From Liolophura sinensis (lineage: Eukaryota; Mollusca; Polyplacophora; Chitonida; Chitonidae): a stretch of 64,000 nucleotides of DNA. Positions 1 through 64,000 of this stretch are shown here, in pieces. The notes under the pieces are model-generated. The model did not search any database and was not told the origin of the DNA. It was given only the letters and a program-made list of their open reading frames with translations. The position numbers and the translations under genes were made by a program. Location: NCBI RefSeq assembly GCF_032854445.1, contig NC_088300.1, forward strand, positions 1,114,001-1,178,000. Direction: 5' to 3'. Numbering within the stretch: position 1 is the first letter of the stretch; each line of letters opens with the position of its first letter.

Positions 1-560
1 CCGTTTAATTAACCTACATGTCGTTTGCAAGCCCGCTTAACTTACCTACATGTCGTTTGCAAGCCCGTTTAACTTACCTGCATGCCGTTTGCAAGCCCGT
101 TTAACTTACCTGCATGTCGTTTGCAAGCCCGTTTAATTAACCTACATGTCGTTTGCAAGCCCGTTTAACTTACCTGCATGTCGTTTGCAAGCCCGTTTAA
201 TTAACCTACATGTCGTTTGCAAGCCCGCTTAACTTACCTACATGTCGTTTGCAAGCCTGTTTAACTTACCTGCATGCCGTTTGCAAGCCCGTTTAACTTA
301 CCTACATGTCGTTTGCATGTCCTTTTAACTTACTTGCATGTCTTTTACATGTCCGTCTAACTTACCAGCATGTTGTTTGCATGTCCGTCTAACTTACCAG
401 GATGTCGTTTGCATGTCCATCTAACTTACCTGTATGTCGTTTGCATGTCCATCTAACTTACCAGCATGTCGTCTGCATGTCCATCTAACTTACCAGTTAT
501 GTCGTTTGCATTTTTACATAATTTATGCGCATGTCATTTGCATATCAATCCAACTTATCT
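1..560. repeat. 32-bp minisatellite, runs off the left edge
   Basis: About 17 tandem copies of a 32-bp unit built around CATGTCGTTTGCAAGCCCG and TTTAACTTACC. The right-hand copies (from about 310) are more diverged and use CATGTCCATCTAACTTACC. Short runs of the same unit recur at 1115-1215 and about 3140-3195, each time just after a B-type exon or its remnant. The array therefore probably lies in the intron after an off-window B exon of the VWA gene. The several short ORFs here are repeat artefacts. Confidence 0.9.
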
Positions 561-678
561 GTATGGCCCCTGCATATCACGTAACTTGCATGTTTCCAAT
601 TCCCAAGACTTTTGTGAATATACTATAACCTGTGACAATGTCTGTGAAATGTTAACATAAACGTGATTATTACTACAG

Positions 679-1433
679 ACTGTGATGACGGTGACGGTTT
701 TATCTATGACGAACCGAAAACGTTGAGTAGTTCCTCAGGTGGACCTCACAAGTCTTCACCGTCACAACATCCACGAGGTGGGTTTAGATATTCAGTCAAA
801 ATAAAAGAAATGGGTGCCCTTCCATGGTTCTTTCTTATGTCTAACTGTTGAGTTCGAATTGGTTGATTTTTTTCTTTTTGTTTTTGACTCTTATTTTTGT
901 TTTTATTGTTGCTTAACAATTTCAGACTGCCCGTGGAAATGACTTTATTTATTGGTATATCCTGTTTATTTGCAGCGGAGAAACACGAACAAGTTAAAAC
1001 CGACGAAGACTACATGTATGCAGAAGCCATAGCCCGGAGAAGGGCGCCAGAGCAGTACGCGTCACCTCTTACAACCACGGTTGATGGTGAGTATCACATA
1101 CCACTGGCAAATCATCTGCATGTCGGCTGCATATCCATCTAACATACCTGAATGTCACTTAGATGTCCAATTAGCTCACCTAAATGTCGTTTGTATATCC
1201 ATCTGACTTACTTGTAAGACAATAAGCCCTATTCGCATATTTTATGTTGTATTTTCTGCTAAGACTTTTGTGAATATACTATAACCTGTGACAATGTCTG
1301 TGAATTGTTAACACTAACGTGGTTATTACTACAGACTATGATGACGGTGACGGTTTTATCTATGACGACCCGAAAACGTTGAGTAGTTCCTCAGGTGGGC
1401 CTCACAAGTCTTCTCCGTTACAACGTCCACGAG
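679..1433 (+). repeat. Tandemly duplicated exon cassette (A-B-A) in the VWA gene
   Basis: Exon A1 (679-777) and exon A2 (1335-1433) are both 99 bp and near identical, and so are the roughly 70 bp of intron in front of each (606-678 and 1263-1334). Between them lies exon B1 (976-1086, 111 bp). A third, diverged A-type exon at 3462-3560 is again exactly 99 bp. All start with two bases of a split codon and end with one (phase 1/phase 1). They can therefore be duplicated, skipped or added without changing the reading frame. The cassette period is about 656 bp. Confidence 0.8.
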
Positions 1434-4400
1434 GTGAGTTCAGATGTTTCCACCGTGAATCTTTCGTCTGTCTCACTGTTGAGTTTGAGTTGGTTGTGTT
1501 TCTTTCATTTTAAGCTAAAGCATAATTTAGAGTCAGAGTTTTGACAGACACTTCTGTTCATGTCTGAATTAGTTCTGATGGTAACAATCTTACAAGTTCC
1601 ACAATGAGTGAATGACTACCAAATACCACACTGAGTGACTTCCTACATAATATCGCACTGAGTGACCACCTAGTAAATACTACACTGAGTGACCACCTAC
1701 CAAATACCTCACTGACAGACCGCCTACCAAACACCACACTAAGTGACCGCCTTATAAATATTACATTGAGTAACCACCTGCCAAATACCACATTGAGAGA
1801 CCACCAACTAAATACCTCACTGAGAGAGCACCTAATAAATACTACACTGATGAGCCACCTATTAAATACCCCACTGACAGACTGTCTATCAAATACCACA
1901 ATGAGTGACCACCTACCAAATACGGCAATGCATGACCACCTACCAAATACCACAATGAATGACCACCTACCAAATACCACAATGAATGGCCACCTACCAA
2001 ATTCCACAATGAAGACCACCTACCAAATATCGCAAAGAATCACCACCTACCAAGTACCACAATGCATGACCACAATGAACGACCACCTACCAAATACCAA
2101 AAAGAGTGACCACTTACCAAATACCTCAATGCATGACGGCCTACCAAACACCACAAAGAGTGACCACCTACCAAACACCACAATGAATGACCACCTACCA
2201 AACACCAAAAAGAATGACCACCTACCAAATACCACAATGAATGACCACCTACCAAACACCACAAAGAGTGACCACCTACCAAACACCACAAAGTGACCAC
2301 CTACCAAATACCACAAAAATGACCACCTACCAAATACCACAATGAATGACCACCTACCAAACACCACAAAGAGTGACCACCTACCAAACACCACAAAGAG
2401 TGACCACCTACCAAATATCACAAAGAATGACCACCTACCAAATACCACAATGAATGACCACCTACCAAACACCACAAAGAGTGACCACCTACCAAATATC
2501 ACAATGAAGACCACCTACCAAATATCGCCAAGAGTCACCACCTACCAAGTACCACAATGCATGACCACAATGAACGACCACCTACCAAATACCAAAAAGA
2601 GTGACCACTTGCCAAATACCTCAATGCATGACGGCCTACCAAACACTACAAAGAGTGACCACCTACCAAACACCACAATGAATGACCACCTACCAAACAC
2701 CAAAAAGAATGACCACCTACCAAATACCACAATGAACGACCACCTACCAAACACCACAAAGAGTGACCACCTACCAAACACCACAAAGAGTGACCACCTA
2801 CCAAACACCACAAAGAGTGACCACCTACCAAATACCACAAAGAGTGACCACCTACCAAATACCACAAAGAGTGACCACCTACCAAATACCACAAAGAGTG
2901 ACCACCTACCAAATACCACAAAGAGTGACCACCTACAAAATACCACAATGGAAATCTGTGATGCTTCTTACATACTCCGGGTTCAGTTTGACAGTTTAAG
3001 ACAGTTAGCGTTTATTTGACTAAGGGACAGATACAGATTAAAACAGACGACGACTGCAGAGTGGAAAACCTCATCGCGTACAACCGCCGTAGATGTTGAG
3101 TACAGGTATCATATACCACTGCCTGCAGGATGTTAGGTGTAGGCCCCTTGCCCGTCCATCTATTTTACCTGCATGTCACTTACATATTCTTACCTGATTG
3201 TTAGATTACGTTGCCTGTTAGTGAATGAGTACTTCAAAGTAAAAACCTTCGTTGTTATATGACTGATAAAAGTACGACGTTAAACCTCAAGCACTCACTC
3301 AGTCACTCAATCAATCAGTCACTCACTCAGTAATAACGAATATGTTTTGGATATTATTAACATTTTCCCTACAGCCTAACGGTCAGCGTAAACAGCCACA
3401 GCAACTTCAGTTCTAGATGATGCATGTGGAATGTTAACATGAACATTTGTTAAAACCACAGGTGCTGAAGACTATTACGGTTTGATGTACGACATTGCCA
3501 AACCGTCAGGCAATTTCCCAGCGCACCAAACCAAGACGTCCGCTACACAAAGTGGACCAGGTATGTATACATTTACATGTTGAGTCAGACTATAGATGTC
3601 ACGACACAGAGTGGACTAGGTGTGTATATATTTACGTGCAGAGACAGACTATAAATGCCACGATGCCAAGACGCAGAATTGACTAAGCGTGCATACATTT
3701 ACGTGTTGAGTCAGACTATAGACACTGCAAAACAGATTGGCCCAGATGTGTGTACTTTTACGTGCTGAGTCAGACTATAGATGTCACAACAAGGAGTGAA
3801 CCAGATGTGTATGAATGTACGTGTTAAGTCAGGCTATAGATGTCACGACACAGACTGGACGAGGTGTGTATAAATTTACAGGTTGAGTCAGGTTACAGAC
3901 ACTGCAACACAGATTGGCCCAGATGTGTATACTTTTACGTGTTGAGTCAGACTATAGATGCCACGACACAGAGTGAACCAGGTGTGTATACATTTACGTG
4001 TTGAGTCAGACTATAGATGCCACGACAGAGAATGGACTAGGTGTGTACATGAGTACGTGTTGAGTCAGGCTGTAAGCACCGCGACACGGAGTGGGCTAGG
4101 TGGGTGAACATTTGCTTGTTAAGCCAGACTACAGACACCATGACGCATAATGGACAAGGTGTGTGTGCCTTTACGGGTTGAATTAAACTAAGATGCCGCG
4201 ACACTCAGCCTGTTGGGTGTGTGTATAAATAAGTCGGACTGTAAAATCAAATTTATTATTAATACTATAAGTTTTTAAAATATTTTTTTTCTAGAAACAA
4301 AACACACATAATACAGACAGGCAGATCTGCTCAAATCACTCTGCTTTCGCTTTTCGGCCGCTAAGATGGTTTCACATTTGCTCAATTTAATTAATTTGTA

Positions 4401-7400
4401 AAAAAGAATGTATCAAGCGTGTCTTAAAATAAATATAACTGTTATTTAGTGCTTCGTAAGAAAGGTTTGGTTGGTATTTGGATGTAATTGATAAAGTTTC
4501 ACTAGAGCTCACTTCTTGTAGTTGCCACAGTATTTGAGTAGTTCAGTATGCTGCAGGCCTGAGGGTTACCACAACAGAAAACGTCAAAATGGGTGCAGGG
4601 CAAAAGGCAGTGGAGATGAAGCCCCCCAAACCTCTGACTATGGCTCACTCCTTGAAAGTCGAAGGCGATCAGGTAAGGCAATGGCACAGGACGATATACC
4701 ACTTAATATCGTATGGTAAAATGATATCGGGAAGGAAAAAAAGAACAGAACTTTGCGTAGACTGGCATACAGGTCGGTATATTTGAACTGAATATTTTTC
4801 ACAGTAAGGTATGGTAATAATAGCACTGAGTTACACAGCTTTGCAGTTTGTTTCTAATGCATACAATTCTGGTGGGAGTTGGGGGAAGGAAGTAACATTT
4901 TGTTTATCTTCATAATGTTATCGTATGTATTTCCCATCCGTTTGGTATAGGACAGGACTTGCTATAAATACCTCATTATGGCCACTTAGTTTCTGGCAGT
5001 TGGGGTGGGGCTGGGAGTTGGGGTAGGGTGGGGTGCGGTGGGGTTCGCGGTTGATGAATGTTATGGAGAAAGGTGTGTTCCATCATTTATGCATGTCTGC
5101 TTCGTTTCTGATAGTTTGGAAGGAAGATATGTTCCATCATTCACGCATGCTACTTGGTTTGCTTGGTTTGTTCCCAGTTTGTGCTGGGAGTGAGAAGTTG
5201 TGCATACCTGGGCACTAAGATCACACATACTCAGTTTTGTGTTTATTACGCTATCCAGTAAACGGCAAATGGCATAGTTTGAAAATTGCCTACATTTGAC
5301 CCTTTGCATTGAAACAAATAACAGTCATGCTGTTTTATGAAAGTGATTCCTGATACGTTTTACTACTTTTCAGATTAAGATAGTTCTCCAGTTAAGGTCA
5401 CCGGAAACGGAAGCAGGGCACTTTCGTCGCGTGCCAATGCGCGTTGTGTGTTTATTTGATATAAGCGGAAGTATGGGTCAGCAATTTGGATCCAAGGCGA
5501 GGAGGAGAGAAACTAAAATAGTAAAGATGAGAAATATTGCCAAACTAATAACGAACACCTTGGATGATATGGACTACCTCGGAGTAATAGCGTTCGGCAA
5601 TGATACAGAGGTTTTGTCGCCGATGACCAAGAATGAGCCGAGTGCAAAGGTAATCTTAAAACTATTATTTTTATGTATTTTCAATATGCTCTTGCTGTGA
5701 GACGCGATGATAAACATCCTGCGGTACATTCCTCAGCGACATTGAATAATGATTACTCTCACCAGCTAGATGTATAATGGAAACTTAAACAGACACATTA
5801 TAGCTTAACTCACTTGACTGTTTCAGAAAGAAGTGCTGAGTAAGGTCAGAGAACTTGGTAGAAATGGTTTATCTTTAACCACTAACCTCAGTCGAGCAAT
5901 GTTCGCCGCCATTAACATGTTCCGTCAGGATTCCAAGTAAGTCTGAAAACAACGACTCATTCTTCCATAAGAGATTTAAAGCTGTACACGATCAAGTCAA
6001 TTCCATCAGTCCATCTGTAAATTCAAATTCTATATCAAATCGTAGTCAAACTGAAGACATCACACAAGAATGACAGAAATTTGCAGTGCTGTCTGACAGT
6101 GTGACAACTGGTGCCCTTTCATCAAGTAACCAGTAAAGTGCCACAACGTTTTATTAACTCAAATCGAGCATTATTATGATTGTTCATGACAATTCTTGTT
6201 CATAACAAAACTACAAGCCCCCTACCAGAGCGGTAATAAATCTCTAACTGAAATTAGGAACAAACTTGAAAGAAACCATAAAAATTGACGGGGCTAATCT
6301 CTAATGAGAGCCATTTTTGTGTGCAGAGAGCGGGGCTGGAAATGTTCAAATCGTGAGAGCCGGGACATGATCATGGTGCTAACGGACGGGGACATTAACG
6401 ACGGTGTCACTGACGGTCAGGAGCTGGTGCGTCAGGTTAGACAGGCCATCCGGGAATTGGAAATGGAGGGAAACCACTTCAAGAAGGATCCCAGCCTGAC
6501 CATCTCCACCGTAGTAACTGGTAACAACGTGTCCGACGCCGTCTACATGCTGTCCAAGACCTGTGGCAATGACGCCTTCTTTTACATCGAAAAGGACAGT
6601 GATATACTGGAGATTGGCGCCCTGATGCCCGTGTTGCTCCGGATGAACTCTGTGGCTAACAGTATCTCTGTACAGGCAGAAGCTCTGGATCCCGCCGAGT
6701 TACTGCCCAAACTGTGCGGTCACGAGTACATGGCACACCGACCACACGAGCGAGATGACGAGATCTGTTACTTCCTTCACGACTTGGGCCTGGGAATGTC
6801 AAAGCATCTGCTGATCGTCTTAGACAAGGAATCCGTCATGTGTGAGACTGACATGAACGCTGCCGTGCTAAGGGTCAAGGTGGAATATCTCGACGCAGTG
6901 ATGGAGAAGCACACCTTCACCCACGAGGTCATGCGCAGCGAGTTTGAGGATCCACAAACACAGCAATCCCTTGCTGTAAGCATCCAAGACATACGGCGAA
7001 TTTCTCAGCTGGCCTTGCGGCAGGTGGCTGAAGACGTGAGGGAGGAGAAAGGCAGCAGGGCTGTAGCCCACTTATTACAAAGCATTGAGGAGGTAGAGAC
7101 GCACGTGGAAAACCACTGCCAAGAGCTCCGTGTAGCCTCTGAAAAACAACAACTTACTAATTTGGCCCAGTCCGTGACCGCTAATCTAGCTAACCTCATG
7201 AGAGTGATCGAAGACTCGCAGAAAACTACCGGCAATAAGTGGGCTGCTGTGAAATCCGTGTCCTCGGCCATTGTCAGGGAAGCCCCAAGTGCCACAAGAC
7301 TGTTGGGTCAGCAAAACGAACAAACGGGAAACACAGTCATGTCACGTGAGGTCAGTGAGATGCGCAGAATGATCAGAGACCAGTACGCAAAGAACGGCGT

Positions 7401-7596
7401 CAAGTCTGCTATATTCTACGATTTTGATGTCACCATGATGGAGTTTACAAACAGTCTGCAACGCGGAGTACGTCTGCCACGTTACCCGGAAGTGAATCCA
7501 AGCATCACTTCCGCAGAAGGAATGACCGACCAAACGCATTCCGAGCCTGCTTCAGATGATCTTTACGTGTATTCTTCTCAAATGACAAACAGCTAG
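679..7596 (+). CDS. VWA-domain protein gene, 3' part (8 exons visible, 5' end outside window)
   Basis: Exons inferred from frame and GT-AG sites: 679-777, 976-1086, 1335-1433, 3462-3560, about 4542-4672 (4539 also fits), 5374-5649, 5827-5936 and 6327-7596 (stop TAG). The last three join to 551 codons plus stop without a frame break. They carry a von Willebrand factor A fold with a complete metal-ion-dependent adhesion site: DISGS at 5458-5472, Thr-Thr-Asn near 5878-5886, and LTDGD with its Asp at 6385. VWA domains with this site bind Mg and usually a protein ligand. The C-terminal 300 or so residues include a mostly helical, Gln/Glu-rich stretch (about 6960-7300) and show no membrane segment. 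The upstream exons encode acidic, low-complexity sequence (DDGDGFIYD-like) and may vary in number. No catalytic domain is visible. The VWA call is firm; the exact family is unknown to me. Cytosolic location is an inference from the lack of hydrophobic segments in the visible part. Confidence 0.85.
1590..2950. repeat. 27-bp minisatellite with a ~500-bp higher-order duplication
   Basis: About 50 copies of a 27-bp unit around GACCACCTACCAAATACCAC. Because 27 is a multiple of three, long ORFs appear on both strands (Asn-Asp-His-Leu-Pro-Asn-Thr-Thr repeats on +, Trp/Phe/Val-rich on -). I treat them as artefacts because the array lies in the intron between exon A2 and exon A3. The variant block at about 2011-2157 recurs at about 2512-2650, showing that a segment of many units was itself duplicated. 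Confidence 0.9.
3011..3120 (+). pseudogene. Decayed copy of exon B
   Basis: This stretch matches exon B1 and its downstream intron. The AAAACAGACGACGACT segment corresponds to AAAACCGACGAAGACT in B1. The TACAACCGCCGTAGATG end and the following ATCATATACCACTGCC match B1's end and intron start. It has lost the donor GT at the B1 position and, in the B1 frame, reads into TGA, so it is probably no longer a functional exon. It fits the order A2 - (B2) - A3 expected from cassette duplication. Confidence 0.6.
3232..3345 (+). mobile_element. Possible SINE 3' tail with CACTCA-rich end
   Basis: The segment containing AAAGTACGACGTTAAACC and AAGCACTCACTC resembles the 3' end of a common molluscan SINE-like repeat, followed by a simple (CACTCAGT)-type tail. 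No tRNA-like head is visible upstream, so this would be a 5'-truncated copy. The assignment is from recalled consensus, not a search. Confidence 0.45.
3545..4215. repeat. ~59-bp array spanning the exon A3 donor site
   Basis: About 11 copies. The first unit begins inside exon A3 (ACACAAAGTGGACCAG), crosses the splice donor (GTATGTATACATTTAC) and continues through GTTGAGTCAGACTATAGATG. Later copies keep the exon-derived part as CACAGAGTGGACTAGG or CAGAGTGAACCAGG followed by GTGTGTATA. Unit length varies from about 58 to 67 bp. The repeated segment therefore includes the 3' end of a coding exon and its 5' splice site. Confidence 0.8.
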
Positions 7597-8153
7597 ACAA
7601 TGTTCTCTTGCATTACAGCTGCCCGAGGTTACTGTTAATCGTCACGCATAACCACACGTAGTCGAGACTACATTACTTGCCTGCGACAGAGACGTAGGCC
7701 TGTAGGGGAAATGCATAATAATGGAGGGAGACATGTGCCTGATAATACCCAGACATTACCGTACAACAGAACAATCTCTACAGCATACTTATAACTTAAA
7801 TGTCAACAAAGGGTACCTAGTTTTGGTTTTTGGTCGTCTAGAAGCGGTGATTTGTATGAATTAATATTTTTTTATAGAAAAAATGCCCCACCCTTCCTCT
7901 TTATTTCCTGCTTGAATATATTCTGTAGGTGTGACCTAAACGACAAATTCCCTGATGCCCAGAAGTTCCGGATACAAATGAAGATGGAGGAGTGATCCCG
8001 GAGCTAATCAATGCTACACAACTATAACGGCAACTACATTTGTAGAACTCTGTAACCTTTTTCTCTAGCCTCATGGGGTATTTGCCATTCCCATTGGTAA
8101 CATGGAATTTCACGTGATAATCTACAACTGCCGGACACTGTCGTGTATACGCT
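7597..8153. other. 3' flank of the VWA gene
   Basis: This should hold the 3' UTR. I see no clear AATAAA; weak candidates are the ATTAATATTTTTTTATAG region near 7860 and other AT-rich spots. No further gene is visible. Confidence 0.4.
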
Positions 8154-8510
8154 CTTCTCGGCAGGAACAAAAGAGGCTGTATACATGTAAGGGATGTTGT
8201 AACTCTTCTCGGCAGGAACAAAAGAGGCTGTATACATGTAAGGGATGTTGTAACTCTTCTCGGCAGGAACAAAAGAGGCTGTATACATGTAAGGGATGTT
8301 GTAACTCTTCTCGGCAGGAACAAAAGAGGCTGTATACATGTAAGGGATGTTGTAACTCTTCTCGGCAGGAACAAAAGAGGCTGTATACATGTAAGGGATG
8401 TTGTAACTCTTCTCGGCAGGAACAAAAGAGGCTGTATACATGTAAGGGATGTTGTAACTCTTCTCGGCAGGAACAAAAGAGGCTGTATACATGTAAGGGA
8501 TGTTGTAACG
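8154..8510. repeat. Homogeneous 51-bp tandem repeat, 7 copies
   Basis: Seven essentially identical copies of a 51-bp unit that includes CTCTTCTCGGCAGGAACAA and GGCTGTATACATGTAAGGG. The lack of divergence suggests recent expansion or conversion. The 51-bp period (17 codons) opens ORFs on both strands, which I reject as genes. Confidence 0.95.
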
Positions 8511-8847
8511 TTTAGGTGCATATGTCCTTGTTTATTATATTTGTGACGCCAGTCCGTCACTTCGAACTTAGTTAGGTCCAGCTTTTTGAAAGTTGTAATT
8601 TTTGTTATTTCTGCATATCAGGTTCAAGTAGAATTCTTCACTTGAAGGAAGTCTGTGTTCATGTGATTAATGGAAGATGTTAAACTTTATAACAAACGTC
8701 TTTGCGGTTTACTGCCTCTAGGACAATTTGGTTGACATGTACCCATGATTCTATTGCTCAGTGTCAAGTTATTAGGTTATGCTATTGGGACAACGTTAGG
8801 AGACATCCCGGTAGGGTCCTGTCAGCAACTATAGGCAACATTTGGCA

Positions 8848-8997
8848 TCTTTCTGACTCTCTGTGCCACCTGTGTGCGGTGACCAACTCCATGGGTATAT
8901 AAAGGTGCTAAGTGTTGTTCTGATATGCTTGTCTTCTCAGGTCTTTCTGACTCTCTGTACCACCTGTATGCGGTGACCATCTCCATGAGTATATAAA
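8848..8997 (+). promoter_or_regulatory. Two tandem TATA-containing blocks, promoter-like
   Basis: A block of about 56 bp starting TCTTTCTGACTCTCTGT and ending in GTATATAAA occurs twice (8848-8903 and 8942-8997, spacing 94 bp). TATATAAA lies at 8896-8903 and 8990-8997. Downstream of the second is CGTCAGTCCC, which could serve as an initiator. No ORF follows. It could be a duplicated core promoter, a solo-LTR remnant or chance; the evidence is the sequence alone. Confidence 0.3.
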
Positions 8998-9248
8998 AGA
9001 ACGTCAGTCCCGAGTTTTGGAGTCCTTTTATTCCACGTGCTTTACATACAGTTTCATCTATAATATCATCCTTCGATACGTGCTTTTTCCACATTCTAAT
9101 ATGTTATATTCGTTTGCAAAACGCTGTTTGATGAAGATTGAAATCAGATTGAATTTATTGGCTTATTGTACGTTCCTCAACTATTCTGCATATATTTGTC
9201 TTCACAGTCTCCGTCAGTAAAAATTAAGGCTGCCGACTGATGACACTG

Positions 9249-9482
9249 TCTAATGTGTCACACTAAGTTGCCTAATGTGTCACACTAAGTTGCCTAATGT
9301 GTCACACTAAGCTGTCTAGTGTGTCACATTAAGCTGTCTAATGTATCCCACTAAGCTCCTTAATGCGTCACATTAAGCTGCCTAGTGTGTCACAATAAGC
9401 TGCCTAGTGTGTCACGCTAGTTGCATAGCGTGTCACATTAAGCTGTCTAGTGTGTCACATTAAGCTGCCAAGTGTGTCACAC
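9249..9482. repeat. 22-bp satellite, left part (interrupted by the retrotransposon)
   Basis: About ten copies of a 22-bp unit around GTGTCACACTAAGCTGCCTA. The same repeat resumes at 14130 just after the retrotransposon, so the element inserted into a pre-existing array. Confidence 0.9.
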
Positions 9483-9600
9483 TGTATATCTTGTATAAGC
9501 GCGTACAACGCCACAAGTTTATGTACACATGTACTGGCTGCGCCCATACCACACGACACTTGATCGATGTTCGCTGTCAATACAAACTGACTTTATTACA
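9483..9600 (+). repeat. 5' LTR, about 118 bp
   Basis: It begins TGTATATCTTGTATAAGC and ends TTATTACA, giving canonical TG...CA ends. It aligns to the 3' copy over GTTTATGTACACATGTA and the CTGTCAATACAAACT segment. Compared with the 3' copy it lacks about 30 bp near its end (TTGTGCCTTTTGCATACG...), probably by deletion. Confidence 0.8.
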
Positions 9601-9603
9601 TAT

Positions 9604-11225
9604 TTTGGCGACGAGGATGGGATTGGTGCTATAGACTGTTCTATCGATGGCTTCGCGCGGAAAAATCGAGGAATTCAATGAAAAGGTGAGCGGCAGTTGG
9701 ACTGAATACATTGAACATTCAACATTACATTCAACATTACTTCATAGCTAATGACATTGAAGATGGACGGAAAAAGGGTTCAATCCTACTCAGTGTTTGT
9801 GGAAGAAGGACTTATAAAGGCATAAGGAATTTAGTTGCACCTGAAAAACGTGGCAAATAAAGGTTTAAGCTCGTTGGTGATCACCACGAGCCTCCGCCGT
9901 CAGCGTGCGTTCATAGATGCAAATTCAACAGCCGAATGAGGGTACCGGGCGAGTCAGTTGCTGTGTTTGTGTCTGAATTCCGGGCGAGTCAGTTGCTGGG
10001 GTTGTGTCTGAATTCCGGGCGAGTCAGTTGCTGTGTTTGTGTCTGAATTCCGGGCGAGTCAGCTGGTGTGTTTGTGTCTGAATTCCGGGCGAATCAGTTG
10101 CTGTGTTTATGTCTGAATTCCGGGCGAGTCAGTTGGTGTGTTTGTGTCTGAATTCCGGGCGAGTCAGTTGGTGTGTTTGTGTCTGAATTCCGGGCGAGTC
10201 AGCTGCTGTGTTTATGTCTGAATTCCGGGCGAGTCAGTTGGTGTGTTTGTGTCTGAATTCCGGGCGAGTCAGTTGGTGTGTTTGTGTCTGAATTCCGGGC
10301 TAGTCAGTTGGTGTGTTTGTGTCTGAATTCCGGGCGAGTCAGTTGGTGTGTTTGTGTCTGAATTCCGGGCGAGTCAGTTGCTGGGGTTGTGTCTGAATTC
10401 CGGGCAGGTCACTTGGTGTGTTTGTGTCTGAATTCCGGGCAAGTCAGTTGCTGGGGTTGTGTCTGAATTCCGGGCGAGTCAGTTGGTGTGTTTGGGTCTG
10501 AATTCCGGGCGAGTCAGTTGCTGTGTTTATGTCTGAATTCCGGGCGAGTCAGTTGGTGTGTTTGTGTCTGAATTCCGGGCGAGTCAGTTGGTGTGTTTGT
10601 GTCTGAATTCCGGGCTAGTCAGTTGGTGTGTTTGTGTCTGAATTCCGGGCGAGTCAGTTGGTGTGTTTGTGTCTGAATTCCGGGCGAGTCAGTTGCTGGG
10701 GTTGTGTCTGAATTCCGGGCAGGTCACTTGGTGTGTTTGTGTCTGAATTCCGGGCAAGTCAGTTGCTGGGGTTGTGTCTGAATTCCGGGCAAGTCAGTTG
10801 CTGGGATTGTGTCTGAATTCCGGGCGAGTCATTTGCTGTGTTTGTGTCTGAATTCCGGGCGAGTCAGTTGCTGCGGTTGTGTCTGAATTCCGGGCGAGTC
10901 AGCTGCTGTGTTCGTGTCTGAATGCCGGGCGAGTCATTTGCTGTGTTTGTGTCTAAATTCCGGGCGAGTCGGCTGCTGTGTGTCTGAATTCCGGGCGAGT
11001 CAGCTGCTGTGTTTGTGTCTGAATTCCGGGCGAGTCAGTTGGTGTGTTTGTGTCTGAATTCCGGGCGAGTCAGTTGGTGTGTTTGTGTCTGAATTACGTC
11101 GACTTTCTAAACATTGTGACTTTGGACGATCTCTACATGAAATGCTCAGAGATAGGCTGATATGTGGAGTGAAAGATGACAGAATACAAAGAAGATTACT
11201 GTCGGAGCTCCAGTAGTACCAGTAG
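9604..11225 (+). pseudogene. gag remnant of the LTR element, disrupted by a 35-bp minisatellite
   Basis: The ATGGCTTCGCGCGGAAAAAT start region (9645) and the following IEEFNE / WTEYIEH-like translation look like a gag N-terminus. At 11095-11210 the text reads as a gag-like LRRLSKHCDFG...LHEMLRDRLICGVKDDRIQRR segment. Between them, the short ESVAVFVSEF segment has been amplified into the array listed separately. With a 35-bp period the frame shifts at every copy, so no continuous gag is possible. The gag C-terminal zinc knuckle is not visible. Confidence 0.7.
9940..11095. repeat. 35-bp minisatellite inside gag, about 33 copies
   Basis: The unit is GAGTCAGTTGCTGTGTTTG plus TGTCTGAATTCCGGGC (35 bp). 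Variants alternate between GCTGTG, GGTGTG and GCTGGG, and blocks of several units are repeated (about 10280-10470 and 10580-10770). The source is one gag segment: flanking text before (ACCGGGCGAGTCAG) and after (GTCTGAATTACGTCGAC) makes an unbroken coding stretch when only one unit is kept. Confidence 0.9.
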
Positions 11226-11226
11226 T

Positions 11227-13707
11227 GAAAAGTAACAAATCTATCCGTAACTGTTAATCAAGTTTCCAAATTGGACAGCTGTCCAATTCCAAAGACTGAA
11301 GATTTTTATGCTACACTTGGTGGTGGACAGAAGTTTACGAAGTTATACCTGTCTCAAGCCTACCCACAAACGTTACTGGACGAAGATTCTAAAGTTTTCA
11401 CTACAATTAACACTCATAACGGCTTATTTCAGTATAACCGACTACCATTTGGGATGTCCAGTGCACCTGGAATTTTCCAGAGGACGATGGAAAGTCTTCT
11501 TCAAGGCATTCCACATGTGTTAGTATGCCTAGACGACATACTAACAACTGGGAAAGATGATTCTGAACATTTTGGATCAGGTTTGTTCACGCCTCAGTAA
11601 AGCAGGAGTTCACCTGAAAAGGAACAAATGTTTCTTCATGGTAGATGAGGTTGCCTTCCTTGGTCATCGAATCACTAAGGAAGGAATCCATCCATTGGAC
11701 GACAAGATCCAAACTATTCATGACGCACCATCACCTAAAAATATCACAGAACTGAAATCTTATTCAGGACTTCCGAACTATTATTCCAAGTTTTTGAAGA
11801 ACCTGTCAACAGTATTGGCGCCACTGCATGAGCTCTTACGTAAAAACGTAAAGTGGCATTGGGGTAAACGACAGGAGGACGCTTTGCTTACGTCAAAAAG
11901 ATTGTTAGAGTCTTCAGATGTGTTAGTCCATTTCGACCCAAGCAAACGCTTGGTATCTGATGCGTCACCATACGGAATTGGGGCAATACTCTCTCACAAA
12001 ACGGCAGACGGAACAGGCTGGCCCATTGGGTTCATGTCGCGCACGCTCTCTACAGCAGAGAAAGGGTATTCCCAGCTGAGGAAAGAGACCTTATCCATCG
12101 TGTTTGGAGTAAAAAAGTTTCATCAATTTCTTTATGGGAGACATTTTACCATAATGCGTGACCACAAACCATTACTTGGACTGTTGCAAGAAACCCAAGG
12201 GAATACCAGCCATGACAGCAGCACATATTCAGCACTGAGCTGGTCTACAGATCTGGTAAATCAAATGCAAACGTAGGCGCTTTAAGCCGTTTGCCACTTC
12301 CTGATTCATCGGGTGGTGAAAATCCACCAATCCCGGGACAGAACATTTTGCTCATGGAACATTTGGACATGTATGGACCTGTAAACCCAAAACAGATCAA
12401 GTCCTGTACTCAGCGAGACCCAGTGTTGTCCAGAGTACTCAAATTTGTTCTCCAGGGCTGGCCAGGTAAATACCAGAAAGCAGACCCACAACCGTTTTGT
12501 ATAAGACGGACAGAACTCAGTGTACACAATGGGGAGCACGTGTCATTGTACCCCCCACAGGGACGTCAACAGGTGATACAGGAACTTCATGTAACTCATC
12601 CAGGGATTTCTCGTATAAAAAACCTGGCCAGAAGCTATGTGTGGTGGCCTAAGATGGACACTGAACTCGAAAACATAGTCCGCAGATGTACAGAGTGTCA
12701 ATTACACCAGCGTACACTACGCGAAGCACCATTACACCCATGGGAAAGTCCGGGATGACCTCGGTCCAGAATTCACATCGATTATGCAGGACCATACATG
12801 GGGAAAATGTTTCTCCTAGCAATAGATTCCTATACGAAGTGGCTGGAAATCTTCCCAGCTAATGGATCGACTAGTAGTTCCACCATTGAGAAACTACAAT
12901 GTTTTGCCACCCGCGGTCTACCGGATCAGATTGTGTAGGATAACGAGACCAACAGGAATTCACAAGACAAAATGGAATTAACCACATCTTGACTTCCCTA
13001 TCACCCAGCAACAAATGGGCAAGTAGAGCGAGCTGTTCAGTTCTTCAAAGGGACTATGGCGAAGATAAAAGGTGGTTCCATTCAGGACCACCTGAATCAG
13101 TTACGTTTTCAGTATAGAAACACCACAGACCACAACAGGCTTGTTACCTGCTGAAATGTTGATGAATCGTAGACTCAAATCCCGACTGAACGTATTGCAT
13201 CCAGATATTCAAAGATGCACTGGCGAGAAGCAACAACAGCAAAAGACATGCCATGATCGACATGCGAAAAGTCGCACTACACTGGAAAACGACAGGGTCT
13301 ATGTTTGCAATTATGGCAGAGGAGAGAAATGGATACCAGCAATTGTGCAGGAAAAGACAGGACCTTTGTCTTACCATCTTCAAACACCAGACGGACGAAT
13401 CTGTCGTCGACACCAGGACCAGATTACACTTCGCATTGATATCATCGATGACAATGCTGTATACGTGCAGCAACAGCCATTCCCGGAGAATGTTCCAGAT
13501 GTTGTGGAGAAATCGTTTCCTACATCCGTGACATCAACAGACATCGACATCAACTGCGGTAGCTCTCTTTGTGACAGTCATGTGGAGACTAATAATGTTC
13601 CAGAGATAACACCGATCTCTGAACCAGTGCAACCTACCTTCCAGAGGCAGAGTGAGCCAGTATTGATCGTTATCCTTCACGTGTTAGTGAATCACCCTCT
13701 TACTTGA
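11227..13707 (+). pseudogene. pol remnant: reverse transcriptase, RNase H and integrase
   Basis: Reverse transcriptase runs from about 11271 to 11870 with LPFGMSSAP near 11440 and the catalytic block as CLDD at 11526-11537 (the usual aromatic residue is replaced by Cys). A frameshift lies near 11560. RNase H-like text follows (SDASPYGIGAIL at about 11957) and breaks near 12200-12260. The integrase zinc-binding His-Cys region is at about 12585-12715 (HVTHPG...CTECQ). The core domain (12770-13140) starts IDYAGP but is full of frame breaks. The last reading frame (13141-13707) looks like the integrase C-terminal region (LLPAEMLMNRRLKSRLN). No intact protein remains. Order RT-RH-IN supports Ty3/gypsy. 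Confidence 0.85.
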
Positions 13708-13980
13708 AAGACTATGTTCAATGACTCGTAATTGTAGACGTTTGAATTTCCTTTCGGTAATTGTTCATGACAAAGAATTACATGTACTTTATGTTACACC
13801 GATACAAATGGTTCTACTGAGACTGTGGGTAATTAACTTTGTGTCGGGATATTCCCAGTACGAGCAGTACCGATGAACATGTATATTATTTCCATATTAA
13901 CCACTACGATTTCTAATGTTAGATTTTTTCCATGTTAACATTTCCACTTAAGAGTAATTCTTTACTAAAGGTGGAGGAAT

Positions 13981-14129
13981 ATAATATCTTGTATAAGCGT
14001 GTAAGCGCCACAACAGTTTATGTACACATGTAGTGGCTGTGCGCATACCACGACACTTGATTGATGTTCACTGTCAATACAAACTTTATTGTGCCTTTTG
14101 CATACGAAGCCTTGTGTGACTTCATTACA
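13981..14129 (+). repeat. 3' LTR, about 149 bp
   Basis: It aligns to the 5' LTR from ATATCTTGTATAAGCG to CTGTCAATACAAACT and ends ATTACA, followed by the CGCAC target-site copy. It is preceded by a polypurine-like AAAGGTGGAGGAAT (13967-13980). Its first bases (ATA) differ from the TG of the 5' copy, so the exact left edge is uncertain. Confidence 0.75.
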
Positions 14130-14172
14130 CGCACTAAGCTGCCTAGTGTGTCATGCTAAGCCGCGTATTGTG
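14130..14172. repeat. 22-bp satellite, right part
   Basis: Two further units (CACTAAGCTGCCTAGTGTG, then a diverged copy) continue the array that stops at 9482. They confirm the boundaries of the inserted element. Confidence 0.8.
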
Positions 14173-14179
14173 AGGGGAG

Positions 14180-14665
14180 AAATTTTTCATGTGGTGCCAG
14201 GTAAAGGAAGGGGATTTCCTCTGGGGTGAGCGAAGGGGAGGTGATTTTCTCTGTCAGCGAAAGGGGAGGGATTCCATCTGGTGTTATCGAAGGGGAAGGT
14301 ATTTTCTCTGTCATCTATGGTAAATTGAATTCCTCTGGCGCTCACCAAAGTTAAGGGATTTTCATTGGTGTCAGCCAAGGTCAACAATCACCTCTAGTGG
14401 CAGCCAAGGTCAGGCGATCTCCTCTGGTGCCAGCCAAGGTCAGGCGATCTCCTCTGGTGCCAGCCAAGGTCAGGCGATCTCCTCTGCTCCCACTGAATGT
14501 AATGGGAATTTTAGTAAAGATGAGGGAATTTCCTCGGTACCAACCAATGTAGAAGGGTTTTTAATGGTGCCAGCCATGCTGAAAGTGTGGTGCTAACAAA
14601 AAATGGGGATTATCTGTGATGCTAGCCAACGTGAGGGGATTTCCTCTGGGGTCAGTAAAGGATTT
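14180..14665. repeat. Degenerate ~30-bp repeat
   Basis: About 15 diverged copies of a unit with GGTGCCAGCCAAGGTCA and GGCGATCTCCTCT. Three adjacent copies (about 14399-14487) are nearly identical; the others are much older. Confidence 0.75.
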
Positions 14666-14877
14666 CTCTGTCTGTACATAGGAGAGATGGGTGAAAAAGG
14701 GGTCAAATATGGCACGTCACATTTTCCAGACTATAAATGATGTCTTAAGCTTTGAGAAATCGGCTGGTATCAATACATGCACGTTAACTGTTATACCCAA
14801 CAAAAAACATGATTATATCATATAGTTTCTTTAAGAAAACATAGCCCCTGTTTATCACATTGCCGAGGAACACCGGG

Positions 14878-15845
14878 ATAGCCATGAAGTATGAGGCAAA
14901 GTGGGATAGCCAGTGTGGGGCGAAGTGGGATAGCCAATGTGGTGTGAAGTGGGATAGCCAATGTGGGGCGAAGTGGGATAGCCAATGTGCGGCGAAGTGG
15001 GAAAGCTAATGTGGGTTGAAGTGGGATAGCCAATGTGGGGCGAAGTGGTATATCCAATATGGGTTAAAGTGAAATATCCAATGTGGTGTGAAGTGGGATA
15101 GCCAATGTGGGTTAAAGTGGGATAGCCAATGTGGGGCGAAGTGGGATAGCCAATGTGGGGCGAAGTGGGATAGCCAATGTGGGGAAAAGTGGAATAGCTA
15201 ATGTGGGTCTAAGTGGGATAGCCAATGTGGGTTGAAGTGGGATAGCCAATGTGGGGCGAAGTGGAATAGCCAATGTGGGGCGAAGTGGGATAGCCAATGT
15301 GGGGAAAAGTGGGATAGCTAAGGTGGGGCCAAGTGGGATAGCTAATGTGATGCGAAGTGGGATAGCCAATGTGGGACGAAGTGGAATAGCCAATGTGGGG
15401 CGAAGTGGGATAGCCAATGTGGGGAAAAGTGGGATAGCTAATGTGGTGCGAAGTGGGATAGCAAATATGGGGCGAATAGGGATAGCCAATGTGGGGTGAA
15501 GTGGGATCGCCAGTGTGAGGCGATATGGGATAGCCAATGGAAGCGAAGTGGGATAGCCAGTGTGGTGCGAAGTGGAATAGCCAATGTGGGGTAAAGTGGG
15601 ATGGCCAGTGTGGGTTGAAATGGGATAGCCAATGTAGGGCGAAGTGGGATAGCCAATGTGGCTATCCCACTTCTATAGGCAATGTGAGGTGAAGTAGGAC
15701 AGCCAGTGTGATGAGAAGTGAGATAGGCAATGTGGGGTGAAGTAGGATAGCCAGTGTGTTGCGAAGTAGGATAGCCAATGTGGGGTGAAGTGGGATAGGC
15801 AATGTGAGGCGAAGTGGGATAGCCATAGAGAGGTGGTGAGGTAGC
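14878..15845. repeat. 24-bp array, GGGGCGAA subtype
   Basis: About 40 copies of GTGGGATAGCCAATGTGG plus GGCGAA (24 bp), with variants GGTGTGAA, GGTTGAA and GGGAAAA. It passes into the next array at about 15846 through mixed units, so both are subfamilies of one satellite. Confidence 0.9.
15641..15673. repeat. Perfect 15-bp inverted repeat with 3-nt loop inside the 24-bp array
   Basis: GAAGTGGGATAGCCA (15641-15655) is followed by ATG and then its exact reverse complement TGGCTATCCCACTTC (15659-15673). It is the only place I see where the array unit appears in inverted orientation. Confidence 0.85.
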
Positions 15846-17511
15846 CAATGTGTTGCGAAGTGGGATAACCAGTGTGAGAAGAAGTGGGATTGCCAGTGTG
15901 AGGAGAAGTGGGATAGCCAGTGTGAGGAGAAGTGGGAGAGCCAGTGTGAGAAGAAGTGGGATAGCCAGTGTGAGAAGAAGTGGGATAGCCAATGTGAGAA
16001 GAAGTGGGATAGCCAGTGTGAGGAGAAGTGGGATAGCCAGTGTGAGGAGAAGTGGGATAGCCTGTGTGAGGAGATGTGGGATAGCCATTGTGAGGAGAAG
16101 TGGGATAGCCAGTGTGAGAAGTGGGATAGCCAGTGTGAGGAGATGTGGGATAGCCAGTGTGAGGAGAAGTGGGATAGCCAGTGTGAGGAGAAGTGGGATA
16201 GCCAGTGTGAGAAGTGGGATAGCCAGTGTGAGGAGAAGTGGGATAGCCAGTGTGAGGAGAAGTGGGATAGCCAGTGTGAGGAGAAGTGGGGTAGCCTGTG
16301 TGAGGAGATGTGGGATAGCCAGTGTGAGGAGAAGTGGGATAGCCAGTGTGAGGAGATGTGGGATAGCCAGTGTGAGGAGAAGTGGGATAGCCAGTGTGAA
16401 GACATGTGGGATAGCCAATGTGAGGAGATGTGGGATAGCCAGTGTGAGAAGAAGTGGGATAGCCAGTGTAAGAAGAAGTGGGATAGCCAGTGTGAGAAGA
16501 AGTGGGATAGCCAGTGTGAGGAGAAGTGGGATAGCCAGTGTGAGGAGAAGTGGGATAGCCTGTGTGAGGAGAAGTGGGATAGCCTGTGTGAGGAGATGTG
16601 GGATAGCCATTGTGAGGAGATGTGGGATAGCCAGTGTGAGAAGTGGGATAGCCAGTGTGAGGAGAAGTGGGATAGCCAGTGTGAGGAGAAGTGGGATAGC
16701 CAGTTTGAGAAGTGGGATAGCCAGTGTGAGGAGAAGTGGGATAGCCAGTGTGAGGAGATGTGGGATAGCCAGTGTGAGGAGAAGTGGGATAGCCAGTGTG
16801 AGGAGATGTGGGATAGCCAGTGTGAGCAGAAGTGGGATAGCCAGTGTGAGGAGATGTGGGATAGCCAGTGTGAGGACAAGTGGGATAGCCAGTGTGAGGA
16901 GATGTGGGATAGCCAGTGTGAGGAGAAGTGGGATAGCCAGTGTGAAGACATGTGGGATAGCCAGTGTGAGGACATGTGGGATAGCCAGTGTGAGGAGAAG
17001 TGGCATAGCCAGTGTGAGGAGATGTGGGATAGCCAGTGTGAGGAGAAGTGGGATAGCCAGTGTGAGGAGATGTGGGATAGCCAGTGTGAGGAGATGTGGG
17101 ATAGCCAGTGTGAGGAGAAGTGGGATAGCCAGTGTGAGGACATGTGGGATAGCCAGTGTGAGGAGATGTGGGATAGCCAGTGTGAGGAGAAGTGGGATAG
17201 CCAGTGTGAGGAGATGTGGGATAGCCAGTGTGAGGAGAAGTGGGATAGCCAGTGTGAGGAGATGTGGGATAGCCAGTGTGAGGAGATGTGGGATAGCCAG
17301 TGTGAGGAGATGTGGGATAGCCAGTGTGAGGAGAAGTGGGATAGCCAGTGTGAAGACATGTGGGATAGCCAGTGTGAGGACATGTGGGATAGCCAGTGTG
17401 AGGAGATGTGGGATAGCCGGTGTGAGAAGTGGGATAGCCAATGTGAGGAGAAGTGGGATAGCCAGTGTGAAGACATGTGGGATAGCCAGCGTGAGGAGAA
17501 GTGGGGCAGGA
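15846..17511. repeat. 24-bp array, GAGGAGAA subtype
   Basis: About 69 copies of GTGGGATAGCCAGTGTGA plus GGAGAA (24 bp), with interspersed GAGATG and GACATG variants and a few units shortened by 3 bp or more (for example 16108-16128). The 8-codon period keeps several frames open on both strands (up to 741 codons), which I judge to be artefacts. Confidence 0.95.
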
Positions 17512-18725
17512 AATATATGAAACCGAATTAATAAAGAAATAATTTGTTCGAGTTGTATTTTTGTAATTTCTGAAAGTTCCAGAGAATAATTCAGGAAACG
17601 GAAAGTAGCCCTAAGTAGACCGACCATAATCGGTTTATAAGGAACTAGTGGCCCAAGGTTCAATCCTATAGGTTAGGCCTAACAAAAAGAAAGCAACAAA
17701 GAGAAAAGCCACTGATTCCTGGCTTAGAAGCACTAGACAAGGGACGACTGAAAGCAGTCCTACGGCTGACAAATGACTGAGTGAAGAGCAATCAAGTCAA
17801 TCCATCAAAGACAGCCTTCAAGCATCAACTGATTAGACCAACAGCGGATAAACACTACTTTCTTCACTATGCATGTGGGAAATGAGACGCAGCGCATGTT
17901 AAGCCAGTTTCAAACCATGTCGATGTCATTATATAAACGCCATGATTTCATGTGTCATTTAGGATGCGTGACGTTTCTACGGTTACTTTTGCACGGGTTA
18001 AATACTACCCGACCCTCATGAAGGGCACCGGAATGAACTATAAATATGTTACTCTCACAGTGCCCTCTTATTACTTCTTCATCTCAAACAGGACTGTACC
18101 GTTAAAACTTCATGCATGGCATCTTGGTAGAAGGCGCAATAGACCTCAAGTAAGCCCCATTCTCTCGGCCCCACTCACTGACCAGGAACATCGTAAGTAA
18201 TAAGAGGTGCTTGCCTTACATTCTATTCCAAATACGCAAGGTGTGGGTTCAATACTAGCCCACGATGTCACTGCTCCAGCGGCCTAGTTTGCAAATAAGC
18301 AGACAATGACGTTCGTATGGCCGTATTGCTATTGCCTTACAGTAAGAGGATATCGAAATGGTCTTGAGTAGCGGTATGGAGTTCAAAACATTTAGATACA
18401 TACACAACTGAATATCCCACCTTTTCTCAATTCATATTTATTTAATTGTATATAATGTTGTCAAGATTACCTTTTTCTCATTGCTTTATTGATATTATTT
18501 TGACCGAAAGGGTAAATAATGTACCGATAAAAATGTATGTAGGCTCTATATACCTCTATATAGGACTGAACATGATCAAATTTGCCCATTCGGAAAACTC
18601 TCCACGTTCTAGATGTTAAATACAGTTTAAGCAGGCCTGGGCTAACTTTTAATTTTGGGTAAGATGTTGTCCCCGAGTAACAGTAAATACGAGCCATATC
18701 TTGAGACCGAATTTAATTTCGAGCT
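17512..18725. other. Intergenic, mostly unique sequence
   Basis: I see no recognisable gene. An open stretch at 17952-18200 ends near a donor-like CGTAAGT (18192) and could be an exon, but its translation resembles nothing I know and no partner exon is evident. Confidence 0.4.
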
Positions 18726-19175
18726 AACAGGCCTCATTGTGCACAGCGGTGTGGGCCTCAGTGTGCAGAGCGGTGTGGACCGCAGTGTGCAGAATGGTGC
18801 AGACCTCAGTGTGTAGAGCGGTGTAGGCTTCAGTGTGCAGAGCGGTGTGGGCCTCAGTGTGCAGAGCGGTGTGGGCCTCAGTGTGCAGAATGGTGCAGAC
18901 CTCAGTGTGCAGAGCGGTGTAGGCCTCAGTATGCAGAGTGGTGTAGGCTTCAGTGTGCAGAGCGGTGCAGGCCTCAGTGTGCAGAGCGGTGTGGGCCTCA
19001 GTGTGCAGAGCGTTATGGGCCTCAGTGTGCAGAATGGTGCAGACCTCAGTGTGCAGAGCAGTGTAGGCTTCAGTGTGCAGAGCGGTGCAGGCCTCAGTGT
19101 GCAGAATGGTGTAGGCCTCAGTGTGCAGAATGGTGTGAGCCTCAGTGTGCAGAGCGGTGTAGGCCTCAGGATGCC
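18726..19175. repeat. 24-bp minisatellite (CAGTGTGCAGAGCGGTGT)
   Basis: About 19 copies of a unit containing CCTCAGTGTGCAGAGCGG and TGTGGG, with GTGCAGA and GTGTAGG variants. It is unrelated in sequence to the 24-bp arrays at 14.9-17.5 kb. The ORFs on both strands follow the 24-bp period. Confidence 0.9.
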
Positions 19176-20813
19176 AGTTAATTTTGTTGATAAAAACTTC
19201 AAATAATATTAGTAGGCACAGTAATATACACAAGTACGAAAAACATGTTATACGAGGACAAAGAATGCGTGAGGATTGTAGTTATATAGCTGTAAAACAA
19301 TGAGTGCGCCCTCATATTGTTTACACCTGTAAACAAGTAGCAATATCGAAGTTTTACAGCATATTGAAGTTCAGTTAGCTCTATCCTGTGTTCAAAACGA
19401 AAACATAACAGGGGATAACATGCATGTTTAAAAGAGAATCTCAGATGAAAAATTGTGTTTTTTAATAATATTTTTGAGATTTTTGCATTCAGGGAAAACG
19501 AATATATGAAATTTTTTTTGTATGGTGGGTATTTAGTACCACATTTTGGTATATATCGTCTTGGCATTATAATGTCCTAGATAAGGATGTAATGCATGTC
19601 TAATAAATTTAAATCCAAATTTGTTGTTTATATCTATGACATGCATATTTATGAATACATTACAAACATACATATGACTATAATTCAGGTTCAACACATT
19701 TGCTTGCTGAAACGACCAAATTCTAGCACAAATATATTTATTAAACATGTGTTAGATACTCGTTTATAAAACATTATTATGCGAAGACGATATATACCAA
19801 GAGGTGGCCCCAAATAACCACCAAACAAAAATTATTGTCTTTTTCGACTGAGCCCTCGATTTGCAAAATCTTTGCAAGTCATAGCAAAAGTTGCATGTAC
19901 CATATATAGACTATTAGCTGATGTGTCAGTATATCAAAACTCTTGTTGGTTAGTCTCAAACATTTCAGAGCTATGTTAACAGATCCTTCCAGTTCTTTAA
20001 GAAATATACTAAGTATAGGGACAGAGTTTACAACTCTACGGCGATAGACAATATACTTTGCAAGTTAACAGCTATAGATTCGGCATTGCCTATATAGGCC
20101 TAATATCACGCAGCAGAGTTCAAATTAATATAATTAATTAAGTTAGAGATTAAATGTTCAGTACGCATCCAAAATGTAGTGTTATAGGTGCAATGAAATA
20201 AATCGTGGTGAAGTGTATCAGTGTACACAGTTCACTGTTTTTCACTTTTAGTTGTGTAAATAGACCTGAAGATTGCTTAGTAAAATTGTATGAATATCGA
20301 TAATCTTAAATTGTAATTGCATGATCTTTTTATCCACAGGTGCTTTGTATAAAACATTCCTCACGCAAGGCCATACATCTTTGTCATAATTTTGCTGACA
20401 ACCACATCATGCATCACATGACTTATGGAAGAGCATATCATAAAACTGTTTACATCTGTAAGAGTTACCACCTTTATCGTTAAGTATGGGAACAGCACTC
20501 ATTTTTCATGAGGACAGTTTGCTTGTTTAGGTTGTGTACGTTTGCGTGATAGATTTAAAGGCTGCCTTGACAAATGAATACTTCTTATTAAATTCAGTAT
20601 GGAAACAGTATGGAAATGGAAATCGCCTTCAAGTTCTTGAAAAGTTAGCAGTTCTGGCTGAAAATAGCGGCCACGGATCGAATCGTCTACAAGTGCATGC
20701 TGGAGTTGTCTCCCTTCAAAGTTGTTTACAGATGGCATCATGTGACACCTAGCAGCGGTGCGTGGAAAAATGAAAAAATCAGCCTGAATGTTCATGTAGG
20801 TGTTGTGTACTCG
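19176..20813. other. AT-rich intergenic region upstream of the DEX1-like gene
   Basis: Unique AT-rich sequence without a recognisable gene. It should contain the promoter and 5' UTR of the gene starting at 20814, but I see no compelling TATA or initiator element. Confidence 0.4.
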
Positions 20814-23800
20814 ATGCCTGTATCCAGCGTGTGGCTTATTGTAATTTGTCAGCTGATTACTCTGGCTATAGGTTATGATAGACACAAAGATCACATAGCC
20901 TCTGTACAGGAGGCCGAGGAAGCGGCATCGAGACGGTGAGAGCAACAACAACATAACACATCAAACATACCACATGCCAGTCCTTCGTGTTTTTGAAGAT
21001 CAGCACATAATACTTGTATATCTGATGGCAAACTTGAGCTTTCCGATGAAAGGCACATTGTAGTGGAACTAAAGGAGGTTGGATAAGCGGAGAGATTTCG
21101 TGACAGTGGTATGAACGATTTCCGTATGTGGGAAGGTCTGCAAGCAACCTGTGGATGCATGGTCGTGCGTTTCCTCCGGGCTCTGCCCGGTTTCCACCCA
21201 CCATACTGCTGGCTGCCGTCGTATAAGTGAAACATTCTTGAGTAAGGCGTAAAACACCAATCAAATAAATAAATAAATGAACAATTTACCACGGACTGCA
21301 GCACCTTTCTGGTTCCAGTAATGACTGGCAGTAGAATTCACTTAGCTAACAGTCATGGCAGGGAAGCATTTGAGTAATTAAGGGTGCAACTGCGACTGGA
21401 TATTTAGTATGCAATTGCTCTGACATTAGGTTTCGCAAAATTTTTGTTTGGTCAGGGATTGGTTTGGGGTCATTGAGTCTTTGGCTGGACAAACTTTTAC
21501 CAAATCCAACGTCAAAGCAATCGCCGACTACCTTTTTTTAAGGTAATCATACCATGATGACGTACCATATATTGTATACTTTATTTAAGTTAACTGTTTA
21601 GGTCTATATTAAGTAATTTCAAAGAAGAAGTATAACACTTCATGTATCTGGAAGTTACACCCAAGCCATGCTATATACTCTTATTAGTACCTAAGCTTTA
21701 TGGGCTGTTTGTGGTCCATCCTTTAAAATGGCCTTTACCTGGGATTCAGCCAGAGCTAATGGCCAGGAAAATGTACATGAATATAATTATTATTGTTGAG
21801 TAGGTGTCATTATGATCTGCACCAGTTATGGAGCCATGAAGTGGGTCATAGTCCCTTTGCAGCTACGCCTCTCATCACAGATGTTGATGCAGATGGACGT
21901 GTGGATATTGTTGCTGCTTCCTTCACAGAGGCACTGACTGTCGTTGATGGAGAGACAGGGAAACAGCTGAGAGATGGATATTGGCCGGTTCAGTTCACAG
22001 ACAGATGTTTCCATTCCAGTCCTTTACAGGTACAGCTTTACCAAAACAGAATTACCTTACTGCAGAGGCTGAAAGACTTTGTATACTGAACATTATGGTG
22101 TAGGCCTAGCCCTGTTTGTCCTTGTGTCAGCTTACTGTGACAGGGTGAGGTGTCATGCATTGTCTTCAGCATGGCATTCCAGTGAGGCAGCACTGGAGAT
22201 TCATCTGAACAAACAAGCCTGCGACCAGGATAACCACAATGGGTTGTTTTTGTAACATGAAGGACTTTAAGAAATTGTATAATTTGGGCAAAATATCACA
22301 GCTATCTGTGACTATTTATGGTTGCCAATTGAAAGAAAATGGTGAAACTCAACTCAAAGGATGGGATTTGGTGAGGAGGGGACTTTCATTATGTGCGCAG
22401 AATAAGTTCACACACAATGACTAAAAAGCTGTTATCAGTGGCATGGGTGTGCATCTATCTTGAGGTTTGAGGGAGCTGTCATTATCTGTTCTGGGGAGCA
22501 TTCATTATTTATTTGATTGGTTGTTGTTCAAGGCTGTACTCAAGCATTCATTGCATGTATGTCAGAGATATATAGGTATATATTCACTGTTTTCCACAGT
22601 TTTACCTTTATCTTTATAGTTTGACATTGATGGTGATGGAATGCTGGACATACTGCTCACCACCTCAGCTGGAGAGTTGTTGTTTTATGCCAAAAATGGA
22701 CAATTGTTACAAGATTACACCTTTACTGTAAGTTTTATTCTAGGTTTAAAACGTTTGGCCTATGTGATATCATTTCTTTGATAATACTTCCCTATGAAGT
22801 GAAGATCCACCTCAAAACTTATTCTAGCATGGGATATATTGTGTTAAGCTAAACAGGAAATCTTACCACTGACAAACTGTGAAGCATGTAAAGGAGGGTT
22901 GAGCTCATCTTTATTTATGCTTATGCGTATGCTGTAGATTTTGAGTTATCAAATGTATGTCACCGTTGCATTGAGTCAGAACTAGTTGTAATCAGTTCCT
23001 GGAGCCAGTTGGCCTCTCTCAGCGACTGATCACTCGCTACTAGGAACATGACGTGATATTATCATTTCCTGATAGTAGATCATGTCCTGCTTTTAGGGAT
23101 CAGCTCAGCCTAGTCCTGATTAGCTCCTCATGCACTCAAGTGACATAAGTGCTCTGGCAATGCAGTTACAACAGCATCATTTAGCCAATCGAATAGTGTG
23201 TAGACTTGGGGCAGTGCCCTTATGAGTGTGATAACTTGTTCTGTTAGTTTTTCCCAGTTGTTGATGAGTGCTGTCGTGTGTGACATAAGCCCCCAGTTGC
23301 ACAGAGTTGTCCTTAGTTCTGTCCTATCACACTGTGACATAAGCTATGAGTATAGTTAACAGTCTATTGATTCTAGTGTTTTGTTTTGCACAGATTCCTG
23401 CTGTACATGTGCGTCGTGATTGGTTCACTCAGGTAGTGACCATATCTCACACGTCTGTTCATGACTTTATCCTGGATGATCCATCCCAAACACAGGTACT
23501 GTACACGTACCTGTATGTATACCAACACTGGTACAGGTAATAACAGTTCACTGAGGTAGTGACCATATCTCACACAACTGTTCATGACTTTATCCTGGAT
23601 GATCCACCTCAAACACAGGTACTGTACACGTACCTGTATGTATACCAACACTGGTACAGGTAATAACAGTTCACTCAGGTAGTGACCATATCTCACACAT
23701 CTGTTCATGACTTTATCCTGGATGATCCACCTCAAACACAGGTACTGTACACCTACCTGTATGTATTCCAACACTGGTACAGGTAATAACAGTTCACTGA

Positions 23801-26800
23801 GGTAGTGACCATATCACACATCTGTTCATGACTTTATCTTGGATGATCTAACCCCAAACACAGGTACTGTACACGTACCTGTATGTATACCAACACTGGT
23901 ACAGGTAATAACAGTTCACTCAGGTAGTGACCATATCTCACACATCTGTTCATGACTTTATCCTGGATGATCCACCTCAAACACAGGTACTGTACACCTA
24001 CCTGTATGTATACCAACACTGGTACAGGTAATAACAGTTCACTCAGGTAGTGACAATATCTCACACATCTGTTCATGACTTTATCCTGGATGATCCACCT
24101 CAAACACAGGTACTGTACACCTACCTGTATGTATACCAACACTGTTACAGGTAATAACAGTTCACTGAGGTAGTGGCCTTATCTCACATGTCTGTTCATG
24201 GATGATCTAACCCCAAACACAGGTACTGTATACTTGTCTTGCACAGGTAAAAAAAGACACAGTAGTCAAGATATGATGGGTTTGAATGTATGTTACCCGA
24301 ATCAAACTTATACTCACTGTTCCATTACATGTATGCTTAGGATGGTGCCGAGCCATGTACAGTGTTAGGCTGTCATTTTATTTTATCATGAACAGGACCC
24401 CGTGTACATCAGTGTTGACCCTCACGTGTTGGCCACGCCTGCCCTGGCAGATGTCAACCATGATGGGATTGTGGAAGAGCTGGTCGTACCTGTGTCCTAC
24501 TACTATGATAGCCACGATTACAGGTATGAGGTTTACATCATCACAGACCTCATCCATGGATAACAAACACAACTCTACCAGCGTTTATATCTTCCTGCAC
24601 ATTTGTTTGTGTGTACTGCTACATGTACCTGTAAGCTTTTCTTTGTTAACTTTACACTGTGTATCTTACATCATGTAGTGTGTACAGAAAAAAGGATTTC
24701 TGTGTAGTAGTATTTTGTAAAGTCATTTACTTATGTCCTTGTATTATGTTGTTTGCAATAAGCTTGCATATGCATGTAATTGTCAGTTCTTTGTGTAATA
24801 CATTTGAAAGAAGTCATTAACATGTGCATTTACTGCTTTAATAATAAGTCTTAATGTCATGTTTAAGACTTCAAAAAAAAAATTATGGTCTCAAATTGAG
24901 CCCAGGTCATCACAAAGATGACATTGTGTTTTGCTAAGATGCATACTTTAAATCTCAAAGATTAATGCTGTACAGTATTTTATCCACTTTAGTGTCGGCT
25001 TATGCAAAATATTATGTAATACATTTCACATCTTTAAGTCATATGTAGGTCATACTTATTTATTTGATTGTTGTTTTACACGTATTATTAAAATCATATT
25101 GGATGACTCCACCAATAAAACACACTTGAACCCAGCTCTTGGTGGTTTAGTGGTGATTGATTCTATAGAGGTCGGGGTTTTTGTCAGGTACCTGTACACA
25201 TACCACACTCTAGGTGTACTTCTCTTCCTCCAGCAATATGTATGATGATTTCTGAGATCTCTGCATTGTTTGTAAACCGTCTTGATTGCTTATTTTATGT
25301 GGTGTCACAGGGACTATTTTACCTGTAATGTACCTGTTCTTGGCCTTACACTTGACAGGCTATTGGAGAAATTACACACCTTATTCAATGTCAGTGAGGA
25401 AGATGTGGACAAATATCTGGTCAGTGCTGTGGTCAATGTTAATCTGACCAGTTTGCAGGTGTTACATACTGTTCATCTGGACCTAACTCAGGTGAGTCAT
25501 TGATCAGTTATGTGGTTAATGTGACCAGTCTGCAGGTGTTACGTACTGTGAATATGGACCTCACTCAGGGGAATCATTGGTCAGTGCTGTAGTAAATGTT
25601 AATCTGAACCGTCAGCAGGTGTTACACACTTTTCATCTGGATCTCACTGAGGTGAGTCATTGATCAGTGCTGTAGTCATGGGTAATCTGACCAGTCTACA
25701 GGTGTTACATACTGTTTATCTTGACCTAACTCAGGGGAATCATTGATCAGTGCTGTGGTAAGTGTTAATGTGACCAGTCTGCAGGTGTTACACACTGTTC
25801 ATCTGAACCTCACTGAGATGAGTCATTGATCAGTGCTGTAGTCATGGGTAATCTGACCAGTCTGCAGGTGTTACACACTGTTCATCTGAACCTCACTCAG
25901 GTGAGTCATTGATCAGTGCTGTAGTCATGGGTAATCTGACCACTCTGCAGGTGTTACATACTGTTCATCTTGACCTAACTCAGGGGAATCATTGGTCAGT
26001 GCTGTGGTAAGTGTTAATGTGACCAGTCTGCAGGTGTTACACACTGTTCATCTGAACCTCACTGAGGTGAGTCATTGATCAGTGCTGTAGTCATGGGTAA
26101 TCTGACCAGTCTGCAGGTGTTACAAACTGTTCATCTGGACCTAACTCAGGGGAATCATTGGTCAGTGCTGTGGTAAGTGTTAATGTGACCAGTCTGCAGA
26201 TGTTACACACTGTTCATCTGAACCTCACTCAGGTGAGTCATTGGTCAGTGCCGTAGTAAATGTTAATCTGAACCATCAGCAGGTGTTACACACTGTTCAT
26301 CTGGACCTCACTGAGGTGAGTCATTGATCAGTGCTGTGGTAAGTGTTAATCTGAACAGTCAGCAGGTGTTACATACTGTTAATCAAGACATCACTCAGGT
26401 GAGTCATTGATCAGTTATGTGGTCAGTGTTAATGTGACCAGTCTGCAGGTGTTACACACTGTTCATCTGGACCTTACTGAGGTGAGTCATTGATCAGTGC
26501 TGTAGTCATGGGTAATCTGACCACTCTGCAGGTGTTACATACTGTTAATCTAGACGTCACTCTGTTGAATCATTGATCAGTTATGTGGTCAGTGTTAATC
26601 TGACCAGTCTGCAGGTGTTACATACTGTTCATCTGGACCTAACTCAGGGGAATCATTGGTCAGTGCTGTAGTCATGGGTAATCTGACCAGTCTGCAGGTG
26701 TTACATACTGTTCATCTGGACCTAACTCAGGGGAATCATTGGTCAGTGCTGTGGTAAGTGTTAATGTGACCAGTTTGCAGGTGTTACACACTGTTCATCT

Positions 26801-29800
26801 GAACTTCACTCAGGTGAGTCATTGATCAGTGCTGTAGTCATGGGTAATCTGACCAGTCTGCAGGTGTTACATACTGTTCATCTGGACCTAACTCAGGGGA
26901 ATCATTGGTCAGTGCTGTGGTAAGTGTTAATGTGACCAGTCTGCAGGTGTTACACACTGTTCATCTGAACCTCACTGAGGTGAGTCATTGATCAGTGCTG
27001 TAGTCATGGGTAATCTGACCAGTCTGCAGGTGTTACATACTGTTCATCTTGACCTAACTCAGGGGAATCATTGGTCAGTGCTGTGGTAAGTGTTAATGTG
27101 ACCAGTCTGCAGGTGTTACACACTGTTCATCTGAACCTCACTGAGGTGAGTCATTGATCAGTGCTGTAGTCATGGGTAATCTGACCAGTCTGCAGGTGTT
27201 ACATACTGTTCATCTGGACCTCACTCAAGTGAGTCATTGGTAAGTGCTGTGGTCAGTGTTAATCTGACCACTCTGCAGGTGGTACATACTGTTCATCTGG
27301 ACCCCAGTCAGTTGAGTCATTGGTGAGTGCTGTGGTCAGTGTTAATCTGACCAGTGTGCAGGTGTTACATACTGTTCATCTGGACCTCAGTCAGGTGAGT
27401 CATTGATCAGTGCTGTGGTAAGTGTTAATCTGAACAGTCAGCAGGTGTTACATAATGTGAATCTGGACCTCACTCAGGTGAGTCATTGATCAGTTATGTG
27501 GTCATTGTTAATCTGACCAGTCAGCAGGTGTTACATACTGTTCATCTGGACCTCACTCAAGTGAGTCATTGGTCAGTGCTGTGGTCAGTGTTAATCTGAC
27601 CACTCTGCAGGTGGTACATACTGTTCATCTGGGCCTCAGTCAGGTGAGTCATTGGTGAGTGCTGTGGTAAGTGTTAATCTGACTAGTCTGCAGGTGGTAA
27701 TACTGTTCATCTGGACCTCAGTCAGGTGAGTCATTGATCAGTGCTGGGGTCAGTGTTAATCTGACCAGTCTGCAGGTGTTACATACTGTTCGTCTGGACC
27801 TCAGTCAGGTGAGTCATTGATCAGTGCTGTGGTCAGTGTTAATCTGACCAGTCTGCAGGTGGTACATACTGTTCATCTGGACCTCAGTCAGGTGAGTCAT
27901 TGGTGAGTGCTGTGGTCAGTGTTAATCTGACCAGTCTGCAGGTGGTACATACTGTTCATCTGGACCTCAGTCGGGTGAGTCATTGGTCAGTGCTGTAGTA
28001 AATGTTAATCTGACCAGTCAGCAGGTGTTACACAATGTTCATCTGGATCTCACTGAGGTGAGTCATTGATCAGTTATGTGGTTAATCTGACCTGTCCGCA
28101 GGTATTACATACTGTTCATCTGGACCTCACTCAGGTGAGTCATTGATCAGTGCTGTAGTCATGGGTAATCTGACCAGTCCTCAGGTGGTACATACTGTTC
28201 ATCTGGACCTCAGTCAGGTGAGTCATTGATCAGTGCTGTGGTCAGTGTTAATCTGACCAGTCTGCAGATGTTACATACTGTTCATCTGGACCTCAGTCAG
28301 GTGAGTCATTGGTGAGTGCTGTGGTCAGTGTTAATCTGACCAGTCTGCAGGTGGTACATACTGTTCATCTGGACCTCAGTCGGGTGAGTCATTGGTCAGT
28401 GCTGTAGTAAATGTTAATCTGACCAGTCAGCAGGTGTTACACAATGTTCATCTGGATCTCACTGAGGTGAGTCATTGATCAGTTATGTGGTTAATCTGAC
28501 CTGTCCGCAGGTATTACATACTGTTCATCTGGACCTCACTCAGGTGAGTCATTGATCAGTGCTGTAGTCATGGGTAATCTGACCAGTCCTCAGGTGGTAC
28601 ATACTGTTCATCTGGACCTCAGTCAGGTGAGTCATTGATCAGTGCTGTGGTCAGTGTTAATCTGACCAGTCTGCAGGTGGTACATACTGTTCATCTGGAC
28701 CTCAGTCAGGTGAGTCATTGGTAAGTGCTGTGGTCAGTGTTAATCAGACCAGTCTGCAGGTGGTACATACTGTTCATCTGGACCTCAGTCGGGTGAGTCA
28801 TTGGTCAGTGCTGTGGTCAGTGGTAACCTCGTACAGTATTTCTCATACCTTTTTTTTCGTATTTTTTTTTTGATTTTCCAGAAAAGTTTTGCAGAATGGA
28901 TTTACGAAGCTTTGTGAAAGTGGTCTTATGAACTGAATCGGTTACATTATTTGTCAGTCTCAGTTTATTCGGTTTACAGATTGGGCACATACTTAATGGG
29001 TATAATTGCACAAAAGTGTGCTGAGGTAATTTCTAACTCTTCTGAAAAGAAGAAATGAATTTTTTCTGCATATATTTTTTTGTGTGAGGATTGAATTTTT
29101 ATAATGATTATGTTAATATTATTTTAATAATTATAATATACATGTATTTGACTTTGTTATTGGAGAAGATTTACCTTATTTACCAAAAACAAGTAAATAA
29201 ATATGTACCTCCTCCAGGCATCGGCAGTTTTCCCTGGTTACCTGCTGGCCACACCCACAGTGATTGACCTGGACAGTGAAGGAGGGCCATTAGAGATTGT
29301 GGTTGGGACAGGGGCAGGTAACCTCCACGTGGTGGAGTCCTCAGGGGCTCACAGGAAGGGCTTTCCAGTCTCCACAAACAGTCTTACGTCTCAGGTATGG
29401 GATGGGTTGTGCAGCCTCTATAGACAGTGTGTTTTGAGTTAAAACTGTGGGGCTTGATTATGTTATTTTTCAACAATATATAACATGTACCGTGAATCTT
29501 GAACAATTTGTATTGTTTATTGTTATTTTTGGAGGTGTCTGTGTAAATCTTGTTTTACTAAAACTATCTTTTCATGAATATAAATATATAAGGTGGTGTG
29601 AATTACATATGTAAAGTCTGTGCACTATGGACATGCACCTGTATTGTGTAGTCCTGTGTCCCCTGTAGGTGGTTGTTGCAGAGCTGCTGGGAGATGGCAG
29701 GTTACAGCTTGTTACCGTTGATCCCAGCGGTAATGTGGCTTGTCACAACAGAGAAGGGCAGCTGGTCTGGGAGGCGGAGGTGTCCGGTCCAGTCATCTCC

Positions 29801-32800
29801 GGGATGAGGCTGTCTGACATAAATGGGGATGGGAAAGTAGACATTGTCATTACAACACAGGAAGGGTAAGATTTATTGTGGACAGAGTTGTGGTGGACAG
29901 GGGCAGAGTTTTGGTGGATGTGGACAGAGTTATGATGGATAGGGACAGAGCTGTTGTGGACATGGACAGAGTTATGATGGACATGGACAGAGTTATGATG
30001 GACATGGACAGAGTTATAATGCACAGCTCTGTCCCAGTGGTGGACGGGGACAGATATGGTGGACAAACAGAGTTGTGGTGGGCAGGGAGACAGTTATGAT
30101 TGACAGGGACAGAGTTATGATTGACAGGGACAGAGTTATGATGAACAAGGACAGAGTTGTGGTGGGCATGGAGAGAGCTGTGATGGACAGGGACAGAGTT
30201 ATGGTGGACAAAGACAGAGTTATGGTGGACAGAGACAGAGTTATGGTGGATAGGGACAGAGTTATGATGGACAAGGACACAGTTATGATGGACAGGGACA
30301 CAGTTATGGTGGACAGGGACACAGTTATGGTGGACAGTGACAGAGTTATAGGGACAGGGACAGAGTTATGATGGACAGGGACAGAGTTATGATGGACAAG
30401 GACTCAGCTATGGTGGACAGGGACACAGTTATGGTGGACAGGGACAGAGTTATGGTGAACAGGGACAGAGTTATGATGGACAAAGACAGAGTTATTGTGG
30501 ACAGAGACAGAGTTATGATGGACAGGGACAGAGTTATGATGGACAGGGACAGAGTTATGATGGACAAGGACACAGTTATGGTGGACTGAGACAGAGTTAT
30601 GGTGGACATGGACAGAGTTATGGTGGATAGGGACAGAGTTATGATGGACAAAGACAGAGTTATTGTGGACAGAGACAGAGTTATGATGGACAGGGACAGA
30701 GTTATGGTGGACAAGGACACAGTTATGGTGGACAGGGACAGAGTTATGGTGGACAGGGACAGAGTTATGGTAGACAGGGACAGAGTTATGGTGGACATGG
30801 ACACAGTTATGATGGACAGGGACACAGTTATGGTGGACAGGGACAGAGTTATGGTGGACAGGGACAGAGTTATGATGGACAAAGACAGAGTTATGGTGGA
30901 CAGGGACAGAGTTATGGTGGACAGGGACAGAGTTATGATGGACAAAGACAGAGTTATGGTGGACATGGACAGAGTTATGGTGGACAGGGACAGAGTTATG
31001 ATGGACAGGGACACAGTTATGGTTGACAGAGACACAGTTATGATGGACAGGGACAGAGTTATGGTGGACAGGGACACAGTTATGGTGGACAGGGACACAG
31101 TTATGGTGGACAGGGACAGAGTTATGATGGACAGGGACAGAGTTATGGTGGACAGGGACACAGTTATGGTGGACAGGGACAGAGTTATGATGGACAAGGA
31201 CACAGTTATGGTGGACATGGACAGAGTTATGGTGGACAGGGACAGAGTTTTGGTGGACAGGGACAGAGTTATGATGGACAAAGACAGAGTTATGGTGGAC
31301 AGAGACAGAGTTATGGTGGACAGGGACAGAGTTATGGTGGACAGGGACAGAGTTATGATGGACAAGGACACAGTTATGGCGGACAGGGACACAGTTATGG
31401 TGGACAGGGACAGAGTTATGATGGACAAAGACAGAGTTATGGTGGACAGGGACAGAGTTGTGGTGGATAGGGACCGAGTTATGATGGACAGGGACAGAGT
31501 TATGATGGACAAGGACACAGTTATGGTGGACAGGGACAGAGTTATGATGGACAAGGACACAGTTATGATGGACAAGGACACAGTTATGGTGGACAGGGAC
31601 AGAGTTATGATGGACAAGGACACAGTTATGGTGGACAGGGACAGAGTTATGATGGAGAGGGATAGCGTCTAAGAGGACAGATAGAGGTATAGTTGACAAG
31701 AACAGTTTTAGTGGATATGAACATGTTATGACTTGCTGTAGTTGATCTGACCATCCTGGTATTGCTATATGTATGGCAGTACTACGTAAATGTGAAGCAT
31801 GCTTGTCATTACTTTTACTTTTCATGAACTGGTTACAATACTACCTGCATACCTCTGTACATATGGAGTTTCATGAACTGGTTACAATACTACCTGCATA
31901 CCTCTGTACATATGGAGTTTCATGAACTGGTTACAATACTACCTGCATACCTCTATACATATGGAGTTTCATGAACTGGTTACAATACTACCTGCATACC
32001 TCTGTACATATGGAGTTTCATGAACTGGTTACAATACTACCTGCAAACCTCTGTACATATGGAGTTTCATGAACTGGTTACAATACTACCTGCATACCTC
32101 TCTACATATGGAGTTTCATGGACTGGTTACAATACATACCTGCATACCTCTGTACATATGGAGTTTCATGAACTGGTTACAATACTACCTGCATACCTCT
32201 GTACATATGGAGTTTCATGAACTGGTTACAATACTACCTGCATACCATGTACATATGGAGTTTCACGAACTGGTTACAATACTACCTGCATACCTCTGTA
32301 CATATGGAGTTTCATGAACTGGTTACAATACTACCTGCATACCTCTGTACATATGGAGTTTCATGAACTGGTTACAATACTACCTGCATACCTCTGTACA
32401 TATGGAGTTTCATGAACTGGTTACAATACTACCTGCATACCTATGTATGTATGGAGTTTCATGAACTGGTTACAATACTACCTGCATACCTCTGTACATA
32501 TGGAGTTTCATGAACTGGTTACAATACTACCTGCATACCTCTGTACATATGGAGTTTCACGAACTGGTTACAATACTACCTGCATACCTCTGTACATATG
32601 GAGTTTCATGAACTGGTTACAATACTACCTGCATACCTCTGTACATATGGAGTTTCATGAACTGGTTACAATACTACCTGCATACCATGTACATATGGAG
32701 TTTCATGAACTGGTTACAATACTACCTGCATACCTCTGTACATATGGAGTTTCATGAACTGGTTGCAATACTACCTGCATACCATGTACATATGGAGTTT

Positions 32801-35800
32801 CATGAACTGGTTACAATACTGGTTGCAATACTACCTGCATACCATGTACGTATGGAGTGTCATGAACTGGTTACAATACTACCTGCATACCTCTGTACAT
32901 ATGGAGTTTCATGAACTGGTTACAATACTACCTGCATACCTCTGTACATATGGAGTTTCATGAACTGGTTACAATACTACCTGCATACCATGTACATATG
33001 GAGTTTCATGAACTGGTTACAATACTACCTGCATACCTCTGTACATATGGAGTTTCATGAACTGGTTACAATACTACCTGCATACCATGTACATATGGAG
33101 TTTCATGAACTGGTTGCAATACTACCTGCATACCATGTACATATGGAGTTTCATGAACTGGTTACAATACTACCTGCATACCATGTACATATAGAGTTTC
33201 ATGGACTGGTTACAATACTACCTGCATACCTCTGTACATATGGAGTTTCATGAACTGGTTACAATACTACCTGCATACCTCTGTACATATGGAGTTTCAT
33301 GAACTGGTTACAATACTACCTGCATACCTCTGTACATATGGAGTTTCATGAACTGGTTACAATACTACCTGCATACCATGTACATATGGAGTTTCATGAA
33401 CTGGTTACAATACTACCTGCATACCTCTGTACATATGGAGTTTCATGAACTGGTTGCAATACTACCTGCATACCATGTACATATGGAGTTTCATGAACTG
33501 GTTACAATACTACCTGCATACCATGTACATATGGAGTTTCATGAACTGGTTGCAATACTACCTGCATACCATGTACATATGGAGTTTCATGGACTGGTTA
33601 CAATACTACCTGCATACCATGTACATATGGAGTTTCATGAACTGGTTACAATACTACCTGCATACCATGTACATATGGAGTTTCATGAACTGGTTGCAAT
33701 ACTACTTGCATACCTCTGTACATATGGAGTTTCATGAACTGGTTACAATACTACCTGTATACCTCTGTACATATGGAGTTTCATGAACTGGTTACATATG
33801 CAGATATTGCACTTGTGACACATGGATACACACATATGGAGTTTGTGTACAGTGTAGCACAGGGCTCTACCTAGTACACTGTGTTAAATATGCTATGTAG
33901 CTGGTTTTGGAAGTGTAACAATTTTTTAAAACTGAAGTAACAAATTTTCACTAAACATGACAAATATGTACATGTGATAATTTTGTACTTTGTTTCAGAT
34001 CTATCCATGTGCTTTCTGGTGATTCAGGGAGCGAACTCTCTGGTTGGCCTGTAACCCTGGGGTTTCCTGTCACAGCCAATGTCCTCATCAGCAGACTGTC
34101 CAAACTCACTCCTCACTCTGTAGATATGGTGAGCATATAGTAACACTCTGTCCTCTCTATGTTCTCTGTTACTCTGGGGTTTACTGTCACAGCCAATGTT
34201 CTCATCAACAGACTGTCCAAACTCACTTCTCACTGTGTAGATATGGTGAGCAGATAGTAACACTCTGTCCTCTCTATGTTCTCTGTTACTCTGGGGTTTA
34301 CTGTCAGAGCCAATGTTCTCATCAACAGACTGTCCAAACTCACTTCTCACTGTGTAGATATGGTGAGCAGATAGTAACACTCTGTCCTCTCTATGTTCTC
34401 TGTTACTCTGGGGTTTCCTGTCACAGCCAATGCCCTCATCAACAGACTGTCCAAACTCACTCCTCACTCTGTAGATATGGTGAGCATATATTAACACTCT
34501 GTCCTCTCTATGTTCTCTGTTACTCTGGAATTTACTATCACAGCCAATGTTCTCATCAACAGACTATCCAAACTCACTTCTCACTGTGTAGATATGGTGA
34601 GCAGACAGTGGCGCACTGTCCTCTCTGTGTTCTCTGTTAGTCTGGGGTTTACTGTCACAGCCAATGTCCTCATTAACAGACTGTCCAAACTCACTTCTCA
34701 CTGTGTAGATATGGTGAGCAGATAGTAACACTCTTTCCTCTCTATGTTCTCTGTTACTCTGGGGTTTCCTGTCACAGCCAATGCCCTCATCAACAGACTG
34801 TCCAAACTCACTCCTCACTGTGTAGATATGGTGAGCATATAGTAACACTCTGTCCTCTCTATGTTCTCTGTTACTCTGGGGTTTACTGTCAGAGCCAATA
34901 TTCTCATCAACAGACTGTCCAAACTCACTTCTCACTGTGTAGATATGGTGAGCAGATAGTAACACTCTGTCCTCTATATTTTCTCTGTTACTCTGGGGTT
35001 TACTGTCAGAGCTAATGTCCTCATCAACAGACTGTCCAAACTCACTTCTCACTGTGTAGATATGGTGAGCAGATAGTAACACTCTGTCCTCTCTATGTTC
35101 TCTGTTACTCTGGGGTTTACTGTCACAGCCAATGTTCTCATCAACAGACCGTCCAAACTCACTTCTCACTATGTAGATATGGTGAGCAGATAGTAACACT
35201 CTGTCCTCTCTGTGTTCTCTGTTACTCAGGAGTTTACTGTCACAGCTAATGTCCTCATCAACAGACTGTCCAAACTCACTCCTCACTGTGTAGATATGGT
35301 GAGCAGATAGTAACACTCTGTCCTCTATATTTTCTCTGTTACTCTGGGGTTTACTGTCACAGCTAATGTCCTCATCAACAGACTGTCCAAACTCAGTCCA
35401 TGCTCTGTAGATATGGTGAGCAGAGAGAAACACACTGACCTCTCTGTGTTCTCTGTTACTCTGGGGTTTACTGTTACAGCCAATGTCCTCATCAGCAGAC
35501 TGTCCAAACTCACTTCTCACTGTGTAGATACAGTGAGCATATAGTAACACTCTGTCCTCTATATGTTCTCTGTTACTCTGGGGTTTACTGTCACAGCTAA
35601 TGTCCTCATCAACAGACTGTCCAAACTCACTTCTCACTGTGTAGATATGGTGAGCAGATAGTAACACTCTGTCCTCTCTATGTTCTCTGTTACTCTGGGG
35701 TTTCCTGTCACAGCCAATGCCCTCATCAACAGACTGTCCAAACTCACTCCTCACTGTGTAGATATGGTGAGCATATAGTAACACTCTGTCCTCTCTATGT

Positions 35801-38800
35801 TCTCTGTTACTCTGGGGTTTACTGTCAGAGCCAATATTCTCATCAACAGACTGTCCAAACTCACTTCTCACTGTGTAGATATGGTGAGCAGATAGTAACA
35901 CTCTGTCCTCTATATTTTCTCTGTTACTCTGGGGTTTACTGTCACAGCTAATGTCCTCATCAACAGACTGTCCAAACTCACTTCTCACTGTGTAGATATG
36001 GTGAGCAGATAGTAACACTCTGTCCTCTCTATGTTCTCTGTTACTCTGGGGTTTACTGTCACAGCCAATGTTCTCATCAACAGACCGTCCAAACTCACTT
36101 CTCACTATGTAGATATGGTGAGCAGATAGTAACACTCTGTCCTCTCTGTGTTCTCTGTTACTCTGGGGTTTCCTGTCACAGCCAATGCCCTCATCAACAG
36201 ACTGTCCAAACTCACTCCTCACTCTGTAGATATGGTGAGCAGATAGTAACACTCTGTCCTCTCTATGTTCTCTGTTAGTCTGGGGTTTCCTGTCACAGCC
36301 AATGTCCTCATTAACAGACTGTCCAAACTCAGTCCATGCTCTGTAGATATGGTGAGCAGAGAGAAACACACTGACCTCTCTGTGTTCTCTGTTACTCTGG
36401 GGTTTACTGTTACAGCCAATGTCCTCATCAGCAGACTGTCCAAACTCACTTCTCACTGTGTAGATACAGTGAGCATATAGTAACACTCTGTCCTCTCTAT
36501 GTTCTCTGTTACTCTGGAGTTTACTGTCACAGCTAATGTCCTCATCAACAGACTGTCCAAACTCACTTCTCACTGTGTAGATATGGTGAGCAGATAGTAA
36601 CACTCTGTCCTCTCTATGTTCTCTGTTACTCTGGGGTTTCCTGTCACAGCCAATGCCCTCATCAACAGACTGTCCAAACTCACTCCTCACTGTGTAGATA
36701 TGGTGAGCATATAGTAACACTCTGTCCTCTCTATGTTCTCTGTTACTCTGGGGTTTACTGTCAGAGCCAATATTCTCATCAACAGACTGTCCAAACTCAC
36801 TTCTCACTGTGTAGATATGGTGAGCAGATAGTAACACTCTGTCCTCTATATTTTCTCTGTTACTCTGGGGTTTACTGTCACAGCTAATGTCCTCATCAAC
36901 AGACTGTCCAAACTCACTTCTCACTGTGTAGATATGGTGAGCAGATAGTAACACTCTGTCCTCTCTATGTTCTCTGTTACTCTGGGGTTTACTGTCACAG
37001 CCAATGTTCTCATCAACAGACCGTCCAAACTCACTTCTCACTATGTAGATATGGTGAGCAGATAGTAACACTCTGTCCTCTCTGTGTTCTCTGTTACTCA
37101 GGAGTTTACTGTCACAGCTAATGTCCTCATCAACAGACTGTCCAAACTCAGTCCATGCTCTGTAGATATGGTGAGCAGATAGTAACACTCTGTCCTCTCT
37201 ATGTTCTCTGTTACTCTGGGGTTTACTGTCACAGCCAATGTTCTCATCAACAGACCGTCCAAACTCACTTCTCACTATGTAGATATGGTGAGCAGATAGT
37301 AACACTCTGTCCTCTCTGTGTTCTCTGTTACTCAGGAGTTTACTGTCACAGCCAATGTCCTCATCAGCAGACTGTCCAAACTCACGTCTCACTGTGTAGA
37401 TACAGTGAGCATATAGTAACACTCTGTCCTCTCTATGTTCTCTGTTACTCTGGGGTTTACTGTCACAGCTAATGTCCTCATCAACAGACTGTCCAAACTC
37501 ACTTCCCACTGTGTAGATATGGTGAGCAGATAGTAACACTCTGTCCTCTCTATGTTCTCTGTTAGTCTGGGGTTTCCTGTCACAGCCAATGTCCTCATTA
37601 ACAGACTGCCCAAACTCAGTCCATGCTCTGTAGATATGGTGAGCAGAGAGAAACACACTGACCTCTCTGTGTTCTCTGTTACTCTGGGGTTTACTGTTAC
37701 AGCCAATGTCCTCATCAGCAGACTGTCCAAACTCACTTCTCACTGTGTAGATACAGTGAGCATATAGTAACACTCTGTCCTCTCTATGTTCTCTGTTACT
37801 CTGGGGTTTACTGTTACAGCTAATGTCCTCATCAACAGACTGTCCAAACTCACTTCTCACTGTGTAGATATGGTGAGCAGATAGTAACACTCTGTCTTCT
37901 CTATGTTCTCTTTTACTCTGAGCTTTACTGTCACAGTTAATGACAGTAGTTATATTGTAACCAGCTTGTAAAGCAGTTTAAAATAATTGATTAGATGTTT
38001 GCTTTATTTCCATTGTTCTTTGAATGCACTGATGAGAGATTACTGTGTTAATTGGTTCCCTTAGGATATGTTTATTAAGTGATAAATTATGATAGAGTGT
38101 AATGGTGTACATGCAGTAGGTACATGTAACGGCTGTAAATGTCTACATATACATCCATGTAGGTACATGTACATGTAAGTTGTAGAAATTTATTGCTGTA
38201 TACTTGTATATCTACACTGTTTATCACTGATATGAGACTTTCAGCATTTTGTCTTCCTGTCTTCTCCCAGATTATCCTCACAGATGATGGCAGCATACAC
38301 CTGGTGTCCAGTGATCATCACTGCAGAAAACATATTCCAATTGGTGAAACCTCATTGGTCCAGGTCTTGTCACATGACCTGATCAGCCAATCAGAAGGCC
38401 TTGAGTTACTGATCGCCACCAAGGATGGGACATTGTTGTGCTTTGGTGTTGGTTATGGGCATGTGCAAAGTCTGAGTGACAATGGTGGGAGTGTGGAGGA
38501 TAAAGTGCACTCTGTCCCTGCTGACCTCAAAACTTACAATGACTTTTATTATGGACAAAACAAGGTAATGTGTTTAAAGGATTAGAATTAGGTAAATGTT
38601 TAGCCTACTTTTACATGTACATGTTAAAAGTGTTAGCTGCTGAATGTAATGTGTAAGTCAGACTTCATGAATGTCGAGAAGAATTTGGAAGACTGTCCGA
38701 TTCAGACATCTTCCAGCTTTAATGCAGTGTAGTGCCAAGCTCTATACATGTATCTCCATCAGGTTATATCTCGTGTGTACAGTATAGTGCCAGGTCATAT

Positions 38801-41800
38801 ATCTCCTTGAGGTTATATGTTGTGTGTACAGTATAGTGCCAAGCTATGCATCTCCCTCAGGTTACAGTGTATGTCTTGTGTGTACAGTATGGTGTCTGCA
38901 ATTGACCACTTGAAAATAAATGTGAAATTTTAGTGTACATGCATGTTTATTTATTTTATTGAACTCAATGCTCATGAATAAATCACACCTGTAAAATTAT
39001 GGTCAGAAATCCACTGACACACCTGCTGACATAAAATGTTATCAGAACAAGCGACAGCTGGGTTTGAACACAGGATATCATTGGCCTGTGACTAATGAAT
39101 ATATGTCCCTTGTTCAGATGTCCCTTTCACTCCTTTACCATTTTATTGCTTCGCACCTTTGTTCCAGACAGGAATTGTAATCACAAATCATTTACCAGGA
39201 ATCACAGATGTATCCAGTACCAGCTTCTATCTGAGCTACAAGATCACTGGAATTCCTAAAAGCACAGGAGAGTTCCACATCAAGGTAGGCAAATCCGTTT
39301 GTCATAGACTTACTTTTCAAATAAAGTGATAAAGTATAATGCATGTAAGTACCATTTTAACTTGAGTACCTTCTTGTACTTTGAAAATGATTGTCGATTA
39401 AGTTTGTTTGTATTCTTTTTGTACATGGTAACGTTTCACCCTTATATATTTTATGGTCTTCGTTAATGGCATCAGCATAGTACTTTTTCAGACCTACTTG
39501 TTTGCAGGTTTACTTTGGACGCCATCTGTTGGCTCAGGCATCTCACTCACATCCTGGAGAGTATTTCATCACTGTGCAGTCCTGGTTGACTCCTAGTCAT
39601 GGTCATGTGACTGTGGTTTTGACGAATCATCATGGCCAAGTCTACCAGGATTCCATGTCAGTCAGGTAAAGACACCTTTGCAGATGATGCAGATAAATGC
39701 TCAGTTCATTTCTATCTTATGTCGGAGCGTCGGCATTGGGGTCCAATAACAGAGAAAGCAATGCTAAACAAAATGTTATGGGAGGTATCAGGAGTATTGT
39801 GGGTATTGAGATTAAGGTTTGTACACACGTCAAGTACAATACCATGATTAAGGTTTGCACACACGCCGAGTACAATACCACGATTAAGGTTTGCACACAC
39901 GTCGAGTACAATACCACGATTAAGGTTTGCACACACGCCGAGTACAGTACCACGATTGCCATGATTAAGGTTTGTTCAGGTTGGCCACAATACCACGATT
40001 AAGGTTTGTACACACATCGAGTACAATTCCAAGATTAAGGTTTGTTCACGTGGACCACAATACCACGATTAAGGTTTGCACACACGCCGAGTACAGTTCC
40101 ACGATTAAGGTTTGCACACACGCCGAGTACAATACCACGATTAAGGTTTGCACACACGCCGAGTACAATGCCATGATTAAGGTTTGCACACACGCCGAGT
40201 ACAATGCCACGATTAAGGTTTGCACACACGTCGAGTACAATACCACGATTAAGGTTTGCACACACGCCGAGTACAATGCCATGATTAAGGTTTGCACACA
40301 CGCCGAGTACAATGCCATGATTAAGGTTTGCACACACGCCGAGTACAATACCACGATTAAGGTTTGCACACACGTCGAGTACAATACCACGATTAAGGTT
40401 TGCACACACGCCGAGTACAGTACCACGATTGCCATGATTAAGGTTTGTTCAGGTTGGCCACAATACCACGATTAAGGTTTGTACACACATCGAGTACAAT
40501 TCCAAGATTAAGGTTTGTTCACGTGGACCACAATACCACGATTAAGGTTTGCACACACGCCGAGTACAGTTCCACGATTAAGGTTTGCACACACGCCGAG
40601 TACAATACCACGATTAAGGTTTGCACACACGCCGAGTACAATGCCATGATTAAGGTTTGCACACACGCCGAGTACAATGCCACGATTAAGGTTTGCACAC
40701 ACGTCGAGTACAATACCACGATTAAGGTTTGCACACACGCCGAGTACAATGCCATGATTAAGGTTTGCACACACGCGGAGTACAATGCCATGATTAAGGT
40801 TTGCACACACGCCGAGTACAATACCACGATTAAGGTTTGCACACACGCCGAGTACAATACCACGATTAAGGTTTGCACACACGCTGAGTACAATACCACA
40901 ATGCCATGATTAAGGTTTGTTCAGGTTGGCCACAATACCACGATTAAGGTTTGTACACACGCCGAGTACAGTTCCACGATTAAGGTTTGCACACACGCCG
41001 AGTACAATACCACGATTAAGGTTTGCACACACGCCGAGTACAATACCATGATTAAGGTTTGCACACACGCCGAGTACAATACCACGATTAAGGTTTGCAC
41101 ACACGCCGAGTACAATACCACAATGCCACGATTAAGGTTTGTTCAGGTTGGCCACAATACCACGATTAAGGTTTGTACACACGTCGAGTACAATTCCACG
41201 ATTAAGGTTTGTTCACGTCGACCACAATACCAGGATTAAGGTTTGTACACACGCCGAGTACAGTTCCACGATTAAGGTTTGCACACACGCCGAGTACAAT
41301 GCCACGATTAAGGTTTGTTCAGGTTGGCCACAATACCACGATTAAGGTTTGTACACACGTCGAGTACAATTCCACGATTAAGGTTTGTTCACGTCGACCA
41401 CAATACCAGGATTAAGGTTTGTACACACGCCGAGTACAGTTCCACGATTAAGGTTTGCACACACGCTGAGTACATCACCACGATTAAGGTTTGTTCACGT
41501 TGACCACAATACCACGATTAAGGTTTGTACACACGCCGAACACAATACCAGGATTAAGGTTTGTACACACGCCGAGTACAATACCACGATTAAGGTTTGC
41601 ACACACGTCGAGCACAATACCACGATTAAGGTTTGCACACACGCCGAGCACAATACCACGATTAAGGTTTGCACTTAGCATGATACCACGATTAGGGTTT
41701 GTACACACGCCGAGTACAATACCACGATTAAGGTTTGCACACACATCGAGTACAATACCACGATTAAGGTTTGCACTTAGCACAATACCACGATTAAGGT

Positions 41801-42920
41801 TTGCACACACGCCGAGCACAATACCATGATTAAGGTTTGCACTTAGCACGATACCACGATTAGGGTTTGTACACACGCTGAGTACAATACCACGATTAAG
41901 GTTTGCACACACGTCGAGTACAATACCACGATTAAGGTTTGCACTTAGCACAATACCACGATTAAGGTTTGCATACACGCCGAGCACAATACCATGTTTA
42001 AGGTTTGCACTTAGCACGATACCACGATTAGGGTTTGTACACACGCGGAGTACAATACCATGATTAAGGTTTGCACTTAGCACAATACCACGATTAGGGT
42101 TTGTTTGTACACACGCCGAGTACAATACCACGATTAAGGTTTGCACTTAGTTAAGCACAATACGACGATTAAGGTTTGTACACACGTCGAGCACAATATC
42201 ACGAGAAGGATATTCCATCGTTCATTAGGTGTATACAGATTAAACACCATAAATTTTTGAACTCCTGACTTATTAGCATCAGAGTTAAACTACATGTTAG
42301 GGGTGGTATCTCAGAAAGTACAGGGGGCCTCCGTGGCTCATTTGGTTAGCGCGGTAGGGCAGAGTAATGACCCAGGAGTCTCTCGCCAATGTGGTCGCTG
42401 TGAGTTCAAGTCCAGCTCAAACTGGCTTCCTCTCCGGCCGTAAGTGGGAAGGTCTGCCAGCAACCTGCGGATGGTTGTGGGTTTCCCCCGGGCTCTGCCC
42501 GGTTTCCACCCACCATAATGCTGACCGCCGTCGTATAAGTGAAATATTCTTGAGTAGGGCGTAAAACACCAATCAAATAAATCAATCAAATAAATCAAAA
42601 AGTACAGAAAGTACATATTTCAGTTTTTTTATGTACCATGCTCAAGATTTGCATTGATATGTTTCCATTTCCAAGTTGGGAACTTATGAAGTGGAGAAAG
42701 CCTTTATCTTGTTTTTTTTCAGTTACATGATAGATTCTATTACAAAGCACTTGTTCATTGGGTGATTGTGTTTGTTGCTAGGTTTCACAGAGTCTCTCTA
42801 CAGGATCTCCAGTGGTTGTTGTGTGGACCATTCTTGGCAATCTTAATTTTGCTGCTGATATTACATGGATTTCCAGCTAAAGACTTATTACCTATGACTA
42901 TGCCTTTTAAACAAAGATGA
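20814..42920 (+). CDS. DEX1-like: DEX1-like FG-GAP repeat type I membrane protein, complete 13-exon gene
   Basis: Exons: 20814-20935, 21804-22029, 22620-22727, 23394-23495, 24396-24523, 25359-25491, 29218-29394, 29669-29865, 33999-34128, 38271-38564, 39168-39284, 39508-39665 and 42782-42920. All junctions are GT-AG with matching phases, summing to 2031 nt (676 residues plus TGA). Residues 1-20 form a signal peptide. FG-GAP-type calcium loops (DxDxDG) follow at about 67-75, 117-126, 205-213 and 382-390, with a degenerate one at 290. A C-terminal hydrophobic helix spans about 642-661 before a 15-residue tail. Order and motifs (ATPLITD, HSSPL, ATPTVIDLD, HVLSG, the final helix) match plant DEX1, which is needed for pollen exine. 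Plant DEX1 is longer because of an acidic insert that this protein lacks. A beta-propeller facing the secretory lumen or outside is inferred; animal function is unknown to me. The start at 20814 is chosen because it yields a signal peptide; an in-frame ATG at 20697 exists. Confidence 0.9.
21121..21279 (+). mobile_element. 5'-truncated SINE, intron 1 of the DEX1-like gene
   Basis: It matches the body and tail of the full SINE at 42324: GTGGGAAGGTCTGC, CGGGCTCTGCCCGGTTTCC, CGTCGTATAAGTGAAA and TTCTTGAGTAAGGCGT, then AATCAAATAAATAAATAAAT. No tRNA-like head is recognisable upstream. Confidence 0.85.
22506..22552 (-). mobile_element. Short SINE tail fragment, intron 2
   Basis: TTATTTGATTGGTTGTTG and CTGTACTCAAGCAT resemble the reverse complement of the SINE 3' tail. 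The fragment is short and diverged, so the call is weak. A similar trace is at about 25057-25090. Confidence 0.4.
23424..24250. repeat. 123-bp array made of exon 4 end + donor + intron start, 7 copies
   Basis: The first unit starts inside exon 4 (TTCACTCAGGTAGTGACC at 23424), includes the last 72 coding bases to CAAACACAG (23495), the donor GTACTGTACACGTACC and 51 intron bases ending in GGTAATAACAG. Starts of later copies: 23547, 23670, 23793, 23915, 24038 and 24161. All but the last keep the exon-like part largely open. The last copy is partly deleted. Confidence 0.9.
24524..25358. other. Intron 5 of the DEX1-like gene, no repeats of note
   Basis: AT-rich unique intron sequence with a possible SINE-tail trace near 25057. 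It is unusual in this gene in lacking a large tandem array. Confidence 0.5.
25421..28822. repeat. ~83-bp array of exon 6 end + donor, about 41 copies
   Basis: The first unit lies in exon 6 (TCAGTGCTGTGGTCAATG, 25421) and runs through the exon end CTAACTCAG (25491) into GTGAGTCATTGATCAG. About 41 copies follow, most keeping CTGCAG|GTGTTACATACTG and CACTCAG|GTGAGTCATT. The 33 bases between these two sites are in the exon frame. Some copies read CAGGGGAATCATT and have lost the donor. A segment of about 409 bp is itself duplicated (CACAATGTTCATCTGG at 28031 and 28440). Confidence 0.9.
28823..29217. other. Unique 3' end of intron 6
   Basis: AT-rich sequence between the 83-bp array and exon 7. It ends in the polypyrimidine-containing acceptor CTCCTCCAG (29209-29217). 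Nothing else is evident. Confidence 0.5.
29876..31675. repeat. 21-bp array in intron 8, about 85 copies
   Basis: The unit is ATGGTGGACAGGGACAGAGTT (21 bp) with GATGGACA, GGACAC and GGACAAAG variants. It begins only about 10 bp after the exon 8 donor (29866). The 7-codon period opens long ORFs in several frames (for example a Met-Val-Asp-Arg-Asp-Arg-Val repeat), judged artefactual because the array is intronic. Confidence 0.95.
31821..33797. repeat. 49-bp array in intron 8, about 40 copies
   Basis: The unit contains TTCATGAACTGGTTACAAT and ACTACCTGCATACCTCTGTA, then CATATGGAG. Two subtypes alternate: ...ACCTCTGTACATATG (49 bp) and ...ACCATGTACATATG (one base shorter). The array follows the 21-bp array after about 145 bp of unique sequence, so this intron holds two unrelated minisatellites. 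Confidence 0.95.
34050..37940. repeat. 117-bp array made of exon 9 end + donor, about 33 copies
   Basis: The first unit lies inside exon 9 (TGTAACCCTGGGGTTTCC) and passes the exon end GTAGATATG (34128) and donor GTGAGCATATAG into intron. Later copies keep GTAGATATGGTGAGCAG almost unchanged. Higher-order structure is clear: the variant CAGAGAGAAACACAC recurs at 35421, 36357 and 37644, spacings of 936 (8 units) and 1287 (11 units). The period of 39 codons leaves an antisense frame open for 1108 codons, an artefact. Confidence 0.95.
37941..38270. other. Unique 3' end of intron 9
   Basis: Non-repetitive AT-rich intron sequence leading to the acceptor TTCTCCCAG before exon 10. Confidence 0.5.
38565..39167. 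other. Intron 10, no large array
   Basis: It contains a few short related segments (TACAGTATAGTGCCAAGC near 38720-38890, about 3-4 diverged copies) but no extended tandem array. Confidence 0.5.
39811..42203. repeat. 36-bp array in intron 12, about 65 copies
   Basis: The unit is ATTAAGGTTTGCACACACG plus CCGAGTACAATACCACG (36 bp). A variant block with GTTCAGGTTGGCCACAAT marks higher-order repeats, for example at about 39974 and 40447 (473 bp apart). Towards the right the unit changes to a shorter GCACTTAGCACAATACC form. Confidence 0.95.
42324..42598 (+). mobile_element. Full-length tRNA-derived SINE with target-site duplication
   Basis: The head GGGGCCTCCGTGGCTCATTT has an A-box-like TGGCTCATTTGGTTAGCG (from 42333) and a B-box-like GAGTTCAAGTCC (42401-42412), the split RNA polymerase III promoter of tRNA-derived SINEs. 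The body has CGGGCTCTGCCCGGTTTCC and TTCTTGAGTAGGGCGT, and the tail is AATCAAATAAATCAATC. The 9-bp AAAGTACAG occurs immediately before (42315-42323) and after (42599-42607), a target-site duplication. It sits in intron 12 in gene orientation. Confidence 0.9.
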
Positions 42921-42967
42921 CAAAATATGATTTTGCTAGAATCGTCGGTTTTGTTTCTGTACTTTTT

Positions 42968-42973
42968 AATAAA
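42968..42973 (+). terminator. Polyadenylation signal of the DEX1-like gene
   Basis: AATAAA lies 48 bases after the TGA stop (42918-42920), giving a short 3' UTR. This supports the end of the gene model. Confidence 0.7.
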
Positions 42974-43914
42974 CTCTTTTGTATGTAATTCCCTGATTTT
43001 GCGTGATGTTTTGTCTCTGTTAGGCCATACATATTGTACACATGTATGTAGTTGACCAATGGTGTTACCTGTTGAAATCCAGCTTGCTCTCATTCACCTG
43101 CAGCTTTAAGTCTTGAGGTATGCGATAAACCAGGGAAAAGGTGACTATTTCTTTAGTGATCCACTGTGGTTACTTCAACCATAAACCTGTCATTTTATTA
43201 GGGAAATATTTCTGAGCACCACGTTAGTTACAAGTAAAACATCAATAATATAATTTATTACACGAACACCTGTTAATATTTTTGAATTAGGCCCTTCTGT
43301 ACGTATCCCCACCGTCCTGCCATCTGCAGATCACAAAGAGTAGCTAATCAAACGTCGTACAAAGATTTCTGATGTTGAAGGTAAATATACACATAAAGTC
43401 TATTCATTTAACGATGAATAAATATGAATGTTTTTTTTACGGTGACATTGTGTAGACATTCAGTGATCAAAGAATCTGTGGTTACCGCAAACGCTGTATG
43501 TGCTTCGTTCAAGGGGTCTCCCGAGTAACACGCATTGATCCACAGATCGCTATAGAGGCATGCTGAGGCTTACAGTGAGCAAGGTCCGCGAACCAGCTGA
43601 TGTATTTCCCAAGCCTGTATGTACATGTACTTAGAAAGTCGGTTTGGAGCTCTTGGGTTTCGGGTTTAAAGGGCTCCGGTGTATCATGCAGTTAGTTTAG
43701 GGAGATCTACGTGTAGATACTCCAGGCAAATGATGACATTGATTGGAAAAAAGAGTGCTTCGTTTTGGTTGAATCGGGATTAGTATTTACAGTAGTCGCT
43801 CAAAAAAGTTGTTGTAGCCTTTTCTGTGTAATGTGTACTCCATGAAAACAACTGACCCTTTATAAAATTGACGAGTGCCGTTGGATGGTTAGTTGATTGG
43901 TATGCAGCTCCTCC
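42974..43914. other. Intergenic, nothing recognised
   Basis: Unique AT-rich sequence without convincing coding or RNA features. Confidence 0.5.
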
Positions 43915-45510
43915 TGATTGTACCTGGGCTGTATCTTGCTTGGTTCTGCCGCTACCTCAAACGGTTTTTCGGGCTCAAGTGTACGTCACAATACACCTGG
44001 GCTGTATTTTGCTTAGTTGCACCTGTACCTCAAACGATATGATGTGGTGTTCCCGAGGCTCTGTCTTATTTGGTTACACCTGTACGTCAAAATGGTTTGT
44101 CAGGTACAAATGTACGTGACGATATGATGTGGTGTTCCCGAGGCTCTGTCTTGTTTTGTTACACTTGTACGTCAAAACGTTTATCAGGTACAAATGTACG
44201 TGATGATATGATGTGGTGTTCCCGAGGCTCTGTCTTGTTTGATTACACCTGTACGTCAAAACGTTTATCAGGTACAAATGTACGTGACGACATGATGTGG
44301 TGTAGAAGAGGCTCTGTCTTATTTGGTTACGCCTGTACGTCAAAAGGTTATTCAGGTACAAATGTACCTAAGCGAGGCAGCAACAAATACCATTTCAAAA
44401 GTCTTTGGTATGATCCGAATTGGGTTTGATACTGGGTCTCCCCAGGTAGAAATGTACGTGACGATATGATGTGGTGTTTACTAGGTTCTGTCGTGTTTGG
44501 TTGCACCTGAGGATATGCTGTGGTTTTCCTGGGTCTCTGTTTTATTTGATTGCTCCTGTTCATTCAAAGTGTGTTAGGCACAAATATACGTGACGATACG
44601 ATGTGGCTTTGCTGGGGCTCTGTTTTGCTTGGTTACGCCTGTACGTCAAAATGTTTGTCAGGTATCTGTTCAAATCTACGTGACGATACGATGTGGATTT
44701 TCTGGGGCTCTGTTTTGCCTGGTTACGCTTTTACGTGAAAAGGTTTGTCAGGTACATGGTCAAATCTACGTGACGATACGATGTGGTCTTTCTGGGACTC
44801 TGTTTTACTTGGTTACGCCTGTACGTCAAAAGGTTAGTCAGGTACGTGTTCAAATCTACGTGACGATACGATGTGGCTTTGCTGGGGCTCCGTTTTGCTT
44901 GGTTACGCCTGTACGTCAAAAGGTTTGTCAGGTACATGTTCAAATCTACGTGACGATACGATGTGGCTTTGCTGTGGCTCTTTTTTGCTTGGTTACGCCT
45001 GTACGCCAAAAGGTTTGTCAGGTACATGTTCAAATCTACGTGACGATACGATGTGGCTTTGCTGGGGCTCTTTTTTGCTTGATTAGGCCTGTACGCCAAA
45101 AGGTTTGTCAGGTACATGTTCAAATCTACGTGACGATACGATGTGGCTTTGCTGTGGCTCTGTTTTGCTTGGTTACGCCTGTACGTCAAAAGGTTTGTCA
45201 GGTACGTGTTCAAATCTACGTGACGATACGATGTGGTTTGCTGGGGCTCTGTTTTGATTGGTTACGCCTGTACGTGAAAAGGTTTGTCATGTGCATGTTC
45301 AAATCTACGTGACGATACGATGTGGTCTTTCTGGGGCTCTTTTTTTGCTTGGTTACGTCTGTACGTCAAAAGGTTAGTCAGGTACGTGTTCAAATCTACG
45401 TGACGATACGATGTGGTTTGCTGGGGCTCTGTTTTGCTTGGTTACGCCTGTACGTGAAAAGGTTTGTCATGTGCATGTTCAAATCTACGTGACGATACGA
45501 TATGGTTGCT
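43915..45510. repeat. ~90-bp tandem array, about 18 copies
   Basis: Units contain TCTACGTGACGATACGATG, GGGGCTCTGTTTTGCTTGG and TTACGCCTGTACGTCAAAA. Left copies are shorter (about 85 bp) and diverged; right copies are about 90 bp and more uniform. This suggests that expansion was most recent around 44.8-45.2 kb. The 240-codon + strand ORF here is a product of the 30-codon period. Confidence 0.9.
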
Positions 45511-47395
45511 CGGAACCGTCTCTGGTTTCCGCCACCTTTTAAGCGACGGATGTTTGATAATGACGGCACGCGAATCAACGAAAACATTTCCGCTTTTTTC
45601 TGAATTATGTATGACATATTCGTCATAAATCTTTGCTTCGAAGCAAACATTTATATTTCTAAATTGACATCCCGGGTCAATAATCACAAGACCAATTTTC
45701 AATGATGTTAAACACAGATCACCAAAGAGCTGAGAAAGTCTACAAAGTTAAGAGTTAATCACGCAAAGAAGAGATATCAACAGTGTTCAACAATGCTGGA
45801 AAGACGCAGTGAAAATTCCAGGCGGATGAATGAAATGAAGTGTCCAAATCATGTACCGGTACAATGCTAGTATATTAGTTGTCAAAATCAAGATTGACCT
45901 CTGTACATTGCTCACCAGATGTAGCTGATTTTTTTTATCATTTTCATAAAGGCAAAGAACTACTAAAGAATGTAGCCAGAAAACCAGATTTGCCGAGAAC
46001 ATTCAATATAGCATTACCTTAATTCACAATGATTTCGAAGACGTCATGAAAGTCTCATTTGTCTCCTTGCCCCTGGAAATCATTTAGGCCAGGCCGTGAA
46101 ATCAGTGAACAGGTTCGCACTTAGCTATTCCAAGAACATACGTCCATTTTTTATATGTAAAATTAATTTACTGTGTGTAGTTCTGGTGACGTAAGGGGTG
46201 AGGCCGTGTATGGAAAAAATCCATCTTTGGGTAGGTCGAGTAAACAGACCATTTATTCCAAGTGGGACTAAAACATGCGGCGATTAAAGGGCTTTTGTCA
46301 TTGTTTATGCGTCATTTACAGTGGATATATCTAACTGATCAATAACCGTGGGGCGGGATAACAAGCAATCAAACCTTGTTTGTCCTCTTCTGACAGAGGG
46401 AGTTAACAACCACACGCACAAATTCAGCCGCTGTTATGACAACTTTTGATGTTTCCTGATGTTGAAAGAGTAATGTGCAATTAAGAGAAAAAAATAAACG
46501 TTTTTAATTTAAACGGTCACATGGCGTCTTCAACCGCGCTCTAAAACTGGTAACTGGCAGATCCTCTTTGCGCATGCATGTAAATGCCGGTCCAAATATT
46601 CCCCTGGTTACCGGTACCAGAAGTCCATTACCTAGAAGTGTGTAACTTTCCTATAGTTAGTTTCCACGGCCCTTTGCACTTTTCTTCCATCGCTAACACA
46701 TTATGTGACGTGTCTGTCCAGCCATGTTTTTTTCCTCTCTATTGCGCAACGTGGGAAAAAGTGTTCAAAACGCGTTTATGTTGAAATAGACTTTTAAAAA
46801 AATTGCTACGATAGAGAGTTTTGTTAAAGGACAACACTGTCTTTGATAGTAATTGTTTTAGAGTTGCTTGGAAATATGAAAATAGTCAATGGACTCTTAA
46901 CTGCTTTGCAACAATGATCAGAGAAATCGTAGTTTTTGTGGGAGCCGTTTAAATTAGATTTCCCTTGATTCAGTTCACAATTTCAACCCAAGAGGTTGGC
47001 ATATTTCTCCACCAGGTGGCGCGACCTTCTACAGATGACGTAACATGTAACGTAATGTTCCGTGGAGATTAGTTGTAGAGAAGTTGCATACCTCCAGGTA
47101 ATGGACTTCTGCCCGTGCTCATTAGTGAACTCTGCATTGTTAGTGGATAAAAGTTTTGATACATAAATCTAGGGGCATGAAGAGGGAACAGCACTACAGC
47201 ACGGTCTTGCCATGCATGAGTACTACGTCACAAGTTTGCAAATGAACGATTCGTCATAGCTTAAAAAAAAAAAAAGAAGAGAAAAGTTCACCAGTAATAA
47301 AATTGCTAAGATTGATGTGAACGGGTAGAAACTGTAGTCAGTAATCATTCCACACCGTCAGGTTTATTCAGACTGAGGAATAACTGAGGACTGAG

Positions 47396-47398
<3 letters not shown>
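45511..47398. other. Intergenic, nothing recognised
   Basis: Unique sequence with scattered short open frames, none with recognisable protein features. Confidence 0.5.

Positions 47399-47461
<63 letters not shown>
47399..47461. repeat. (TA)n microsatellite
   Basis: About 31 uninterrupted TA dinucleotides. It can extrude cruciforms, and its length is likely to vary between individuals. Confidence 0.98.
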
Positions 47462-47464
<3 letters not shown>

Positions 47465-47597
47465 GATTTAATACGCAGGTTTTGGGATTCGAAGTTACGA
47501 CAACAGAGTGACGTCTCTTTGTGAAGTAAAATTGTTACTTCATGTAAAGCTAATGCCAATGTGCCAATTTTAACATGGGTCTTCAAATGTCATAAAA

Positions 47598-50500
47598 ATC
47601 CACAAAACTGGTTCACCATGTATTCAAATCCCACCAACCTGGTACATCATGTACTCAAACCCCACAAACCTGGTTCACCATGTATTCAAATCCCACAAAC
47701 CTGAAACATCATGTCTTCAAATCCCACAACCCGGGAACACCATGTCTTCAAATCCCACAAACCAGGTACACCAGGTATTCAAATCCCACAAATCTGGTAC
47801 ATCATGTATTCAAATCCCACAAACCTGGTTCACCAAGTGTTCAAATCCCATAAACCTGCTACACCATGTATTCAAATCCCACAAACCTGGTTAACCATGT
47901 CTTCAAATCCCACAAACCGGGTACAAAAGGTATTCAAATTCCACAAACCTGGTACATCATGTATTCAAATCCCACAAATCTGGCTCGCCATGTCTTCAAA
48001 TCCAACAAACCTGGTTCATCATGTGTTCAAATCCCACAAATTTAGTTCACCATATATTCAAATCCCACCAACCTGGTTCACCATGTATTCAAATCCCAGA
48101 AACCTGGTTCACCATGTATTCAAATCCCACAAACCTGGTTCACCATGTATTCAAATCCCAGAAACTTGGTACACCATGTGTTAAAATCCCACAAATCTGG
48201 TTTACCATGTATTCAAATCCAACAAACCTGATACACTATGTATTCAAATCCCACAAACCTGGTTCACCATGTTTTCAAATCCCACAAACCTGGTACACCA
48301 TGTATTCAAATTCCACAAATCTGGTTTACCATGTATTCAAATCCCATAAACCTGGTTCACCATGTATTCAAATCCCACAAACCTGGATCTCCATGTATTC
48401 AAATCCCACAAACTTGGTACACCATGTGTTAAAATCCCACAAATCTGGTTCACGATGTATTCAAATCCAACAAACCTGGTACACTATGTATTCAAATCCA
48501 GAAACGTGGTACACTATGCATTCAAATCCCAATAATCTGGTTCACCATGTATTCAAATCCCAGAAACAGGGTACACTACGTATTGAAATCCCCAAAACCT
48601 GGTTCTCCATGTATTCAAGTCCCACAAACATGGTACATCATGTCTTCAAATCCCACAAATCTGGTTCACCATGTATTCATATCCCACAAACATGGTTCAC
48701 CATGTATTCAAATCCCACAAATCTGGTTCACCATGTCTTCAAATCCCACAAATCCAATACACCATGTATTCAAATCCCACAAACCTAGTACATTATGTAT
48801 TCAAATCCCACAAACCTGGTTTACCATGTACTCAAATCCCATCAACCTTGTACATCATGTATTCAAATCCCACCAACCTTGTACATCATGTCTTCAAATT
48901 CCACAATTCTGGTACATTATGTATTGAAATCCCCAAAACCTGGTTCTCCATGTATTCAAATCCCACAAAGCTGATACACCATGTATTCAAATCCACAAAC
49001 CTGGTTCACCATGTATTCAAATCCCACAAACCAGGAACACCATTTTTTCAAATCCCACAAACCTGGTACATCATGTATTCAAATCCCACAAACCTGTTTC
49101 ACCATGTATTCAAATCCCACCAACCTGGTACATCATCTCTTCAAATCCCAAAAACCTGGTACATCATGTATTTAAATACCACAAATATGGTTCACCATGT
49201 CTTCAAATCCCACAAACCTGGTACACCAGGTATTCAAATCCCACAAACCTGGTTTACCATTTTTTCAAATCCCAATAATCTGGTTCACCATGTATTCAAA
49301 TCCCAGAAACAGGGTACACTACGTATTGAAATCCCCAAAACCTGGTTCTCCATGTATTCAAGTCCCACAAACATGGTACATATCATGTATTCAAATCCCA
49401 CAAACTTTGTTTACCTATTATTCAAACCCCACAAACCTGGTTTACCATGTATTCAAATCTCACAAACCTGGTTCACCATGTATTCAAATCCCACAAACCT
49501 GGTTCACAATGTATTCAAATCCCAGAAACCTGGTACATCATCTCTTCAAATCCCACAAACCTGGTACATCATGTCTTCAAATCCCAGAAAACTGGTACAT
49601 CATGTATTGAAATCCCACAAATCTGGTACACCATGTATTGAAATCCCATAAACCTGGTACACCATGTATTGAAATCCCACAAACCTGTTCACCATGTATT
49701 CAAATTCCACAAACCTGGTTCACAATGTATTCAAATCCCACCAACCTGGTACATCATCTCTTCAAATCCCACAAACCTGGTACATCATGTCTTCAAATCC
49801 ACAAACCTGGTACATCATGTATTTAATCCCACAAATCTGGTTCACCATTTCTTCAAATCCCACAAACCTGGTACATCATGTCTTCAAATCCCACAAACCT
49901 GGTTCACCATGTATTCAAATCCCACAAACCAGGTACACTATGTATTCAAATCACACAAACCTGGTTCACCATGTATTCAAATCCCACAAATCTGGTTCAC
50001 TATCTATTCAAATCCCACAAATCTGGTTTACCATGTATTCAAATGCCACAAACCTGGTACATCATGTCTTCAAATCCCACAACGCTGGTTTGCCATGTCT
50101 TCAAATCCCACAAACCTGCTACACCATGTATTGAAATCCCACAAACCTGGTTCACCATGTATTCAAATCCCACAAACCGGGAACACCAGGTATTCAAATC
50201 CCACAAACCTGGTACATCATGTCTTCAAAACCCACAAATCTGGTACATCATGTATTCAAACCCACAAATCTGGTTCACCATGTCTTCAAATCCCACAAAC
50301 CTGGTTCACCATGTCTTCAAATCCCACAAACCTGGTTCACCATGTATTCAAATCCCACAAACCTGGTACACCATGTCTTCAAATCCCACAAACCTGGTTC
50401 ACCATGTATTCAAATCCCACAAACCTGGTTCTCCATGTATTCAAATCCAACAAACCTGGTTCACCATGTCTTCAAATCCAACAAACCTGATTCACCATGT

Positions 50501-53358
50501 GTTCAAATCCCACAAATTGGGTTCACCATATATTCAAATCCCACAAACCTGGTTCACCATGTATTCAAATCCAACAAACCTGGTTCACCATGTCTTCAAA
50601 TCCCACAAACCTGGTTCACCATGTCTTCAAATCCCACAAACCTGGTTCTCCATGTATTCAAATCCCACAAAGCTGGTACACCACGTATTCAAATCCCACA
50701 AACCTGGTTCACCATGTATTCAAATCCCACAAACCAGGTACACCATTTTTTCAAATGCACAAACCTGGTACATCATGTCTTCAAATTCCACAATTCTGGT
50801 ACATTATGTATTCAAATCCCCAAAACCTGGTTCTCCATGTATTCAAATCCCACAAAGCTGGTACATCATGTATTCAAATCCCACAAACCTGGTTCACCAT
50901 GTATTCAAATCCCACAAACCAGGTACACCATTTTTTCAAATCCCACAAACCTGGTACATCATGGATTCAAATCCCTCAAACCTGTTTCACAATGTATTCA
51001 AATCCACCAACCTGGTACATCATCTCTTCAAATCCCAAAAACCTGGTTCACCATGTATTCAAATCCCACAAATATGGTTCACCATGTCTTCAAATCCCAC
51101 AAATATGGTTCACCATGTCTTCAAATCCCACAACCTGGATCACCATGTCTTCAAACCCCACAAACCCGGTACACAATGTCTTCAAATCCCACAAATCTGG
51201 TTTACCATGTCTTCAAATCCCACAAATCTGGTTCACCATGTATTCAAATCCCACCAACCTGGTACATTATGTATTCAAATCCCACAAAACCTGCTACACC
51301 ATGTATTGAAATCCCACAAATCTGGTTCACCATGTCTTCAAACCCCACAAACCCGGTACACCATGTCTTCAAATCCCACAAATCTGGTTTACCATGTCTT
51401 CAAATCCCACAAAATCTGGTTCACCATGTATTTAAATCTCACAAACCTGGTACACCATGTCTTCAAATCCCATAAATCTGATTCACCATGTATTCAAATC
51501 TCACAAACCTGGTTCACCATGTCTTCAAATCCCACAAACCTGGTTCACCATGTATTCAAATCCCACAAACCTGGTTCACTATGTAATCAAATCTCACAAA
51601 CCTGGTTCACAATGTATTCAAATCCCAGAAACCTGGTACACCATGTCTTCAAATCCCATAAATCTGGTTCACCATGTATTCAAATCTCACAAACCTGGTT
51701 CACCATGTATTCAAATCTCACAAACCTGGTTCACCACGTATTCAAATCCCACAAACCTGGTTCACCATGTATTCAAATCTCCACAACCTGTTTCACCATG
51801 TATTCAAATCCCACACACCTGGTTTACCATGTATTCAAATCCCACAAACCTGGTACATCATGTCTTCAAATCCCACAAACCTGGTACCTCATCTCTTCAA
51901 ATCCCACAAACCTGGTACATCATATATTCAAATCCCACAAACCAGTTAAATTATGTCTTCAAATCTCACAAATCTGGTACACCATGTATTCAAATTCCAC
52001 ATATCTGGTTCGCCATTTCTTCAAATCCACAAACTGGTACATCATGTCTTCAAATCCCACAAACCTGGTACATCATGTCTTCAAATGCCACAAATCTGGT
52101 TCACTATCTATTCGAATCCACAAACCTGGTTCGCCATGTCTTCAAATCCCACAAACCTGGTACATCATGTCTTCAAAATCCCACAAACCTGGTTCACCAG
52201 GTATTCAAATCCCACCAACCTGGTTCACCATGTATTTAAATCCCACCAACCTTGTTCACCATGTCTTCAAATCCCACAAACCTGGTTCACCAGGTATTCA
52301 AATCCCACAAATTTTGTTTACTATCTATTCAAATCCCACAAATCTGGTTTACCAGGTATTCAAATCCCACAAATTTTGTTCACTATCTATTCAAATCCCA
52401 CAAATCTGGTTTACCATGTATTCAAATCCCACCAACCTGCTTCACTATGTCTTCAAATCCCACAAACCTGGTACACCATGTATTCAAATCGCCCAAATCT
52501 TGTTCACCATCTATTTAAATCCCACAAACATGGTACATTATGTCTTCAAATCACACAAACCTGGTTCACTATGTATTCAAATCCCACCAACCTGGGACAC
52601 CATGTACTTAAATCCCTCAAACCTGGTTCACCGTGTATTCAAATCCACAAATCTGGTACGCCATGTCTTCAAATCTCACAAACCTGGTTCACTCTGTCTT
52701 CAATCCCACAAATCTGGTTCACAAAGTGTTCAAATTACACAGACCTGGTACACCATGTCTTCAAATCCCACAATCCTGGTTTACCAGGTATTCAAATCTC
52801 ACAAATCTGGTTCACCATGTATTCAAATCCCACCAACCTGGTACATTATGTCTTTAAATCCCACAAATCTGGTTCACCATGTCTTCAAATCCCACAAACC
52901 TGGTTCACCATGTCTTTAAATCCCACAATCCTGGTTCACCATGTATTCAAATCTCACAAACCTGGTTCACAATGTATTCAAATCCCACAAACCTGGTTTA
53001 TTCAATCCCACAAACCCGGTTCACCATGTATTCATATCCACAAACCTTGGTAGATTATGTCTTCAAATCCCACAAATCTGGTTCACCATGCATTGAAATC
53101 CCACAAACCTGGTACACCATGTCTTCAATCCCATAAATCTGGTTCACCATGTATTCAAATCCCACAAACTGGTACACCATGTATTCAAATCCACAAACCT
53201 GGTTCACCATGTATTCAAGTCCCACAAACCTGGTTTACCATGTATTCAAGTCCCACAATCCTGGTACATCATGTCTTCAAATCCCACAAATCTGGTTCAC
53301 CATGTATTCAAATCCCACAAACCTGGTTCAAAATGTATTCAAATCCCACAAACCTGGA
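47598..53358. repeat. 32-bp satellite, about 180 copies (5.8 kb)
   Basis: The unit is CAAATCCCACAAACCTGG plus TTCACCATGTATTC (32 bp). Alternatives are TACATC, TCTTC and AATCTGG. Because 32 is not a multiple of three, the translation has a 32-residue period made of three successive frames, giving a + strand ORF of 1013 codons. Many longer blocks are duplicated within the array (for example 48530-48640 and 49270-49375). It is the largest array in the window and sits between genes. Confidence 0.97.
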
Positions 53359-54070
53359 GAAACGAAGGAGAAACGTAATGCCATTGAATGCATGCTTACC
53401 TATTTTGTATTAGAATAAGATATATTCAGCATTGCGTTTTGGTGCTTTCTCCAAAATTCATTGGCAGTGCTATAAGAAGGTACACAGAATACAGAAACTT
53501 TTAATGTACAACGTACCGTCATACTATATATTCAGATCATAAGACTTTTGTGGGTGCTTTTTATAAGTATTTTGGGGTTGGTTGATTGAAGTACTGAAGC
53601 GACTGAAAACTGCCTCAATATTAGAGACATTTAGTCAGACGGGTAACATCGATATCAGTTGAAAGTAATCGCTTATTTACATAATGTTCATATCGCGGAA
53701 TTGCGATCAATGGATCAAGATGTGAAACCATGGTTACCAACGCACGTGAGGTAAACAGCTTCAGGATGCCATGCAAGCAGTTTATCAATACAAGCACCGA
53801 TACTTGCATTGTTGAAGGACATATTTCTGCCTTAACAACATTGTTCCATCAAGATACCTAGAAACTAAACAAGAGATTAATAGATCAGTCTTCTTGTCTG
53901 TAAATCTTTTTGTCGTTCCATCTAGATAAGGCTTAGCGATCAATAAATCGAACACTCAATTCGTTAAGAAACATTTGATATAGTTACCTACCCAACTGTT
54001 AACGCAGACCTTCATCTATTCCAAATTTCAGAAGTGGAAAAAACTCTACAGTCAGTTCGCCAGCCAGTTG
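53359..54070. other. Intergenic, nothing recognised
   Basis: Unique sequence between two arrays, without coding features. Confidence 0.5.
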
Positions 54071-54071
54071 A

Positions 54072-54172
54072 TGTAATTAACCAATCAGTCATATGGTTAA
54101 CCAGTCAGTCATATGGTTAACCAATCAGTCATATGGTTAACCAGTCAGTCATATGGTTAACCAGTCAGTCAC
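54072..54172. repeat. 20-bp repeat (GGTTAACCAGTCAGTCATAT), about 5 copies
   Basis: Five adjacent copies differing by C/A changes in CCAATCAG versus CCAGTCAG. It lies immediately upstream of the 36-bp array. Confidence 0.9.
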
Positions 54173-54204
54173 ATACATGTAGTTTACCAATCGGCCATCT
54201 AGAT

Positions 54205-54895
54205 ATACAGGAAAGGCAACACACTAATCGGCCATCCAGTCTTACAAGAAAACAACACACTAGCGGTCATCCGATCATACAAGAAAACAACGCACTAATC
54301 GGTCATCCAGTCTTACAAGAAAACAACGCACTAATTGGCCATCCAGTCTTACAAGAAAACAACGCACTAATCGGCCATCCAGTCTTACAAGAAAACAACA
54401 CACTAATCGGCCATCCGGTCATACAGGGAAACACACACTGATCGGCCATCGCGTCATACAGGAAACAACACACTAATCGGCCATCCAGTCTTACAAGAAA
54501 ACAACGCACTAATTGGCCATCCAGTCTTACAAGAAAACAACACACTAATAGGCCATCCGGTCATACAGGGAAACAACACACTGATCGGCCATCCGGTCAT
54601 ACAGGGAAACAACACACTAATCGGCCATCCGGTCATACAGGGAAATCACACACTGATCGGCCATCCAGTCATACGGGAAAACAACACACTAATTGGGCAT
54701 CCATTCACACAGGGAAACAACACACTAATCGGCCATTCAGCCACACAGGAAAGCAACACACTAATCGGCCATCAAGTCATACAGGGAACCAACACACTAA
54801 TCGGCCATCCAGTCATACGGAAAACAACACACTGATCTGCCATTCAGTCGTACAGGGAAACAACACACTAATCGGCCGTCCAGTCACAGAAAAAA
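54205..54895. repeat. 36-bp array (CTAATCGGCCATCCAGTC), about 19 copies
   Basis: Units combine CTAATCGGCCATCCAGTC with TTACAAGAAAACAACACA or ATACAGGGAAACAACACA. The ACAAGAAAACAAC and ACAGGGAAACAAC subtypes are interleaved in blocks. Confidence 0.9.
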
Positions 54896-55607
54896 CAATA
54901 TTTTCGTCAACAATGCTGTCACAAGAAAACAATATACCAGTCAACAATGCCGTCACAGGAAACAGCCTACCAGTCAATATGTAATATACAGGAAATCAAT
55001 ATACGAATCAACCATGTAGTCATTCAGGAAAGCATTAAACCATGCAATCCAGTTACACACGAAAACAATACTCCATTCCAGCCAAACAGTAGTTATTCCT
55101 TCATACACCATCCATGATGTTATCGAAGATACAGACAAAACCAGCAACCAGTCGGTAAACCATGCAGATGAAATCCCTTACCACATTATTAAACAAAACA
55201 AAACTTGTGCTTAAACATCTGTCGTACAAGTTCTTTGTCCCCGTCATTTGATTTTATATTCCTTTCTAGCTGTTCTAACGCCAATTTCCATTTTCCTCAT
55301 ACACACACCTGTCTCCGCTGACGTCGATGGTAAGGGCGCAGTGAGAATACGGGAGCAGTCGGTTAACAGAATATCAGTATAACGTCAGATCTCCAGTCGC
55401 CGAGCACCTCTGGAAACTTCGTAGTGAGAAGCAGAACATATAACACTTACCTGAGCAGGTAAATGCCGTCTATATCTTCTGAAAACTACGAGGTCTTCTG
55501 TAAGACACTACTGGCTCATAAGAATCTGGAGGGCTCATAAGAATCTGGAGCTTGTGCAAATTATTGGACGATACGGTGTTTATAAAAAGGTGGTCAGTTT
55601 GGAAGTC
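54896..55607. other. Upstream region of the Dispatched-like gene
   Basis: It begins with diverged repeat-like text and continues into unique sequence. Near the start codon are a direct 19-bp duplication (GGGCTCATAAGAATCTGGA-like, about 55510-55550) and TATAAAAA (55581-55588). The latter lies only 20 bases before the ATG, so it is probably not the functional TATA box. The promoter is not identifiable. Confidence 0.35.
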
Positions 55608-58600
55608 ATGGCGGAGGGTGCGGCTGTGAGTGAAACACGTCCCGGGCCCCGGGATAGTGCCGGTGAGGAGACAGACGGCACAACGGTTCTGACACAGGAG
55701 GAGGAGGAGGAGGTGATGCATGCGGTACCTGGAGACAGCAACTCTAATGGGTCCACCGTCCAGGTACCAACCCCGTGGAGACAGGAACCAACTCCACCCC
55801 CAACCCCGATTGCCTTCTGCTCCTTTATAGCCAACAGGCCAAAATTAGCACTGGGTAAGTAAAATTATATTTTGCCAGAATGTAGCAAAGCGCACTAACC
55901 CTGGCGCATTTGGCACTCAAACTTTAACAAAAGCGTATCTAGTCCTAGCTATGGATGTGCGTACAGTTCTGTGACCATCCTAGCTACGGGCGTGTGTACA
56001 AATGTGTAACCGTCTTAGCTATATTTACGCACATCCGTAGCTAGGACGGTCACAGATATGCACACACATCCATGGCTAGGGCGGTCAGAGATTTGTACAC
56101 ATCCATATCTAGGACGGTCACAGATTTGTGCACAGAAGTGAGGTATGACTTCTTTGAGGAGAAAAGACACGAGCTCATTCTGCCATGAAATGTCTGATGA
56201 GATGAGCTCATTGTGCCATGAGATTTCTGAGATGAGCTCATTGTGCCTTGAGATGTCTGATGAGATGAGCTGATTGTGCCCTGAGATTTCTGATGAGATG
56301 AGCTGATTGTGCTCTGAGATTTCTGATGAGATGAGCTGATTGTGCCCTGAGATTTCTGATGAGATGAGCTGATTGTGCCCTGAGATTTCTGATGAGATGA
56401 GCTCATTGCGTCCTGAGATTTCTGATGAGATGAGCTCATTGTGTCATGACATGTCTGATGAGATGAGCTTATTGTGTTTTGAGATGTCTGATGAGATGAG
56501 CTCATTGTGCCATGAGATTTCTGATGAGATGAGCTCATTGTGTTTTGAGATCTCTGATGAGATGAGCTGATTTTGCCATGACATGTCTGATGAGATGAGC
56601 TCATTGTGCCATGAGATTTCTGGTGAGATGAGCTCATTGTGCCCTGAGATTTCTGATGAGATGAGCTCATTGTGTTTTGAGATGTCTGATGAGATGAGCT
56701 CATTGTGTTTTGAGATGTCTGATGAGATGAGCTCATTGTGCCTTGAGATGTCTGATGAAAAATTAACGCAGGGCATGCAGAGACGTGTTGAATGTATCCA
56801 GAAACGTGTGGTGAGTGAAATCTATCCGTGAAGATCTGTCTATCTGTCTTAAGATGTGACAGGTACTTGGGCCAGATGATCTGACGATCGATTATGGCCG
56901 GGTAATTTGTAATATGGCGATTTTTTCTCGTCGTGTAGAGGTCTTCTACAAGATCAATGCCTACTGTCAAAATTAACACCTGAAATATGTTGTCAGCTGA
57001 AATCTAAGCTTTTCATTGATTTATTGATCAAAGGTTCTTATGGCAAGGAAGGGACCTTAATTGCATCTAAATATGAACAAATAATTATAGATGTGCGTTA
57101 AACACATCCACTGTGGTTGTCATGGCAACCACAAAATATTTGCATTCATGACTATATAGGGTTATGATGTTGTCTAAAAGATTTCATAAAAGCAGACAAT
57201 TGACAGCAAAACGAAACGTTGAATGAAACATCTTTTAAGCCAAACGGTTACATTTAAGCATAAGAAGTTACATTTGAAAGAATGTCTAATGTTAATGGGC
57301 TGGGAGAACATGTAAATACTCAAGTTATCTATGTAATGGGCAAGGCACCACATGGCTCAAACATATTTCTGTGGAAAACAGGATAGTCAAGCTTTTTGAA
57401 AAGTATCATACTTTATTATTTTAATGAATTTCACCGAATGACACGTAAAACAAAATGACATTTTTTGCACATCATTGAATACTGATGATCGCTACTCTCT
57501 TGTGTGTTACTGGCTTTATTTCTTATTTGTATAATTTCTTACACACCTTTGTCTTTGGGAGCTAGTGTTAAACGTTGTTTTGGAAATGGATCTTGCGATT
57601 ATCGATTTGGAACGCTCATCACGGGCTACGAATGGTATATGAATGTCGGACATGAGGCTTATATTGTGTGAACCAAGGCAGCCATTTAAAGAATTTTACG
57701 CAATCAAACACGTTGTTATCAGATTTTTTGCGGCCTAAGCTATGACGTAGCCTTTACCTGTTCACTTCATGAAGTGACATATGATAACACAGAATTAATG
57801 ATAAAACATCATTTCGAGATCGTTTATAACGATTTATTTACATGTAGTTAAAGGGCTATTTCACACAGTGCTATGAGAAAGACATTTATCATTTACGGAT
57901 CACCACAGACGTAAAATCAGTTGATTTACAAGCCGTGTAATATTCAAATTGTGTCATACAGCATCATACCGTCTTAATTGCGGAATGTAACTCTGAAATC
58001 GACCAATATGAAAATGTTGGTAGAATTACGGGCAATAACGGCTTCTAATGTGTCCCCATAACCTGTTCTGAGTCTCGCCGAACCAAAAAACCGCACAAAT
58101 TCACAAACTAAATACATTTCAGACACTGAGCCAGGAACACGCCGACCGTGCACCTGCAGGCTACTCGTAAACTTGAAATATACTCGTATAAATGAAATAG
58201 TACGTCCTAGTGTAAGAAATATCCTTCAAGTATGTCCAATTTTCAGAAGCTATTTATCACTTGGTCCTTCATGGGCGAATGTCAACATCTTTCATCTGTG
58301 ATAAGCTAATGCTTAAACTATTATACGGCAAATACCTTCGACGTTAAAGAGCTAGAGTAAACGTGACGTCACCTTGATGTCAATAATGGAGACGTGCTGA
58401 AGCTGTGTCAAGATGAAGTTTCACTAAACTCTTACTGGGTTGGAAAAAATCTAATCTTTCAGTGGATATAAACATTAGTCACGTGTTATCTTTCATTTTA
58501 ATTATTTATTTATTTGACATGTGTTTTATGCCATGCTCAAGAATATTTCACATACGACGGCGGTTATGGTGGGAGGAAACCGTTGAGAGCCCTAGGGAAA

Positions 58601-61600
58601 TCTTGTGTTCCTTTGGAAAGCACTGTCTCCTTTTCTTCTACATGCTATCGCCTTTATTGTAATGTACCTTGTTTTGCGCGGACACTGGAGTGCTTTAATT
58701 TCTGGAGCCAATTATACTGTTTCAGAATCAATTTACTCACCCTCACAGAATCAATTGACTCAACCTCACAGAATCAACTGACTCAACCTCACAGAATCAA
58801 CTGACTCAACCTCACAGAATCAATTGACTCACCCTCACAGAATAAACAGGAATGACAACAAGATAATGAAGAATAACAATATTGATTGCGGCAAAATGGT
58901 TTGCCTATATATATATACAATAATTTGTTTGCCGCTTGTCCAAAACAGTGTTTTATACAACCAAAAACTACGTTGTTATGTTAATTAACGTACATATTTG
59001 ATTGTTTAACCCCACACTTTAGGATTTTTAACTGATACCACCGACCTTTGGCAAGTTACTGATGAACTTTCCCGCATATGACATGCACAGCATATTGGCG
59101 GAGGACAAGTGGTATTCAGTGAACGACAGACTGCTTATTACTACCAAAGCGCCACAAGCAGGGACTTAAAAAAAGAAACAATCCTAGATATATAATAGCT
59201 GTATGTAGATGGCCATTTCGCAGTTGAATTCTTACTTTTGATCAACCATATTGTCCCAAGCGTCAGTCTTTCGGACGACACCCTGGCTATTGCTTGTCAG
59301 TCTTTCGGACGACACCCTGGCTATTGCTTGTCAGTCTTTCGGACGACACCCTGGCTATTGCTTGTCAGTCTTTCGGACGATACCCTGGCTATTGCTTGTG
59401 TGAAGTACGCGTGAATCCAGCACATTCAATTTCTCAGGAACACTAGGGAGTTCCAGTACAATACACTGATAGTAATTCACTTGCACAATGTCTGTTCCCA
59501 TGAGGACCTGGAATTCATAGTGATTATCATCTTGGTCATATATATGAGAATTTATACAATATCCTTGTTTTATGCAGAAGTATTTTCGACACAAGCATAT
59601 CAAGGCTAAGTATATATCTAGTGTTTTCTTTTCCTCTCAAATCACTAATACTAGCACTGGTAGGCTTGCTCCTTGCAGTTCTGCACTATTTCAGTGGATC
59701 AACAACCACTGAATCAGATTGTGCATGACTGTTGTTAATTCTGCATGTTTGCCCTCCACAGGTTTAACTCTGGGTTGTCACCTCACCTTGTTGCTCTTGA
59801 CAGTAACCCTGATTGGGGCCGGTTACGATCTCCTGCCTGTGGACTTCAGTACCGTGCCCTTGGAGCTGACTGAAGATGAAGCATACCTGAGAGTTCAGGC
59901 CTGGATTAACAGAGACAACGATCCTAATATTCTGCCCAAGGTGAAGGTGTCTAGTCCTGTTGATGAACGATCCACAAACATCGACACGATTCAGCTCATC
60001 TTTGAAGGCGAAAACGTGTTTAGCAAAGAAAGCTTTCAGGCCTTAAGTGAGGTGGAAAACAAACTGACCTCGACTTCTGGTTATGCTGATTACTGCCAGC
60101 TCACGACCGAGGGGCGGTGTAAGCGGCCCCAGTCTGTACTAAGGTTCTTTGACGGCACTCTTCCTCATCCGGTGTTCAATGACACTAAGTTCGAAAATAT
60201 TGGTCTGGTTTTGCGAACCGCGAAGGCTGATGCAAAACTCTCTGCGCTGCTGGATTTTCATTTGGGTAAAGATTTCAGGATTGAGAACGGCTCAAACAAA
60301 GTGCACGGATCCATCACCCGGTCCTTGTTATTCTTCGGTTTCCCTTTGGACGGGTTCACCGACACTGAGGATAAAGACCAGAAGCAGTGGAACAAGGTAC
60401 GAGACTTTCTGGTTGATAACCTCCGTGACCGGCTGTATGACTTGGTGGAAAACGGTTACTCGGGAATGGACATTGTTTTCTACAGTAACATGTTGTTCTC
60501 CGCGGATGTTAGCAAACAGGTTGGCACCGACCTTCTTTTGGCTGCCGCAAGTTTAGCTTTCATTTTCCTCGTCGTTCTTTTCCAGACGCAGTCATTGTTC
60601 ATTTCCTCGTTGGCCCTATTCTCTATATTTACGAGTTTCACTGGCGCTAATCTTATCTACAGAGTCATATTTGACTACAAATACTTCGGGATATTCCACG
60701 TGCTCTCTGTATTTATCATTTTAGGAATCGGAGCAGACGATATATTTGTCTTCTATGATACGTGGCGAGCAACGAGACACGTGGCCTACCCGTCCTTGGC
60801 GCACCGCCTGTCTGCATGTTACCGACAGGCGGCTCTGGCTATGTTAATAACCTCCGTGACCACTATGACAGCCTTTATAGCCAACGCTTTCTCTCCTCTA
60901 CTGGCTATATCCTCGTTCGGATTGTTTTCAGGAATTCTTGTGTTTGTGAACTATGTGAGCGTTGTGTCGTTTTTCCCGTGTGTTGTTGTGGTTTATCATC
61001 TGTATTGGTCAGACTGGTCATGGCCATGTTTCAGGAAGTGTTCACAAGTAGAGGTGAATGCAAAAATCACAGACAGCGCCCAGGACTTGACTCCATCTGA
61101 AACGATGACAAGCCGTAAAAACCCGGTGGTTCGCTTCTTTGGAGGACCATATTTTAAGATTGTCACCCATAAGATAGCCAAGTGGTGTATCCTCGTAGTG
61201 TGTTTTGCCACCCTTTCATGTTTCATTTTCTTTTCAACTAAGCTACAACCAGATGAAGAACCCGTAAGTACTCAGGACTCCTATGAGCAATTTCATTTTT
61301 GAAACCATGTAATAAGGTCTGGATTAATGTGAAGTTCAAGTAAATCATAATCATTACTTAGTAAGGTAAGAATTGTGCTTCACATGCGGCACTGTCATCT
61401 TTTAAAATTTCTATTGTCATATTTATGGGATATTATGATCTTTGTATAGTTTGGTAACCACAATTTGTCTTCCCAAAATTGTTCCTTGCATAGGTACGAA
61501 TTTTCAAGAGTGCTCATAATTACCAGAGGGCGCTAGATAAGGCCAGCTCGAGGTTTGTACCAAGTCGAGAGGACCGGGTTGTGAAAGTGTATTTAATCTG

Positions 61601-62744
61601 GGGCCTACGGACACAGGACCGTTCGAAGTGCCATAGGACAAACTTCTTCAACTGTAAGGGGGAGACAATCTGGGACGACAGCTTCGATCTTAATCCGAAA
61701 CCCGCCCAGGTTGCACTCCAGGTATAGCGTTACTGTCGGCTGTGTTATATTTTGGTGCTGTTATCTCCCTTGTTTTACGAATTTTATACACTATCGATGT
61801 ACATTTTTCTAACCCAAATCCGACTGAAATCTGTTTGAGTTAGAAATTTTGCACAAGTATAACAGTACTGCGGCATGTTCGACTGGGCAATGCAACTAGA
61901 GGAAAGGTAAAATCAACCAATTAACACCTAGCAACACAAATATTGTACATTTACCTGATTGGTGATTAAAGGTGTTTGCATCTTTCGCCCCCGATGATTT
62001 CATTGATCCCTGGTGCTTCCTTTGCTTCTATCGCCCCATGATGATTTCATTGATCCCTGGTGCTTCCTTTGCTTTTATCACCCCCCCCCCCCCCCGATGA
62101 TTTTATTTATTCTTATTGCTTCCTTCGCTTTACCCCCCCCTCAACTCCTCACAGTTTTAATGATTCCTGGTGCTTCCTTTGCTTCTATCGCTCTCTTCCC
62201 CCGTGCTTTTATTGATCTCTAACGCTTCTATTGCCACCTCCAAGATTTCAGCGATCCCTGGTGCTTTTTTTGCTTCTATCGCTGCCCCCCCATGCTTTCA
62301 TTGATCTCTAACGCTTCTGTTGCCGCCTCCAAGATTTCAGCGATCCCTGGTGCTTTCTTTGCTTCTGCTGACTCCCAGAAAGCGAGTCTGAATACATCTC
62401 TGTCATAGCGGTGTTGCCATCGCCAGGTGATGAAGGAAGCACCTTAAAATCACAAAACCTGTGTCACATAAGAGGGATGAAAGCTTACAGGACATGATAG
62501 TATTACTCATTGTCATTAGCTAAGGTCGTAGGCGAAATCACCGAATAGTGTATTACTCTCCTGAAAATAAAGGATGCATTGGCGTGGCATATGAACTGAT
62601 CTTTCTTTTCCCCTTTAGCGTTTGTGTGACAAAATTCGGAAACTAAGTGAGAAGGAGAACGAGGCCCTGTTCATCAGACGAAGTCCCATCAGCGGACTCT
62701 TAGAGGTGAACTGCTTCCTGGATGGGATGGACAAATTCTTACAG
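55608..62744 (+). CDS. DISP-like: Dispatched-family transporter, 5' part (4 exons visible, continues past the right edge)
   Basis: Exons: 55608-55854, 59762-61263, 61494-61721 and 62619-62744, with compatible phases (1, 0, 0), giving 701 codons so far. Exon 1 encodes a cytosolic acidic and proline-rich N-terminus. Exon 2 starts with a first membrane helix (about residues 84-104), then a large extracellular domain, then the five-helix sterol-sensing block of RND-type proteins. Gly-Ala-Asp-Asp at about residues 406-409 (60730-60741) is the conserved acidic pair of the fourth helix used for cation-driven transport. The helices around it (IFHVLSVFIILGIGADD; TMTAFIANAFSPLLAISSFG) match Dispatched rather than Patched in my reading. 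A further helix near the end of exon 2 opens the second half. Dispatched releases lipid-modified Hedgehog from secreting cells; DISP3-type relatives have other roles, and I cannot separate them here. Exons 3-4 encode the start of the second extracellular domain. ATG 55608 is chosen as the first Met with a typical N-terminus. Confidence 0.85.
55940..56118. repeat. Imperfect inverted and direct repeats in intron 1 of the Dispatched-like gene
   Basis: The left part reads CTATGGATGTGCGTACAG...TGACCATCCTAGCTACGG. The right part reads ACGCACATCCGTAGCTAG and GACGGTCACAGAT, which is nearly its reverse complement, and then repeats directly twice more. The left and right halves could fold into a long hairpin of around 45 bp with mismatches. 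Confidence 0.65.
56170..56765. repeat. 33-bp array in intron 1, about 18 copies
   Basis: The unit contains GAGATTTCTGATGAGATG and AGCTCATTGTGCCCT (33 bp), with TTTTGAGATGTCTG and CATGACATGTCTG subtypes. GAGCTCATT contains a SacI-like palindrome in each copy. The 11-codon period gives ORFs on both strands, rejected as genes. Confidence 0.9.
56870..58490. other. Unique intron sequence
   Basis: AT-rich intron 1 sequence of the Dispatched-like gene, with no repeats or coding signals that I recognise. Confidence 0.5.
58500..58605 (-). mobile_element. SINE fragment, reverse orientation, intron 1
   Basis: TTATTTATTTATTTGACATG, TGCTCAAGAATATTTCAC, ATACGACGGCGGTTATGG and GGGAGGAAACCG are the reverse complement of the SINE 3' body and tail found at 42324, with divergence. 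The head is missing. Confidence 0.8.
58735..58845. repeat. 23-bp repeat (CTCACAGAATCAATTGACTCA), about 5 copies
   Basis: Five adjacent copies of AACCTCACAGAATCAA plus CTGACTC. The outer copies carry CCCTCACAG in place of ACCTCACAG. It lies in intron 1 of the Dispatched-like gene. Confidence 0.9.
59262..59398. repeat. 40-bp repeat, 4 copies
   Basis: Four nearly identical copies of GTCAGTCTTTCGGACGACA plus CCCTGGCTATTGCTT, located about 370 bp before exon 2. The period is about 34-40 bp depending on where the unit is cut. Confidence 0.85.
61975..62365. repeat. ~45-bp repeat with C-rich tract in intron 3
   Basis: About eight copies around GATCCCTGGTGCTTCCTTTG and CTTCTATCGCC, with C runs of different length. 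The longest is about 16 C (62080-62095). Confidence 0.85.
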
Positions 62745-62754
62745 GTAATCGTTG

Positions 62755-63490
62755 TCCACTTATTACTGACTGAGACACGGCCTTATTACTGACAAAGACA
62801 CTGCCTTTTACTGATAGAGACACGGTCTTATTACTCACTGAGACACGGCTTTATTACTAAATGAGACACGACCTTATTACTGACTGAAACACGGTCTTAT
62901 TACTGATAGAGAAACGGTCTTATACTGGTAGAGACACGGCCTTATGCTGATAGAGACACGGCCTTTTACTGATAGAGAAACGGCCTTATTGCTCACTGAG
63001 ACACGGCATTATTACTAAATGAGACACGACCTTAATACTGACTGAAACACGGTCTTATTACTGATAGAGAAACGGTCTTATTACTAACTGAGACACGGCC
63101 TTATTAGTAACTGAAACACAGCCTTAGTACTTACTGAGACACGACCTTATACTGATAGAGACCCTGTCTTATTACTCACTGAGACACGGCCTTATACTCA
63201 TAGAGACACTGCCTTATTTCTAACTAAGACACGGTCTTATACTGATAGAGATACGGCCTTATACTGATAGAGACACGGCCTTATGCTGATAGAGACACGG
63301 CCTTATTACTCACTGAGACACGGCTTTATTACTAAATGAGACACGACCTTATTACTGACTGAGACACAGTCTTATTACTGATAGAGAAACAGCCTTATTA
63401 TTAACTGAGACACGGCCTTATTACTGACTGAGACACAACCTTATTACTAAGTGAGACACGACCTTATTACTGACTGAGATATGACCTTGT
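62755..63490. repeat. ~23-bp array after exon 4, about 32 copies
   Basis: The two interleaved forms are CTTATTACTGACTGAGACACGG and CTTATACTGATAGAGACACGG. It starts only about 15-20 bp after the donor at 62745. The block TTTATTACTAAATGAGACACG recurs at about 62851, 63009 and 63324. Confidence 0.9.
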
Positions 63491-63496
63491 TACTGA

Positions 63497-64000
63497 CTGA
63501 ATTCTGTCCTGGCTCACTGAGCTATGTGTTTACTGTGCCTGGCTCACTGAGCTATGTTTTTACTGTGCCTGGCTCACTGAGCTATGTGTTTACTGTGCCT
63601 GGCTCACTGAGCTATGTGTTAACTGTGCCTGGCTCACTGAGCTATGCGTTTACTGTACTGGCTCACTGAGCTATGTGTTTACTGTGCCTGGCTCACTGAG
63701 CTATGTGTTTACTGTTCCTGGCTCACTGAGCTATGTGTTTACTGTCCTGGCTCACTGAGCTATGTGTTTACTTTTCCTAGCTCACTGAGCTATGTGTTTA
63801 CTGTTCCTGGCTCACTGAGCTATATGTTTACTGAGCTATGTGTTTACTTTTCCTGGCTCACCGAGCTATGTGTTTGCTGTTCCTGGCTCACTGAGCTATG
63901 TGTTTACTGTTCCTGGCTCACTGAGCTATGTGTTTACTGTTCCTGGCTCACTGAGCTATGTGTTTACTGTTACTGGCCCACTGAGCTATGTGTTTACTGT
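63497..64000. repeat. 30-bp array, runs off the right edge
   Basis: At least 17 copies of CTGTGCCTGGCTCACTGAGC plus TATGTGTTTA (30 bp) with TTCC and GCC variants. It follows the 23-bp array without a gap, so this intron carries two unrelated minisatellites back to back. Confidence 0.95.

Follow-up and report, generated by a model that had tools for sequence, protein, structure and literature searches.

Minisatellites whose tandem unit crosses an exon-intron boundary have been described in lancelets as mirage minisatellites, with cases in Adh3, the globins, PGBD5 and TnC, and in the lancelet accounts regular splicing is reported to be undisturbed. In a survey that covered other literature mostly at the level of listings, the name occurred in the lancelet literature only. 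In human segmentally duplicated genes, minisatellites with units of ~30 bp and on average ~4 copies lie on exon-intron boundaries of coding genes among recent paralogs; alternative splicing and novel introns can arise from them, with transcript evidence of changed introns in some (PMC2812944). The Rogers model, as cited in PMC3087553, derives intron gain from the tandem duplication of AG/GT proto-splice sites. A minisatellite with 27-bp units, lying in an intron and varying in copy number, is reported from abalone, with no boundary mentioned in the portion of the paper covered (PMC6905558), and the portions covered of PMC3862624 and PMC4039745 hold no boundary minisatellites.

The end of a coding exon is repeated 41 times

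The stretch of DNA analysed here (the window) comprises 64,000 nucleotides from the chiton Liolophura sinensis, a species whose first publication used the name L. japonica and was followed by a correction paper that renamed it. An amphioxus host, considered at first, was rejected, the order of the mitochondrial genes having a molluscan look; a tRNA search of the mitochondrial contig returned no match. Judged by its Pfam matches to the DEX1 beta-sandwich (4.7e-11) and FG-GAP_3 (7.9e-16), the gene that hosts the array is predicted to be DEX1/FG-GAP-like; the FG-GAP_3 profile used alone missed it, and an NCBIfam search returned sub-threshold matches only. All 55 matches of the host-gene protein to the genome fall within a single locus, and no second copy was matched in this one assembly, from which haplotypic duplications had been purged. 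The exon at issue, called exon 6 in an earlier note on this DNA, is the fifth of the ten exons that we located in the gene. The features of the array and its surroundings are as follows.

25359..25491, + strand: coding exon, with acceptor ...cttgacag/GCTATTGG and donor CTCAG/GTGAGT at 25492
25421..28826, + strand: 83-bp minisatellite, 41 full units and a 22-nt remnant
25492..25503, + strand: first 12 intron bases, included in the unit, the final three of which would read as an in-frame TGA were the donor skipped
27904..28721, + strand: higher-order repeat within the array's 3' half, a pair of nearly identical blocks of five units each
29218..29394, + strand: following coding exon (ASAVFPGYLLATPTVIDLD...), presumed to provide the true acceptor of the array-bearing intron

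TRF calls the array at 25421-28826 with a period of 83, 41.3 copies and a score of 4850, far above chance expectation, in agreement with the ~41 tandem copies that the earlier note had placed here. It originated from the end of an exon: the unit consists of the final 71 nt of the coding exon and the initial 12 nt of its intron, and unit 0 (25421-25503) is the authentic exon end with its donor, so that the true boundary is one end copy. The proposal that the unit is the in-frame end of a real coding exon together with its donor was thus borne out. Units differ from one another by 12% on average in pairwise comparison. Units 1-21 form a two-unit higher-order repeat, with a mean identity of 0.906 at lag 2 and 0.842 at lag 1, whereas among units 22-40 identity is highest at lag 5 (0.942).

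The splice signals are widely but unevenly retained among the copies. An AG stands exactly 33 nt 5' of the donor in 40 of the 41 units and the donor GTGAGT is intact in 30, which upholds the 33-nt spacing and the donor motif reported earlier; both AG and GT are intact, with the frame open, in 29. The further statement that most units keep CTGCAG through to CACTCAG and GTGAGT was too strong: CTGCAG occurs in 25/41 units, CTGCAG followed by 30 nt and CAGGTGAGT in 7/41, and the literal CTGCAG...CACTCAGGTGAGT in 2/41. The remaining donor positions read GGGAAT (eight units), ATGAGT, TTGAAT and TTGAGT (one each). The GGGAAT units are 1, 3, 6, 8, 14, 15, 17 and 19, with none among units 22-40; a described alternation of functional and dead copies therefore holds loosely in the 5' half and not beyond it. 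Given the two-unit higher-order repeat of that half, the alternation of donor and non-donor units was mostly copied rather than independently evolved.

Arrays recur in the gene and elsewhere in the genome

Two further exons of the same gene have had their tails and donors amplified in the same manner.

23394..23495, + strand: upstream exon, tail and donor amplified
23423..24230, + strand: second mirage in this gene, ~6 copies of a 123-bp unit made up of exon tail, donor ACACAG/GTACTG and intron start
33999..34128, + strand: downstream exon, tail and donor amplified
34049..37936, + strand: third mirage in this gene, 33 copies of a 117-bp unit made up of exon tail, donor GATATG/GTGAGC and intron start

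Three of the ten located exons are thus affected, every one at its donor side. At positions 1-510 of the window lies another array, with donor-like units on the minus strand, beside which no exon was seen.

This one-sidedness is what would be expected if donor junctions were favoured birthplaces of minisatellites, through a mutation bias or because exon-overlapping arrays are tolerated only there, in which case the donors would be present through their origin and not for later use. Across the genome, tandem triplets of CAGGTGAGT number 678 against 65 for the reversed control, but this tenfold excess overstates the array effect, since single CAGGTGAGT sites are already 3.7 times as frequent as the reversed motif (10,097 versus 2,731). 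Because of this skew in the single-motif counts, we added a per-locus test, drawn on a single contig from the first 100 sites per motif. Chains of at least three CAGGTGAGT within 150 bp occurred at 7 of 66 loci, and chains of the reversed motif at 1 of 94 (p = 0.009, the smallest of six settings, the others giving 0.014 to 0.059). This clustering is not predicted by plain random placement, and in that respect speaks against a passive reading of the arrays. Arrays lay at recognised exon ends at 6 of the 15 loci fetched, and some CAGGTGAGT arrays start at exons of MCM6, a cullin, a choline transporter and a homeobox gene. Two (L008, L019) of eight exon-like peptides (L007, L008, L011, L014, L015, L016, L018, L019) passed the Pfam cut-off, and a PDB sequence search recognised four more.

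Other observations weigh against a special role of donor junctions. Besides the narrow sample of the per-locus test, donor motifs are located in genes, and a higher frequency of arrays in introns may be all that is at work. Arrays of the acceptor type are also present, if with weaker enrichment (1676 versus 904). A sample of myosin exons not picked for repeats, comprising the 30 best-scoring of 81 exon matches, some of them overlapping, yielded 60 match edges, which mark exon edges only approximately. At most one of them is overlapped by an array (L037, a doubtful case), and arrays come within 40 nt of three more (L029 and, on either side, L043). The share of sequence covered by arrays is 12% in this sample; under a slightly looser filter it is 51% for the window and 67% for the gene region, and the DEX1/FG-GAP-like gene is therefore exceptional in its array load. 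We hold the birthplace explanation as a tentative possibility. It is rather doubtful that minisatellites of this chiton preferentially arise or survive at exon-donor junctions genome-wide. Were that so, in-frame ladders of candidate exons equipped with ready donors would be present in many genes, numbering hundreds if the single contig listed is representative, and would form a standing supply from which introns and exons could be gained, in a phylum distant from both lancelets and humans.

The copies decay without visible constraint

The earlier note had suggested that the copies could form a ladder of microexons, generate length variants or act as a decoy for U1, and had named decay of the donors at the rate of neighbouring bases as one of two findings, the other concerning transcripts, that would together speak against its own proposal. 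Such decay is what we found: changes at donor positions number 15 against 11.1 expected in the 83-bp array and 17 against 17.0 over the three arrays of the gene (P = 0.55), in a comparison with little power against weak selection. Over the three arrays, then, donor bases are not kept above their neighbours. The 117-bp array taken singly retains GT in 33/33 units and has fewer donor changes than average (2 against 5.1 expected, a value equally low in 16% of windows), which runs counter to a passive reading. Changes at codon positions 1/2/3 number 19/11/19 within the 33-nt stretch and 28/29/28 across the exonic part of the unit, and therefore no coding constraint is seen in either. Read-through beyond the first donor (25492) meets a stop at the fourth codon. 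Taken together, these results leave the proposed functions unsupported.

Were the copies spliced into at least part of the transcripts as 33-nt microexons, each would add an 11-residue repeat in phase 0/0, as the open, AG- and GT-bounded stretches would permit, and boundary repeats in human genes can change splicing. The pyrimidine content 5' of the copies' AG, however, averages 0.56 (range 0.47-0.65), compared with values of 0.65-0.88 for nine of the gene's real acceptors, ranges that touch, and just 50 nt would separate neighbouring copies (83 minus 33). Nor is the 33-nt geometry anything special, because, of 11 donor-type arrays examined, 5 have a YAG at a similar spacing (a multiple of three, 9-60 nt 5' of the donor), by a count that took no account of stops or phase. 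With no constraint seen on codon positions, we consider inclusion of the copies very improbable.

Splicing decoys such as U1 decoy sites present many consensus donors beside the true one. Copies acting in this way would lower or regulate productive splicing, either by rivalling the first donor or by capturing U1 inside the intron. The retention of GTGAGT in most copies is in keeping with such a brake, as are the enrichment of donor motifs in arrays and the in-frame stop that the product of any downstream donor would carry, as unproductive splicing needs. Yet the donor positions are no better kept than their surroundings, arrays with acceptor motifs have no explanation in a role for U1, and arrays occur in unrelated genes; we judge a decoy or brake very improbable. 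Although long tandem arrays can be misassembled, an assembly artefact is scarcely credible here, as the reported HiFi reads (mean 8,347 bp at 14X) are long enough to span 3.4 kb and the units differ from one another.

A probable passive by-product of tandem amplification

The 83-bp ladder is by its structure a mirage-type minisatellite, and its donors and AGs are, in our view, probably drifting passengers in an array that splicing would remove whole. Given neutral-looking decay of the donors, the lack of codon constraint and the stop after the first donor, the ladder seems to have arisen as a side effect of tandem amplification rather than to be a maintained system of microexons or decoys. A tandem duplication would have started within the exon, 71 nt 5' of its end, and reached 12 nt into the intron; since exon and donor would both have remained intact in the upstream copy, the duplication could have been tolerated. 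Slippage or unequal exchange may then have enlarged the 83-bp unit to 41 copies, among them higher-order blocks of two and of five units, with the 40 additional copies placed in the intron. The first donor (25492) is most likely still the one spliced to the following exon (29218), and the signals carried along from the exon would now be free to drift. By analogy with the human boundary repeats, which can yield alternative splicing and novel introns, passive behaviour is nonetheless not to be assumed.

Comparison with known systems

The chiton arrays resemble the lancelet mirages, as far as these are described in the accounts covered, in that the tandem unit crosses an exon-intron boundary, splice signals are present in many but not all units, and both donor-side and acceptor-side cases occur. 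In the 83-bp array the unit crosses the boundary, the true boundary is an end copy, and GT and AG are kept in 30/41 and 40/41 units. The host is a mollusc, three arrays lie in one gene, and copy numbers (41 and 33) are higher than those given for the lancelet globin BflGb6 (3 and 6) and PGBD5 (2-7). Set against the human boundary repeats as reported, the chiton case has an 83-bp unit, 41 copies and a single-locus gene, and is known from genome sequence alone.

With microexons the array shares stretches of 33 nt that are in frame and bounded by AG and GT in 29/41 units, but the copies lack visible coding constraint and have weak upstream context, in what the genome by itself reveals. The array has many consensus donors near a true one, as U1 decoy sites do; unlike selected decoys, these decay at the rate of neighbouring bases. 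The raw material of the Rogers model, in the form in which it is cited, is at hand, with an internal AG in nearly all units and GT in most, although the genome gives no sign that any copy became an exon or a new intron. A mollusc genome with many large mirages would show that the phenomenon reaches beyond chordates and would offer a system for testing, by means of long-read transcripts, intron gain from tandem duplication. It would also call for caution in annotation, as open frames of some length and splice sites that look convincing occur in such arrays. The chiton arrays add a mollusc case to a structure named from a handful of lancelet genes, with shorter boundary repeats known in human paralogs.

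A tandem array across an exon-intron boundary

The host gene was modelled as ten plus-strand exons joined by hand; the resulting protein matches FG-GAP repeats at 7.9e-16 and a DEX1 beta-sandwich at 4.7e-11. When this protein was compared with the chiton genome searched here (G000; 609,464,459 bases in 632 contigs, with the window on contig C6), all 55 matches fell within the host locus: ten strong matches are the exons, and 45 weak ones lie inside three arrays at exon ends. Arrays hit three of the ten exons located, on the donor side every time (window coordinates):

25359-25491, + strand: exon feeding the main array; by reading of the sequence, the intron after it is phase 0 and the intron before it phase 2
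25421-28826: main array, TRF period 83, 41.3 copies
23423-24230: 123-bp array, beginning within an exon and extending over its donor
34049-37936: 117-bp array, likewise beginning within an exon and extending over its donor

We divided the main array into 41 full units, the first of which is the exon end with its true donor. In the usual unit, 71 nt from the exon tail are followed by 12 nt from the beginning of the intron; the exceptions are three units of 77 nt and one of 82 nt. The donor GT is retained in 30 of the 41 units, all of which read GTGAGT. GGGAAT donors (n = 8) are confined to units 1-19, and unit identity peaks at lag two where they lie and at lag five in units 22-40, which indicates that lost donors spread largely through the copying of units.

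Tandem repeats account for 51% of the window, rising to 67% within the gene region; around 30 myosin exon matches, under a slightly stricter filter, their share is 12%. A 51-bp array at 8152-8509 is probably very young, as its seven copies match at 100%, and a 31-bp array at 47596-53357 reaches about 186 copies over almost 6 kb. The arrays at 14888-17505 (24-bp unit) and 29880-31662 (21-bp unit) contain open frames hundreds of residues long on each strand and are likely to give rise to false gene models. The minus strand of a 32-bp array at 1-510 reads TGCAGGTAAGT, which is donor-like; no adjoining exon was seen.

Usability and maintenance of the copies

An AG lies 33 nt upstream of the donor in 40 of the 41 units, and 29 combine this AG with GT and an open frame. 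The earlier note proposed a ladder of potential 33-nt microexons; its literal motif chain occurs in just two of 41 units, or in seven when any bases are allowed before CAG. Translation past the first donor gives ...LTQVSH and then a stop, so longer-exon variants would be truncated; the microexon route would be the only one keeping the frame. Pyrimidine content upstream of the copies' AG averages 0.56, compared with 0.65-0.88 at nine real acceptors of the gene, with ranges that touch. Scored on spacing alone, irrespective of stops and phase, five of 11 donor-type arrays have a YAG upstream of the donor at a distance of 9-60 nt that is divisible by three, so the AG-33 nt-donor geometry is commonplace.

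Changes were counted by parsimony per column on a tree of array units. At donor positions -3 to +6 we observed 15 changes against 11.1 expected in the main array. The 123-bp array, with 6 units, had 0 (0.9 expected), and the 117-bp array, with 33 units, had 2 (5.1 expected); the last, by itself, leans the opposite way, toward donor preservation. Pooled over the three arrays, 17 donor changes were observed against 17.0 expected, with 55% of random window sets at or below the observed count, in a test that has little power against weak selection; with the exon copies removed, the figures were 17 and 16.2. Donors thus change at the rate of their surroundings, which argues against the suggestion that they are maintained as decoys or microexon ends. 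The pseudo-acceptor CAG had zero changes over three columns, and 20% of two-column windows were likewise unchanged. By codon position (1/2/3), changes divide 19/11/19 within the 33-nt stretch and 28/29/28 across the exonic portion of the unit. The overall pattern does not resemble selection acting on the copies as exons or donors. Most likely, the array reflects tandem amplification that was tolerated, the splice sites in its copies being carried along as passengers.

Arrays at splice sites across the genome

Genome-wide, triplets of the donor-type motif CAGGTGAGT at a spacing of 45-75 bases gave 678 matches, several per array, against 65 for the backwards pattern, and triplets of CAGGTAAGT gave 437 against 106; the single donor motif alone is 3.7 times as common as its reverse. 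When the first 100 sites of each motif were grouped into loci, at least three sites were chained within 150 bp in 7/66 donor loci and 1/94 control loci (Fisher p 0.009; p 0.014 to 0.059 under five other settings).

Among the CAGGTGAGT triplets listed, those on contig C1 formed 18 clusters. We fetched 15, picked for intact donors and therefore unusable for the decay test. A recognisable exon precedes the first array donor in six:

alpha-L-fucosidase: 7pls, 2.5e-11; array covers just the last three exon bases
Fe-hydrogenase-like protein: PF02906, 1.4e-12
high-affinity choline transporter: 8j74, 7.4e-14
cullin: 3rtr, 8.5e-14
MCM6: 22vt, 1.7e-14
homeodomain (locus L019): PF00046, 1.3e-23

Two further loci (L015, L018) have exon-like sequence at the array for which no match passed a cut-off, and no exon was seen beside the first donor in the other seven (L005, L006, L009, L010, L012, L013, L017). 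At L019 (1788-2492; G000:C1 near 92961135), the homeodomain end (VKTWYQNRRMKWKKQ) and donor are repeated about 11 times.

Triplets of the acceptor-type motif TTTTNCAG (spacing 46-76) gave 1676 matches, again several per array, against 904 for the backwards pattern. Among ten acceptor-type clusters chosen, three of which were searched for domains, two lie directly ahead of recognised exons: one encodes a DEP domain (1.8e-13 and 2.2e-14; closest to RGS7), the other a domain of glycosyl hydrolase family 3 (3.2e-8); the peptide from a third cluster (L050) had no Pfam match. Of 81 myosin exon matches, the 30 that scored best offer 60 edges, of which 0 or 1 was overlapped by an array, so mirages, minisatellites whose unit spans an exon-intron boundary, may be numerous yet form a small share of all junctions. 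The point worth pursuing is whether donors are favoured birthplaces of arrays.

The mitochondrial gene order is consistent with that of a mollusc. Elsewhere in the assembly, contig G000:C99 (108,685 bases) carries COX1 seven times at a spacing of about 15.5 kb; it apparently consists of mitochondrial genomes head-to-tail, as an assembly artefact or nuclear insertion.

Comparison with known boundary repeats

The chiton array is a new, large member of the mirage kind, in a mollusc. The term comes from lancelet Adh3, globin, TnC and PGBD5, in which tandem repeats are reported to cross exon-intron boundaries, some of them varying in length, and apparently to leave regular splicing undisturbed (PMC3087553, PMC3902484). 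The chiton array, known here from sequence alone, has the structure that defines these mirages. In genes of human segmental duplications, boundary minisatellites can reportedly yield alternative splicing and novel introns (PMC2812944), which argues against presuming all such arrays inert. In the open-licence literature, surveyed mostly at listing level, we found no molluscan case of an array that spans such a boundary. The chiton arrays differ from their lancelet and human counterparts in phylum, in copy number and in their concentration within one gene.
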